Shown here: positions 1 to 57,279 of the stretch, in pieces
Numbering within the stretch: the first letter of the stretch is position 1
Layout of the letters: every line of letters starts with the position of its first letter
Position numbers and translations under genes: made by a program
NCBI GenBank assembly: GCA_937129395.1
Contig: CAKZNE010000117.1
Span: 1 to 57,279, forward strand
Source of the DNA: an uncultured Cryomorphaceae bacterium
Lineage (GTDB): Bacteria > Bacteroidota > Bacteroidia > Flavobacteriales > Schleiferiaceae
DNA: 57,279 nucleotides
Direction: 5' to 3'
Notes under the pieces: model-generated
Databases searched by the model: none
What the model saw: only the letters and a program-made list of their open reading frames with translations
What the model was told of the DNA's origin: nothing

Positions 1-1365
1 AATCAGGACCTTTTTCTTCGGGATGATATTAATATTATTGTGGCAACCATAGCCTTTGGTATGGGTATCGATAAATCAAATGTTCGCTTTGTGGTCCATA
101 TGACGCTGCCCAAAAACATTGAAGGTTATTACCAAGAAACAGGTAGGGCAGGAAGGGATGGTTTGGCAAGTACTGCCTTACTTTTTTACAGTGCGGGTGA
201 TCTTATAAAATTGCGAAGCTTTGCTGAAATAGATGGGAATGAGGAGCAGAGTAAGGTGATGCTGGAAAAGCTCCAGATAATGGCGGATTTCTGTGAAACC
301 TATACCTGCAGAAGGAAATACCTTTTAAATTATTTTGGAGAACAGACCAAAGAACAATGTGGGAACTGCGATGTTTGCACCAGCACCTACGAAACTATTG
401 ATGCTACAAAACCTGCCCAAATGATATTATCTGCAATGGCACGATTGGATCGTCAATTTGGAGCCAATTATTTGATTCAGCTTTTAAGAGGTTCTAAATC
501 GGAAAAAATTTGGGAGGAGCATACTTGGTTGAAAACCTATGGGGTGGGAAAGGCTTATAGTAAAGCAGAGTGGTCTTATATGATAAGGGAGTTTTTGCAA
601 TTGAAAGTCATACAAAAATCTCAAGGGAATTATCCTGTTTTGGGATTTACCGAAAAAAGTAGGGATGTATTAAAAGGCTTGGCTAAGGTGGAAATCCGGA
701 AACTGGAAATCCAAGAGGAAAGAACGAAAACGGTGGAGAAGGCTTCGGATATTGCTTTTGAAAAAGATTTATTTGAATTATTAAAAACAACCAGAAAGCA
801 ATTGGCAGATGAACAAGGAGTTCCTGCTTTTGTTATTTTCTCCGATGCAACCCTATTGGAGTTAGCCGCCTATTTGCCCCAGGATGAAAATGAGCTTTTC
901 CAAATTTCTGGGTTTGGAGAATCAAAAGTTCAAAAATATGGGATGACCTTTTTGGAAGAAATAACCGCCTATTGTAAAATCAATCGTTTGGAAGGACGGA
1001 TAGACGAGAAAAAAGGAAAACCAAAACCCAAAAGGAAAGCAAAAAGCAAGAGCAGATCTACTGGTCAAACACATAGTGAAAGTTTTGAGTTATTTAAACA
1101 AGGAATGGGAATTGAAGAAATCGCTAAAGCACGAAAACTGTCATCCAATACCATTGAAACTCATTTGGCGCATTTTATCGCTTTAGGAGAAATTGGAATA
1201 AATGACTTTGTAGAGATGAAAAAAAGAAGGGAGATTGAAGATGTTATCTCCCGGAAAGGTATGGGAATGTTGGCTCCTATAAAAAATGAATTAGGGGATG
1301 AAATAAGTTATGGGGATATCAAAATGGTAATTGCTCATTTGGAAAATCTTCAATCGCTAAATTAG
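1..1365 (+). CDS. recQ: ATP-dependent DNA helicase RecQ, C-terminal part (5' truncated by window edge)
   Basis: Frame open from base 1 ([54 protein letters not shown]); Cys-rich zinc-binding region ([20 protein letters not shown]); HRDC-like C-terminus. Confidence 0.95.
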
Positions 1366-1401
1366 CCGTTTTAAAAAATAGAATTACACTAAAAACATAG
1401 T

Positions 1402-2271
1402 ATGGTTGCATATAATCCTAAAGATTGGTTTGGGTTAATTTTTAAATTTCACAAAGCAGATACATTTCGAAAATTGTTCTGGATATTGGTTACCATGGCT
1501 GTTTACTCTGGCCTAGTCGTTTATGTGGAAAAAGAAGTTTTTGATTTAAAGTATGCAGGTTCAAGTGAGATTCACTCCCTAACCGGATTGGTGATTTCTC
1601 TTTTATTAGTTTTTAGAACCAATACAGCCTATGACAGATGGTGGGAAGGACGGAAATTATGGGGAGGTTTAGTAAATGTCAGTCGGAACTTTGCAATGAA
1701 ACTCAGTACTTTTATTCCCAAAGAGGAAAAGGAAAAAAGAAGAGAATTAGCAGAAATGATAACTGCTTATTCAAATATTTTAAAAGATCATTTAAGAACA
1801 TCAGATGTTGAGGTTCTTTCCAAGCTATTACCAAATTCTATAGTCTTTAATGGCAAGAATAAACATATTCCCAATGTCTTAGCAAATCGCATTCAAGAAG
1901 AATTGGAAGAAATGTATAGAGATAACAAAATTGGGGAATCTGCTTATTTGGCCTTATTGAATGACCTCAATGAGTTTACAGATATATGCGGGGCATGCGA
2001 AAGAATTAAGAACACACCTATTCCTTATACTTATAATATATTTTTGAAAAAATTCATTTTCATTTACACCATTACAATGCCTTTTTCCTTTGTAGAGAAT
2101 TTTGGGTATTGGACTATTCTTGTTACTTTATTTGTATTGTATGCTTTTGTAAGCTTGGAAATGATTGCAGAGGAAATTGAAGATCCTTTTGGAGAAGATT
2201 CTAATGATTTACCAACGGATAATCTTACGAAGAAGATCGCAGAAAATGTAAATTCAATTTTAATGAGGTAA
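1402..2271 (+). CDS. Bestrophin/UPF0187 family membrane channel protein
   Basis: Motif RTNTAYDRWWEGRKLWGGLVNVSRNFA and hydrophobic segments typical of bacterial bestrophins. Confidence 0.88.
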   Translation: MVAYNPKDWFGLIFKFHKADTFRKLFWILVTMAVYSGLVVYVEKEVFDLKYAGSSEIHSLTGLVISLLLVFRTNTAYDRWWEGRKLWGGLVNVSRNFAMKLSTFIPKEEKEKRRELAEMITAYSNILKDHLRTSDVEVLSKLLPNSIVFNGKNKHIPNVLANRIQEELEEMYRDNKIGESAYLALLNDLNEFTDICGACERIKNTPIPYTYNIFLKKFIFIYTITMPFSFVENFGYWTILVTLFVLYAFVSLEMIAEEIEDPFGEDSNDLPTDNLTKKIAENVNSILMR

Positions 2272-2272
2272 T

Positions 2273-3448
2273 TTATTTGAGAAGATTAATTCTTCCTTTC
2301 CGGGTAAGAGTCTCTGTTTTTCGAAGGGCGTCGAACTGATACTCCAAGGTGTACATATAAGTATCAGATTTACCTACATTGGCACCATCCCAGCTTACAT
2401 CAATATCCGTAGATTCAAAATGCTTCTTTCCCCAACGGTCGAAAATTTGAAGCCTATAACTCACCAATTCACAATTGGCTTGGATTCTAAAAACATCATT
2501 GGTATTGTCACCATTAGGAGTAAATGCATTGGGAACAAATACTTTGCAATCAAAACATTCAGCAGATTCTACAATTAAAGTATCGGAATAGGAGCAAGAA
2601 GGTGAATTAATATCTACATAATAGGTTCCAGGCTGTGTAATAAGATAGGTGCCACCTGTAGAACCATCTTGCCAAGTATAAGTGAAATCAATTTGGCGAA
2701 GGTCAAGGTCAATTCTCTCTTGCAAACAAATTATAGTATCCTCTGGGAGTTGAGGGAAATCGGTTTCTACAACTTCAACAAAATCCACCAAATAATAGGC
2801 ATCTGCGGGACTAACCGATCCTGTTAATGGAGCAAATGTAGTTTCCGAATCAACATTGAAATTTCCAATTGTAATATGCTCTTCACCACCCTTTGCCCTA
2901 AAAACTCCGCAGATAGGAGTCCAAAAACTGGTATTAACAATAGGGGTTACGCTTCTGATTTGTGGAACAACATTAAGAACATTGTCGGAAGGAACAGTAT
3001 CTAAAATGGTATCGGTAATTACCATCGCAATATTATCTACTCCATAGGATCCATTATCCATATTTGCCCCACCCATTAAAAAAACGGGTTTTACAAAAAA
3101 AGTAACTCTATAATATTTTCCAGCTTCTAATGGATCTGTTAGCTGCCCGTGGATATAGTCCCTATGGAATAAACCACCAGTTTGCCCATAAACTGAAATC
3201 CCTGCAAATCCTTGCCCATCAAAGGCTTGGGAGTTATTAGTCGTAGAGCTGGTTCCAGCAATTCCACAATTCGGCTCAAAATAATCTGGGCCGCCAAAAT
3301 AAGTGGTCCAAGGTGAAATGAAATCCGAAAGATTAGGACTGAAAATAGGACATTGAGTAGCTTCCAAACTTGGGTTCTCAACCAAATTTTGAGCACTGAT
3401 TGTATTAAGAAATAAAATACAAATAATAAGTTTTAGTAATCTACCCAT
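2273..3448 (-). CDS. Secreted protein with gliding motility-associated (T9SS type B-like) C-terminal domain
   Basis: N-terminal signal peptide MGRLLKLIICILFLNTISAQ; C-terminus VFVPNAFTPNGDNTNDVFRIQ...LQIFDRWGKKHFES...WDG typical of the CHU_C/gliding C-terminal domain. Confidence 0.88.
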   Translation of the reverse strand: MGRLLKLIICILFLNTISAQNLVENPSLEATQCPIFSPNLSDFISPWTTYFGGPDYFEPNCGIAGTSSTTNNSQAFDGQGFAGISVYGQTGGLFHRDYIHGQLTDPLEAGKYYRVTFFVKPVFLMGGANMDNGSYGVDNIAMVITDTILDTVPSDNVLNVVPQIRSVTPIVNTSFWTPICGVFRAKGGEEHITIGNFNVDSETTFAPLTGSVSPADAYYLVDFVEVVETDFPQLPEDTIICLQERIDLDLRQIDFTYTWQDGSTGGTYLITQPGTYYVDINSPSCSYSDTLIVESAECFDCKVFVPNAFTPNGDNTNDVFRIQANCELVSYRLQIFDRWGKKHFESTDIDVSWDGANVGKSDTYMYTLEYQFDALRKTETLTRKGRINLLK

Positions 3449-3484
3449 ATTAATTAGCTGCCTTTCTGCCGCTCAGATAATAAT

Positions 3485-3510
3485 TTCACAATATCCAAAA
3501 GAATTGTGAA
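3485..3510. promoter_or_regulatory. Inverted repeat TTCACAAT-N10-ATTGTGAA in divergent intergenic region
   Basis: Perfect 8-bp arms read directly; lies between the minus-strand gene at 2273-3448 and the plus-strand gene at 3577. Confidence 0.45.
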
Positions 3511-3551
3511 CTATCAAAACACAAAAATAAGAATAACGATGGAAGTTCATC

Positions 3552-3559
3552 TATATTTG
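3552..3559 (+). promoter_or_regulatory. Bacteroidetes -7 box TATATTTG upstream of the WbpD-like gene
   Basis: Exact match to TAnnTTTG, 17 bp upstream of the ATG at 3577; part of a 22-bp element repeated before wza. Confidence 0.65.
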
Positions 3560-3576
3560 CGAAAAATTACTCTAAT

Positions 3577-4155
3577 ATGTCTGAAGATTATTTTTCGCAC
3601 GAGACAGCGATAGTTGACGCCCCATGTAACATAGGGAACGGAACTAAAATTTGGCACTTTAGCCATGTAATGTCCAATTGCACCTTAGGAGAAAATTGTA
3701 ATATCGGCCAAAATGTGGTTATAAGCCCTGATGTAATTCTCGGTAAAAATGTGAAGGTGCAAAACAATGTGTCTATTTATACCGGTGTTACCTGTGATGA
3801 TGACGTCTTTTTAGGCCCATCCATGGTTTTTACAAATGTTACCAATCCAAGAAGTGGCGTAAACCGTAGAGGACAATACACCAAAACTCATGTAGGCAAA
3901 GGAGCAAGCATCGGTGCAAATTCTACAATAGTTTGTGGTCATAATATTGGAGAATATGCCTTTATTGGTGCCGGAGCGGTTATAACTAAAGAAGTGAAAA
4001 ATTATGCCTTGGTTGTAGGGAACCCTGCCAAACAAATTGGCTGGATGAGCGAATTTGGACATCGTCTGGATTTTGATGAAAATGGAATTGCTTTTTGCGA
4101 AGAAAATAAGGAAAAGTATAAGCTAGAAAATGATTTCGTTAAAAAATTGGACTAG
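3577..4155 (+). CDS. Left-handed beta-helix acyltransferase, WbpD/WlbB-like (UDP-GlcNAc3NA N-acetyltransferase family)
   Basis: Hexapeptide repeats; TKIWHFSHVMSNCTLGENCNIGQNVVISPDVILGKNVKVQNNVSIYTGV and FTNVTNPRS typical of WbpD. Confidence 0.85.
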   Translation: MSEDYFSHETAIVDAPCNIGNGTKIWHFSHVMSNCTLGENCNIGQNVVISPDVILGKNVKVQNNVSIYTGVTCDDDVFLGPSMVFTNVTNPRSGVNRRGQYTKTHVGKGASIGANSTIVCGHNIGEYAFIGAGAVITKEVKNYALVVGNPAKQIGWMSEFGHRLDFDENGIAFCEENKEKYKLENDFVKKLD

Positions 4156-4178
4156 ATTTTATTTGTAATATTTCTTTT

Positions 4179-4214
4179 AGAGGTCTGTAAATGAGTTTTA
4201 TAGATCTCTTTTTT
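4179..4214 (+). terminator. Putative rho-independent terminator after WbpD-like gene
   Basis: AGAGGTCT...AGATCTCT stem (one G-U) followed by a T-run. Confidence 0.6.
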
Positions 4215-4235
4215 ATAATATATTTATAAATACCT

Positions 4236-4260
4236 AAAGTCTATATTATTAGTAGACTTT
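4236..4260. promoter_or_regulatory. Operator-like dyad AAAGTCTA-N9-TAGACTTT
   Basis: Perfect 8-bp inverted repeat ending 3 bp before the TATATTTG box of the sulfate operon. Confidence 0.5.
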
Positions 4261-4263
4261 TAA

Positions 4264-4271
4264 TATATTTG
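4264..4271 (+). promoter_or_regulatory. -7 box TATATTTG of permease/cysCDN operon
   Basis: Exact TAnnTTTG match 25 bp upstream of the predicted start. Confidence 0.6.
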
Positions 4272-4295
4272 CCTCAGAATTAGTCCCAATATATT

Positions 4296-6059
4296 TTGGA
4301 AGAGTTTAAAATTGTTTACACTTTAAGTATTGTCATCTTATTGATCATCGCACTAGTGGTTGATCGGTTTAAGATGTCTATGCTATTTCTTTTTGCGGCT
4401 GTACTATTATTGTTGGGGAAGATAATCTCCGTGGACCAATTTATTGATGGATTTGGAAATACGTCCATCCTCACTATTTTCTTACTAATCACCATTACAG
4501 CCTCTGCAAACGAGTATATCAATTTCTTTAAACTGATAGATTCGGCATTTGGAAATATTAAAAATTCGAAAGCTTTTATTTTAAGAATGGGCTCATTAGT
4601 TGCCTTATTTTCTTCCTTTATTAATAATACAACAGTAGTTGCTACTATGATGCCCTATGTTTACAGTTGGGGGAAATCCAAAAACATCAGCCCTTCAAAA
4701 TTATTAATACCTCTATCGTTTGCTGCTATTGTTGGAGGAATGATAACTTTAATTGGTACTTCCACCAATCTTTTGTTAAATGGGCTTTTATTAGGTAACG
4801 GGTTTGAAGCACTTAATTTTGGGGATTTTATATTCCCAGGAATACTTGTAAGTCTATCCGCCATTTTATTCCTGTATTTCTTTTCGGATCGTCTTTTAAA
4901 AGTTGGCAATAGTTTAGAATCGGATTATAAATCAAACACCAGAGAGTATTTGGTTGAAACCAAGGTTTTAGCTGGGTCCATTATCATTAATAAGTCTATT
5001 GAAGAAGCCAAGCTTAGAAATTTGGAAGGCGTTTTTTTAACTGAAATTATTCGCGATTCTAAAAGAATAGTACCAGTAGGGCCTTCTGAAGTAATTCAAG
5101 AAGGAGACTTGCTTTTGTTCGCTGGGGAAACCTCCAAAATATTTGATCTATTAAAAAAGGTTGATAAACTGGAGGTGAATCAAGAAATAGCAGATTTTGA
5201 AAATGGAATGGTTGAAGCTGTTATTGCCCAAAACAGCACTTTGGATAGAAAAACCTTAAAAGAGGTTGGATTTCGAGAAAAGTACAATGCGGTTGTTTTA
5301 GGAGTGCATAGAAGAGGTGTAAAACTTTCTGGAAAGATTGGTTCTATTGTCCTGCATTCGGGTGATTTGGTATTAATAAATGGTGGAGAAGAGTTTGAAG
5401 AAAAAAATGCCCGTTGGCAAGATTTGGTAATTGTAAATACCGTTCATTCCATTAAAAACGTATCCAATAGAAAAAGAAATGCCTTTTTTATGGCTTTGAT
5501 TTTAATGCTCGCCCTAGTTTTTACAAATCTAATTAGCATTTTTGAAGGCCTCCTTGGCTTGCTTTTTATTCAGGTTCTTTTAGGAATGTCGGATTTGGAC
5601 AGGATTAAAAAAAATATAAACCTTGATTTATTTATAATATTAGCCTCCTCCTTATCTATTGGAAACGCAATAGTAAGTTCTGGAGCAGCAGAAATAGTTT
5701 CCAATTCCTTACTAAATGGTATTGCAGGATGGAATCCGATATTGGTGATTTTCGCCATCTTCAGCATTACCTTTTTGCTTACTTCTTTTGTAACCAATGT
5801 GGCTGCTCTTGCCATAGTTTTTCCAATTGTTTCGGCAATTAGCCTTAGTTTAAATATTCCACCCACTGCTTTGTTTTTATCCTTGGCATTTGGCGCATCT
5901 TGTAGTTTTCTTACTCCCTTTTCATACCAAACCAATCTTATGGTAATGGAGGCCGGAAATTATAAGCTCAAAGATTTTTTGAGGATAGGATTTCCATTAA
6001 GTTTGCTCTATGCATTCGTATTCCTTGGCTATATATTTTTTAAATACGACCTTCTATAA
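4296..6059 (+). CDS. SLC13/DASS-family permease with TrkA-C-type domains (probable sulfate permease)
   Basis: Two hydrophobic transporter halves around regulatory domains; GTSTNLLLNGLL and NVAALAIVFPI motifs; next to cysC/D/N; TTG start. Confidence 0.85.
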   Translation: MEEFKIVYTLSIVILLIIALVVDRFKMSMLFLFAAVLLLLGKIISVDQFIDGFGNTSILTIFLLITITASANEYINFFKLIDSAFGNIKNSKAFILRMGSLVALFSSFINNTTVVATMMPYVYSWGKSKNISPSKLLIPLSFAAIVGGMITLIGTSTNLLLNGLLLGNGFEALNFGDFIFPGILVSLSAILFLYFFSDRLLKVGNSLESDYKSNTREYLVETKVLAGSIIINKSIEEAKLRNLEGVFLTEIIRDSKRIVPVGPSEVIQEGDLLLFAGETSKIFDLLKKVDKLEVNQEIADFENGMVEAVIAQNSTLDRKTLKEVGFREKYNAVVLGVHRRGVKLSGKIGSIVLHSGDLVLINGGEEFEEKNARWQDLVIVNTVHSIKNVSNRKRNAFFMALILMLALVFTNLISIFEGLLGLLFIQVLLGMSDLDRIKKNINLDLFIILASSLSIGNAIVSSGAAEIVSNSLLNGIAGWNPILVIFAIFSITFLLTSFVTNVAALAIVFPIVSAISLSLNIPPTALFLSLAFGASCSFLTPFSYQTNLMVMEAGNYKLKDFLRIGFPLSLLYAFVFLGYIFFKYDLL

Positions 6060-6664
6060 TGAATGAGAATCAAAACATAATTCAACATAACTATAAGGTA
6101 AGTCGCGAGGATAGAAATAAATCCTTTGGACATCCTTCTTTTGTAATTTGGTTTGTGGGTTTGTCTGGTTCTGGAAAATCCACCCTGGCAAATGTGGTTG
6201 AACAAAGGTTGGTGGAAGCAAATTATCATACCTACACCCTTGATGGTGATAATGTTAGATCCGGACTTAATAAGGATCTCGATTTTTCGGATGACTCACG
6301 AAAAGAAAACATAAGAAGAATCGGAGAGCTATCCAACCTTATGGTGGATGCTGGATTAATAACCCTGTCCGCATTTATTTCACCTTTTGCTCAGGAAAGA
6401 GATTTGGTAAAATCAATCGTTGGAAAAGAAAATTTTATTGAAATTTTCGTGGATTGCCCTTTGGAAATTTGCGAAGAAAGAGATGTAAAGGGACTATATA
6501 AAAAGGCAAGGAGTGGAGAAATAAAAAACTTCACCGGAATATCTTCGCCATTTGAAAAACCACAAAATCCAGATTTGCATATTCAAAGTGCAGATATTAG
6601 CATTGAAGAAGGGGCCGATAAAATAATGGCCTTCTTGGAAAATAGATTAAAGACAAACTTTTAA
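6059..6664 (+). CDS. cysC: Adenylyl-sulfate (APS) kinase
   Basis: P-loop [30 protein letters not shown]. Confidence 0.95.
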   Translation: MNENQNIIQHNYKVSREDRNKSFGHPSFVIWFVGLSGSGKSTLANVVEQRLVEANYHTYTLDGDNVRSGLNKDLDFSDDSRKENIRRIGELSNLMVDAGLITLSAFISPFAQERDLVKSIVGKENFIEIFVDCPLEICEERDVKGLYKKARSGEIKNFTGISSPFEKPQNPDLHIQSADISIEEGADKIMAFLENRLKTNF

Positions 6665-6667
6665 ATA

Positions 6668-7570
6668 ATGAAATATTCGTTAACCCATTTAAAGGAATTA
6701 GAATCCGAATCGATTTTTGTAATCAGGGAAGTTTTTGCGCAATTTGATAAGCCTGCGATTTTGTTTAGCGGAGGAAAGGATTCAATCGTGCTTACCCATT
6801 TGGCGAAAAAAGCTTTTTGGCCAGCGAAAATTCCATTTCCATTAGTGCATATTGATACAGGACATAATTTTCCTGAAACCATGGCTTTTAGAGATGAATT
6901 GGTTAAAAAATTAGGAGTTAATCTTATTGTAGGTTCCGTACAAGAAACAATTGATGGCGGTAGGGTTAGAGAGGAGTCAGGAAAAAATGCAAGTAGAAAC
7001 TCACTTCAAACAACCACCCTTTTAGAAACCATAGAAAATTATGAGCTAGATGCTTGTATGGGTGGCGCAAGAAGGGACGAAGAAAAAGCAAGAGCCAAAG
7101 AAAGGTTCTTTTCCCACCGAGATGATTTTGGGCAATGGGACCCTAAAAATCAAAGACCAGAACTTTGGAATCTATTTAATGGCCGTAAAAATATGGGGGA
7201 AAATTTTCGTGTTTTTCCTATAAGTAATTGGACTGAAATGGATATCTGGCAATATATTTTGCATGAAAATCTGGAAATCCCGTCCCTCTATATTGCTCAT
7301 CAAAGAGAGGTGATCTGGAGAAACAATACTTGGTTGCCAGTATCAGAGCATTTGCCAATTGGACCAAATGATAAAATGGAAACTAAAATGGTAAGATTTA
7401 GAACTCTTGGTGATATTACGATAACCGGAGGTATTGAGTCTGACGCTGATACGCTTGAAAAAATTGTGGGAGAAGTAGCCGCCGCTCGTCAAACCGAAAG
7501 AGGAAATAGGGCAGATGATAAACGTGGTGATACAGCCATGGAGGACCGTAAAAAACAGGGTTACTTTTAG
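6668..7570 (+). CDS. cysD: Sulfate adenylyltransferase subunit 2
   Basis: PP-loop SGGKDSIVLTHLA; GARRDEEKARAKERFFS; C-terminal DTAMEDRKKQGYF. Confidence 0.96.
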   Translation: MKYSLTHLKELESESIFVIREVFAQFDKPAILFSGGKDSIVLTHLAKKAFWPAKIPFPLVHIDTGHNFPETMAFRDELVKKLGVNLIVGSVQETIDGGRVREESGKNASRNSLQTTTLLETIENYELDACMGGARRDEEKARAKERFFSHRDDFGQWDPKNQRPELWNLFNGRKNMGENFRVFPISNWTEMDIWQYILHENLEIPSLYIAHQREVIWRNNTWLPVSEHLPIGPNDKMETKMVRFRTLGDITITGGIESDADTLEKIVGEVAAARQTERGNRADDKRGDTAMEDRKKQGYF

Positions 7571-7616
7571 CGGCTCGAGGTTAGAAATTGTTTAGAAAAT
7601 AGAAGAAATTAAAGAG

Positions 7617-8879
7617 ATGAAAGAAGGATATTTGGATATGGAATTGTTGCGATTCACCACAGCTGGTAGCGTGGATGATGGAAAGAGTACCTTAATAGGT
7701 CGTTTGTTATACGATTCAAAAGCCATTTTTCAAGATCAATTGGATGCAGTTGAAAATACCAGTCAACAAAAAGGATTGGAGCATATTGATCTTTCCTTGT
7801 TAACCGATGGTCTTAAAGATGAGCGGGAACAGGGGATTACAATTGATGTAGCCTATCGGTATTTTGCCACCCCAAAACGGAAGTTCATAATTGCAGATAC
7901 TCCAGGTCATATTCAATATACTCGGAATATGGTTACGGGTGCATCTACGGCGAACTTGGCCTTAATTCTGATCGATGCTAGAAAAGGTGTTTTAGAACAA
8001 ACCTGTAGGCATTCTTTTATAGCTTCTTTGCTTCAGATCCCCCATTTAATTATTTGTGTTAATAAAATGGATTTAGTCGATTATGGGGAAGAAAGATTTA
8101 ATGAGGTTGTGGCAGAATATAAAAATTTTGCCTCTAAGCTAGGTGTAAAGGACATTCGTTTTGTACCAATAAGTGCCTTACATGGAGATAATGTGGTGGA
8201 TGGATCTGAAAATATGGACTGGTACCGAGGAGAAACATTACTTCATACTTTGGAGCATATTCATATTGGAAATGATCAAAATTTAATTGATTGTAGGTTT
8301 CCAGTGCAAACTGTAATAAGGCCTCATAGGGATGAATTTCATGATTATAGAGGTTATGCAGGAAGGGTTGAAGGAGGAGTTTTTAAACCAGGAGATGAGG
8401 TGGTTGCTTTACCATCGGGGTTGGGGTCCAAAATAAAATCCATTGACACTTTTGATGGGGCAGTTGAAGAAGCTTTTGCACCCATGTCTGTAACGATAAC
8501 CTTGGAGGATGATTTAGATGTTGGGAGAGGTGATATGTTAGTTAGACCTAACAATCAACCACAGGTAAGTCAAGATTTAGATGTGATGCTTTGTTGGTTA
8601 AATAAAAGTGGTCCAATGCCAAAAGCAAAATATATTTTGAGGCATACCTCAAATGAAGCTCGTTGTATGATAACAAATGTGCTTTACAAAGTTGATGTAA
8701 ATACCCTTCATAGGGAAGAGGTTGAAACGGAAATAAAAGTAAATGATATTGCCAGGGTAAAAATTCGGACAACAAAGCCTTTACTTGTTGATTCTTACAA
8801 GGTTAATAGAGGGACTGGGAGTTTGATTTTAATAGATGAAGCAACTAATGAAACCGTTGCAGCTGCTATGGTAATATAA
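7617..8879 (+). CDS. cysN: Sulfate adenylyltransferase subunit 1 (GTPase)
   Basis: GSVDDGKSTLIGRLLYDSK, DTPGHIQYTRNM, NKMDLVDY; no fused APS kinase. Confidence 0.96.
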   Translation: MKEGYLDMELLRFTTAGSVDDGKSTLIGRLLYDSKAIFQDQLDAVENTSQQKGLEHIDLSLLTDGLKDEREQGITIDVAYRYFATPKRKFIIADTPGHIQYTRNMVTGASTANLALILIDARKGVLEQTCRHSFIASLLQIPHLIICVNKMDLVDYGEERFNEVVAEYKNFASKLGVKDIRFVPISALHGDNVVDGSENMDWYRGETLLHTLEHIHIGNDQNLIDCRFPVQTVIRPHRDEFHDYRGYAGRVEGGVFKPGDEVVALPSGLGSKIKSIDTFDGAVEEAFAPMSVTITLEDDLDVGRGDMLVRPNNQPQVSQDLDVMLCWLNKSGPMPKAKYILRHTSNEARCMITNVLYKVDVNTLHREEVETEIKVNDIARVKIRTTKPLLVDSYKVNRGTGSLILIDEATNETVAAAMVI

Positions 8880-8925
8880 TTTGCCAAAATTTTTAAAACA
8901 ATCCAAAAAAAAATGGAAATTCATC

Positions 8926-8933
8926 TATATTTG
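8926..8933 (+). promoter_or_regulatory. -7 box TATATTTG upstream of wza
   Basis: Exact TAnnTTTG; inside ATGGAAATTCATCTATATTTGC (8913-8934), a 21/22 match to 3539-3560. Confidence 0.65.
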
Positions 8934-9005
8934 CCAAATTAGGAAACAGTTAACAAGGTTATTAATGAGGTTATTCTATTTATTATTTCACTTCTCTCAT
9001 CTTGT

Positions 9006-9755
9006 GTGCCGTTAGAAAAGCTCACATATCTTCAGGATGGGGATGAAAACAACCCTGAAAATCAAGTAAATTATTCATTAAAAAGGGCCGCTTATTTGGT
9101 TCAAACTGGAGACATTCTTGCCATAACAATAAAAACTTCGGACCAAAGAGGGGCGATGTATTTTAACAATCAAGGAACTAGCTTTTTAAATCAAGGACAA
9201 GGCGATTTGTTGCTTTATCTTAACGGATATACAATTAACCCTGCTGGGTTTCTTGAACTGCCGGTTTTGGGTCAAATTAAGGTAGTAGACAAAACTCTAG
9301 AAGAAGTAAAATTTATTGTTGAAACTCTTTTAAACGAATATTTTAAAGATGCGGCGACCATGGTGAGTGTTCAAATGGGAGGAATTAGATTTTCCATTAT
9401 TGGCGACGTAGTAAACCCAGGTCGTTATGTTATCTATCAAAATCAGGTGAATGTATTTGAAGCTTTGGCTTTATCGGGAGATATTACTGTAGTTGGAAAT
9501 AGAAAAAGTGTTCAAATCATTCGTCAGATAAAAAATGACAGCCTTGTGACTGTAAATATTGACTTAACAGATACTAAGATTCTAGAATCGGAATATTTTT
9601 TTCTTCAGCCAAATGATATTATCAATGTAAAACCATTATCGGTTAAAACTCTTGGAATTGGAACATCGGGTTTTCAAACTTTCGCATCAATTTTGGCCGT
9701 TTTGGCCTCATCTGCAACGTTGATTTTCACCTTAAATCAAATTGGAAAAAGCTAA
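9006..9755 (+). CDS. wza: Wza-type polysaccharide export lipoprotein (true N-terminus upstream, about 8961-8967)
   Basis: SLBB/polysaccharide export domains (GDILAITIKTSDQ...GYTINPAGFLELPVLGQIKV; VSVQMGGIRFSIIGDVVNPGRYV). In-frame upstream sequence encodes a lipobox ...VILFIISLLSSC but has no ATG/GTG/TTG. Confidence 0.85.
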   Translation: MPLEKLTYLQDGDENNPENQVNYSLKRAAYLVQTGDILAITIKTSDQRGAMYFNNQGTSFLNQGQGDLLLYLNGYTINPAGFLELPVLGQIKVVDKTLEEVKFIVETLLNEYFKDAATMVSVQMGGIRFSIIGDVVNPGRYVIYQNQVNVFEALALSGDITVVGNRKSVQIIRQIKNDSLVTVNIDLTDTKILESEYFFLQPNDIINVKPLSVKTLGIGTSGFQTFASILAVLASSATLIFTLNQIGKS

Positions 9756-9762
9756 ATAATAA

Positions 9763-12210
9763 ATGGAGGTTAACAATGAAGCCCAAAAAGATCAATCTCA
9801 GGAAGGTATAGATCTTAAAAAGATATTTTTCCGATTACTTGGAAGTTGGCCCCTCTTCGTGGGTGCCGTTTTGGTCGCCTTAATAATTTCCTTTTTCATT
9901 GCCAGATATTCAAATATCGAATATGATGTAAACGGAATTGTGATTATAGAAACCGAGGGAAAGAGTGACTTTGGAATCGGTCAAATTGCTAGCGCAATTG
10001 GATATAATAATCCAAGATTGTCCTTTGAAAATGAAATGATCATATTGTCCTCATTTTCTTTAGTGGAAAAAACTATTGCGAATCTCGATTTTGAGGTTTC
10101 CTATTTTGAAGAAGGACGAGTAAAATCGGTTGAGGTCTATGACCGTTCCCCTTTTATAGTTGAGTTCGATTCGAGTCATATTCAATCTGTAAATGTGAAA
10201 TTCGTAATTATTCCAGAAGAAGACGGGTATAAACTCAGCTTTGATGCTGAGAATATGGCGCCTTATTCCTATGAGCAAAAAGCGTTTGTCGACGGGGATT
10301 TACCAAAACTGGATTTTAATAATGATAACCTTATTCAGTTTGGAGAATGGATAGAAACCGAGTATTTTAAATTTAAAATTAACACTACCAAATATTGGGC
10401 TGGAACAAATAGAGTCCAATTTGAATTTAATGATTATGAAAAATTAGTTTCAAAATACAGATCTGGGTTAAAGATTTACCCAACATCTGAAGGGAGTTCT
10501 GGAGTTACAATCACTCTAACTTCTGCATGTCCTTCAAGGGCTAAAGTGTTTATTGATCAATATACCTCCGAATATTTAAATTTGGAATTGGATGCAAAAA
10601 ACAGGATTTCTGATCAAACTATTGAGTTTATATCTAGGGAATTAAAGACGATTGAGGATTCTCTGTCTTTTATTGAGGGTATTATGCAAAATTTCCTTTC
10701 AGAGAAAAAAATTGTTGATTTAAGTGCGGAGGGAAAAGAAATTTTCACCAGACTTTACACTTTGGAATCTGAGTATTCGGAACAAATTTTAAAGGATAGA
10801 TATTACCGTTATTTGGAAAAGTACCTATTAGATGAAGGAGATAATGGAAGTATAGTTGCCCCTTCTTCTTTGGGTGTCAATGATCCGCTTTTAATAAAAA
10901 TAATCAGTAATTTAAGCGAGCTATACGTTGAGAAAAAATCGTTGGAAACTGGTTTTAAACCTGGGAACCCAGTTCTGGTAGGTCTGGAAACCAAAATTAA
11001 ATCTGAAAAGTCAATCCTAAAGGAAAATTTGAAAAACATTACAGCCAATTCGGCATTTATGCTTTCCTCTTTGGAAAAACGGATTGATTTAATTGAACAA
11101 AATATTTCCTCGTTTCCTCAAACGGAAAGAGAGCTTATTAACATCAAAAGGAAATACGAAGTAAGTGAGAAACTTTACGTTTTCTTAATGCAGAAAAAAG
11201 CAGAATCAAGCATTGTTAAAGCATCGAATTTACCAATTAATAAGGTTATTGACTCTGCCAGGATTTCCGATAGTCCTGTAAAACCGAGAAAGACATTTAT
11301 TTATGTGGTTGGTTTGCTTCTGGGTATTGTCCTGCCAATGGCCTTTATCACCCTGAGGGATCTTTTTGACGTTAAAATCAGATCTAAACAGGACGTAGAA
11401 TCCATGACAAAGATCCCTATCGTGGGAGCTGTTGGACACAATTCTAAAGAGAGTAATTTAATGGTAAGCCAGTATCCGAAATCGTCTATTTCGGAATCTT
11501 TTCGATCCCTAAGGGCAAATCTAAAATTCTTTGGAGTGGACAAAAAGGAAACTCCCGTTTTAATGTTTACTAGTTCTATCGGTGGTGAAGGAAAGACATT
11601 TTGCTCAATAAACTTAGCCACGGCTATGGCGGTAGGTAATAAGAAAACGATACTAATTGGAGTGGATCTAAGGAAGCCCAAAATTTATAATGATTTTGGA
11701 TTATCGAATGAGAAAGGACTATCCTCGTATTTAATAGGCGAACATAGTCTTGATGAAGTACTCCAACCTACTTCAATTAACAATTTGTATCTGATTTCAG
11801 CAGGCCCAATTCCACCCAATCCTGCTGAATTGATTCTAGACCAAAATTTTAAAAACCTTATTGAGTCCTTAAAAAAGAGTTTTGATTGCATTGTTCTAGA
11901 TACTCCACCCATTGGGTTGGTGGCTGATTCATTTGAAATAATGAAACACGTTGATTATACTTTTTATCTTTGCCGACAAGGTTATACCGATAAAAGCCTA
12001 TTGCAACTAGTAAATGAAAAATACAATCAAAAGGTTATTAAAAATATTGGAATTATTATTAATGACGTTTCGTTGAATTCAGGCTACGGATATGGCTATG
12101 GTTACGGCTATGGTTACGGTTATGGTTACGGTTATGGTTACGGCTATGGATATACGGATGAAGAAGAATCAAAAGGTGGCTTTTTTAGGAGGTTGAAAAA
12201 ATCGCTTTAA
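9763..12210 (+). CDS. wzc: Wzc-like polysaccharide co-polymerase / BY-type tyrosine kinase
   Basis: Two TM segments around a coiled-coil periplasmic domain; Walker A SSIGGEGKTFCSINLA; Walker A' ILIGVDLRKPK; Walker B CIVLDTPPIG; Tyr-rich C-terminus. Confidence 0.93.
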   Translation: MEVNNEAQKDQSQEGIDLKKIFFRLLGSWPLFVGAVLVALIISFFIARYSNIEYDVNGIVIIETEGKSDFGIGQIASAIGYNNPRLSFENEMIILSSFSLVEKTIANLDFEVSYFEEGRVKSVEVYDRSPFIVEFDSSHIQSVNVKFVIIPEEDGYKLSFDAENMAPYSYEQKAFVDGDLPKLDFNNDNLIQFGEWIETEYFKFKINTTKYWAGTNRVQFEFNDYEKLVSKYRSGLKIYPTSEGSSGVTITLTSACPSRAKVFIDQYTSEYLNLELDAKNRISDQTIEFISRELKTIEDSLSFIEGIMQNFLSEKKIVDLSAEGKEIFTRLYTLESEYSEQILKDRYYRYLEKYLLDEGDNGSIVAPSSLGVNDPLLIKIISNLSELYVEKKSLETGFKPGNPVLVGLETKIKSEKSILKENLKNITANSAFMLSSLEKRIDLIEQNISSFPQTERELINIKRKYEVSEKLYVFLMQKKAESSIVKASNLPINKVIDSARISDSPVKPRKTFIYVVGLLLGIVLPMAFITLRDLFDVKIRSKQDVESMTKIPIVGAVGHNSKESNLMVSQYPKSSISESFRSLRANLKFFGVDKKETPVLMFTSSIGGEGKTFCSINLATAMAVGNKKTILIGVDLRKPKIYNDFGLSNEKGLSSYLIGEHSLDEVLQPTSINNLYLISAGPIPPNPAELILDQNFKNLIESLKKSFDCIVLDTPPIGLVADSFEIMKHVDYTFYLCRQGYTDKSLLQLVNEKYNQKVIKNIGIIINDVSLNSGYGYGYGYGYGYGYGYGYGYGYGYTDEEESKGGFFRRLKKSL
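12082..12153 (+). repeat. In-frame Gly-Tyr coding tandem repeat (12 x GGN TAY)
   Basis: GGC TAC GGA TAT GGC TAT GGT TAC ... GGA TAT; 72 bp encoding (GY)12. Confidence 0.95.
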
Positions 12211-12236
12211 GATAACCATAGATTCTGGTAAAGTTT

Positions 12237-12244
12237 TATATTTG
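12237..12244 (+). promoter_or_regulatory. TATATTTG -7-like box directly abutting a hairpin
   Basis: Exact TAnnTTTG; its last G is the first base of the inverted repeat. Confidence 0.5.
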
Positions 12245-12289
12245 CATTCACATTGAGTATAATAAGTACTCAATGTGAATGCTTTTTTT
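12244..12289 (+). terminator. Perfect 16-bp hairpin with T7 tract (terminator/attenuator)
   Basis: GCATTCACATTGAGTA-TAATAAG-TACTCAATGTGAATGC-TTTTTTT, read directly. Confidence 0.85.
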
Positions 12290-12321
12290 GTTTAATAAAA
12301 GTAAGTTGATTAATATTTGAA

Positions 12322-12855
12322 ATGATAGAGACCCTCATCACCTCAAAGACTCGAGTAAAGTTATTATTGAAGTTTTTTCTGAACTCCAATACGAAATCGT
12401 ATTTGAGAAATTTAGAGAGTGAATTTGGTGACTCAACCAACGCTATCCGTCAGGAATTAAACAGATTGGAAGGAGCTGGGCTTTTATCCAGTGAAAAAAA
12501 AGGCAACAAGAAGCTGTTTCAAGCCAATATGTTACATCCCCTTTTTGGAGATCTTCAAAATATTATCAAAAAATTTGTAGGAATAGATCAAATTATTGAA
12601 CGAATTGTGGAAAGAGTAGGAAATGTTGATCGAGTCTATTTGGAAGGCGAGTTGGCTAGGGGGATTGACTCAGATGTTGTTGATCTTGTTTTAATAGGAG
12701 AAACTATTAACAGAGCCTATTTGACTAGTTTAATTGAAAAAATAGAACCTATTCTAGGAAAGCACATTCGATACGTTATTAAGAACAAAGAAGAAGCTAC
12801 TAAGTATTTAGTAACAAAAAATGAATCATTTTTAATTTGGAATAAATCATGTTAA
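12322..12855 (+). CDS. Winged-helix (ArsR-like) regulator with degenerate nucleotidyltransferase-like C-terminal domain
   Basis: TSKTRVKLLLKFFLNSNTKSYLRNLESEFGDSTNAIRQELNRLEGAGLLSSEKKGNKKLFQAN (wHTH); EGELARGIDSDVVDLVLIG resembles a degenerate G-S..R...SDxDLxxxG NTase motif. Confidence 0.75.
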   Translation: MIETLITSKTRVKLLLKFFLNSNTKSYLRNLESEFGDSTNAIRQELNRLEGAGLLSSEKKGNKKLFQANMLHPLFGDLQNIIKKFVGIDQIIERIVERVGNVDRVYLEGELARGIDSDVVDLVLIGETINRAYLTSLIEKIEPILGKHIRYVIKNKEEATKYLVTKNESFLIWNKSC

Positions 12856-14135
12856 ACCAAAATCATCAAAAAATTGCAATTATAGGCTTGGGTTATGTAG
12901 GTCTGCCATTGGCGGTTGAGTTTTCGAAAAAATATAAGGTGGTCGGCTTTGATATTAAAGAGGCAAGAGTAACGGAACTTAATAGCGGTGCTGATTCAAC
13001 ACTTGAGGTGGAGGAAGCTATTCTCAACGCAGCCTTAAAAGGCGGTGAATCAATAGGTCTTGAGCTTTCATCGGATGTGGAAAGTATTAAAGATTGTAAT
13101 ATTTTTATTGTTACAGTACCAACTCCAATAGACGCTTTTAAAACACCAGACTTATCTCCACTTAAGGGAGCTTCCAAAATGATTGGCAAAATTTTAAAGG
13201 AAGGCGATATTGTGATTTATGAATCTACAACTTTTCCAGGTTGTACCGAAGAGGATTGTGTGCCGATATTGGAAGAGCAATCTGGTTTGAAATTTAACCA
13301 GGATTTTTATTGTGGCTATTCGCCCGAAAGAATAAATCCAGGAGATAAAATTAATACACTTACAAAAATTGTAAAGGTAACTTCAGGTTCCACCACGGAA
13401 ATTGGGCAAGTGGTGGATAAACTTTACGCCTCCATTATTACTGCTGGTACCCATTTGGCCCCTAATATGAAAGTTGCCGAAGCTTCTAAAGCAATAGAGA
13501 ATGCACAAAGAGATGTAAATATCTCTTTTGTAAATGAATTGGCTCTAATTTTTGATAGAATTGGAATTGATACTACAGATGTAATTGAAGCAGCAGCAAC
13601 TAAATGGAATTTCCTAAAATACAAGCCCGGTCTTGTAGGTGGTCATTGTATTGGGGTTGATCCTTATTACCTCGCCCATAAGGCAGAGTCGTTAGGTTAT
13701 CATCCTCAAGTAATTCTTTCTGGAAGAAGAGTAAATGATAACATGGGAATGTTCGTGGCTAATAAGGTTGTGAAATTAATGATTAATAAAGGCCAAGTTA
13801 TTAAAGGTTCTAAGGCCCTTATTTTAGGAATTACCTTTAAAGAGAACTGCCCAGATATTAGAAATACTAGAGTGGTGGATATTCATAAAGAACTTCTTCA
13901 ATTTGGAATGAACGTGGATATTTTTGATCCTTGGGCAAATTATGAAGAAGTTAAGCATGAATACGACCTGGAAATTTTAACTAAATTACCTCAAAATCAG
14001 TACGATTCTATAATCGTAGCTGTATCTCACAATGAATTTTTAGAAATTGATTTTAATGAATTGAAATCTGAAAAAGCAATAGTTTTTGACACAAAATCAT
14101 TCTTAAGTCTCGATAAAATCGATGGTAGATTATAA
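12849..14135 (+). CDS. UDP-N-acetyl-hexosamine 6-dehydrogenase (WbpA/TviB-like nucleotide sugar dehydrogenase)
   Basis: IAIIGLGYVGLPLAVEFSKKYKVVGFDI; ESTTFPGCTEE; GLVGGHCIGVDPYYL. Confidence 0.93.
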   Translation: MLNQNHQKIAIIGLGYVGLPLAVEFSKKYKVVGFDIKEARVTELNSGADSTLEVEEAILNAALKGGESIGLELSSDVESIKDCNIFIVTVPTPIDAFKTPDLSPLKGASKMIGKILKEGDIVIYESTTFPGCTEEDCVPILEEQSGLKFNQDFYCGYSPERINPGDKINTLTKIVKVTSGSTTEIGQVVDKLYASIITAGTHLAPNMKVAEASKAIENAQRDVNISFVNELALIFDRIGIDTTDVIEAAATKWNFLKYKPGLVGGHCIGVDPYYLAHKAESLGYHPQVILSGRRVNDNMGMFVANKVVKLMINKGQVIKGSKALILGITFKENCPDIRNTRVVDIHKELLQFGMNVDIFDPWANYEEVKHEYDLEILTKLPQNQYDSIIVAVSHNEFLEIDFNELKSEKAIVFDTKSFLSLDKIDGRL

Positions 14136-15159
14136 AATTGAAAATAAGGTAAAATTTGCCGTTGTAGGTTGCGGCCACATAGGGAAAAGGCATGCTGAAA
14201 TGATCCGTAGAAATCCGGAGGCAGAATTAGTAGCTTTAGTGGATATTAAGGAAAAAGATAAATTAGGTATCCCGGAAGAGAATGTTCCATTTTATAATAC
14301 GGTTGAAGAATTTTTAGAAGCCGATATTGATTGCGATGTAGTGAACATTGCGACCCCAAATGGTTTTCATGCAGAGCAGTCCTTAAAAGCACTTGAAGCC
14401 AGAATGCATATCGTGGTGGAGAAGCCAATGGCTTTGTCAAAATTAGATGCAGAGAAGGTTATATTTAAAGCTCTTCATGTGCATAAACATTTGTTTGCTG
14501 TAATGCAAAATAGATATTCGCCTCCATCGGCCTGGTTAAAAGGATTAGTAGATAGTGGAAAGCTTGGGGAGATTTACATGGTTCAACTAAATTGCTATTG
14601 GAATAGAGATGATCGTTATTATCATTCAAATACCTGGCACGGAAAGAAGGATTTGGATGGCGGAACTTTGTTTACTCAATTTTCTCATTTTATTGATATT
14701 ATGTATTGGCTTTTTGGTGATATCTCTAACATCACAGCAAGGTTCAATGATTTTAATCATCAAAATCTTACAGATTTTGAAGATTCCGGTATCGTGAATT
14801 TCGATTTTGTAAATGGTGGAATGGGTTGTTTAAACTATTCAACTTCAGTACCCATGAGTAATTTGGAGTCGAGCCTTACAGTTATTGCCGAAAATGGCTC
14901 TATTAAGGTTGGCGGCCAATACATGGATAAGGTAGAAGTTTGTAATGTAAAAGATTATGAAATGCCTGAATTAGCTCCTACTAACCCAGGTAATGACTAT
15001 GGCGCATATAAAGGCTCAGCCGCAAACCATAACTACATTATTGAAAATGTAATTGATGTGCTTAAAGGCAGAAATTCCATTACAACAAATGCCCTTGAAG
15101 GGTTGAAAGTAGTCGATATAATAGAAAGGATTTATTCAGAAAAGAAAGGACAGAAGTAA
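14122..15159 (+). CDS. Gfo/Idh/MocA oxidoreductase, WbpB-like (UDP-GlcNAcA 3-dehydrogenase family)
   Basis: FAVVGCGHIGKRHAEMI; VVEKPMALSKLDAE; NRYSPPSAWLK; overlaps the WbpA-like gene. Confidence 0.85.
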   Translation: MVDYKIENKVKFAVVGCGHIGKRHAEMIRRNPEAELVALVDIKEKDKLGIPEENVPFYNTVEEFLEADIDCDVVNIATPNGFHAEQSLKALEARMHIVVEKPMALSKLDAEKVIFKALHVHKHLFAVMQNRYSPPSAWLKGLVDSGKLGEIYMVQLNCYWNRDDRYYHSNTWHGKKDLDGGTLFTQFSHFIDIMYWLFGDISNITARFNDFNHQNLTDFEDSGIVNFDFVNGGMGCLNYSTSVPMSNLESSLTVIAENGSIKVGGQYMDKVEVCNVKDYEMPELAPTNPGNDYGAYKGSAANHNYIIENVIDVLKGRNSITTNALEGLKVVDIIERIYSEKKGQK

Positions 15160-15206
15160 AAGGTTACAGCCTGTTTAATCCTAAAACCAATACAAGATTG
15201 TAATAT

Positions 15207-16388
15207 ATGTTAGACCTAATTGGACGTAAAGAAAAATTGTTTTCTCAAGATATTTCTGAACTAAATGAAGATTTATTTTCAAAAGTTAATAGCTCAAAAT
15301 TCCTTGTCCTAGGAGGAGCTGGGTCAATCGGTCAAGCGGTGGTGAAGGAGATTTTTAAAAGAAATCCTTTAAAACTCTATGTTGTTGATATTTCTGAAAA
15401 TAACCTTGTAGAATTGGTTAGAGATATTAGAAGTTCAGCCGGATATATAGAGGGTGACTTTCAAACTTTTGCTTTGGATATTGGTTCATGGCAATATGAT
15501 GACTTTGTTAAAAATAGTGGTGAATTCGATTATGTTTTGAATTTATCGGCGCTTAAACATGTTAGAAGTGAAAAGGATGTTTTTACTTTAATGCGAATGA
15601 TTGAAGTCAACATTTTTAATACCACTAAAACAATTAAACAAAGTATTAAACAAGGAGCGAAAAAATACTTTTGTGTTTCCACTGATAAAGCCGCAAACCC
15701 TGTGAATATGATGGGAGGTTCTAAAAGAATAATGGAGATGTTTGTAATGGAGGAAAGTAAAAACATTAATCTTTCCATGGCACGTTTCGCTAATGTTGCC
15801 TTTTCTGACGGATCCCTACTTCATGGGTTTAACCAAAGGATACAAAAGAAACAACCAATTGTGGCACCAAATGATATCAAAAGATATTTTGTAACCCCAC
15901 AAGAGTCTGGGGAATTGTGCCTTTTGTCTTGTATTTATGGAGAAAACCGCGATATATTTTTTCCGAAATTAAGCGAGGATCTACACCTAATTACTTTTTC
16001 TGAAATAGCCGATCGCTACCTGAAAAGTATTGGTTTTGAACCTTACCCGTGTAAATCTGAGGTTGAAGCCCGAGAATTAATGTCAACTTTACCTCAAAAA
16101 GGAAAATGGCCTTGTTTATTTACGACTAGTGATACGACAGGAGAAAAAGATTTTGAAGAATTCTTTACGGACAAGGAAGTGTTGGATTTAGAGAGATTCA
16201 AAAACCTAGGGGCAATTAAAAATAATCTCGAGGACAATTCAGAAAAGCTTGAGTATTTCGAAAAATCAATTTCAAAATTTAAGGAGTCCTCAGAATATTC
16301 AAAAAAAGAAATTGTAGATCTTTTCTTTACTATGCTTCCTGGATTTGGACATGAAGAGAAAGGAAAAAATTTAGATGGCAAAATGTAA
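15207..16388 (+). CDS. NDP-sugar 4,6-dehydratase-like SDR (LegB-like)
   Basis: FLVLGGAGSIGQAVVKEIF, STDKAANPVNMMGGSKRIMEMF; first gene of a Leg-like block. Confidence 0.8.
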   Translation: MLDLIGRKEKLFSQDISELNEDLFSKVNSSKFLVLGGAGSIGQAVVKEIFKRNPLKLYVVDISENNLVELVRDIRSSAGYIEGDFQTFALDIGSWQYDDFVKNSGEFDYVLNLSALKHVRSEKDVFTLMRMIEVNIFNTTKTIKQSIKQGAKKYFCVSTDKAANPVNMMGGSKRIMEMFVMEESKNINLSMARFANVAFSDGSLLHGFNQRIQKKQPIVAPNDIKRYFVTPQESGELCLLSCIYGENRDIFFPKLSEDLHLITFSEIADRYLKSIGFEPYPCKSEVEARELMSTLPQKGKWPCLFTTSDTTGEKDFEEFFTDKEVLDLERFKNLGAIKNNLEDNSEKLEYFEKSISKFKESSEYSKKEIVDLFFTMLPGFGHEEKGKNLDGKM

Positions 16389-16399
16389 GTTTTTTATTT

Positions 16400-17548
16400 A
16401 TGAGCAATAATTTTGAGGCTATCATCCGGGGAATAAGAAAAAGCTTTAATACCAAAGAGTTTATTCCGCTGCATGTACCTCAGTTTTGGGGTAAAGAAAA
16501 AGAAAACCTTTTAGATACTATAGACAGCACTTTTGTTTCTTCCGTTGGCGCGTTTGTAAATAAAGTAGAAGAACAAATGACCGACCTTACTAAAACGGCA
16601 AAGGCTGCCGCTGTGGTTAACGGCACAGCAGGGCTCCAGGTAAGTTTGAGAATCGCTGGTGTTAACCCTGGCGATGAAGTTCTGACCCAAGCTTTAACTT
16701 TTGTGGCAACAGCAAATTCAATAGCTTATAATCATGCATCTCCAGTTTTTATTGATGTAGATAAAGATACGATGGGCTTGTCCCCAATTGCATTAAAAAA
16801 CTTTTTAGAAGAGTTTGGTGATTTGAGAGAAGAGGGTTGTTTTAATAAAAAAACGAATAAAAGAATTGCAGCCTGTATGCCAATGCACACTTTTGGTTTT
16901 ATGTGCAGAATAGATGAAATTGTTGCCATTTGTGATGATTGGGAAATTCCGGTGGTTGAGGATGCTGCAGAAGCATTGGGTAGCTCATATAAAGGAATTT
17001 CAGCTGGAAAATTTGGTCAAACGGGTGTATTCTCCTTTAATGGAAATAAAATTATTACTGCCGGAGGCGGTGGAGTAATTGTTAGCAGAGAACCGGAATT
17101 TGCTGAAAAGGCAAAATATTTAACCACTACTGCAAAGGTTCCTCATAAATGGGAATATGTGCACCAAGAAATGGGTTATAATTTTAGAATGCCAAATCTA
17201 AACGCGGCGTTGCTTTCTGCCCAATTGGATAATTTTGATCATTATAAAAGTTCAAAAGCCGAACTATATTTAGAATATAAAGCCTTATTTGAAGGAAGTA
17301 ATGTGGAATTAGTTTCGATACCAAAGGACACAAATTGGAATTATTGGTTAATGAGCGCTTGTTTTGAAGATAAAAAGGAAAGAGATGTTTTTCTTGAGAA
17401 GTCCAATGAAAGTGGAATTATGACTAGACCAATCTGGCAATTAATGTACAGATTGCCGATGTACGAAAATTGCCAGAAAGACGAGCAATTGAATGCGGAA
17501 TTTTTAGAGCAGAGAATTGTTAATATGCCTAGTAGTGCAAGAAAATAA
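16400..17548 (+). CDS. DegT/DnrJ/EryC1 aminotransferase (LegC-like)
   Basis: FIPLHVPQFWGKEKENLLDTIDSTFVSSVGAFV; FSFNGNKIITAGGGGVIV (PLP lysine). Confidence 0.87.
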   Translation: MSNNFEAIIRGIRKSFNTKEFIPLHVPQFWGKEKENLLDTIDSTFVSSVGAFVNKVEEQMTDLTKTAKAAAVVNGTAGLQVSLRIAGVNPGDEVLTQALTFVATANSIAYNHASPVFIDVDKDTMGLSPIALKNFLEEFGDLREEGCFNKKTNKRIAACMPMHTFGFMCRIDEIVAICDDWEIPVVEDAAEALGSSYKGISAGKFGQTGVFSFNGNKIITAGGGGVIVSREPEFAEKAKYLTTTAKVPHKWEYVHQEMGYNFRMPNLNAALLSAQLDNFDHYKSSKAELYLEYKALFEGSNVELVSIPKDTNWNYWLMSACFEDKKERDVFLEKSNESGIMTRPIWQLMYRLPMYENCQKDEQLNAEFLEQRIVNMPSSARK

Positions 17549-18170
17549 TAAGTCAAATATTCTTCTGGGATATTCAGGACATGCCTATGTTGTTGCTGAA
17601 GCTTTTTTAATGAGCGGTGGCGAAATAAAAGGGTATACAGATATTTCTGAAGCAAAACTAAACCCATTTGATTTGAAATATTTAGGAAATGAGGGCGACA
17701 ACTTATTCACGCATTGGAATGAGGGCAATGCCTTTATTTTGGCTATTGGAGACAATAGCATAAGGATGAAAATTGCAGACTTGGTAAAAATAAAAGGTAT
17801 GAAATGCCAAACGGTGATTCATCCTGCATCGTCTATTTCTTCGTTTACCACTATTGGTGAGGGTACTTTTATTGCCAGAAATGTTTCAGTAAATCCTTTT
17901 TGCAAAATTGGAAAGGCAGTTATTCTAAATACCGCAAGTTCAATAGATCACGAATGTGAAATTAGCGATGGAGTTCACCTAGCACCAGGTGCAGTTTTAG
18001 CTGGTAATGTTCGGATCGGTAAAGGCAGTTTTATTGGTGCTAATAGTGTTATTAAACAAGGTGTTACAATTGGTGATAACGTAGTGGTTGGAGCTGGATC
18101 AGTTGTTTTAAATGATATAACAAAAAACTTAACTGTGGTAGGAAATCCATCTAAAGAATTGAAGCAGTAA
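17535..18170 (+). CDS. NeuD/LegH-like sugar O/N-acetyltransferase (ORF opens at 17517; GTG at 17535 more likely)
   Basis: NILLGYSGHAYVVAEA N-domain, hexapeptide repeats (GVHLAPGAVLAGNVRIGKGSFIGANSVIKQGVTIGDNVVVGAGSVV). Confidence 0.83.
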   Translation: MQENNKSNILLGYSGHAYVVAEAFLMSGGEIKGYTDISEAKLNPFDLKYLGNEGDNLFTHWNEGNAFILAIGDNSIRMKIADLVKIKGMKCQTVIHPASSISSFTTIGEGTFIARNVSVNPFCKIGKAVILNTASSIDHECEISDGVHLAPGAVLAGNVRIGKGSFIGANSVIKQGVTIGDNVVVGAGSVVLNDITKNLTVVGNPSKELKQ

Positions 18171-18175
18171 ATACA

Positions 18176-19198
18176 ATGAAAGACACTTTAATAATTGCTG
18201 AGGCTGGAGTAAACCACAATGGTGACCTTGATACAGCGAAGAAATTAATCGACGCAGCGGCAGCAGCTAATGTTGATTTAGTTAAGTTTCAAACATTTAA
18301 AGCTGAGACTATTGCCAGTAAAGAGGCGAAAAAAGCAGATTATCAAACCGAAAATATTGGCGACTCTAGTGATTCTCAATATAACATGCTTAAGAAACTA
18401 GAACTAAGTGAGGATCAGCATCAAGAATTAATAAAATATTGTAAGGAAAAAAATATTGAGTTTTTCTCAACTGCCTTCGATAATGAAGGTTTAGATTATT
18501 TAAACTCATTGGGTTTTAGCCAATTTAAGGTGCCAAGTGGTGAACTGACAAACTATCCATATTTAAAAAAACTAGCTACTTTTAAAAAACCTGTTATTTT
18601 ATCCACGGGAATGGCAAGCATGACAGAGATAAGGGCTGCGGTTGAAGTCCTATGTTCGGAAGGATTAACTCTAAATGACCTTACTGTTCTCCATTGTAAT
18701 ACTGAATATCCTACCCCAATGGAGGATGTGAATTTATTGGCAATGAAGAATATCGCTGATGAATTAGGGGTTGCCATAGGCTATTCAGACCATACCCTTG
18801 GTATAGAGGTGCCAACAGCAGCTGTAGCCTTAGGAGCAACCGTTATTGAAAAACATTTCACTTTAGATAGAAATTTACCGGGTCCAGACCATAGAGCATC
18901 CCTAGAACCGGATGAATTAATTGCCATGGTTAAGTCAATACGAAATATTGATAAAGCCATTTCAGGTAGTGGAATAAAAGAACCTTCTAAGAGCGAGAGT
19001 AAAAATAAGGAGGTAGCAAGAAAAAGTATTCACCTTAATAAGTCTCTTACCAAAGGTTCTTTTTTAAAGGAAAATGATCTTTTAGCATTAAGACCTGGAA
19101 GTGGTATTTCTCCTATGGAATGGAATAATATTTTAGGTAAGGAACTCAGGCGAAATTTGGATGCCTTTTCATTGTTAAAATGGGAGGATCTCAAATAA
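18176..19198 (+). CDS. N-acetylneuraminate/legionaminate synthase family (NeuB/LegI)
   Basis: IIAEAGVNHNGDLDTAKKLIDAA; KVPSGELTNYPYL; EKHFTLDRNLPGPDHRASLEP; C-terminal SAF domain. Confidence 0.93.
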   Translation: MKDTLIIAEAGVNHNGDLDTAKKLIDAAAAANVDLVKFQTFKAETIASKEAKKADYQTENIGDSSDSQYNMLKKLELSEDQHQELIKYCKEKNIEFFSTAFDNEGLDYLNSLGFSQFKVPSGELTNYPYLKKLATFKKPVILSTGMASMTEIRAAVEVLCSEGLTLNDLTVLHCNTEYPTPMEDVNLLAMKNIADELGVAIGYSDHTLGIEVPTAAVALGATVIEKHFTLDRNLPGPDHRASLEPDELIAMVKSIRNIDKAISGSGIKEPSKSESKNKEVARKSIHLNKSLTKGSFLKENDLLALRPGSGISPMEWNNILGKELRRNLDAFSLLKWEDLK

Positions 19199-19199
19199 G

Positions 19200-20354
19200 A
19201 TGACACAAAAGACAGAAAAGATTAAAGTAGGTTTATTAACCAGTTCTCGGGCGGATTTTGGCATTTACCTACCCTTGCTGAAGAAGCTTTATGGTGATGA
19301 TGGTTTTAATCTTTCTATTATTGCATTTGGTACTCATTTGTCTAGATATCATGGTTATACCTTAAATCAAATTGAAGCACAAGGATTTGAAGTAAGTCAT
19401 AAAATTGAATCTTTACTTCTCACTGATACAAGGGGATCCATTTCCTCTTCAGTAGCTCTAACAGGTTTAAAGTTCGCGGATTTTTGGAATGAACACCAAG
19501 ACTCCTTCAATGTAGTTTTTTGTTTAGGCGACAGATTTGAAATGTATGCTGCCGTGCTTGCAGGGGTTCCATTTGGGATAAAATTTGCGCATATTCACGG
19601 CGGAGAAACTACGCTTGGAGCAATAGATAATGTTTATCGCCATTGTATAAGTTTAGCATCTTACTGGCACTTTACTTCAGCACAACCTTTTTCAGAAAGA
19701 GTAGCGGAAATTATAGGAAGCGATGAAAACGTATTTAATGTGGGCTCTATTAGTTTAGAAAACCTTTTGAATATGAGGCTGTTGAGTGAGGAACAGTTTG
19801 AGGAAAAATTTGGTATTGATCTAAATATTCCAAGTATTTTAATTACTTATCACCCTGAAACTACGGGAATTAGTAAAATAAAGGAGCAAACTAAAGAAAT
19901 GATTGACGCTTTTTTATCCTTGGCAGAAAATTACCAATTGATAATTACCATGCCGAATACGGATACAGAAGGAAGTTTTATAAGAGAGCAATACGAGGCT
20001 CGAATTAAAGGGAATAAGCGTATTTTTTTGAAAGAAAATTTTGGAACATTAGGATATTTTGCCGCCATGAAGAAGGCTAAACTTGTACTCGGAAATAGCT
20101 CTAGTGGAATTATTGAGGCCGCATCTTTTGGAAAGTATGTGGTGAATATTGGAATGAGACAAGAGGGGAGATTAGGTTCCCAAAATTTAATACATGTTGA
20201 TTTTTCAGCAACGGAAATAGTAAAAACTGTAATTAATTTTGCTACCCAATCCTACCAGGGTGATAATGTGTTTGATCAGGGTGCTTCGAGCAAAAAAATA
20301 CTTGAAATAATAAAGACAGATTGTAAAAATAAGGGAATTGATTATAATAATTAG
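19200..20354 (+). CDS. Hydrolysing NDP-N-acetylhexosamine 2-epimerase (NeuC/LegG-like)
   Basis: VGLLTSSRADFGIYLPLL; LGDRFEMYAAVLAG; HIHGGETTLGAIDNVYRH. Confidence 0.92.
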   Translation: MTQKTEKIKVGLLTSSRADFGIYLPLLKKLYGDDGFNLSIIAFGTHLSRYHGYTLNQIEAQGFEVSHKIESLLLTDTRGSISSSVALTGLKFADFWNEHQDSFNVVFCLGDRFEMYAAVLAGVPFGIKFAHIHGGETTLGAIDNVYRHCISLASYWHFTSAQPFSERVAEIIGSDENVFNVGSISLENLLNMRLLSEEQFEEKFGIDLNIPSILITYHPETTGISKIKEQTKEMIDAFLSLAENYQLIITMPNTDTEGSFIREQYEARIKGNKRIFLKENFGTLGYFAAMKKAKLVLGNSSSGIIEAASFGKYVVNIGMRQEGRLGSQNLIHVDFSATEIVKTVINFATQSYQGDNVFDQGASSKKILEIIKTDCKNKGIDYNN

Positions 20355-20371
20355 GAATAACAATTGGTAGC

Positions 20372-21427
20372 ATGACAAGCAGTTTCAAAGACCACCTAGT
20401 ACTTCAAGGGTCATCAATAAAAGATGCTTTGCTAAAACTAAATAATTTAGCGAGTGACTCTATTTTATTTGTAGTTGACGAAAAGGGAAAACTTATTGGA
20501 AGTCTAACCGATGGTGATGTAAGGAGAGGGTTAATAGCCGGAATGAGTACAGGGAATGTGGTAGACGAATTTATTCAACCTGCACCTCGTTTTATCAAAA
20601 AGGATGATTATTCGATTGATGAAATAATTAAACTCAGAAAGGGTAACTTTAAGGTGATACCAGTATTGGATCAAGATGATTGCGTGATTAATGTAATTAA
20701 TTTTGGTCGTCAAAAATCCTATTTACCGTTGGACGCTATAATAATGGCCGGTGGTCGTGGAAGTAGGCTAAGACCTATGACTGATACTGTTCCAAAGCCA
20801 CTTCTGGAAATAGATGGCAAACCAATTATAGATCATAATTTAGACAGATTAAGATTATTTGGAATTGATGATTTCTGGATTTCTATTCGCTATTTAGGAG
20901 AGCAACTTGAGGAGCATTATGGAGATGGAAAATCTCGTGGGGTGAATATTAATTTTCTGCACGAAACTGAGCCTCTTGGAACTATTGGTGCTGTAGGACA
21001 AATAAATGGCTTAGCGCATGACAATGTATTAGTTACCAATTCAGATTTGCTAACTACATTGGATTACGAAGACTTTTTTCTAGACTTTTTAGAAAAGGAA
21101 GCAGATATGTCAATTGCTACCATTCCGTATAATGTTGATATCCCCTATGCCGTTATGGAAACTAACAATAATATGGTAACTTCGTTTAAAGAAAAACCAA
21201 CTTATACCTACTATTCTAATGGCGGTATTTATCTAATAAAGAAAAACTTAATTGATTTCATTCCGAAAAACGTGCATTTTAATGCTACGGACCTAATGCT
21301 AGAGCTAATTAATCAAGGTAAAAAGGTTGTATCCTACCCTTTAAGACAATATTGGCTTGACATTGGAAAACCAGATGATTTTAAGAAAGCGCAGGAGGAT
21401 GTAAGACATTTAAAACTTGACATTTAA
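20372..21427 (+). CDS. CBS-domain sugar-1-phosphate nucleotidyltransferase (PtmE-like)
   Basis: N-terminal CBS pair (FVVDEKGKLIGSLTDGDVRRGL) + AIIMAGGRGSRLRPMTDTVPKPLLEIDGKPI. Confidence 0.87.
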   Translation: MTSSFKDHLVLQGSSIKDALLKLNNLASDSILFVVDEKGKLIGSLTDGDVRRGLIAGMSTGNVVDEFIQPAPRFIKKDDYSIDEIIKLRKGNFKVIPVLDQDDCVINVINFGRQKSYLPLDAIIMAGGRGSRLRPMTDTVPKPLLEIDGKPIIDHNLDRLRLFGIDDFWISIRYLGEQLEEHYGDGKSRGVNINFLHETEPLGTIGAVGQINGLAHDNVLVTNSDLLTTLDYEDFFLDFLEKEADMSIATIPYNVDIPYAVMETNNNMVTSFKEKPTYTYYSNGGIYLIKKNLIDFIPKNVHFNATDLMLELINQGKKVVSYPLRQYWLDIGKPDDFKKAQEDVRHLKLDI

Positions 21428-21438
21428 TTTTACCATAA

Positions 21439-22143
21439 ATGATAAACGGAAAGAAAGTTTTAGCATTGATCCCTGCTCGAGGGGGTAGCAAAGGTTTACC
21501 AGAAAAGAATAAAAAAGAGTTTAATGGAAAACCCTTAATTGCTTGGTCTATTGAGCATGGGTTGAAATCAGAATTTGTTGATAAAGTGGTAGTTACAACA
21601 GATGATTTAGAGATTGCAGAAATAGGAAGGAAATATGGTGCTGAGGTACCATTTATGAGACCTCAAGAATTAGCTTCTGATACTGCAACTTCAATGGATG
21701 TTATTGTTCACGCATTAGATTTCCTCAAAGCACAAGGCGAAGAGTTTGAATTATTGATGCTGTTAGAACCTACTTCCCCACTAAGGGAAGTTAGTGATAT
21801 TGACAATTCTCTAAGCCAACTAGAATCTAACAAGCAAGCAAGAAGCATAGCTGGTGTATGCGAGGTTGAGGCCCAGCATCCAGATTTTTTGGTGAAATTG
21901 GAAAAAGGCTTAATGAGGCCCTTTACCACTTTTGAAGTGAAAAGAAGACAAGAACTTTCTGAACTCTACTTCTTCGAAGGAACGGTATATGCGGCTGAAG
22001 TAGAATATTTGAGGGAAAGCAGAACATTTTACGGAAACCATACCCTAGCCTATGTTGTGTCTAAACAAAAATCAATTGAAATTGATGATGAGGTAGATTT
22101 TGTAATTGCAGAAGTGTTAATGAAAGTATTTAATAAGAACTAA
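21439..22143 (+). CDS. Acylneuraminate/legionaminate cytidylyltransferase (NeuA/LegF-like)
   Basis: VLALIPARGGSKGLPEKNKKEFNGKPLIAWSIEHGL; ELLMLLEPTSPLR. Confidence 0.92.
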   Translation: MINGKKVLALIPARGGSKGLPEKNKKEFNGKPLIAWSIEHGLKSEFVDKVVVTTDDLEIAEIGRKYGAEVPFMRPQELASDTATSMDVIVHALDFLKAQGEEFELLMLLEPTSPLREVSDIDNSLSQLESNKQARSIAGVCEVEAQHPDFLVKLEKGLMRPFTTFEVKRRQELSELYFFEGTVYAAEVEYLRESRTFYGNHTLAYVVSKQKSIEIDDEVDFVIAEVLMKVFNKN

Positions 22144-22144
22144 T

Positions 22145-23458
22145 ATGAAAAACGCAGGTGTAGATTTATACCAAAAAGCCAAGGAACTTATTCCAGGTGG
22201 AACTCAGTTGCTTTCTAAAAGGCCTGAAATGTTCTTACCAAATAAATGGCCTTCTTATTATTCCAAAGCTAAGGGCGGGAAAATATGGGATTTAAATGGT
22301 AATGAGTATAAAGACTTTATTACGATGGGTATTGGAGCATGTGTATTGGGATATGCTGATGATGATATTGACAATGCTGTTGTTGATGGACTACGAAAAG
22401 GTAATATGACCTCCTTAAATGCTCCAGAGGAAGTAGAACTTGCCGAACTTTTTACCTCCATTCATCCTTGGAGTGACATGGTAAGGTATACACGATCTGG
22501 AGGGGAAGCTCTTACCGTTGCTGTGCGTATTGGTAGAGCTGCAAGTGGCAAGGATAAGGTAATGTTTTGTGGATATCATGGATGGCATGATTGGTATTTA
22601 GCCGCAAACCTTAGTGAAGACGCCGCATTGGACGGTCATCTACTTCCTGGTTTAAAACCTAAAGGAGTTCCAAGAGCATTAAAAGGAACATCTCTTCCCT
22701 TCAATTTCAACGATATCGAAAATTTCACTGAAGTTTTTGAGAAGAATAAAGACGAAGTTGGTGTTTTGGTGTTGGAAATTATTAGAAATGTAGAACCAAA
22801 CCAAGATTTCTTAAATAAGATTCAAAAAGCTTGTAAAGAAAATAATATTGTTTTTGTAATTGATGAAGTAACGTCTGGTTGGAGGCTCAACCTTGGCGGT
22901 GCTCATTTGCTTTATGATGTAGAACCGGATATTGCAGTTTTTGGAAAAACTACAAGTAATGGTTATCCATTTGGAGCAATCATTGGCAAGAGAAAAATAA
23001 TGGAGGCTGCACAAGAAAGTTTTATTAGCAGCACATATTGGACAGACAGGGTTGGTTCTGTAGCAGCATTAGCCACCATCAAAAAAATGACGGCTTTAAA
23101 CACTCCAGATCACCTAGTGAAAATAGGAATACAAGTGCAAGAAGGCTGGGCCAAAAGGTTGGAGGAAAGAAATATTCCTTACAATACATTTGGTATCCAC
23201 CCCTTAAGTCATTTTTCCATTCTTCACGAACAAGCAGCTTTGCTTAAAACGTATTTTACTCAGGAAATGCTGAAAAAGAACTATTTGGCATCAACAGTAG
23301 TATATACATCTATGGTACATACAACAGAATCTGTTGAGGAGTATTTAACCGCTTGCGAAAGTGTATTCGATAAAATTGCCGAAGCAATAGAAAAGGATGA
23401 ATTTGATAATCTTCTTGAAGGACCGGTATGTCATTCAGGATTTAAACGCTTAAATTAA
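22145..23458 (+). CDS. Class III aminotransferase, glutamate-1-semialdehyde aminomutase-like
   Basis: AKELIPGGTQLLSKRPEMFLP; VRYTRSGGEALTVAVRIGRAASGKDKVMFCGYHGWHDW; AVFGKTTSNGYPFGAIIGK. Confidence 0.85.
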   Translation: MKNAGVDLYQKAKELIPGGTQLLSKRPEMFLPNKWPSYYSKAKGGKIWDLNGNEYKDFITMGIGACVLGYADDDIDNAVVDGLRKGNMTSLNAPEEVELAELFTSIHPWSDMVRYTRSGGEALTVAVRIGRAASGKDKVMFCGYHGWHDWYLAANLSEDAALDGHLLPGLKPKGVPRALKGTSLPFNFNDIENFTEVFEKNKDEVGVLVLEIIRNVEPNQDFLNKIQKACKENNIVFVIDEVTSGWRLNLGGAHLLYDVEPDIAVFGKTTSNGYPFGAIIGKRKIMEAAQESFISSTYWTDRVGSVAALATIKKMTALNTPDHLVKIGIQVQEGWAKRLEERNIPYNTFGIHPLSHFSILHEQAALLKTYFTQEMLKKNYLASTVVYTSMVHTTESVEEYLTACESVFDKIAEAIEKDEFDNLLEGPVCHSGFKRLN

Positions 23459-23463
23459 TTATT

Positions 23464-24633
23464 ATGAGAAAATGTGGAAACTGTTTGTTACCAGAAACCT
23501 ATGAGACACTGGTTATTGAGCAAGATGGATCTGCTTGTAGTATGTGTAAAACTACCGATTTCAAACAAAATTTTGTGAACTGGGAGGAACGCAAAAAATC
23601 TTTAGATAAGGTAATTGAAAAATATCGTGGGAAGTACGATTATGATTGTATAGTTCCATTTAGCGGTGGTAAGGATAGTACCTTTACTCTATATTACTTA
23701 ATGAAAGAGTATAATATAAAACCTCTAGTTGTTCGGTTTGATCACGGTTTTATGAGAAGAAAGCATGAAGACAAAACAGTAAGAATGCTCAAAAAATTAG
23801 GTGCTGATTTTATTAATTTTAAGCCTAATTGGGAAATTGTAAAAAAATTGATGTGGGAATCTTTTAACCGTAAAACAGATTTTTGTTGGCACTGTCACAC
23901 TGGAATTTATTCCTACCCTCTTCAAATAGCATTAAAATTTAATGTGCCTCTTATTCTTTGGGGTGAACCTTTAGCCGAAATGTCTTCTTACTATACCTAC
24001 GAAGATGATTTAATAGAATGGGAAGATGAGGAGAAATTTAACATGCTTCGAAATCTTGGTATTACTGCAGATGATATGCGCGGAATGATTCATACTGAGG
24101 AGGAACCAATAGACAGAAGAGATCTTTTACCTTACACCTATCCTCCGTTGCAGGAACTTAAAAAGATGGACTATTATTCCGTTTGCCTAGGAAGTTTTAT
24201 TCCTTGGGATTATAAAAAGCAAACTAAGATTATCATGGATGAGCTTGGTTGGGATGGCGATGAACTGGAAGGAGTACCTGAAAGTATCAATGAAGAATTC
24301 GCTAAAGTAGAATGTTGGATGCAAGGTACTCGGGACTATATTAAGTATTTGAAAAGAGGATACGGTAGAGTTACACAGTTGGTAAACTTTGAAATAAGAG
24401 CTGGAAGAATGACCACTGAAGAAGCACAAGTATGGATTGACAAATACGAAGGTAGAAAACCTCAATCTCTGGATGTATTTCTTGAATACATGGGGATTAC
24501 CGAAAAGGAATTTAACGATACAATCAGGAAATTTGTTGTACCACCATTTGATCCTGATTTTGATAAGTTGCCATTAGCTGAAAAGGTCCATGATCTTGAT
24601 GAATGGTATAGAGAGAATAATAGAGATAAATGA
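23464..24633 (+). CDS. N-acetyl sugar amidotransferase (PseA/WbpG family), copy 1
   Basis: CGNCLLPETYETL / CSMC zinc-ribbon-like, PP-loop FSGGKDSTFTLYYL; followed by HisH/HisF-like genes. Confidence 0.88.
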   Translation: MRKCGNCLLPETYETLVIEQDGSACSMCKTTDFKQNFVNWEERKKSLDKVIEKYRGKYDYDCIVPFSGGKDSTFTLYYLMKEYNIKPLVVRFDHGFMRRKHEDKTVRMLKKLGADFINFKPNWEIVKKLMWESFNRKTDFCWHCHTGIYSYPLQIALKFNVPLILWGEPLAEMSSYYTYEDDLIEWEDEEKFNMLRNLGITADDMRGMIHTEEEPIDRRDLLPYTYPPLQELKKMDYYSVCLGSFIPWDYKKQTKIIMDELGWDGDELEGVPESINEEFAKVECWMQGTRDYIKYLKRGYGRVTQLVNFEIRAGRMTTEEAQVWIDKYEGRKPQSLDVFLEYMGITEKEFNDTIRKFVVPPFDPDFDKLPLAEKVHDLDEWYRENNRDK

Positions 24634-25247
24634 TCGGAATATTAGATTATGGAATGGGAAATTTAAGGTCAGTTAAGAACTCCTTAGATTTTCTTTTTCT
24701 TGAAAACACAATAGTCTCAAACCCTGAGGATTTTAAGAATATTACCCACTTAATAATCCCAGGGGTTGGTGCTTTTCCAGAAGCCATTGAGAATATTAAA
24801 AACGGATCATTCCATCAACCCATTTTGGATTTTGCAAAAGAAGGTAATCCCATTCTTGGTATTTGCCTTGGAATGCAACTTCTAGCCTCATTTGGGGAAG
24901 AGGTTGAACGCACCGCTGGCCTTGGCTTAATTCCTGGCAGAGTGATTTTGATGAACCCTAAGGATTTAACAATTCCTCATATTGGTTGGAATGGGCTTTC
25001 TTACTTAAAAGCCCATCCCATTTTTGACGGAGTAAAAAAAGGCGCAGATCTGTATTTTGTTCATTCCTACTATTTTAAAACAGAAAATGATAATAATATT
25101 TTGTGTGAAACTACTTATGGCGATAAATTTCCATCCGTGGTTGTAAATGATCTGGGCAATGTTGTAGGAATGCAGTATCATCCAGAAAAAAGCCAAAAAC
25201 AGGGTTTAAAAATCCTTGAGAACTTTTCAAGAATGGAAAAATGTTAA
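24630..25247 (+). CDS. HisH-like glutamine amidotransferase, copy 1 (sugar amidation)
   Basis: GILDYGMGNLRSVKNSL; GICLGMQLLASFGEE (nucleophile Cys); MQYHPEKSQKQG. Confidence 0.9.
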   Translation: MIGILDYGMGNLRSVKNSLDFLFLENTIVSNPEDFKNITHLIIPGVGAFPEAIENIKNGSFHQPILDFAKEGNPILGICLGMQLLASFGEEVERTAGLGLIPGRVILMNPKDLTIPHIGWNGLSYLKAHPIFDGVKKGADLYFVHSYYFKTENDNNILCETTYGDKFPSVVVNDLGNVVGMQYHPEKSQKQGLKILENFSRMEKC

Positions 25248-25999
25248 AAAAACGAATAATACCAACTCTCCTATTAAGAAATGGGAGAATGGTTAAAGGG
25301 ATAAATTTTGATAATTTCCGGGATACTGGAGATCCAATTTTTGCTTCACGTGTTTACAATTCTCAATATGTGGACGAATTGGTATTCTTGGATATTGACG
25401 CTACCAATGAAGGCAGAAGAACAAATGCCAAAATTATTGCTGAAGTTTCAAAAGAGTGCTTTATGCCTTTAACTATAGGAGGTGGGGTAAGTTCTGTGGA
25501 AATTATCCGGGAACTTCTTAATAATGGTGCGGATAAGGTTGTTATCAATTCTGCTGCTTACACAGATTCTGATCTGATCCGAAAAGGAGCCAATAGATTT
25601 GGAAGCCAATGTATTGTATTAGGTATTGATGTAAAAAAAGAAGATGGAGCATTTATTCTTTACAAAAATTCAGGTAGAACAAGGTGTGATATTTCTTTAA
25701 AAGATCATATTAAAAATATGGTTGAATGTGGTGTTGGCGAAATTTTCGTAAATAACATTTCCAATGATGGTGTAATGCAAGGCTATGATTTAGACTTGAT
25801 TAATAAAGTTACCGATTTGGTAAACATTCCGGTTATTGCGTGTGGTGGTGCAGGTAATTTCCAGCATTTAGTAGATGCCTATAAGGGAACCAATGTTAGT
25901 GGTTTAGCAATGGCTAGCATCTATCATTTTGGAGATAATAATCCAATAAGAGCCCGGGCACATTTAATGAATAATCAAATTCCTATTAAAAGCGTTTAG
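25241..25999 (+). CDS. HisF-like ammonia-channel subunit, copy 1
   Basis: (beta/alpha)8 HisF pattern MLKKRIIPTLLLRNGRMVKG...ELVFLDIDATNE...IGGGVSS...GADKVVINSAA; Asp11 replaced by Leu. Confidence 0.9.
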   Translation: MLKKRIIPTLLLRNGRMVKGINFDNFRDTGDPIFASRVYNSQYVDELVFLDIDATNEGRRTNAKIIAEVSKECFMPLTIGGGVSSVEIIRELLNNGADKVVINSAAYTDSDLIRKGANRFGSQCIVLGIDVKKEDGAFILYKNSGRTRCDISLKDHIKNMVECGVGEIFVNNISNDGVMQGYDLDLINKVTDLVNIPVIACGGAGNFQHLVDAYKGTNVSGLAMASIYHFGDNNPIRARAHLMNNQIPIKSV

Positions 26000-26000
26000 A

Positions 26001-26669
26001 ATGATTAACACCTCTATTTCAAAGGAGAACCTTTTAAACTATTTGGGTAGCCAAATAGAAAATAATTATTCTGATGGAGATCATGATAATTTTATTATTA
26101 GTTCCAAAGTTGTTTTTGAAAAAGTTATGGAGCGTATTTCATTTAGCTTTTCTCATGTTAAGTCTAGATATTATAGTACGGATGGACAACCTTATTTTAA
26201 TCATTTAAATGGAGATCACTACTGCTCTTTTTTAGCGGTTCTCGCAAATGAACTCTATAAATTTGGTGATGAGAATTCTGCAACAAAAGCATTCTTGCTA
26301 AATAAAATGATGTTTGGTATTGATGCCTTTTACACAATTGAATTACCCAGAATATTTTTATTCGTTCACCCAATTGGTACTATTCTAGGAAATGCCACAT
26401 ATTCAGATTATCTGGTTGTATACCAAGGAATAAGCATTGGTTCTAAAACAGATGGGATATATCCTACATTTTCAGAAAAAACTATTCTTTATTCCAATTC
26501 ATCGGTAATAGGCAATTGTAATTTAGGACCTAATTGTGTTGTAGCAGCGAGATCCTATATTATTGCCAAAAATGTCGAAGCAAACAAGGTGATTCTTGGT
26601 AGTTATCCTGATAACAGGATAATTGATAATAAGAATGATATTATTAAGGACTATTTTCATTTATTATGA
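26001..26669 (+). CDS. CysE-like hexapeptide acetyltransferase
   Basis: FLFVHPIGTILGNATYSDYLVVYQGISIGSKTDGIYPTFSEKTILYSNSSVIGNCNLGPNCVVAARS. Confidence 0.68.
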   Translation: MINTSISKENLLNYLGSQIENNYSDGDHDNFIISSKVVFEKVMERISFSFSHVKSRYYSTDGQPYFNHLNGDHYCSFLAVLANELYKFGDENSATKAFLLNKMMFGIDAFYTIELPRIFLFVHPIGTILGNATYSDYLVVYQGISIGSKTDGIYPTFSEKTILYSNSSVIGNCNLGPNCVVAARSYIIAKNVEANKVILGSYPDNRIIDNKNDIIKDYFHLL

Positions 26670-27406
26670 AAGATTTAAAGAATAAAATTATTATTGTTAC
26701 TGGGAGCCAAGGGCTTATAGGTCGTTATGTTGTTGAAAGACTAGAGGAGTTTGAGGCCACCGTTGTTAAGGTGGATATTAATTTTGAAAAAAAAGGTGGA
26801 AATCAATATAAAATTGATCTAACAACCACGGTAGGTGTAGATCAACTTTTAGAATCTGTTCTAGAAAAGTTCGGTAAAATCGATGGACTGGTAAATAACG
26901 CATACCCAAGAACAGCAGATTGGGGAGTGAAGTTTGAGGATATTGAATTGGCTAGCTGGAATTTGAATTTTGAAATGCAAATGGGTTCACTTTTTTATCT
27001 TTTGAAAAAGGTTCTGTTGATAATGAAGGGTCAGAAGGCTGGTTCTGTTGTAAATGTCTCCTCCATTTATGGTGTTGTTGGCAACGACTTTAATGTTTAT
27101 AAGAATACCGGTGGAATGACGTCTCCAGCAGCCTATTCGGCTATTAAAGGTGGCCTAATAAATTTCTCAAGATATTTAGCTTCCTATTACGGTCCCCATG
27201 GTATTAGAGTTAATTGTGTTTCTCCCGGAGGGGTTTTTAATCACCAAAATGAAACTTTCGTAAAGCAGTTTGAAGAACAAGTACCTATGAATAGGATGGC
27301 TCAGCCGCACGAAATAGCCCCCTCAGTTTGCTTTCTTCTTTCCGAGCAGGCAAGTTATGTAACAGGCCATAATTTAATGGTTGATGGTGGTTGGACAGCT
27401 ATTTAA
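26666..27406 (+). CDS. SDR-family oxidoreductase (PtmA-like)
   Basis: IIIVTGSQGLIGRYVVERL; VNNAYPR; VVNVSSIYG; YSAIKGGLINFSRYLA; VDGGWTAI. Confidence 0.85.
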   Translation: MKDLKNKIIIVTGSQGLIGRYVVERLEEFEATVVKVDINFEKKGGNQYKIDLTTTVGVDQLLESVLEKFGKIDGLVNNAYPRTADWGVKFEDIELASWNLNFEMQMGSLFYLLKKVLLIMKGQKAGSVVNVSSIYGVVGNDFNVYKNTGGMTSPAAYSAIKGGLINFSRYLASYYGPHGIRVNCVSPGGVFNHQNETFVKQFEEQVPMNRMAQPHEIAPSVCFLLSEQASYVTGHNLMVDGGWTAI

Positions 27407-27447
27407 ACTTACCCCTTGGGATTAAAAGAAGCATTTAAAATGTAATT

Positions 27448-28959
27448 GTGAAAATTGAACAAAGAGAAATAGTATCTTTTTTAAATTCAATTGAGAAAGA
27501 ATATCCAGTTTCTACTTGGAAACACTCAGGAATTGATATTTGGCCAATTCTCAGATTAAGAATTTGGGTAGAATTATCTAATAGGGCTTTGGACTTAAAT
27601 ACCAATGAATCTGATTTAGCAATTTCGCCAATTTCTAAAGTTAAACGGGCGTTGTTTGCGCCTTTGATTTGGGTATTAAAATCATTTTCAGATTTTAATA
27701 AATCTTATTTTATTTTGCCTAAAGGTGATTTGTTTGTGTTGGGTGATGGAGCTTCTTTCATCCGAAAAAATGATTTGTTCTTCGATAGATTTGTAGATTC
27801 TTTGGACTCTTTTTTACCCTCGGGAAAGCTTAAACTTGTTAGAGCAGATAGTGGAACCTATTATTACACTCCAAGATATTCGAAATCATTTTTCATACAA
27901 CCTAAGATTGACCGAGTAATACTAGGTGCTATTTTAAAAAGCCGTTTTTTTAAAGGTAATGAGGAATTACAAATTCCTAAAGGATTGCAGGAACACTTAA
28001 AAGCCTATAATCTGGAGGATTTTGTTAATCCCAATTTTCTAAAGCAGAGAGTTATCAGGATGAAAGCCTTGTCTAAAATGTTTTATTCTATCCTTAAAAA
28101 AGGAAATTATAAAGCAGGTCTTTCAGTTTGCTATTATACAGAATTTGGGATGGCTTTGAACAAAGCATGTAGGGATCTTAAAATAAATTCATTTGACATT
28201 CAGCACGGTGTGCAGGGCGATAATCATGGTTCATACGCAAAATGGATTCAGAATCCCGGAGGGGAAGGTTATTCACTTTTACCATCGTATTTTTTAGTCT
28301 GGTCGCCTCATGAAAAAGAAGTTATTAGAAAATGGGGAAATTTATCTAAAAAGCATGATGCATTAGATTTAGGCAACTTACAGTTTAATGCATGGAGATT
28401 GGAACGAGCAAATTCTCAATTTAAAAGTGGACTAGAGGATATTATTAACCCTAAACTAACAAGTGTATTAATTAGCCTAGGTTGGGATTTAAGTGATGAA
28501 GTTACCCTGAGGACAACCTTGGAAATCATGAAAAAATACCAAAATGAGTACAATTGGCTTTTTAGGTTACACCCGTCTATGATGAATGAAAAGGAGAAAA
28601 CAAGGCTTAAGGAAATGTTGGCTTCCAATGGTATTCAAAATTATGAGATGGATATGTGCTCCTCTGTTTCCTTGTTTGATGTTTTGGCAATAACAGATAT
28701 TCATATCACTCATTCTTCTTCTGTTGTTCTAGAGGCAAGTTGGTTTAAAATAAAATCAATTATCACCAGCGAATATGGTTGGGGTATTTTTAATGGCCAA
28801 TTAGCGGCAGATCAGATTTTCCAAGCCCTCACTCAAAATGAATTGGATGAAGCTTTAAAATCAATTGAAATAAATAGGTCTGAAAATAAATTAAATAAGC
28901 TTTTTGATGTTTCAGATATTAAGGATGGAATAGATAAATTTTTAACCCTAGTTTCATGA
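27448..28959 (+). CDS. Uncharacterised GT-B-like (capsule synthesis-type) glycosyltransferase candidate
   Basis: GTG start; DIQHGVQGDNHGSYAKW, LFRLHPSMMNEKEKTRLKEML, THSSSVVLEASWFKIKSIIT resemble the C-terminal half of capsule/CDP-glycerol-type transferases; no confident family by eye. Confidence 0.55.
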   Translation: MKIEQREIVSFLNSIEKEYPVSTWKHSGIDIWPILRLRIWVELSNRALDLNTNESDLAISPISKVKRALFAPLIWVLKSFSDFNKSYFILPKGDLFVLGDGASFIRKNDLFFDRFVDSLDSFLPSGKLKLVRADSGTYYYTPRYSKSFFIQPKIDRVILGAILKSRFFKGNEELQIPKGLQEHLKAYNLEDFVNPNFLKQRVIRMKALSKMFYSILKKGNYKAGLSVCYYTEFGMALNKACRDLKINSFDIQHGVQGDNHGSYAKWIQNPGGEGYSLLPSYFLVWSPHEKEVIRKWGNLSKKHDALDLGNLQFNAWRLERANSQFKSGLEDIINPKLTSVLISLGWDLSDEVTLRTTLEIMKKYQNEYNWLFRLHPSMMNEKEKTRLKEMLASNGIQNYEMDMCSSVSLFDVLAITDIHITHSSSVVLEASWFKIKSIITSEYGWGIFNGQLAADQIFQALTQNELDEALKSIEINRSENKLNKLFDVSDIKDGIDKFLTLVS

Positions 28960-30242
28960 AATTACTAAAAAGTAGCTTACTAAAGACTACTGGGGTTTAC
29001 ACCATTTCAACTTTTTTTAATGCAGGATTACCCTTTCTGCTTCTGCCTATACTTTCTCATTATTTACTGCCAGCAGAATATGGATTGGTTGCCATGTTTA
29101 TTCTTTTGCAAAACATTGCATATCCACTTGTTAGTTTAAATGTTTCGACGGCAATAGGAAAAAGGAAGTACTATGATGAAAGTGAAACTGATTATGGTAC
29201 TTACATAGGGAACTCAATATTGTTATCCCTCTGGGCCTTTATAGTTGTGGCGGTTTTGTTCATCCCTTTTAGAAACTTAATCGCAGAAGCTACAAGTGTT
29301 CCCGTTTTGTGGATCTATGTGGCGATAATTACAGCCTGGTTTTATGGAATTATCCAAATTAGATTAACACTTTGGCAATTTAAGGAAATGCCAAAGAAGT
29401 TTGCAATAATGCAAGTTGCCTATACCTTGGCAAAACTGTTAGTTTCTCTTTTGCTCGTGGTACTATTTACCTATGGTTGGGAGGGTAGAGTCTTTTCCAT
29501 TTTTATTTCTACTTTATTCCTGGGCATTTACTCCTTCTATTTGTTGAAAAAACAAGAAGGAATAAGCTTCAATTTTAAAAAAGAAAATATTGTTCACGCC
29601 TTTAAATATGGAGCCCCGATAATTCCTCATGCCCTGGCAGGTTTTGCCATTGCCTATACAGATAGGATAATGATAAATAGTATGATCAGCCTAGAAATGA
29701 TGGGTTTATATTCGGTGGCTTATCAATTGTCAAGCGTATTTGGGATTGCAACAACCGCCTTTAATATGGCGTTTATCCCTTGGCTTTATAAAAATTTAAA
29801 AATTTCAACTACCAATCCGGAAAATAGCCACCAGGTGGTAAGGGTAACCTATTTAACTATGATTGCTTTGGTGGTAGCTTTTGTGGTATTAATATTTGCC
29901 CTTCCTTTTGCCTATTCTCTCCTTTCAGATGGGTATTCAGGCTCTCAAACCTTTTTGTTTTACCTTCTTTTAGGATTCATGTTTAATGGCATGTATTATT
30001 TGTTCTGCAACTATTTATTCTACACAGAAAAAACTGCTAAGATTTCTTTGATTACAATTTTGTCAGCTATAATTAACATCCCATTAACCTATTGGCTTAT
30101 TAAGAAAAATGGGGCTTTAGGAGCTGCACAGGCAACGGTTTTGGTTAATATGTGTACATTTATTGGCACTTGGATTATAGCTCAAAGTGAGTTCCCGATG
30201 CCTTGGTTTTCTAAAAAGGCCTTTTCATTTAAAAAGAATTAA
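28956..30242 (+). CDS. wzx: Wzx-like oligosaccharide flippase
   Basis: Polytopic; TTGVYTISTFFNAGLPFLLLPILSHYLLPAEYGLVAMF typical of the polysaccharide flippase family. Confidence 0.88.
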   Translation: MKLLKSSLLKTTGVYTISTFFNAGLPFLLLPILSHYLLPAEYGLVAMFILLQNIAYPLVSLNVSTAIGKRKYYDESETDYGTYIGNSILLSLWAFIVVAVLFIPFRNLIAEATSVPVLWIYVAIITAWFYGIIQIRLTLWQFKEMPKKFAIMQVAYTLAKLLVSLLLVVLFTYGWEGRVFSIFISTLFLGIYSFYLLKKQEGISFNFKKENIVHAFKYGAPIIPHALAGFAIAYTDRIMINSMISLEMMGLYSVAYQLSSVFGIATTAFNMAFIPWLYKNLKISTTNPENSHQVVRVTYLTMIALVVAFVVLIFALPFAYSLLSDGYSGSQTFLFYLLLGFMFNGMYYLFCNYLFYTEKTAKISLITILSAIINIPLTYWLIKKNGALGAAQATVLVNMCTFIGTWIIAQSEFPMPWFSKKAFSFKKN

Positions 30243-30244
30243 TT

Positions 30245-30859
30245 GTGAGTATAGTAATTGTTGATTATGGCATGGGAAATTCATCCTCCATTAAAAATAT
30301 GCTTAAAAAAGTTGGAGCAAATTCCATAATTTCAAATGATATTAAAGAAATCACTTCGGCCACAAAATTAGTGCTGCCTGGCGTAGGCTCTTTTGATCTT
30401 GCAATGAAGAATATTAAGGAAAGCGGTTTGCTACCAATTTTGGAAAAGAAAGTACTAATAGACAAAACACCTATTCTTGGAATTTGTCTGGGTATGCAAT
30501 TAATGTGTTCCTCAAGTGAGGAAGGCATAGATAAAGGCCTAAATTGGATTTCTGCCGATGTGAAAAAGTTTAAATTTGAAGACAAAAGTTTAAGGGTTCC
30601 TCATATGGGTTGGAACATTGTGAGACCAAAAGAGAATAAGGGGCTTTTTGAAAATCTATTTGATGATGAAAGTAGGTTTTATCATGTTCATTCCTTTTTT
30701 GTAAAATTAGTCGGTGATGATGTGGAAACAGCATCAACAGAATATGGGCATGATTTTACTTCTGCATTTCAGAAGAATAATATTTATGGAGTGCAGTTTC
30801 ATCCAGAAAAGAGTCATAAATTTGGCATGCAATTGTTTCGCAATTTTATAGCTGTTTAA
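30245..30859 (+). CDS. HisH-like glutamine amidotransferase, copy 2 (sugar amidation)
   Basis: IVIVDYGMGNSSSIKNMLKKVGA; LGICLGMQLMCSSSEEG; VQFHPEKSHKFG. Confidence 0.9.
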   Translation: MSIVIVDYGMGNSSSIKNMLKKVGANSIISNDIKEITSATKLVLPGVGSFDLAMKNIKESGLLPILEKKVLIDKTPILGICLGMQLMCSSSEEGIDKGLNWISADVKKFKFEDKSLRVPHMGWNIVRPKENKGLFENLFDDESRFYHVHSFFVKLVGDDVETASTEYGHDFTSAFQKNNIYGVQFHPEKSHKFGMQLFRNFIAV

Positions 30860-30860
30860 T

Positions 30861-31631
30861 ATGCTGAAAATCAGAGTTATACCATGTCTTCTCCTGCGGG
30901 ATGAAGGATTGGTGAAAACTATTAAGTTTAAAAATCCAGTATATGTTGGTGACCCTATCAACGCCATTAAGATTTTTAATGACAAGGAAGTCGATGAATT
31001 GGTCTTTTTAGATATTGACGCAACAAGACAAAATAGAGAACCAAATTTTAAAGTAATTGAAGAAATTGCTTCGGAGTGTTTTATGCCATTAGCTTATGGA
31101 GGTGGAATAAAAACCATAGGTCATATTAGACAAATTTTAAAATTGGGCGTTGAAAAAGTTATTATTAATTCAGCAGCCCTAACGCAACCAAGCTTTATCA
31201 AAGAAGCATCGGATGCTTTTGGAAGTTCTACCATTGTCGTGTCTATTGATTTTAAGAAAAACTGGCGTGGGAACTATGAAGTATATACCCATAACGGAAA
31301 AAACAAAACCAAAAAAGGACCGGTCGCTATTGCTAAAAAGATGGAAGAAGAAGGTGCGGGAGAAATATTATTAAATGCAATCGATCGTGACGGTGTAATG
31401 AAAGGTTATGATTTGAACCTTTTAAATTCGGTTACCCAAGAGCTAACGATACCAGTTGTTTGTAGTGGAGGAGCTGGCAAAATTGAAGATTTTGGGGCTG
31501 CAGTTCATGATGGAGGCGCCAGCGCAGTTGCTGCTGGAAGTTTATTTGTTTTCCATGGCCCACATAAGGCCGTTTTAATTAATTATCCAGCCATTTCAAA
31601 GCTTGAAAATATCCTAAATAAAACATTATGA
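30861..31631 (+). CDS. HisF-like subunit, copy 2
   Basis: MLKIRVIPCLLLRDEGLVKTIKFKNPVYVGDPINAIKIFNDKEVDELVFLDIDAT; Asp11 replaced by Leu. Confidence 0.9.
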   Translation: MLKIRVIPCLLLRDEGLVKTIKFKNPVYVGDPINAIKIFNDKEVDELVFLDIDATRQNREPNFKVIEEIASECFMPLAYGGGIKTIGHIRQILKLGVEKVIINSAALTQPSFIKEASDAFGSSTIVVSIDFKKNWRGNYEVYTHNGKNKTKKGPVAIAKKMEEEGAGEILLNAIDRDGVMKGYDLNLLNSVTQELTIPVVCSGGAGKIEDFGAAVHDGGASAVAAGSLFVFHGPHKAVLINYPAISKLENILNKTL

Positions 31632-32743
31632 GTAATAAAAAAGAGTTTCGACAATGTACTCGCTGTATAATGGATACAACAGATCCTGATATAGTATTTG
31701 ATTCCAAAGGTGTTTGTAATCATTGTTACAAATTTGATGAGATTCAAAAAACCCGGATGTTTGATTCAGATGAGCAAAGAGATCAACAAAAAGAGGTTTT
31801 ATTAGAAAAAATAAAAGCAGGAGGTAAAGGGAAGCCCTATGACTGTATTATTGGTGTGAGTGGTGGTGTTGATTCCACTTATGTCGCCTATTTGGTTAAA
31901 GAAGTATTTGGACTAAGACCATTAGCAGTTCATTTTGATAATGGTTGGAACTCTGAACTAGCCGTTAAGAATATTGAAAATATTCTTGAGAAAATGGATA
32001 TTGATTTATTCACCTATGTAGTGAATTGGGAAGAGTTTAAGGATTTACAATTGTCATTTTTAAAAGCATCTACCCCAGATGGAGAGGTGCCCACAGATCA
32101 TGCAATTATTGCAGTTTTATATAACCTTGCAGTAAAACACGGCATAAAATATATTTTAAACGGTGTAAATTATGCTAGCGAGGCTATTATGCCCTTAAAA
32201 TGGGGTTATGGATATTATGACTCTAAATATATTGGTGCGGTACAAAAAGAGTTTGGTACCAAAAAACTTAAATCATACCCGAGGTTAAATTTGGCAAAGC
32301 TGGGTTATTACAGCAAAGTAAAAAAGATTCAATTTGTTCCGATTTTAAATTATGTAGATTATTTCAAGGAGGATGCAATGAATCTGATTCAAAACAAACT
32401 AGGTTGGAAATATTATGGTGGAAAGCACTATGAATCTATATACACCAGATTTTTTCAATCCTATATTCTGCCACAAAAATTTGAAATTGATAAAAGGAAG
32501 GCTCACTTCTCTAATCTTGTTCTTTCAGGTCAGATTACCAAATCAGAAGCTTTAGAGGAACTGAAGAAGCCTGTTTATCCAGCAGATTTAATGAAGGATG
32601 ACAAGGAGTATGCTATTAAAAAGTTTAATATTTCTGCAGAGGAATTTGAGAGAATAATGGAATTACCGACTAAAACCTTCCAAGAATATCCAAACAATTT
32701 CGATACTTTGGAAAAAATCAAAAAAATTATTAAGCGAAGCTAG
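31628..32743 (+). CDS. N-acetyl sugar amidotransferase (WbpG/PseA family), copy 2
   Basis: QCTRCIMDTTDPDIVFDSKGVCNHC; PP-loop GVSGGVDSTYVAYLV. Confidence 0.9.
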   Translation: MSNKKEFRQCTRCIMDTTDPDIVFDSKGVCNHCYKFDEIQKTRMFDSDEQRDQQKEVLLEKIKAGGKGKPYDCIIGVSGGVDSTYVAYLVKEVFGLRPLAVHFDNGWNSELAVKNIENILEKMDIDLFTYVVNWEEFKDLQLSFLKASTPDGEVPTDHAIIAVLYNLAVKHGIKYILNGVNYASEAIMPLKWGYGYYDSKYIGAVQKEFGTKKLKSYPRLNLAKLGYYSKVKKIQFVPILNYVDYFKEDAMNLIQNKLGWKYYGGKHYESIYTRFFQSYILPQKFEIDKRKAHFSNLVLSGQITKSEALEELKKPVYPADLMKDDKEYAIKKFNISAEEFERIMELPTKTFQEYPNNFDTLEKIKKIIKRS

Positions 32744-32748
32744 ATAGA

Positions 32749-34017
32749 ATGTTTAGAGCCGTTTTACTATTTTATTTATTCTCACCTCTTCTGGGTATAT
32801 ACCTTATGGAACAAGGGGCATTTGGTATGGATATCGGTATGAAAGGACATCCTAACGGTGCAACCTTTGCCTATTTCATTTATCTAGTTGCTTTTGGAAT
32901 ATCTTTTTACATTTTTAAAGGGAATAGATTATTTAAAATTAAAATCAATTCCCCAAAAATGGATAATCAGTTTGTAAAACGGCGATTTATTGTGGCCATT
33001 TACGTTCAGATTATTTTTATTCTAATTATGTTATTTGGTTTTGGAGCCATAAAAGTTTGGTTAGGTTTAATAAGTAAAGGAGATTTTAGGGGCTCATTTG
33101 GATTTTTTGGTCCTTTTGCCTATTATATTTCCAATCTTTTTGCACCAGCCTTAATGGCCTACCTAGCGGCTCTTTATAAAAAGTATAGAAAACTAATACC
33201 AGGTCTAGGGACCTACCTTCTTATTAATATTGGTTTGGTATTCGTTCTTGGCTCGGTTTGGGGTTTCAAATCAACCTCTATAGCCATTCTTATGCCGGCG
33301 GCTATTCTTTATTGGAATAGAATTTCCTTAGCAAAACTGGCAATGGTCTTTGTTTTAGTTTTTAGCTCATTTGTTTTTTTCTCAGGAGTATTTGATGATA
33401 CAAGTTTTAAAACCAAAGACATCACAGAAACCATTACTGATTTTTCGGTTGAAAAAACTTTTGATGTAAGAAACTTTAACTCATTTTCCTTTGTCCTTTA
33501 TAGACTTACCGTAATCCAGGGTAATACACCTTGGAGGGTTTGGGATTTATATTCTTCTGGAGAAGAAATGCCGAGCTACGCAAAAACACTCCCAGCGATT
33601 ATGGGAGATAAATTTTTGGCTCTTGGAGGTATCGACGCCAATGACAGAAAGAACTTTACAGATTATCATTATTCCTTTGCTGTGACTAATCTTGTGGGAA
33701 GAGCAGAATATTTTCTGGACTTTGGTCATAATGTAACCGCAACTGCATTTACAGATGGAGTATTAATTGGAGGGATGTTCGGAGTTGCAATTATTGGACT
33801 TGTAGCAGGATTTCTTACTAGAGCATTTGCGGATTTAATTAGTCGCGCAAGACTCAAGGATAATCCAATATTTTTAAGCATTATTTTAGTTTATTTTACA
33901 AGTTATTATTTGGGTTGGCTTAATAGTGGAGGTGTTACTGCCTTTATTCATATTTCGGTTTTTGTCGGATTATTTCTTACCTACCTTTTTCTAAAAACCT
34001 TTGATCGAATAAAATGA
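32749..34017 (+). CDS. Polytopic membrane protein, Wzy-like O-antigen polymerase candidate
   Basis: Multiple hydrophobic segments, position between amidation trio 2 and a glycosyltransferase; no strong family motif. Confidence 0.6.
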   Translation: MFRAVLLFYLFSPLLGIYLMEQGAFGMDIGMKGHPNGATFAYFIYLVAFGISFYIFKGNRLFKIKINSPKMDNQFVKRRFIVAIYVQIIFILIMLFGFGAIKVWLGLISKGDFRGSFGFFGPFAYYISNLFAPALMAYLAALYKKYRKLIPGLGTYLLINIGLVFVLGSVWGFKSTSIAILMPAAILYWNRISLAKLAMVFVLVFSSFVFFSGVFDDTSFKTKDITETITDFSVEKTFDVRNFNSFSFVLYRLTVIQGNTPWRVWDLYSSGEEMPSYAKTLPAIMGDKFLALGGIDANDRKNFTDYHYSFAVTNLVGRAEYFLDFGHNVTATAFTDGVLIGGMFGVAIIGLVAGFLTRAFADLISRARLKDNPIFLSIILVYFTSYYLGWLNSGGVTAFIHISVFVGLFLTYLFLKTFDRIK

Positions 34018-35222
34018 AAATACTTTATATTCATCATGCAGGAATTTTCGGCGGTGCTTCGAAAAGTATGGCAGAAATGATTAAGGCCTTTCCTAAAGAT
34101 CAGGTTAAACCTATTATTTTATGTCAGTCGGGTTCAGTAGAACCTGTTTTTGAAAAATTTGCAGAACAACTTTTCACCGTAAAAGGAATTCCTCAAATAG
34201 ATAATACCCGTGCAAGTCATTACCGAGGGTTCAGGTGGATTATCCTTTTAAGGGAATTGTATTTTTATTTAGGTATTAAAAGAGTGTTGAAGAATGTAAA
34301 AAAACTTCATCCTGATATTGATATTGTTCATTTCAACGAGATTACACATTTTACCGTACTAGCCCCATTTGTAAAATCTCTTTTTCCTTGTCCAATTATC
34401 CTACACGTACGTTCCCTACAAAGGGCAAGGGATGAAGGCAGGATAACAAAGTTGGTAAAAAATAGGATAAACCAATATGCAGACGAAGTAATTGCAATTG
34501 ATCAGAATGTAAAGGACACCTTATGGGAATTTAAGAATATTAGCATTATTCATAATGGTCTGAAAATACCGGAAATTGATGAGGAGTATAAAACCGGCAA
34601 GCAGTTTTCAATAATGTATTTAGGCAATTTGCTATTTGATAAGGGGATTGTTGAACTTACTCAGGCTCTTGCGATATTAAAATCAAAAGGAGTTGATTTT
34701 CATGCCAATTTTATTGGAGCACGTGCGGCTACCGAATCCTGGAAAAAGAAGTTTTTAAACCAGGTACTTTGGCTTTTTGGAATCCGGAAAAGTGCGGAAA
34801 AGGAGGTCCAGGATATAATTGATAATAAGGGGATTCAAGATGATGTGAGTATAATCGCATTTACCAATGAACTTTCAGAATATTTTCAAAAAGCAGATGT
34901 TCTAGTGTTTGCTTCCCATCTAAATGCCGCCGGAAGACCTGTTTTTGAAGCAGCGTTTCATAAAACTCCTTCAATCTTAGCTTGTAATGATCCCAAAGAG
35001 GATACTATTGTTCACCAAAAAACAGGAATAGTAATAGACATTCCAAGCCCAAGTAAAATTGCAGAAGCTCTTTTAGAAATGGAAAGAGATCGAGAAAAAA
35101 CGGCAAAAATGGGTCTAGGAGCATTTAATCTAGCAGTTAATAATTTTGATATAAACAAAAATGCGATTAAGGTTTTGGAACTTTATCGCAGGACATTAAA
35201 CAATAATTATGTTCGAAAATAA
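34014..35222 (+). CDS. Glycosyltransferase family 4-like
   Basis: ILYIHHAGIFGGASKSMAEMI; SIMYLGNLLFDKGIVELTQAL; FASHLNAAGRPVFEAAFHKTPSI. Confidence 0.88.
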   Translation: MKILYIHHAGIFGGASKSMAEMIKAFPKDQVKPIILCQSGSVEPVFEKFAEQLFTVKGIPQIDNTRASHYRGFRWIILLRELYFYLGIKRVLKNVKKLHPDIDIVHFNEITHFTVLAPFVKSLFPCPIILHVRSLQRARDEGRITKLVKNRINQYADEVIAIDQNVKDTLWEFKNISIIHNGLKIPEIDEEYKTGKQFSIMYLGNLLFDKGIVELTQALAILKSKGVDFHANFIGARAATESWKKKFLNQVLWLFGIRKSAEKEVQDIIDNKGIQDDVSIIAFTNELSEYFQKADVLVFASHLNAAGRPVFEAAFHKTPSILACNDPKEDTIVHQKTGIVIDIPSPSKIAEALLEMERDREKTAKMGLGAFNLAVNNFDINKNAIKVLELYRRTLNNNYVRK

Positions 35223-36225
35223 GACACTCTTAATTACGGGAGGTACAGGTTCCTTTGGAAATGCAGTGCTTAAGGGATTTATAAATTCAGGATTTAAAGA
35301 AATCCGAATATTTTCTCGGGATGAGAAGAAGCAAGAGGATATGAGAATCTCATATCATAATGATATTCTCAAATTCTACATCGGTGATGTACGAGATTTT
35401 GATAGTATTCAAAACGCCATGGAAGGCGTAGATTATGTTTTTCATGCCGCAGCTTTAAAACAAGTTCCTTCCTGCGAATTTTTCCCAATTGAGGCCACTA
35501 AAACAAATGTTTTTGGAACGTTCAATGTAATTAAGGCTGCCAAATTAAATGGTATTAAACGGCTTGTTTGTTTAAGTACCGACAAAGCAGCTTACCCAAT
35601 TAATGCTATGGGTATTAGTAAAGCACTAATGGAAAAAACTGCCATTGCTGAATCCAGAAATATGGGAAAAACCGGTCCCGTAATTTGTGTTACAAGATAT
35701 GGAAATGTTATGGCATCAAGGGGCTCGGTAATTCCATTATTTATCAATCAAATAAAGGAAGGAAAAGATCTTACAGTTACAGACCCTAATATGACTCGGT
35801 TTATGATGTCGTTGAACGAGGCAGTAGACCTTGTAATCTATGCATTTACCCATGGTAACCAAGGAGATTTATTTGTTCAAAAATCACCGGCCTCAACGGT
35901 TGGAGACGTAGCCCAGGCAGTAAATGATCTTTTTAAATCCAATAGTAAAGTGCGAATTATTGGAACTAGGCATGGAGAAAAGTTATATGAAACATTACTT
36001 ACAAAGGAAGAGTTTGCAAAAGCAGAAAACCTTGAGGGGTATTATAGAATTCCGGCAGACAACAGGGATTTAAATTATGGAAAGTATTTTGAAGAAGGAG
36101 AGGAAAGATTCTCCGAAAATAATGAGTATCATTCCCATAATACAACTCGCTTGAGCCTTGAAGAAACAAAAGCGAAAATTTTGGGCCTGGACTATGTTCC
36201 TGAAATAAATGAAATGAAGAACTAA
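35209..36225 (+). CDS. UDP-GlcNAc 4,6-dehydratase/5-epimerase (CapE/WbjB/WbvB-like)
   Basis: LLITGGTGSFGNAVLKGFI; IGDVRDFDSI; FHAAALKQVPSCEFFPIEATKTNVFG; STDKAAYPINAMGISKALMEK. Confidence 0.92.
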   Translation: MFENKTLLITGGTGSFGNAVLKGFINSGFKEIRIFSRDEKKQEDMRISYHNDILKFYIGDVRDFDSIQNAMEGVDYVFHAAALKQVPSCEFFPIEATKTNVFGTFNVIKAAKLNGIKRLVCLSTDKAAYPINAMGISKALMEKTAIAESRNMGKTGPVICVTRYGNVMASRGSVIPLFINQIKEGKDLTVTDPNMTRFMMSLNEAVDLVIYAFTHGNQGDLFVQKSPASTVGDVAQAVNDLFKSNSKVRIIGTRHGEKLYETLLTKEEFAKAENLEGYYRIPADNRDLNYGKYFEEGEERFSENNEYHSHNTTRLSLEETKAKILGLDYVPEINEMKN

Positions 36226-36256
36226 TTTAGCATTTAGAAATAAAAAGGTTAATGCC

Positions 36257-36293
36257 TTTCAGAGGATAGAGAGGTATTTCCTATTCTCTGAAA
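36257..36293. other. Intercistronic stem-loop (13-bp stem with one G-U)
   Basis: TTTCAGAGGATAG-N11-CTATTCTCTGAAA, no T-tract. Confidence 0.55.
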
Positions 36294-36311
36294 ATAATGA
36301 TTTAGAAAATT

Positions 36312-37448
36312 ATGAAGAAAACAACCGTAATGACCATTGTGGGTACAAGACCCGAAATTATTAAGTTAAGCGAGGTAATGAAAGAGCTTGACAAGCATAC
36401 AAATCATATCATAGTTCACACAGGACAAAACTATGATTATGAACTTAATGAATTGTTTTTTGAGCAATTGAATGTTAGAACTCCCGACTACTTTTTAGAA
36501 GCAGTAAAAGGTACAGCTTCAGAAACAATTGGAGATATTATCGCTAAAGCTGATAAAATATTGGCAGAAATTAAGCCGGATGCAATGTTGGTATATGGTG
36601 ATACCAATAGTTGCTTAAGTGTTATTCCAGCGAAAAAAAGAAAAATTCCAATTTTCCACATGGAGGCTGGAAATAGATGTTTTGATCAAAGAGTTCCGGA
36701 AGAGGTAAATAGAAAAATCGTAGATCACCTAAGTGATATTAATCTTCCACTTTCTGAACAGGCCAGGGATTATTTAATAGCCGAAGGACTAAAACCGGAA
36801 ACTGTAATTAAAACGGGTTCCCCTATGACTGAAGTGCTTCATGCTAATATGGATAGATTTCTTTCAAGTGATATTTTAGAAAAAGAAGGCCTATCAAAGA
36901 AGGGGTACATTGTAATGAGTATCCACAGAGAAGAAAATGTTGATTCACCAAAAAACTTCAAAGATTTACTAGAGTCTATTGATGAACTGACGATTAAATA
37001 CAACATGCCAATTATTGTTTCTACCCATCCAAGAACAAGGAAAAAATTGGAAGAGATAGGATATGAAGATAAGAATCCTTTAATCCGCTTTTCTAAGCCA
37101 TACGGTTTTCATGAATATAATAATCTTCAGATGAATGCATTTTGTGTGATTTCGGATAGCGGCACAATTGCAGAAGAAGGATCAATTTTAAATTTACCAG
37201 CTGTAACAATTAGACAAGCGCATGAAAGACCAGAAGGAATGGATGAAACCACAGTGATAATGTCTGGATTGAACAAAAACAGAGTTTTGGAAGCCGTTGA
37301 AGTGGCAACCACGCATAATAATCAAGAGGAAAGAGCGATTAAACCAGTTTCTGATTATAAAGCTGATAATGTTTCAAAAAAGATTTTGAGAATTATTTTG
37401 TCCTACACAGATTATATCAATAGAACCGTATGGCATAAAGAAATTTAA
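36312..37448 (+). CDS. UDP-N-acetylglucosamine 2-epimerase, CapG/WbjD/WbvD-like
   Basis: TIVGTRPEIIKLSEVM; HTGQNYDYELNELFFEQL; MEAGNRCFDQRVPEEVNRKIVDHLSDINLPLSE. Confidence 0.92.
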   Translation: MKKTTVMTIVGTRPEIIKLSEVMKELDKHTNHIIVHTGQNYDYELNELFFEQLNVRTPDYFLEAVKGTASETIGDIIAKADKILAEIKPDAMLVYGDTNSCLSVIPAKKRKIPIFHMEAGNRCFDQRVPEEVNRKIVDHLSDINLPLSEQARDYLIAEGLKPETVIKTGSPMTEVLHANMDRFLSSDILEKEGLSKKGYIVMSIHREENVDSPKNFKDLLESIDELTIKYNMPIIVSTHPRTRKKLEEIGYEDKNPLIRFSKPYGFHEYNNLQMNAFCVISDSGTIAEEGSILNLPAVTIRQAHERPEGMDETTVIMSGLNKNRVLEAVEVATTHNNQEERAIKPVSDYKADNVSKKILRIILSYTDYINRTVWHKEI

Positions 37449-37449
37449 G

Positions 37450-38316
37450 ATGAAATTAAAGGTTTTAGTATTAGGCTCCACAGGATTAATTGGTCATCAG
37501 GTTTTTAATTTTTTAGAAAAAACAGGTAATTATGAACTTCATAATATTACCTACCGAAAGAAATTGAACCAAGATAGTATCCTTCAAAATGTCAGAAATG
37601 AAAAGGAGTTTTTAAATACCATTAGGTCAATTTCTCCAGATATTATAGTCAATTGTATAGGTGTTTTAATAGATGGGGCCAATGCAGATCCTGAAAATGC
37701 AATATTCATTAATGCTTACATGCCACATAGGCTAATGAATTTATGTGGTGAAATAAATTCCAAATTGATTCATATTTCTACCGATTGTGTTTTTTCAGGT
37801 GCAAAAGATTCAGCTTATGTTGAGGACGATATTAAAGATGGAAAAGATACTTATGCTAAATCCAAGGGCTTAGGAGAGATTGTGAATGAGAATCATTTGA
37901 CTTTGCGAACATCTGTTATCGGGCCAGAACTAAAAACAGATGGAGAAGAGTTGTTCCACTGGTTTATGTCTCAAACAGGAGAAATTAAAGGTTTTACAAA
38001 AGCTATTTGGTCGGGTGTAACAACACTTGTATTGGCAAAAGCAGTTAATTGGGCTATCGAGAATGAAATTGTCGGTTTGTACCATGTAACGAATAACAAG
38101 AGTATTGACAAATACACTCTTTTAACCTTGATAAAGAAACAAATTGGAAAGGACATTTTAATTGTCCCAGTCCCAGGGAGAGAATTGGACAAAAGCTTTA
38201 TTGATACTAGAAAAGAAATAAACTTTATTATTCCAGATTACGAAATTATGATTAAGGAATTGATTGATTTTATGAGTAGGAATAAAAAATTATATGCCCA
38301 GTATTATTCGGCCTGA
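37450..38316 (+). CDS. RmlD-like SDR reductase (WbvR / CapF N-domain-like, no cupin domain)
   Basis: VLVLGSTGLIGHQVFNFL; HISTDCVFSGAKDSAYVEDD; lies between CapG- and WbuB-like genes. Confidence 0.83.
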   Translation: MKLKVLVLGSTGLIGHQVFNFLEKTGNYELHNITYRKKLNQDSILQNVRNEKEFLNTIRSISPDIIVNCIGVLIDGANADPENAIFINAYMPHRLMNLCGEINSKLIHISTDCVFSGAKDSAYVEDDIKDGKDTYAKSKGLGEIVNENHLTLRTSVIGPELKTDGEELFHWFMSQTGEIKGFTKAIWSGVTTLVLAKAVNWAIENEIVGLYHVTNNKSIDKYTLLTLIKKQIGKDILIVPVPGRELDKSFIDTRKEINFIIPDYEIMIKELIDFMSRNKKLYAQYYSA

Positions 38317-38340
38317 ATTTAGAAATTAAAGTGAGTCATT

Positions 38341-39513
38341 ATGAGTAAAAAGCTATGGTTGGTGTCTGAATTGTTTTACCCAGAAACAATTTCTACTGGA
38401 TATATCATGACAGAGATTGCCGGTTATTTGGCAAAACAATATGATGTACATGTTATTTGTGGCCCGGAGTTTTACGAAAAAAAAAAAACAAGTATTACAG
38501 CAGATCCACCTAAAAACGTCACTATTCACAGGGTGAAAAGTAATGGTTACAATAAAAACTCACTTGTTTCACGAATTATTGGCCACCTAACAATTTCTTT
38601 GAAAATGTTTATTTTCATGAGGAAGAAAATTAAGAATGATGAGCAAGTACTTTTAGTAACAAATCCTATTTTCTTAACTCTATTAATGGGTTTTATTAGT
38701 TCGAAGAGAAACTGGAAAATAAAGCTTTACATACATGATGTTTTTCCAGAGAACCTTGTAATTTCTAGAATTCTTAAATCTAAAAAATCGATTATTTATA
38801 AAGTTCTAGCTTCTTTTTTTAATAGGGCCCTAAAGAAAATGGATAAAATTGTGGTTTGTGGTCGAGATATGAAGGAAATATTTGTTGAGAAAACAAGATC
38901 AAATAACAACATTGTGGTGGTTGAGAACTGGTCTGATAATACAAATATTAGCGTAAACAAGGTTAAAAATGATAAAACCAATTTTTTGTTTGCTGGAAAT
39001 TTGGGAAGATTGCAAGGTTTAGAGGAATTGTTTGGCGCTATAAGTAAAGTTAAAAATCAAAACTGTAATTTCACCTTCATTGGCAGTGGAGCCATGGAAA
39101 ATTTTATTTCAAATTACATCGACGAAAATAATATTGGTAATGTTGAACTTCAAGGGTGGTTGCCAAGGGAGGATCAAAATATTTTTTTAGCAAAGGCCAC
39201 TGTTGGGCTTATCTCTTTGAAAGCCGGAATGTATGGATTAGGAGTTCCCTCTAAATTATATAACTTGATTGCTGCAGGGAAGCCAATATTTTATATTGGG
39301 GATGTTGATTCTGAAATTCACAGGGTGCTTTGTGAAAATAAAATAGGATGGTTTGCGGAGTCTGGGAATGAAGAAATGATAGTTAACGTTATTCACGAAA
39401 TAATTAATGCTCATCCTAGTCTTTTAGATGAATATTCTATCAATGCGAGGGCCCTTGCCGAAGGGATTTATTCAAAAGAAAATATTTTGAATAAAACTGC
39501 TAACTTATTTTAA
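38341..39513 (+). CDS. Glycosyltransferase family 4 (WbuB-like)
   Basis: LWLVSELFYPETISTGYIMTEIAGYLAKQYDVHVICG; FLFAGNLGRLQGLEELFGAI; contains an A12 tract. Confidence 0.88.
   Translation: MSKKLWLVSELFYPETISTGYIMTEIAGYLAKQYDVHVICGPEFYEKKKTSITADPPKNVTIHRVKSNGYNKNSLVSRIIGHLTISLKMFIFMRKKIKNDEQVLLVTNPIFLTLLMGFISSKRNWKIKLYIHDVFPENLVISRILKSKKSIIYKVLASFFNRALKKMDKIVVCGRDMKEIFVEKTRSNNNIVVVENWSDNTNISVNKVKNDKTNFLFAGNLGRLQGLEELFGAISKVKNQNCNFTFIGSGAMENFISNYIDENNIGNVELQGWLPREDQNIFLAKATVGLISLKAGMYGLGVPSKLYNLIAAGKPIFYIGDVDSEIHRVLCENKIGWFAESGNEEMIVNVIHEIINAHPSLLDEYSINARALAEGIYSKENILNKTANLF
38477..38488 (+). repeat. Homopolymeric A12 tract in coding sequence
   Basis: g-AAAAAAAAAAAA-c inside the GT4 gene (codons for E-K-K-K-T). 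Confidence 0.95.
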
Positions 39514-39528
39514 AATGATTTTTGATTA

Positions 39529-40437
39529 GTGAAAGTTTTAGTTTCAGGAGCAACAGGATTTTTAGGAAGACATATAGTAGATGAGCTTGACCGTTTACTT
39601 TACTCTATTGACACTATTGGAAGGTCTGGTAAGGCCACCTTGTTTTCAGATCTGACAAAGGAAATGGCAGCGATTACCAATAAATATGATTTAGTTGTAC
39701 ATGTAGCTGGAAAGGCTCATTTGGTTCCAAGAACTGAAGAAGAAAAGCAAGATTTTTACAATGTCAATTTTGAAGGAACAAAACACCTTTTGGAAGCTTT
39801 GATTCACCCCCCAAAGAATTTTGTGTTTATTAGTACTGTATCAGTGTATGGGTTGGATTTTGGGAACAATATTTCGGAAAATGCCCCATTAACTTCAGAC
39901 GAACCATATGGTAAAAGTAAAATAATGGCTGAAGGTTTAATAACCAAATGGGGAGAAACTAAAAATGTGACCACCACCATTCTTCGTTTACCCTTGCTTT
40001 TCGGGAAAAACCCTCCAGGAAATCTGGAATCAATGATCAATGCCATTAAAGGGAATTATTATTTTAATATTGGCAAGGGTGACGTTCGGAAATCTATGGT
40101 TTTCGCCAGTGACGTGGCAGCATTTATTCCAAATATTATGAAATTTGGAGGGATTTATAACCTCACGGATGGATTTCATCCTTCATTTAAGGAGCTATCT
40201 GATGAAATTGCCAGTTTTCACAAAAGAAGAAACAGCATTTCAATTCCATTTTTTGTTATAAAAATATTGGCAAATTTGGGAGAGCTAATGCAAAAAGTGT
40301 CAAAGAAAAAGATGCCATTAAATAAGAGACAATTTATTAAAATGACCAAGCCACTTACCTTTAATGACAATAAAGCTCGTGATTTAGGTTGGATGCCTAG
40401 AAAAATAATAGACCATCCAGATGACTGGTTGACATAA
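39529..40437 (+). CDS. NAD-dependent epimerase/reductase (UDP-sugar C4 epimerase/reductase, WbpV-like)
   Basis: VLVSGATGFLGRHIVDEL; FISTVSVYG...PYGKSKIMAE; GTG start. Confidence 0.82.
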   Translation: MKVLVSGATGFLGRHIVDELDRLLYSIDTIGRSGKATLFSDLTKEMAAITNKYDLVVHVAGKAHLVPRTEEEKQDFYNVNFEGTKHLLEALIHPPKNFVFISTVSVYGLDFGNNISENAPLTSDEPYGKSKIMAEGLITKWGETKNVTTTILRLPLLFGKNPPGNLESMINAIKGNYYFNIGKGDVRKSMVFASDVAAFIPNIMKFGGIYNLTDGFHPSFKELSDEIASFHKRRNSISIPFFVIKILANLGELMQKVSKKKMPLNKRQFIKMTKPLTFNDNKARDLGWMPRKIIDHPDDWLT

Positions 40438-40485
40438 TGATTAGCGGCTTAAAGGCAATTCTATAAATAAGTTCATTACCATCAT

Positions 40486-41181
40486 ATGAAAGAAAAAGCA
40501 CAAATATATTTAACCATTACGGCGCATCCAGATGATGAAGCACTTGGCTTTGCAGGAAGCTCATTTCAACTAAGCAAAAAGGGGCATAAAGTTTACAATT
40601 TAATCCTTTCTGGTGATGTTGCTGCTAGAAGACACCGCCCAGATGTTGAAGAATTAAAAAGCCACACAGAAAATGCCCAAAAATTTATGGGCGCAGAAGC
40701 ACCAATTTTAGGACCCTTTCCAAATATTAAGTTTAATATGGTACCCCATTTGGAAATGGTGCAATTTATTGAGAAAGTAATTGAAGATATTCAGCCTGAT
40801 TTTATTTTCACCCATCATCCTTACGATTTAAACAACGACCATTACCACACCAGTAAAGCCTGCCAAGCCGCAGCTAGATTGTACCAACGAAAGCCAATTA
40901 ATCCGATTAAAGGTTTGTATTTTATGGAGATCCCTTCCAGTACAGATTGGGCATTCCCAGTGGATGGTCAAAATTTCCGCCCTGATACATTTCTTGAGAT
41001 TGGTGAAGATGGGTTGGAGGCGAAACTTAAGTCACTTTATGCATATGAAGGAGTGATGCGTCCCTATCCACATCCTAGAAGTGATGAAGCGATTAGAGCT
41101 CTTGCCGTTTTACGTGGCAGTCAAGTTGGAAAAAACCTATGCGAAGGGTTTCAGACTGCGATGAATATTATTGAGCCATGA
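40486..41181 (+). CDS. PIG-L/LmbE-family deacetylase
   Basis: LTITAHPDDEALGFAGS and FTHHPYDLNNDHYHTSKACQAAARL. Confidence 0.9.
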   Translation: MKEKAQIYLTITAHPDDEALGFAGSSFQLSKKGHKVYNLILSGDVAARRHRPDVEELKSHTENAQKFMGAEAPILGPFPNIKFNMVPHLEMVQFIEKVIEDIQPDFIFTHHPYDLNNDHYHTSKACQAAARLYQRKPINPIKGLYFMEIPSSTDWAFPVDGQNFRPDTFLEIGEDGLEAKLKSLYAYEGVMRPYPHPRSDEAIRALAVLRGSQVGKNLCEGFQTAMNIIEP

Positions 41182-41744
41182 TTTATTTTGGTTTTAAACG
41201 TTTGATGGACATTTTGCTGGCCATTTTTTTAATGGTTATGCTGTTTCCTATTTATTTTATTATTGGGCTTATTATTTATTTGCAAGATTTTGGGCATCCA
41301 CTTTTTAAGCAATCCAGGGTTGGAAAAACCGGTAGAGAATTTAATTTTTATAAATTCCGAAGCATGCCCTTGAACAGCCCAAACCTAGAATCACACCAAA
41401 AAGAGAAGCTTAAGGTAACTCCTTTCGGTAAATTTATTAGGCGCACGAATATTGATGAACTTCCGCAATTTTGGAATGTACTTATTGGGGATATGAGCTT
41501 TATTGGTCCAAGGCCTCCCATTCCAAGTCAAACTGATTTAATTGAGGCGAGACGGGCCAATGGTTCTTTGGCTCTTAGACCAGGGTTAACCGGTTGGGCA
41601 CAAGTTAATTCTTATGATGGTATGGCTCCATCCGAAAAAGCAAGGTTTGATGGTGAATATGCTAAAGGCTTTTCCTTTTTATTGGATTTAAAAATACTAT
41701 TTGCAACTGTAAAATACTTCACAAAAAAACCACCAACCTACTAA
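41178..41744 (+). CDS. Initiating sugar-phosphate transferase (PglC/WcaJ-like), copy 1
   Basis: Single N-terminal TM; FKQSRVGKTGREFNFYKFRSM; IDELPQFWNVLIGDMSFIGPRPP; LRPGLTGWAQVN. Confidence 0.92.
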   Translation: MIYFGFKRLMDILLAIFLMVMLFPIYFIIGLIIYLQDFGHPLFKQSRVGKTGREFNFYKFRSMPLNSPNLESHQKEKLKVTPFGKFIRRTNIDELPQFWNVLIGDMSFIGPRPPIPSQTDLIEARRANGSLALRPGLTGWAQVNSYDGMAPSEKARFDGEYAKGFSFLLDLKILFATVKYFTKKPPTY

Positions 41745-42574
41745 TGAATATAGCATTTTGTACCTGCGTTCAAATCGGATTAAGTTGTATTGAAGCTGTT
41801 CAAGAAATTGGCGGCGAATTCAAGTTGTTTCTGAGCTTAAAAGATGAAAAGTCTAAAAAAAAATCTGGAAGAATATATCTTGATGATATTTCCAATAAAA
41901 CGAGAACACCTCTTGTAAAAATAAACCACATTAATGATCAAGAATGTATTGATGCTTTAAAAGAACACGATATTGATTGGTTGTTTATTATTGGTTGGTC
42001 ACAGATAGCTTCAAAAGAAGTAATTGAAATTCCTCTTAAAGGAACTATTGGTGCTCATCCAACTCTTCTGCCGGTTGGAAGAGGAAGAGCGGCAGTGCCA
42101 TGGGCGATAATTAAAGGGTTGGATAAAACTGGAGTTAGCTTTTTCAAAATGGATGAAGGTGTTGATACAGGAGAAATTCTTGGACAGTTTGAAATTCCAC
42201 TTACAGAAAAAACTGACGCTTCTCACCTGTATTCCGAGGTAAATGAAGCTCATATCAAACTTATAAAAAAAATATGGCCAAGTATCCAAGACGGTAGCCT
42301 TAAGGGGGTAATTCAGGATGAAACCCTTGCAAGCTATTGGGATGGCAGAAAACCAGCTGACGGTGAACTTAGTACAGATATGAATCTTTTGGAAGTTGAT
42401 CGATTGGTTAGAGCAACAACCAAACCCTATCCTGGAGCTTTTTTGAATACAGGTGAAGGCAAGATCATATTTTGGAAGGGAAGCTTGGAGAAAGTTCCTG
42501 GAGCTAAGGAATTTAGGTTTAAGGATGGTTTGTTTTTTGCTACAGAAACTGAATTTGTATTGGGCAGTTCGTAG
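41744..42574 (+). CDS. Formyltransferase-fold protein (Fmt/ArnA-like), probably sugar-modifying
   Basis: GAHPTLLPVGRGRAAVPWAIIKGLDKTGVSFFKMDEGVDTGEILGQ; canonical N-x-H is G-A-H here. Confidence 0.83.
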   Translation: MNIAFCTCVQIGLSCIEAVQEIGGEFKLFLSLKDEKSKKKSGRIYLDDISNKTRTPLVKINHINDQECIDALKEHDIDWLFIIGWSQIASKEVIEIPLKGTIGAHPTLLPVGRGRAAVPWAIIKGLDKTGVSFFKMDEGVDTGEILGQFEIPLTEKTDASHLYSEVNEAHIKLIKKIWPSIQDGSLKGVIQDETLASYWDGRKPADGELSTDMNLLEVDRLVRATTKPYPGAFLNTGEGKIIFWKGSLEKVPGAKEFRFKDGLFFATETEFVLGSS

Positions 42575-42725
42575 CTTTTGATTACCCCTAAAGTTACAGA
42601 TTAATGGTGCTAACATTTTGTAAATAATGGCTAAAGAATTGTTAATGATTGATCTTTTTGCCATTCAAAATGATTAATTTAGAACTTCCTTGATTTTTTT
42701 AAAAGGAATTTAAAAAGAGTAAAAA

Positions 42726-43262
42726 TTGACCAAGCTCGTATCAATAGTTCTTTTAGTCGCCCTGACCCCAATAATTCTTATCCTTATCACCATGGGCTGG
42801 TTTGTCTATAAAAAACCATTTTTTTTTCAAGAAAGAATAACCCAAAACGAAAGAAAATTTCTTCTGTATAAATTTAGGTCAATACCAAACTTAAAAGATA
42901 AACCTGACTTTTATGGAAAAATTATTAGAAGTTTAAATCTTGATGAAATTTTACAATTGGTAAATATATTAAAAGGTGATATGAACTTTATTGGCCCAAG
43001 GCCATTATTGCCAGAATATTTACCTCATTATTCTGAGAAGCACAAACAAAGACATAGGGTGAAATCAGGAATCACAGGATGGGCGCAAGTAAATGGCAGA
43101 AACTCTTTAGGCTGGAAAGAAAATTTTGATTTAGACATTTATTATGTTAACAATAAATCTAGACGTTTAGATTTCAGTATTTTGTATAAAACCGTTTTAA
43201 GCTTTTTTAAGCAAAAAACCAATCAACACCAGATAAGATCAAAATTTAAGGGATATGAATAG
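42726..43262 (+). CDS. Initiating sugar-phosphate transferase (PglC-like), copy 2 (TTG start)
   Basis: KPFFFQERITQNERKFLLYKFRSI; LDEILQLVNILKGDMNFIGPRPLLPEYLPHYS; KSGITGWAQVNGRN. Confidence 0.88.
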   Translation: MTKLVSIVLLVALTPIILILITMGWFVYKKPFFFQERITQNERKFLLYKFRSIPNLKDKPDFYGKIIRSLNLDEILQLVNILKGDMNFIGPRPLLPEYLPHYSEKHKQRHRVKSGITGWAQVNGRNSLGWKENFDLDIYYVNNKSRRLDFSILYKTVLSFFKQKTNQHQIRSKFKGYE

Positions 43263-43902
43263 AGAAGCTGTCATAATAGGTGCTGGTGGTTTGGGACGAG
43301 AAATTGCAGCAACAATAATAAATTATTTTCCAAATCAATATCATCTAATTGGGTTTATTGACGATGGCTTAGAACCTGGTACTAAAGTCAACGATTTAAA
43401 AATAATTGGCGGGCTTGAAAAGTTATTGAAAATGAGAATTAGGCCGTCGATTTTTATTGGTTTAGGTAATCCGAAAATTAAAAGTACAATCGTTAGTAAG
43501 TTAAGGAGGGGTTTTGAGTTAAACATCGTCAATTTCCCTAATCTAATCCACCCTTTTGCTAGACTTCACCAGGGTGATTTTATCGAAATTGGAATCGGAA
43601 ATTTTATCGCAGATTCTGTGATAATTACAACCAATGTAAAGATTGGAGATTTTAATTTAATTAATCTTACTTCAACAATTGGACATGATTCATATATTGG
43701 TAATTATTGTTCAATTATGCCCGCTGTTAATATCTCGGGAGGCGCGCAGCTTGAAGATTTTGCTTATGTTGGGACTGGCGTAAAACTAATTAAGGCGAGC
43801 TCCATTGGTAAAGGATCTATTATTGGTGCTGGGGCTGTTGTAAATCAAAGTGTTGGAGAAAATGAAACGTGGGCAGGGGTCCCAGCTCGGAAAATTGGCT
43901 GA
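43255..43902 (+). CDS. PglD/NeuD-like acetyltransferase
   Basis: AVIIGAGGLGREIAATIINYF; hexapeptide repeats ending SIIGAGAVVNQSVGENETWAGVPARKIG. Confidence 0.86.
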   Translation: MNREAVIIGAGGLGREIAATIINYFPNQYHLIGFIDDGLEPGTKVNDLKIIGGLEKLLKMRIRPSIFIGLGNPKIKSTIVSKLRRGFELNIVNFPNLIHPFARLHQGDFIEIGIGNFIADSVIITTNVKIGDFNLINLTSTIGHDSYIGNYCSIMPAVNISGGAQLEDFAYVGTGVKLIKASSIGKGSIIGAGAVVNQSVGENETWAGVPARKIG

Positions 43903-44023
43903 GTCTAACAAAAGTTTAATTTTTCTCGTAAATCTAGTTTTACAATTTTTTAGAATTATAACTACCCTATTTATTGGTGAGGTTCAATAAGTTCGCACTT
44001 CACATTGCCAATATCGCTACACA

Positions 44024-45178
44024 TTGAATAAAAGAATTTTTTTATCTCCACCGCATCTCAATTCATCAGTTCAAGAATTTTTGACGAATGTTTTCGAATC
44101 AAACTATGTTGCCCCCGTGGGATTCGCAATTGATGGTTTTGAATCGGATATTGCTCAAAAAGTAAAATGTCATTCTGTTGCAGCATTAAATTCTGGTACA
44201 TCAGCAATTCATTTGGCTTTGGTTTTACTAAATGTCGGTTCGCAAGATTCAGTACTTGTTCAAACTAATACACACATAGGTGGTGTTAACCCAATTGTTT
44301 ACCAAGGAGCATCACCCGTTTTCGTGGATTCTGAAAAAGATACATGGAATATGTGCCCTATTTTTTTAGAAGAAGCGATAAAGGATCAAATCAAAAAGAA
44401 AAAAAAACCGAAAGCAATAATTTTAGTTCACATTTATGGGATGCCAGCAAAAATGTTTGAAATTATTGAGGTGGCCTCAAAATATGAGATTCCAATCATT
44501 GAAGATGCCGCAGAAAGTTTAGGTTCAAAATATCGAAACCAACATACGGGTACCTTTGGAATTATGGGTGTTTATTCATTTAATGGGAACAAAATTATTA
44601 CTACAGGGGGAGGTGGAGCTCTGGTTTCAAATAATCAGGAGTTAATCGAAAGGGCAATTTTTCTTTCCACTCATTCCCGGGGTGAAGGTCCACATTATCA
44701 GCATACAAGTCTTGGATTCAATTATAGGTTATCTAATGTTTTGGCAGGAATTGGACGTGGGCAAATGGAGGTTTTGGATGAAAGAGTTTCTAGTTTGAGA
44801 ACAAATTTCAAAAAATATGTTGGGTTTTTTGAAAAATGGAATGCAAAAGGTTTTAATATTCAATTTCAAATTGAACAAGAGGATATGTTTTCCAATCGTT
44901 GGCTAACAACCATTTTGGTGGATCCAAAAACCAATTATGGTTTGCAGAGAGAGGATTTAAGATTGGCATTGGAAAAAGAAAATATCGAATCAAGACCATT
45001 GTGGAAGCCAATGCATTTACAACCAGTATTTGAAAAAAATAAATTTTATGGAGCCAGAGTGGCTGAGGAACTTTTTGAAATTGGCTTATGCCTTCCAAGT
45101 GGCTCAAATTTGGGAGATGAGGAATTTCAACGAATATTTATGGCAATTAATAAAGTGATGAATTTTGCCCTTGAGTAA
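44024..45178 (+). CDS. DegT/DnrJ/EryC1 aminotransferase (PglE-like), TTG start
   Basis: IFLSPPHLNSSVQEFLTNVFESNYVAPVG; AALNSGTSAIHLALVLL; YSFNGNKIITTGGGGALVS. Confidence 0.9.
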   Translation: MNKRIFLSPPHLNSSVQEFLTNVFESNYVAPVGFAIDGFESDIAQKVKCHSVAALNSGTSAIHLALVLLNVGSQDSVLVQTNTHIGGVNPIVYQGASPVFVDSEKDTWNMCPIFLEEAIKDQIKKKKKPKAIILVHIYGMPAKMFEIIEVASKYEIPIIEDAAESLGSKYRNQHTGTFGIMGVYSFNGNKIITTGGGGALVSNNQELIERAIFLSTHSRGEGPHYQHTSLGFNYRLSNVLAGIGRGQMEVLDERVSSLRTNFKKYVGFFEKWNAKGFNIQFQIEQEDMFSNRWLTTILVDPKTNYGLQREDLRLALEKENIESRPLWKPMHLQPVFEKNKFYGARVAEELFEIGLCLPSGSNLGDEEFQRIFMAINKVMNFALE

Positions 45179-45290
45179 ATCATTATCTTAGAAATTATGC
45201 AAAATTAAAGTTATACCAACACAATAAATCGTCATTTTATTACTGGTTTCGCTAAATTGGATTAAATTTACATCCTCAAACCGACATGCT

Positions 45291-47228
45291 TTGATTAAGG
45301 ATTTTTTAAACAAAAACTCAGACCGCTACCTGGCGAGGTGGATTGTGCTGATATTTGATTCTGCACTCGTTGCCATTTCTTACTTTTTAGCGGCGTTTTT
45401 AAGATTCAACTTTGATTTTGTTGAATTAAGAGATAGCTGGAATTCCACCTATTTGGTGCTGGTGGTACTTGTATACTTTATGGGTTTTTTATCTTTTAAA
45501 TCCTATGCTGGAATAATAAGGCATACTGGCCTTCGAGATGCCTACAATATATTAAAATCTTCAACTTTTGCTTTGGTTGTATTGCTAGCACTTAGTATAC
45601 TAGGGATGCAAAATGGAGTTTTTAGTAGTGGAATCTGGAATGCATCAAAATCCATATTAGTTATCCACTTCTTATTGAATCTGTTTTTCCTAATCGGATC
45701 CCGTTTGGGAATAAAGGTGGTGTACCAAAGCGCCTTAAATGGTAAAACTCACAAGAAAACCAAGGTGCTTATTTATGGTGCGGGTTCCTCAGGGCTGATT
45801 ACCAAAAACACATTATTACAAGAAAACAAAAGGGATTACGAAGTTCAGGGTTTTGTTGATGACAATCCGTATAAAGTAGGAAAAGCCATTGAGGGAGTAT
45901 TGGTGTTCAGCTCCAAAAAAATATTTGAAGGAAACTTTGTAGAAAAGTATAAAACCGACCAAATTATCATTTCCATCCAAAATGATTTGAGTTCTAAAAG
46001 GAAAAAAGAAATTACAGAGGCTGCTTTAGAAAAAAACCTTGAAGTAAAAATTGTACCCCCAATTGAAAATTGGATTCATGGTGAATTAAGTACCAAGCAG
46101 ATTAAAAATGTGCGGATTGAAGACCTTTTAGAAAGAGATCCAATTGTTTTGGATAACGTAAATATTTCGAGAGAAATAAAGGAAAAATCTATTCTAGTAA
46201 CAGGTGCTGCTGGCTCAATTGGTAGTGAGATTTCAAGACAATTGTTACATTATTCTCCCGCTAAAGTGATTCTCTTGGATCAAGCGGAATCTGATTTGTA
46301 TGATTTGCAAAACGAAATTAAATCAGAAAATCCTGATCTCTTTGATTTAGTGGAATGCGTAATGGCAGATGTAGCCGATGAAGCTAGAATGGTGCGGGTT
46401 TTTGATGCTTACAAACCCGAATTGGTATTCCACGCGGCGGCCTACAAGCATGTTCCTTTGATGGAAGATAATCCATACGAAGCAATCAAAACTAATGTTC
46501 TAGGAACAAAAATGATTGCCGATTTATCAGTCCGATTTGGGGTAGGTAAATTTGTTATGGTTTCCACAGATAAAGCGGTAAACCCCACAAATGTTATGGG
46601 TGCCACAAAAAGAACGGCAGAAATTTATACTCAGAGTCTACAGGCAAAAGAAGGAGTTTCAACCCAGTTTGTTATTACTCGTTTTGGAAATGTACTCGGT
46701 AGCAATGGATCGGTTATTCCATTGTTCAGAAAACAGCTTGAAACTGGCGGTCCTATTACCATTACAGATAAAAATATCACGCGATACTTTATGACAATTC
46801 CCGAAGCCTGCAATTTGGTTTTGGAGGCGGGTTCCATGGGAAATGGTGGGGAAGTTTTTGTTTTTGATATGGGTGAATCTGTTAAAATTTATGACCTCGC
46901 AAAAAAAATGATCTTGTTATCTGGCCTTAAATTAGGTAAGGATATTGAAATAGTAGAAATAGGGCTTCGTCCAGGTGAAAAACTTTATGAAGAATTATTA
47001 GCTGTTGAAGAAAACACCAAAAAAACACACCACCCAAAAATTCTAATCGCTGAAGTCCAAGCTTACAATTATGAAGTGATTTCAAAAAAGGTAACCGATT
47101 TGGGAGTTTGTGTAATTCAGTGTGATAATAATAAAATGGTTGCAGAATTGAAAAAAATGGTACCTGAATATATTAGCAATAATTCTGTTTTCGGCTCCTT
47201 GGATATGAAGAAAATTGTTAATGATTAA
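45291..47228 (+). CDS. Membrane-bound NDP-sugar 4,6-dehydratase (PglF/CapD/WbpM family)
   Basis: N-terminal TM bundle, KVLIYGAGSSGL, SILVTGAAGSIGSEISRQLL, VFHAAAYKHVPLMEDNPYEAIKTNVLGT; TTG start. Confidence 0.93.
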   Translation: MIKDFLNKNSDRYLARWIVLIFDSALVAISYFLAAFLRFNFDFVELRDSWNSTYLVLVVLVYFMGFLSFKSYAGIIRHTGLRDAYNILKSSTFALVVLLALSILGMQNGVFSSGIWNASKSILVIHFLLNLFFLIGSRLGIKVVYQSALNGKTHKKTKVLIYGAGSSGLITKNTLLQENKRDYEVQGFVDDNPYKVGKAIEGVLVFSSKKIFEGNFVEKYKTDQIIISIQNDLSSKRKKEITEAALEKNLEVKIVPPIENWIHGELSTKQIKNVRIEDLLERDPIVLDNVNISREIKEKSILVTGAAGSIGSEISRQLLHYSPAKVILLDQAESDLYDLQNEIKSENPDLFDLVECVMADVADEARMVRVFDAYKPELVFHAAAYKHVPLMEDNPYEAIKTNVLGTKMIADLSVRFGVGKFVMVSTDKAVNPTNVMGATKRTAEIYTQSLQAKEGVSTQFVITRFGNVLGSNGSVIPLFRKQLETGGPITITDKNITRYFMTIPEACNLVLEAGSMGNGGEVFVFDMGESVKIYDLAKKMILLSGLKLGKDIEIVEIGLRPGEKLYEELLAVEENTKKTHHPKILIAEVQAYNYEVISKKVTDLGVCVIQCDNNKMVAELKKMVPEYISNNSVFGSLDMKKIVND

Positions 47229-48828
47229 GAAATTTATTTTTCTTCAGCTTCTGTTTTTAATTCCATTTATTGGCATTTCTCAAAATCTTTTTAAAGCCAA
47301 AAATCACCGTTTAGAAGTTATATTTCATAAAGACCTTTACAACACAGATAGCTCGTATCATACTGGACTTAATCTTAATAGTCCAGTTCTAAACCCTCAT
47401 ATTCAAGGTGCTCAACAAAACCATAAGGAATCCTTAAAATTGGGCTATAAATCTTGGTTTGGCAGAAAAGCATTCGACCAAAGTCTTGCCTTCATTAAAG
47501 GGGATAATTATGAATTCAGGATCGATCCGATTGTGAATTTTCAATTTGGATCAGAATCCCAATCAGATGGATTAAAATTTAGGAATACCCGTGGGATTTC
47601 AATTGAAGGGAGACTAGGAAAAAAAGTGACTTTTGCCAGTTCCTTTGTGGAAAATCAAGCAATATTCCCCTCTTATATTGACGATTTTACAAAACAATGG
47701 CAAGTTGTTCCTCAAATGGGCCACGCAAGAAAATTTGGAGATTCTGGCCATGATTTCACAAAAGCAAGTGGTGAATTTAACTACCAACCCAACGATATTT
47801 TTATTTTAAGTGTAGGCCAAGGAAATCATTTTTTTGGTGAAGGTTATCGATCCATGCAGCTTTCAGATGCCACTTTTAATTATCCTTTTTTTAGGGTTCA
47901 AACCCAATTTGGTAGAGTTAAATATGTAAACCTGTGGGCACAACTTTTTGATGTTACCGGCCCTGAAAGTTCAAGTCTAATATTTTTGAAAAAATCTATG
48001 GCCAGTCACTACCTAAGTATTGATATTACAAATAGATGGAATCTTAGTTTTTTCGAATCCATTATATTGGCGGATACTCTTCAACAACGAAAAATGGACG
48101 TTTCCTTTTTTAACCCAATCATATTTTACCGCCCGGTAGAGTATGCAGTTGGTTCAGGTACTGGAAATGCCTTGTTAGGCTTGTCTTCTAGTTATAAAAT
48201 AAAAAATGGTTACCAAGTTTATGGGCAATTTGTTTTGGATGAATTTACAGCCTCAGAATTTTTTGCTAATGATGGCTATTGGGCAAATAAATATGGAATA
48301 CAACTGGGCCTCAAAGCCTATGACTTTTTGGGGATTGAAGGTTTATTCTCTAGGTTTGAATTTAACACAGCGCCCCCCTACACCTATTCGCACTTGGTGT
48401 CTTTAAGAAATTACGCCCACTACTCCCAATCCCTTGCTCATCCCTGGGGGGCTAATTTTGAGGAATATTTAATGCACCTACAATACAACCATAAAAGATG
48501 GGAATTTGAGCTCAGACTTCATTATGGTAAATTAGGATTGGATACCCTTGGCTCCAATTGGGGCTCTAATGTATATCTTTCTTATAAAGACAGAGAAAGG
48601 GACCATGGAAACTTTACAGGACAAGGTGTTGCAGGAAAGTTGACCTATATTTCTTTAAGAGCCTCTTGGTTAGTAAATCCAGAATCAAACTTAAAAGTAG
48701 AATTAGGAACAAGAATTCGCAATTTAGATTCCGAAATGACTGGCACATCACCGGTATCCACAGGAAGTTCAACATACATCTATTTCGGACTTCGGACCGA
48801 ATTTTTTAACGAGTATTACGATTTTTAA
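47215..48828 (+). CDS. Outer-membrane beta-barrel, RemB/Wzi-like (gliding/capsule assembly-type)
   Basis: Signal peptide KKFIFLQLLFLIPFIGISQN; repeated aromatic beta strands (GNHFFGEGYRSMQLSDATFNYPFFRVQTQFGRVKYVNLWAQLFD); locus context. Confidence 0.65.
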   Translation: MLMIKKFIFLQLLFLIPFIGISQNLFKAKNHRLEVIFHKDLYNTDSSYHTGLNLNSPVLNPHIQGAQQNHKESLKLGYKSWFGRKAFDQSLAFIKGDNYEFRIDPIVNFQFGSESQSDGLKFRNTRGISIEGRLGKKVTFASSFVENQAIFPSYIDDFTKQWQVVPQMGHARKFGDSGHDFTKASGEFNYQPNDIFILSVGQGNHFFGEGYRSMQLSDATFNYPFFRVQTQFGRVKYVNLWAQLFDVTGPESSSLIFLKKSMASHYLSIDITNRWNLSFFESIILADTLQQRKMDVSFFNPIIFYRPVEYAVGSGTGNALLGLSSSYKIKNGYQVYGQFVLDEFTASEFFANDGYWANKYGIQLGLKAYDFLGIEGLFSRFEFNTAPPYTYSHLVSLRNYAHYSQSLAHPWGANFEEYLMHLQYNHKRWEFELRLHYGKLGLDTLGSNWGSNVYLSYKDRERDHGNFTGQGVAGKLTYISLRASWLVNPESNLKVELGTRIRNLDSEMTGTSPVSTGSSTYIYFGLRTEFFNEYYDF

Positions 48829-48830
48829 AA

Positions 48831-49406
48831 ATGTGGAAAGATTTTAAACCTACTATTCTGTTTTTAGTAAAATTCTTTGCTATTTATGGAATTTTGTCCT
48901 TCGCTTATGGTAAATATATCAACCATTACGATTCTTTAGAGGATCCTAAGACGGATCCAATTACTTCTTTTGTAGCCTTTAACTGTACAAACTCTAGTAC
49001 CATTTTTGGCTATGAACCATTAATTATAAGAGACGACCATTTAAATACCAAAAGCGAATCCGAACAAACTTTTGATAGCATTTGGCTAAGCGGAAAATAT
49101 GCCATTTCGGTAGAAGAAGGTTGCAATGGAATAAATATTATGATCCTCTTTTTGGCTTTTATAATCGCCTTTGGTGGAAAGCTTTTAAATACCCTTGTTT
49201 TTATCCCTTTTGGAATCCTATTTATCCATGCCTCCAATATTGGAAGATTGATGCTCCTTGCATTAATAAATGTGAAGTTTGAGGGGCAAGCCTTTCATTT
49301 CTTCCATAAATTTGGGTTTACAGCAATCATTTATTTGTCCATTTTGTTTCTTTGGTACTTATGGGTTAAAAAGTATTCTGGCAAAACGAAAGTGAAAAAA
49401 GCATGA
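48831..49406 (+). CDS. Exosortase family protein, XrtF-like
   Basis: Polytopic small protein with Cys in SVEEGCNGINIMILFLAFIIAF, Arg in HASNIGRLMLLALIN, and a downstream His-containing segment (FHFFHKFGFT) as in exosortases. Confidence 0.85.
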   Translation: MWKDFKPTILFLVKFFAIYGILSFAYGKYINHYDSLEDPKTDPITSFVAFNCTNSSTIFGYEPLIIRDDHLNTKSESEQTFDSIWLSGKYAISVEEGCNGINIMILFLAFIIAFGGKLLNTLVFIPFGILFIHASNIGRLMLLALINVKFEGQAFHFFHKFGFTAIIYLSILFLWYLWVKKYSGKTKVKKA

Positions 49407-49858
49407 CCAAAAAAAGGCTGATATATCTTATTGCTGGTGCTTTGGGTTTACTCCTTGTTTACGTTTTTCAATTTCACCTAGATATTTATTCTATTCTTTT
49501 CAAATTTCAAGCCCCGGAGCGAATAGAATACACCTCAGATTATGAATCCATAAGCAATGCCACGGCCTTTATTGTAAATAAGGTATTTCGCTATTTATTA
49601 AATGATGGTTTTGCGATAATGATCATTTACGCCCTTTTTGAGGAAAAGAAATATGTGCGGTTTTCAGTTTGGGTTTTACTTTTTGGGCTATTCATTTTAC
49701 TACCTGCCTACCTAGCAATATTCCTTCTAAGACCAGAAGGGTTTTCGTCCATGCTTGGACATTTTCATAGGATTATTTTAAATCCCGTTTTAATGATGAT
49801 GCTTATACCCGCATTTTACTATCAGAAAACCTATGTGGGTCAATCAGACTCCCAATAA
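49403..49858 (+). CDS. Small polytopic protein, exosortase F-associated type
   Basis: Four hydrophobic segments, 4-nt overlap with the XrtF-like gene; AIFLLRPEGFSSMLGHFHRIILNPVLMMMLIPAFYY. Confidence 0.72.
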   Translation: MTKKRLIYLIAGALGLLLVYVFQFHLDIYSILFKFQAPERIEYTSDYESISNATAFIVNKVFRYLLNDGFAIMIIYALFEEKKYVRFSVWVLLFGLFILLPAYLAIFLLRPEGFSSMLGHFHRIILNPVLMMMLIPAFYYQKTYVGQSDSQ

Positions 49859-49878
49859 ATTGTCTATTTTTACCCTCC

Positions 49879-49886
49879 TAATTTTG
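49879..49886 (+). promoter_or_regulatory. -7-like box TAATTTTG upstream of ABC transporter operon
   Basis: Match to TAnnTTTG, 26 bp before the ATG at 49912. Confidence 0.45.
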
Positions 49887-49911
49887 CTACAAGGAATATT
49901 TTTTAGCCATT

Positions 49912-50592
49912 ATGATAGAGCTAAACGGAATCAAAAAGTCCTATAAAATTGGGGCGAAAAATTTAGAAGTCTTAAAAGGTATTGATCTCCAAATAAAAGA
50001 AGGTGAGCTCGTTTCCATAATGGGATCCTCTGGTTCTGGGAAATCTACTTTGCTTAATATTATTGGCATGCTGGATAATTTCAATGAAGGAAGCTACCAA
50101 TTAGCCGATAAAAAAATTTACAATCTCAGCGAGAAAAAAGCAGCGGTTTACCGAAACCGATTTTTGGGTTTTGTATTTCAATCTTTTAATTTGATTTCCT
50201 TTAAAAATGCTGTGGAAAATGTGGCGCTGCCGCTTTATTATCAAGGTGTAAGTCGTTCCAAAAGAAATAAAATTGCCCTAGAATATTTAGCTATGATGGG
50301 CATGGAAGATAGAGCAGATCACTTGCCAAATGAACTTTCGGGTGGACAAAAACAAAGAGTTGCAATTGCTAGAGCATTGGTAACCAAACCAAAAGTGGTT
50401 TTAGCCGACGAACCTACTGGTGCCTTGGATAGCCAAACTTCAAATGAGGTAATGCAATTGTTTCGAAAAATAAATAAAGAACAAAATATTACCATCGTTG
50501 TAGTTACCCACGAAAAGGATATTGCAGAAATGACGGACAGGCTTATCCATATCAAGGATGGACTTATTCAAAATGAAATAGTATTTAACTAA
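49912..50592 (+). CDS. ABC transporter ATP-binding protein (MacB/LolD-like)
   Basis: [57 protein letters not shown]. Confidence 0.95.
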
Positions 50593-50609
50593 TTCTCAAT
50601 TAGCAGGAA

Positions 50610-51845
50610 ATGTTTGACCAAGATAAATGGTTAGAGATATGGACAACAGTAAAAAAGAACAAGCTTAGAACCTTTCTTACAGGTTTTAGTGTGGCTTGGG
50701 GGATTATGATGCTGGTGGTTTTATTGGGGGCTAGTCAGGGTTTGAGAAATGGTATTTCCAAAACTTTTTTGGATGACGATGCCATTAATAGTTTATGGAT
50801 AAGTACAGGTGTAACTTCAATACCCTACAAGGGGTTGAATTCAAATAGGCCCATTCAATTGGAAAATTCTGACCACGAATATTTGAATGTCAATTTTGAT
50901 AAAATAGAACACAGTACTTCTAGGGTTATGATGTGGTCTGCTTTGTTGTCCTATAAATCAGAAGGAGGGAATTTCAATATTAGATCAGTTCATCCTGATC
51001 ATCAAATATTGGAAAAAACCGCAATGATGGAAGGGCGATTTATCAATGATAAGGATGTTGAGGAGGTAAGAAAAGTTATAGTTATTGGTAAGAAAATAAA
51101 GGAGGATATCTTTAAAAAGGAGAATCCTATTGGCAAATATGTTAAGGTTTTTGGAATTCCTTTTCAAGTGGTGGGATGGTATGCAGATTATGGAAATGCT
51201 AGAGAAGAAAGATACGCCTATATCCCCATTAGCACTGGACAAAAGGTTTTTAAAGCGAGTTCCAATGTGGTGAACCAGATTATGCTGACTTATAATGAAG
51301 AATTGAGATTAAACCAAAGTGAGGAGCTTTCCAATAAAATTACGGCAGACTTTGCCCAAAGAAAAATATTCGATAAAAATGACCCTAGGGCAATAAGGGT
51401 AAGAGATATGCAAAAGGGAGCCGAAGAAATTTTAAGCGTAATTTCCGGGGTGGAACTTTTTATTTTAGTAATTGGGATAGGTACCATAATAGCCGGTATT
51501 GTAGGTGTTAGCAATATTATGATTGTGGTTGTGAATGAAAGAACCCGGGAAATTGGAGTAAGAAAAGCCCTTGGTGCAACACCTGCTTCTGTTATAAGTT
51601 TAATAATGCAAGAGTCTATCGCAATTACTGCAGTGGCTGGATATTTTGGGATGGTTTTAGGAATTGTTGTGGTAGAATTAATGTCGAAATATTTAAAGCA
51701 TGACTTCTTCTTTAATCCAGGGGTTAGTTTAAATATCGCTCTATTATCCTTAACAATATTGGTAATATCGGGTGCATTAGCAGGATTTTTTCCAGCAAGG
51801 AAGGCAGCACGAATAAGACCAATAGAAGCATTGAGGGACGAATAA
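50610..51845 (+). CDS. MacB-like ABC permease, paralogue 1
   Basis: KNKLRTFLTGFSVAWGIMMLV; VGVSNIMIVVVNERTREIGVRKALGATP. Confidence 0.93.
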   Translation: MFDQDKWLEIWTTVKKNKLRTFLTGFSVAWGIMMLVVLLGASQGLRNGISKTFLDDDAINSLWISTGVTSIPYKGLNSNRPIQLENSDHEYLNVNFDKIEHSTSRVMMWSALLSYKSEGGNFNIRSVHPDHQILEKTAMMEGRFINDKDVEEVRKVIVIGKKIKEDIFKKENPIGKYVKVFGIPFQVVGWYADYGNAREERYAYIPISTGQKVFKASSNVVNQIMLTYNEELRLNQSEELSNKITADFAQRKIFDKNDPRAIRVRDMQKGAEEILSVISGVELFILVIGIGTIIAGIVGVSNIMIVVVNERTREIGVRKALGATPASVISLIMQESIAITAVAGYFGMVLGIVVVELMSKYLKHDFFFNPGVSLNIALLSLTILVISGALAGFFPARKAARIRPIEALRDE

Positions 51846-51859
51846 GACTTGTCAGAAAA

Positions 51860-53125
51860 ATGATAGATAAAGAACAATGGGCAGAAATATGGGTGGTGCT
51901 GAGTAGAAATAAACTCAGAACCTTCCTTACGGCCTTTGGTGTTTTTTGGGGAATTTTGATGATGGTAGTGATGATGGGCGCTGGAAAAGGTTTGAAAAAT
52001 GGAGCAACCGCAAAAATGGGCGGATGGGCTACTAATAGTATGTTTTTGTGGACCCAAAGCACCTCCATTCCCCATAAGGGATTCCAAAGAGGAAGATCAA
52101 TTACCTTAAGAAATGCAGATATTGAGGCCATAAAAATGGAAATTCCAGAAGTTGGAATTGTTGCGCCTCGAAACCAATTAGGAGGATTTAGAGGTTCAAA
52201 TAATGTGGTAAGAAGAACAAGGACCGGAGCTTTTGACCTTTACGGGGATTCCCCAGATTATGCTAAAATTCAAATCATGGATCTTGTGCAAGGGCGAATG
52301 ATGAATGATGGGGATATGGCTGAAAAACGCAAAATTGCCGTCATAGGAAAAACCGTTTATGAGTCTCTATTTACTGTTGGGGAAAACCCAATTGGGGAAT
52401 TTATTTCTGTAAAAGGTGTGAATTTTAAGGTAGTCGGAATGTTTCAATCCAATGGCTCTGACCAAGAGGATGCAGATGAACAGGAGAGGTCAATTTTTGT
52501 ACCTTTTAGCACCTTCCAAAATGCTTTTCACCTTGGTGATCGAGTGGGATGGATGGCGGTTACATCTAAAAAAGGGATAGCCGTTAGTGAGGTTGAAGAA
52601 AAGGTGAAAGCCTTACTAAAAGAAAGACATTCAATTCATCCTGAAGATGAAAGAGCCTTTGGATCTTGGAATATGGAGAAGGAGTTTTCAAAAATGACAG
52701 GTTTATTTGTAGGGATTAATGCACTTACCCTTATTGTAGGAATATTAACCCTTATCGCTGGAGCCATTGGCGTAAGTAATATTATGCTGGTAATTGTAAA
52801 AGAGAGAACCAAAGAATTAGGAATAAGGAGAGCCATAGGAGCAAGGCCTTTTATGGTAATGAAACAAGTGGTTTTGGAATCCATTACCCTTACAGTTATA
52901 GCAGGTATAATCGGAGTTATTTTGGGGGTTTGGATTTTGGAATTGATTTCTTTTATCCTTGAAAGCTCAGGAGGGGGGTCCGAATTTTTTAAAAAACCTG
53001 AAGTAGAATTAAAAATCGTAATTATAGCTTTAATAATTTTGGTGCTAGCTGGACTTTTTGCTGGATTAATCCCTGCAAAAAGAGCCGTAAGCATTAAACC
53101 CGTAGACGCCCTTAGGGCAGAATAA
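51860..53125 (+). CDS. MacB-like ABC permease, paralogue 2
   Basis: RNKLRTFLTAFGVFWGILMMV; IGVSNIMLVIVKERTKELGIRRAIGARP; tandem paralogue of the preceding gene. Confidence 0.93.
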   Translation: MIDKEQWAEIWVVLSRNKLRTFLTAFGVFWGILMMVVMMGAGKGLKNGATAKMGGWATNSMFLWTQSTSIPHKGFQRGRSITLRNADIEAIKMEIPEVGIVAPRNQLGGFRGSNNVVRRTRTGAFDLYGDSPDYAKIQIMDLVQGRMMNDGDMAEKRKIAVIGKTVYESLFTVGENPIGEFISVKGVNFKVVGMFQSNGSDQEDADEQERSIFVPFSTFQNAFHLGDRVGWMAVTSKKGIAVSEVEEKVKALLKERHSIHPEDERAFGSWNMEKEFSKMTGLFVGINALTLIVGILTLIAGAIGVSNIMLVIVKERTKELGIRRAIGARPFMVMKQVVLESITLTVIAGIIGVILGVWILELISFILESSGGGSEFFKKPEVELKIVIIALIILVLAGLFAGLIPAKRAVSIKPVDALRAE

Positions 53126-53142
53126 GTATTAAAATAAATTTA

Positions 53143-54231
53143 ATGAAAAAGTTTTTTGGGATTTTAGCCCTTGTGTTATTGTTTGCTGGCTTCGCTTATA
53201 CCTTATATTATTTATATCAAAAAAATAAGCAAACGCCAATTGAGTATTCTACCGATAAAGCCTTTCATACCAACATTCAAAAAAAATCTGTTGCCACAGG
53301 AAGTATAATTCCAAGAGAAGAGGTTGATATAAAACCGCAAGTGTCTGGAATTATTCAAGAGTTTTTTGTGGAAGCTGGTGATATTATTAAAGCTGGAGAT
53401 TTAATTGCCAGGATAAAAATTATCCCAAATATGTTATCCCTAAACAATGCGGAAAACCGAATTAGCCAAGCCAATATTCAATTAAAAAATAGTAAAAGAG
53501 ATTTTGAAAGAAACAAGAAGTTATTTGATGATAAGGTAATTGCCCAAAGAGAATTTCAACAATTCGAATTAAATTATGAATCTGCCAAACAAGAGATGGA
53601 AGCAGCAAGAGAAAATCTTCAAATTGTAAAAGACGGAGCATCCAATAAATCGGGTAAATCCGCTATAACATTGGTAAAAGCAACTGTAGATGGGATGGTT
53701 TTGGATGTGCCAATAAAGGTTGGAAATCAAGTAATTGAAAGTAATAATTTTAATGATGGGACCACAGTAGCGAGTATTGCCGATATGAGTAATTTGGTTT
53801 TTGAAGGAAAAATAGACGAGTCCGAAGTTGGGAAAATTAAGGAAGGGATGGACATTAGCCTGAGCGTAGGAGCTATTGAGGGTAAGATATTTGAGGCCAA
53901 GCTAGAATATATTGCCCCAAAAGGAGTAGAGGAAAATGGTGCAATTCAGTTTTTAATTAAAGCAAAGGTTATAATGGACAGCACCGAATTTATTAGAGCA
54001 GGTTATAGTGCCAATGCAGACATTGTTTTGGAATCGAGAAAGTCGGTTTTAAGTTTGAAAGAAAGCCTTATTCAATATGAAAATGGAAAACCATTTGTAG
54101 AAATTGAAACAGCCGATCAGATTTTTGAAAAAAGAGATGTTGAGTTGGGTTTATCAGATGGAATTAACATTGAATTAATTTCGGGTATTGACAGTATGGC
54201 GAATGTTAAAGTGTGGAACGGCGTAAAATAG
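53143..54231 (+). CDS. Periplasmic adaptor (HlyD/MacA-like) protein
   Basis: KKSVATGSIIPREEVDIKPQVSGIIQEFFVEAGDIIKAGDLIARIK, coiled-coil hairpin, barrel-sandwich domain. Confidence 0.92.
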   Translation: MKKFFGILALVLLFAGFAYTLYYLYQKNKQTPIEYSTDKAFHTNIQKKSVATGSIIPREEVDIKPQVSGIIQEFFVEAGDIIKAGDLIARIKIIPNMLSLNNAENRISQANIQLKNSKRDFERNKKLFDDKVIAQREFQQFELNYESAKQEMEAARENLQIVKDGASNKSGKSAITLVKATVDGMVLDVPIKVGNQVIESNNFNDGTTVASIADMSNLVFEGKIDESEVGKIKEGMDISLSVGAIEGKIFEAKLEYIAPKGVEENGAIQFLIKAKVIMDSTEFIRAGYSANADIVLESRKSVLSLKESLIQYENGKPFVEIETADQIFEKRDVELGLSDGINIELISGIDSMANVKVWNGVK

Positions 54232-54235
54232 AGGC

Positions 54236-54388
54236 TTACTTTTTTATTCTGCCACTTTCTTTTAATGCCTTATTAATAATCCACTCTAGCTGACCATTGG
54301 TGCTGCGAAATTCATCAGCTCCCCATCTCTCTACAGCCTTTAGGAGTTCTACATCAATTCGTAGGGCAAATGCTTTCTTTTCAGCCAT
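54236..54388 (-). CDS. Small Arc-like ribbon-helix-helix protein (50 aa), absent from the ORF track
   Basis: Reverse-strand translation MAEKKAFALRIDVELLKAVERWGADEFRSTNGQLEWIINKALKESGRIKK*. Confidence 0.8.
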   Translation of the reverse strand: MAEKKAFALRIDVELLKAVERWGADEFRSTNGQLEWIINKALKESGRIKK

Positions 54389-54389
54389 A

Positions 54390-54881
54390 TTAGCTTTGGG
54401 TTTCTACCCAATTTTGATCAATAAATCGTTTTACTTTTGCGGGATCGTTAATACCAAGGACTAACTTTTTCCCTTGCTTGGTTTCTATTTCTAAAACCTT
54501 TCCCCATCGGAATACAATATATTTATTTCCCTTTAAATCCCGTTTATAACCAAGGCCTTTATATTTAAAAAATCTATATTTTTCTATTTTAAAACTTTTT
54601 ATTTCAGCCAAGCTCAGGGATTTCAATTCTCTGGCAAAAGGAGAATTTTTATATTGAATTCCATCAGGATGTAGCTCAATATGACTCTTCATACTCATCG
54701 CGAAAATAAATGTGGCTAAACCAAAAACCATAGCTCCAGAAAAGCTGAGCAATTCATTTAAATCATCCTTGGCCATTAATTCCGGTCCAACTAAAAAAAT
54801 AGGAAGGGAAAATAACATTAGGCCAACGACCAAGGGCCAAGGATGTTCCATTATTTTTTGATGAATGAGTAATTTTTTCAT
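54390..54881 (-). CDS. Membrane protein of unknown function with PH-like C-terminal region (start at MKKLLIHQ preferred over ORF start 54944)
   Basis: Two hydrophobic segments, then ELHPDGIQYKNSPFARELKSLSLAEIKSFKIEKYR..FRWGKVLEIETKQGKKLVLGINDPAKVKRFID; the shorter start avoids overlap with the SPFH gene. Confidence 0.7.
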   Translation of the reverse strand: MKKLLIHQKIMEHPWPLVVGLMLFSLPIFLVGPELMAKDDLNELLSFSGAMVFGLATFIFAMSMKSHIELHPDGIQYKNSPFARELKSLSLAEIKSFKIEKYRFFKYKGLGYKRDLKGNKYIVFRWGKVLEIETKQGKKLVLGINDPAKVKRFIDQNWVETQS

Positions 54882-54882
54882 C

Positions 54883-55734
54883 CTAGGTGTATAAAGATCC
54901 AGCGTTAACAACCGGTTGAACGTTTTTATCCCCACATAAAACAACCATTAAATTACTCACCATAGTTGCTCTTTTTTCATTGTCTAATTCCAAGATTTCT
55001 TTGTGACTTAGCTGTTCCAAAGCCATTTCTACCATGCCTACCGCACCTTCAACTATTTTCAATCTTGCCGCAACAATGGCTGTTGCCTGTTGCCTTTGTA
55101 ACATGGCTCCTGCAATTTCTGATGAATAGGCCAAATGACTAATTCTAGCTTCAATCACCTCAATTCCAGCAATATTTAGCCTTTCTTGCATTTCAGTATC
55201 CAATTGGTGATTAATATCTTCCAAACCAGAACGTAGGCTCATCTCAGATTCGTCATCATCAAAAGTGTCGTATGGGTATGCACTTGCCAACTTTCGTATT
55301 GCTGTTTCACTTTGGATAATTACAAATTCTTCAAAATCATTTACATCAAAGGCTGCTTTATAAGTGTCCTTTACCTTCCAAACCAAAACAACCCCAATCA
55401 TAATCGGATTTCCCAATTGGTCATTCACCTTAATGGGTTTGCTATCTAAATTCCTTGCCCTTAGGCTTATTTTCCTTTTGCTGAAGAAAGGATTTACCCA
55501 ATGAAAGCCATTTTTTAAAACTGTTCCTTTATAATCTCCGAAAAGCACAAGCACTGCTGCCTTATTAGGATTTACAACCATAAAACCAACAAGATGGATT
55601 ACGGCAATAATTATGGGTATAAGCCCTAGGATGTTTTTCCTGCTAAACAAAAAGATGGCAATGCCCAAAAGGGCAAAATTGAGAATCAAATGTAAATAGC
55701 CAGATTGTGTTTTTATAATTTTTTCAGTTTCCAT
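54883..55734 (-). CDS. SPFH/Band 7 domain protein
   Basis: [69 protein letters not shown]. Confidence 0.93.
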
Positions 55735-55814
55735 TAGTTTGATATTAAAATGATATTACAATAATACAAGAAAATATTTTATCTGCCAAATGTCTTTAGT
55801 AGAGGAATCCATCC

Positions 55815-55822
55815 TATATTTG
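55815..55822 (+). promoter_or_regulatory. -7 box TATATTTG upstream of YceI gene
   Basis: Exact TAnnTTTG 31 bp upstream of the ATG at 55853. Confidence 0.6.
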
Positions 55823-55852
55823 CAATCGTTGTTTAAACATTAATTATATAAA

Positions 55853-56533
55853 ATGAAATTATTTAGTAAAATTTTAGGCCTTGCCCTAGTTAGCGGAATG
55901 GTAGCTTGCAGCAATGCCCCAGAAGAAGCAATTGAAGCAACCGATGCAAAAGAAGTTGCAAAGGAAGTGGTGTCTGCGGAAACCTTTTCAGTAGTTACAG
56001 ACGGTGATGAAATCAATTGGATTGGCTTTAAAACCTATAATGACGATTCCCATTCAGGAACACTTCAAGTAGAAGAAGGTGAGTTTCAAACGGAAGGTGG
56101 AAACATCGTAAGTGGAAAATTTGTGATCAATATGGCTTCTATTAATAATACCGATATGCCTGCTGATAGTGAAGGAAAAGGAAAATTAGAAAGTCATTTA
56201 AAAGGTGATGACTTTTTTGCAGTGGACCAATACCCAACAGCAACTTTTTCTTTAACAAGTGTGAAACTTGCGGATGAATCTGACACAACTGGAGCTACTC
56301 ACATTTTAAGTGGAAACTTAAGTATGAGAGATCAAGAAAAGAATATTACAATTCCCGCAATGGTTAATATGGAAGGTGATAAAATCGAAATTAAAACTCC
56401 TGAGTTTGTAATTGACCGTACCCAATGGAATGTAAATCATAACTCCACAGCAAGTGCAGAAGCTGTAAGTAAGGACTATTTAATTGATAACAATATCAAA
56501 TTAAAAATTACCCTTATAGCTAAAAAATCCTGA
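55853..56533 (+). CDS. YceI-family lipoprotein
   Basis: Lipobox VSGMVACS; INWIGFKTYNDDSHSGTLQVEEGEFQ; ADSEGKGKLESHLKGDDFFAVDQYPTATFSLTSV. Confidence 0.92.
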   Translation: MKLFSKILGLALVSGMVACSNAPEEAIEATDAKEVAKEVVSAETFSVVTDGDEINWIGFKTYNDDSHSGTLQVEEGEFQTEGGNIVSGKFVINMASINNTDMPADSEGKGKLESHLKGDDFFAVDQYPTATFSLTSVKLADESDTTGATHILSGNLSMRDQEKNITIPAMVNMEGDKIEIKTPEFVIDRTQWNVNHNSTASAEAVSKDYLIDNNIKLKITLIAKKS

Positions 56534-56555
56534 TACAATTTTATTGTATATTTAG

Positions 56556-56585
56556 AAAGTCCCGCCTAGAGCGGGACTTTTTTTT
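56556..56585 (+). terminator. Rho-independent terminator
   Basis: AAAGTCCCGC-CTAGA-GCGGGACTTT followed by T5. Confidence 0.92.
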
Positions 56586-56609
56586 GGATTAAACTGAAAT
56601 CTCTACAAT

Positions 56610-57279
56610 TTGAATACAGAAGCTAAGCCTCAAGGGATAAAATCTTGGGCAATGGACGATAGACCACGAGAAAAATTGATGACAAAAGGAAAGGGCAGTC
56701 TTTCCAACGCAGAACTATTAGCCATATTAATAGGAACAGGAACCGCCAAAGATTCAGCGGTTGATTTGGGAAAAAAGATAATGGACTTTGTAGGTCACGA
56801 TCTTAAAACTTTGGCCCGAAAAACTGTAGAAGAACTCACTCAAATTAAGGGAATTGGTAAGGTTAAAGCCATCAATATCATTACGGCATTGGAAATTGGA
56901 CAAAGAAGAAGATATGCAGATGCCCAGAAAAGAGCGAGCATTTTGGATAGTCGATCCGCCTTTGAATTGTTGCAGCCTACTTTAGGTGAATTGCAACATG
57001 AAGAATTCTGGGCTATATTTTTATCTCATTCCAATAAGGTTTTGGATATCCAACAAATTAGTAGTGGTGGTATTACAGGTACGGTGGCAGATGTACGATT
57101 GATTTTTAAAAAAGGTTTGCTTTATGGCGCCACCTCAATTGTTCTGGCACATAATCATCCATCGGGGAATACACAGCCAAGTTCGCCTGATAAACTTCTA
57201 ACTAAGAAATTAATTGAGGCAGGACTGATAATGAATATTAAGGTAATTGATCATTTGATAATAACCGAAACAGAATACT
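56610..57279 (+). CDS. radC: RadC family protein (JAB/MPN domain), 3' truncated by window edge
   Basis: TTG start; MNTEAKPQGIKSWAMDDRPREKLMTKGKGSLSNAELLAILIGTG...LVLAHNHPSGNTQPSSPD; runs open to the end; absent from the ORF track. Confidence 0.93.
   Translation, partial: MNTEAKPQGIKSWAMDDRPREKLMTKGKGSLSNAELLAILIGTGTAKDSAVDLGKKIMDFVGHDLKTLARKTVEELTQIKGIGKVKAINIITALEIGQRRRYADAQKRASILDSRSAFELLQPTLGELQHEEFWAIFLSHSNKVLDIQQISSGGITGTVADVRLIFKKGLLYGATSIVLAHNHPSGNTQPSSPDKLLTKKLIEAGLIMNIKVIDHLIITETEY

Follow-up and report, generated by a model that had tools for sequence, protein, structure and literature searches.

The stretch of DNA analysed here (hereafter the window) comprises 57,279 nt of the forward strand of contig CAKZNE010000117.1, from the 3.8-Mb draft assembly of an uncultured Cryomorphaceae bacterium (GCA_937129395.1). 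A wza-like polysaccharide export gene and a wzc-like gene are followed by a short intergenic region, a regulator gene and a co-directional glycan cluster that contains genes for a UDP-sugar dehydrogenase, a LegC aminotransferase, NeuB, epimerases and a sugar transferase. The features discussed below are:

8926..8933, + strand: TATATTTG, probable separate promoter of wza-wzc
9006..9755, + strand: wza-like polysaccharide export gene (Poly_export)
9763..12210, + strand: wzc-like tyrosine autokinase gene, last gene of the operon putatively ended by the hairpin
12237..12244, + strand: TATATTTG, very probably a Bacteroidota -7 element (TAnnTTTG), from its consensus match, intergenic bias and recurrence in loci
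12244..12282, + strand: perfect 16-bp stem with a 7-nt loop, intrinsic-terminator candidate of wza-wzc
12244-12259, + strand: left arm, GCATTCACATTGAGTA, read directly
12249..12250, + strand: predicted transcription start, 4-5 nt past the -7 box and inside the left arm
12253..12273, no strand: operator core TTGAGTA-N7-TACTCAA, 21 bp, conserved beside the regulator gene across Bacteroidota
12260-12266, + strand: loop, TAATAAG, read directly
12267-12282, + strand: right arm, TACTCAATGTGAATGC, read directly
12283..12289, + strand: T7 tract of the candidate terminator
12322..12855, + strand: regulator gene, encoding an ArsR/SmtB-like winged helix (~1-75) and a degenerate MNT/nucleotidyltransferase-like domain (~88-175)
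12849..47228, + strand: glycan cluster, with the 12237-12289 element as its presumed control point

The wzc-like gene ends (window 12090-12160) in a tyrosine-rich tail (GYGYGYGY) that near-perfect GGTTAC/GGCTAT repeats encode, as in one of the related loci (L144); the tail is presumably an autophosphorylation cluster.

Hairpin and T tract behind wzc

The initial annotation had described a promoter box fused to a perfect hairpin and a T tract, and all of these parts are present exactly there, with G12244 serving both as the last base of the TATATTTG box and as the first base of the hairpin. Among the short-range inverted repeats of the 57-kb window, the 16-bp perfect repeat is the longest of its kind. 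The RNA of 12244-12290 is predicted to fold with -25.8 kcal/mol, as compared with -5.6 +/- 2.1 kcal/mol for shuffled sequences (z = -9.5), and the fold adds one pair within the loop to give a 17-bp stem and a 5-nt loop. The hairpin begins 34 nt past the wzc stop codon (12210), and its stable stem is directly adjoined by the T-rich tract. When terminator-like sites were scanned over 8000-18000, 27000-46999 and 46500 to the cluster end, 12244-12289 was the best site found, with no second candidate between wzc and the next gene. The claim that the element terminates wza-wzc is therefore backed by stem, fold energy and T7, which make it, as a prediction, a strong intrinsic-terminator candidate. 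Elsewhere in the window, another strong candidate, AGAAAGTCCCGCCTAGAGCGGGACTTTTTTTT, lies at 56554-56582, past the gene ending at 56533.

The regulator and its palindrome

The AlphaFold model of the regulator is confident (mean pLDDT 92.8) and has two domains, for which Foldseek finds ArsR/SmtB/HlyU/SqrR-like winged helices, among them the SqrR, CzrA and SmtB repressors, and MNT/nucleotidyltransferase proteins. A profile search with the regulator matches 2rff (E 1.3e-6), whose catalytic SDID aligns with eiid in the regulator family profile; the first Asp is replaced by a hydrophobic residue, and the GS...DxD motif of active MNT nucleotidyltransferases is lacking. Since the first catalytic Asp is lost, a sensing role is likelier than catalysis for the C-terminal domain. 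Pfam holds no match above its cut-off, the score against the NCBIfam ArsR model is 18.9 (cut-off 55), and neither collection provides a curated family. In this regard, the modelled fold suggests a protein that works like ArsR/SmtB without being filed as a member, and we presume it to be an autorepressor, because the operator described below coincides with the -7 box or directly follows it.

Regulator loci were collected with the 12322-12855 protein, 80 from species genomes and about 20 from relatives, and an unbiased hairpin scan of the regions upstream of the regulator genes first brought out the recurrence of TTGAGTA-N7-TACTCAA. Scored over 14 positions with up to 3 mismatches and within 700 bp upstream of the regulator gene, the operator is found in 94 of 102 loci (the window is counted, as are a few loci that are weak or duplicates, L100-L102) and in 96 of 2040 shuffled regions; the loci are phylogenetically related, so that this count and those of the promoter box given below are not independent. 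It is perfect in 37 loci and no more than 120 bp away from the regulator start in 77, while in about 5% it lies more than 400 bp upstream, with an intervening gene. The GAGTA/TACTC positions are mostly 95-100% conserved, the lowest being the A at position 16 (87%), and the flanks of the core are near background across loci. As the regulator proteins are only ~36-62% identical to that of the window, this conservation is not simple DNA conservation. The initial annotation had pointed to a 15-bp palindrome of operator size and had proposed looking for it before winged-helix regulator genes of relatives: the recurrence is borne out in about 100 Bacteroidota loci with otherwise unconserved flanks, and linkage to the regulator supports the operator role, but the core is a specific one of 21 bp (12253-12273) and not a generic one of 15 bp.

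Exact copies were searched in the source genome, 88 family genomes and 393 phylum genomes, with the reversed pattern as a control. The 3.8-Mb assembly contains one exact copy, at 12253-12273, and no sign of a regulon elsewhere in it, sites with up to 2 mismatches being no commoner than those of the reversed pattern (24 vs 22 per strand). Six of the family genomes have exact copies. By their coordinates, those of five (G000, G002, G019, G020 and G029) are located at the regulator gene; in the sixth, G062, the DNA past the operator reads into a regulator-like start resembling that of G029. A NusG-like gene stands between operator and regulator in G019. In G020, a second exact copy precedes a decayed second copy of the regulator gene (L101/L102, G020:C71, ~43.2 kb), which lies downstream of a Wzc gene and has also kept a TACATTTG box. 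A regulator match is carried by 58 of the 393 sampled phylum genomes. Of the 19 exact sites in this sample, 12 are within 117 bp of a regulator start and the remaining 7 are in genomes without a regulator match, the reversed-pattern control likewise yielding 7 genomes. In the regulator-bearing genomes of the sample, exact copies thus occur nowhere but at the regulator, a distribution typical of local autoregulators. Invertible-promoter repeats were ruled out, since each genome has one palindrome only and no promoter is flanked by a pair. Taken together, the palindrome is conserved, tied to the regulator gene and scarce in other places. It very probably serves the 12322 regulator as operator, the adjacency of the two pointing to binding.

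The outer 9 bp of each arm, beyond the operator core, are specific to the source genome. An extension longer than these 9 bases occurs in only one other of the ~94 loci (L057), where it is A+T-rich and the T tract is missing. In most relatives the symmetry is limited to the GAGTA-N7-TACTC core, mostly with no T tract, and two congeners (G001 and G002) as well as G029 have a separate intrinsic-terminator hairpin ~50-70 bp upstream of the operator. No fusion of operator and terminator was found in the relatives examined, the two congeners included. The juxtaposition of box and hairpin noted initially is thus conserved as a pair of box and operator, but its fusion with a terminator is seen only in the source genome, where both are merged into one object within a 53-base stretch.

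The probable promoter box and the proposed element

In sigma-A promoters of Bacteroidota, TAnnTTTG occupies roughly -12 to -5 and the start lies 4-5 nt beyond it (PMC6847099, PMC9723704, PMC7366714). The start predicted at 12249-12250 takes its spacing from F. johnsoniae, where transcription begins 4-5 nt beyond the -7 box (PMC6847099), and from F. psychrophilum (PMC9723704). All five copies of TATATTTG on the + strand of the window are intergenic and upstream of gene starts, 0.17 being expected with intergenic DNA making up 3.1% of window bases. The other four, at 3552, 4264, 8926 and 55815, each precede another gene and are probably housekeeping promoters of the source genome. Direct reading of the sequence reveals no -33 element (TTTG/TTG) at 19-21 nt before the 12237 box, and none is clearly seen at the other four boxes either; this element is weak or unseen in Flavobacterium (PMC7366714, PMC6847099).

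The box recurs in relatives in two positions. It is embedded in the palindrome (GAG-TAnnTTTG-TACTC) in 50 of 93 loci, 26 of which have a TTG 19-20 nt upstream. Among the 43 loci without an embedded box, 20, the window included, have a -7 box 3-20 nt upstream (0.9 expected from shuffles), beginning 11-28 nt ahead of the operator; the window is of this type. Neither form is present in 23 of the 93 loci. The intergenic placement and this recurrence uphold the initial reading of the 12237-12244 box as a -7 element, which it very probably is. Another candidate between T tract and ATG, AATATTTG (12312-12319), was set aside because its first T is missing and it would place the start on or beyond the ATG; sigma-70 scans, which represent the wrong promoter type for Bacteroidota, gave counts equal to those of shuffles.

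These findings allow us to propose, with a probability of about 0.72, that 12237-12289 is a compact element in which the terminator of wza-wzc, a promoter and an autorepressor operator are combined. Terminator, promoter and operator had at first been put forward as alternatives, and the evidence favours all three combined: the hairpin, the conservation and gene linkage of the operator and the recurrent -7 box can be read from the sequence itself, to which a predicted fold is added. Polymerase arriving from wza-wzc would transcribe the full 16-bp stem and U7 and would terminate. The housekeeping promoter (TATATTTG, 12237-12244) would drive the glycan cluster together with the regulator gene from a start at ~12249-12250, and its RNA would miss 5-6 bases of the stem foot (GCATT(C)). 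An RNA started there is predicted to keep a hairpin of only 10-12 bp, which stops 5-6 nt short of the U tract. A gap of this size between hairpin and U tract should weaken or abolish intrinsic termination, and consequently the transcript of the element's own promoter should escape. The regulator, presumably as an ArsR-like winged-helix dimer, would bind TTGAGTA-N7-TACTCAA at about +4 to +25 of the promoter and repress it until released by a ligand, plausibly a nucleotide or nucleotide sugar. That the terminator depends on the start site in this manner, stopping incoming transcription and exempting its own, with the repressor binding the DNA of the stem, is a part of the proposal to which we give even odds.

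A plain intrinsic terminator of wza-wzc would leave the operator likeness and the box incidental and the cluster expressed from elsewhere or by read-through. The excellent stem with T7, 34 nt past the wzc stop, and the missing -33 element would suit this explanation; it appears improbable in view of a core that is the very 21-bp palindrome accompanying the regulator gene throughout the phylum, usually with no T tract, and of a -7 box that recurs across loci and in the window. The initial annotation had also considered a very short RNA or a promoter-proximal attenuator, with transcripts started at the box ending at the T tract unless antiterminated. The fusion of box and hairpin is compatible with this idea, as are seven Saprospiraceae loci with a separate leader terminator between operator and ATG. 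However, RNA from 12249 or 12251 lacks the stem base and folds a shortened hairpin 5-6 nt apart from U7, no competing antiterminator structure is apparent, no known RNA family (Rfam) is matched in the window, and in the 50 relatives with the -7 box inside the palindrome the hairpin RNA would not be made. An attenuator is thus disfavoured and, in our estimation, quite improbable.

The same 50 loci bear on whether the palindrome could act as RNA, either as the site of an RNA-binding protein or as an mRNA stabiliser, and not as a DNA operator. The strong fold in the window speaks for such a role, but most relatives are symmetric only in the GAGTA-N7-TACTC core, and the transcript would start inside it; RNA from an embedded box would begin within the palindrome, without its left arm, and form no hairpin, which places the conserved function in DNA. 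With a linked protein of ArsR-like DNA-binding fold as well, we judge an RNA role very improbable. Finally, the same operator could serve an activator, or a regulator controlling promoters elsewhere, as the ~5% of loci with a distant site before an intervening gene would permit. This has a slim chance, as the site lies on the -7 box or behind it, where repressors sit, and as a single exact copy per genome adjoins the regulator gene.

The glycan cluster downstream plausibly has its main control point in this element. From 12322 to ~47 kb there is no second intergenic TAnnTTTG box on the + strand, the next lying at 49879, and the scanned stretches contain no terminator-like site in the intergenic gaps of the cluster. 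This is consistent with one control point for the ~35 kb but is no proof of it. The on/off point for these genes suggested initially is accordingly plausible and unproven. In relatives, too, the regulator gene heads glycan clusters: a UDP-sugar dehydrogenase match lies downstream in 47 loci, the clusters also have a LegC-type aminotransferase, sulphate-activation genes and others, and Wzc is upstream of the regulator in 12 loci.

If the proposal holds, a single 53-bp element would insulate, initiate and repress, as the merged version of a regulator-operator system that heads glycan clusters across the phylum and is apparently undescribed, no description having been found in the open-access literature. 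It would assign a precise DNA site to a widespread, apparently uncharacterised regulator at Bacteroidota polysaccharide clusters, one that is distinct from the much-studied invertible promoters and UpxY systems of gut Bacteroides. It would also represent a natural merger of operator and terminator that halts foreign transcription alone.

Leader elements of relatives and comparison with known systems

Between operator and regulator ATG, 16 of the related loci contain a conserved leader motif (~GKGACTnACnnGGCGRAGCYGTG) that is similar to the ops element of E. coli (GGCGGTAGCGTG); L144 and L149 have the motif as well. Of 40 relatives, 6 carry exactly one match to a stricter pattern, which in 4 lies beside the regulator and in the other 2 directly past wzc or amid polysaccharide-type genes. 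A short ORF, assigned to Pfam NusG in L085, directly precedes the motif in L085 and L089. The motif is a candidate recruitment site for an UpxY-like antiterminator. In nine Saprospiraceae loci, a leader 30-60 nt past the operator and before the ATG (AAGGGTTGTTTATAAATATTTT in several of them) precedes a hairpin that is rich in G+C and in most cases bears a T run, a possible attenuator separate from the operator. Rfam searches in 20 relatives returned one tRNA and nothing else.

Like UpxY/RfaH antitermination at capsule loci (PMC7819879), the element would act where polysaccharide operons begin, and a further resemblance is the NusG-like gene with ops-like motif that some relatives carry between operator and regulator. 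In contrast, the window has no ops-like motif, and no NusG-like gene between hairpin and regulator; a NusG search of the source genome gave no match and, as even the housekeeping NusG was missed, is uninformative. The C-terminal domain of the regulator resembles MNT/MntA nucleotidyltransferases (2rff, 5yep) in fold and profile match, but the first catalytic Asp is absent, the domain is fused to a winged helix, and no HEPN partner was noted.

Further parallels are the ArsR/SmtB local autorepressors (SqrR, CzrA, SmtB, NolR), with which the regulator shares the winged-helix fold and one palindromic operator on its own promoter, whereas the degenerate nucleotidyltransferase-like domain and the position at the head of glycan clusters are additions. 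As in Bacteroidota sigma-ABfr promoters (TTTG / TAnnTTTG; PMC7366714, PMC6847099, PMC9723704), the -7 consensus is exact and is also found at four other gene starts of the window; unlike them, the box here has no -33 partner and lends its last G to the base of the terminator stem. Stem, short loop and T7 directly past the wzc stop are those of intrinsic (Rho-independent) terminators, but in this case the stem also holds the putative operator of the regulator and the predicted start region of the next promoter.
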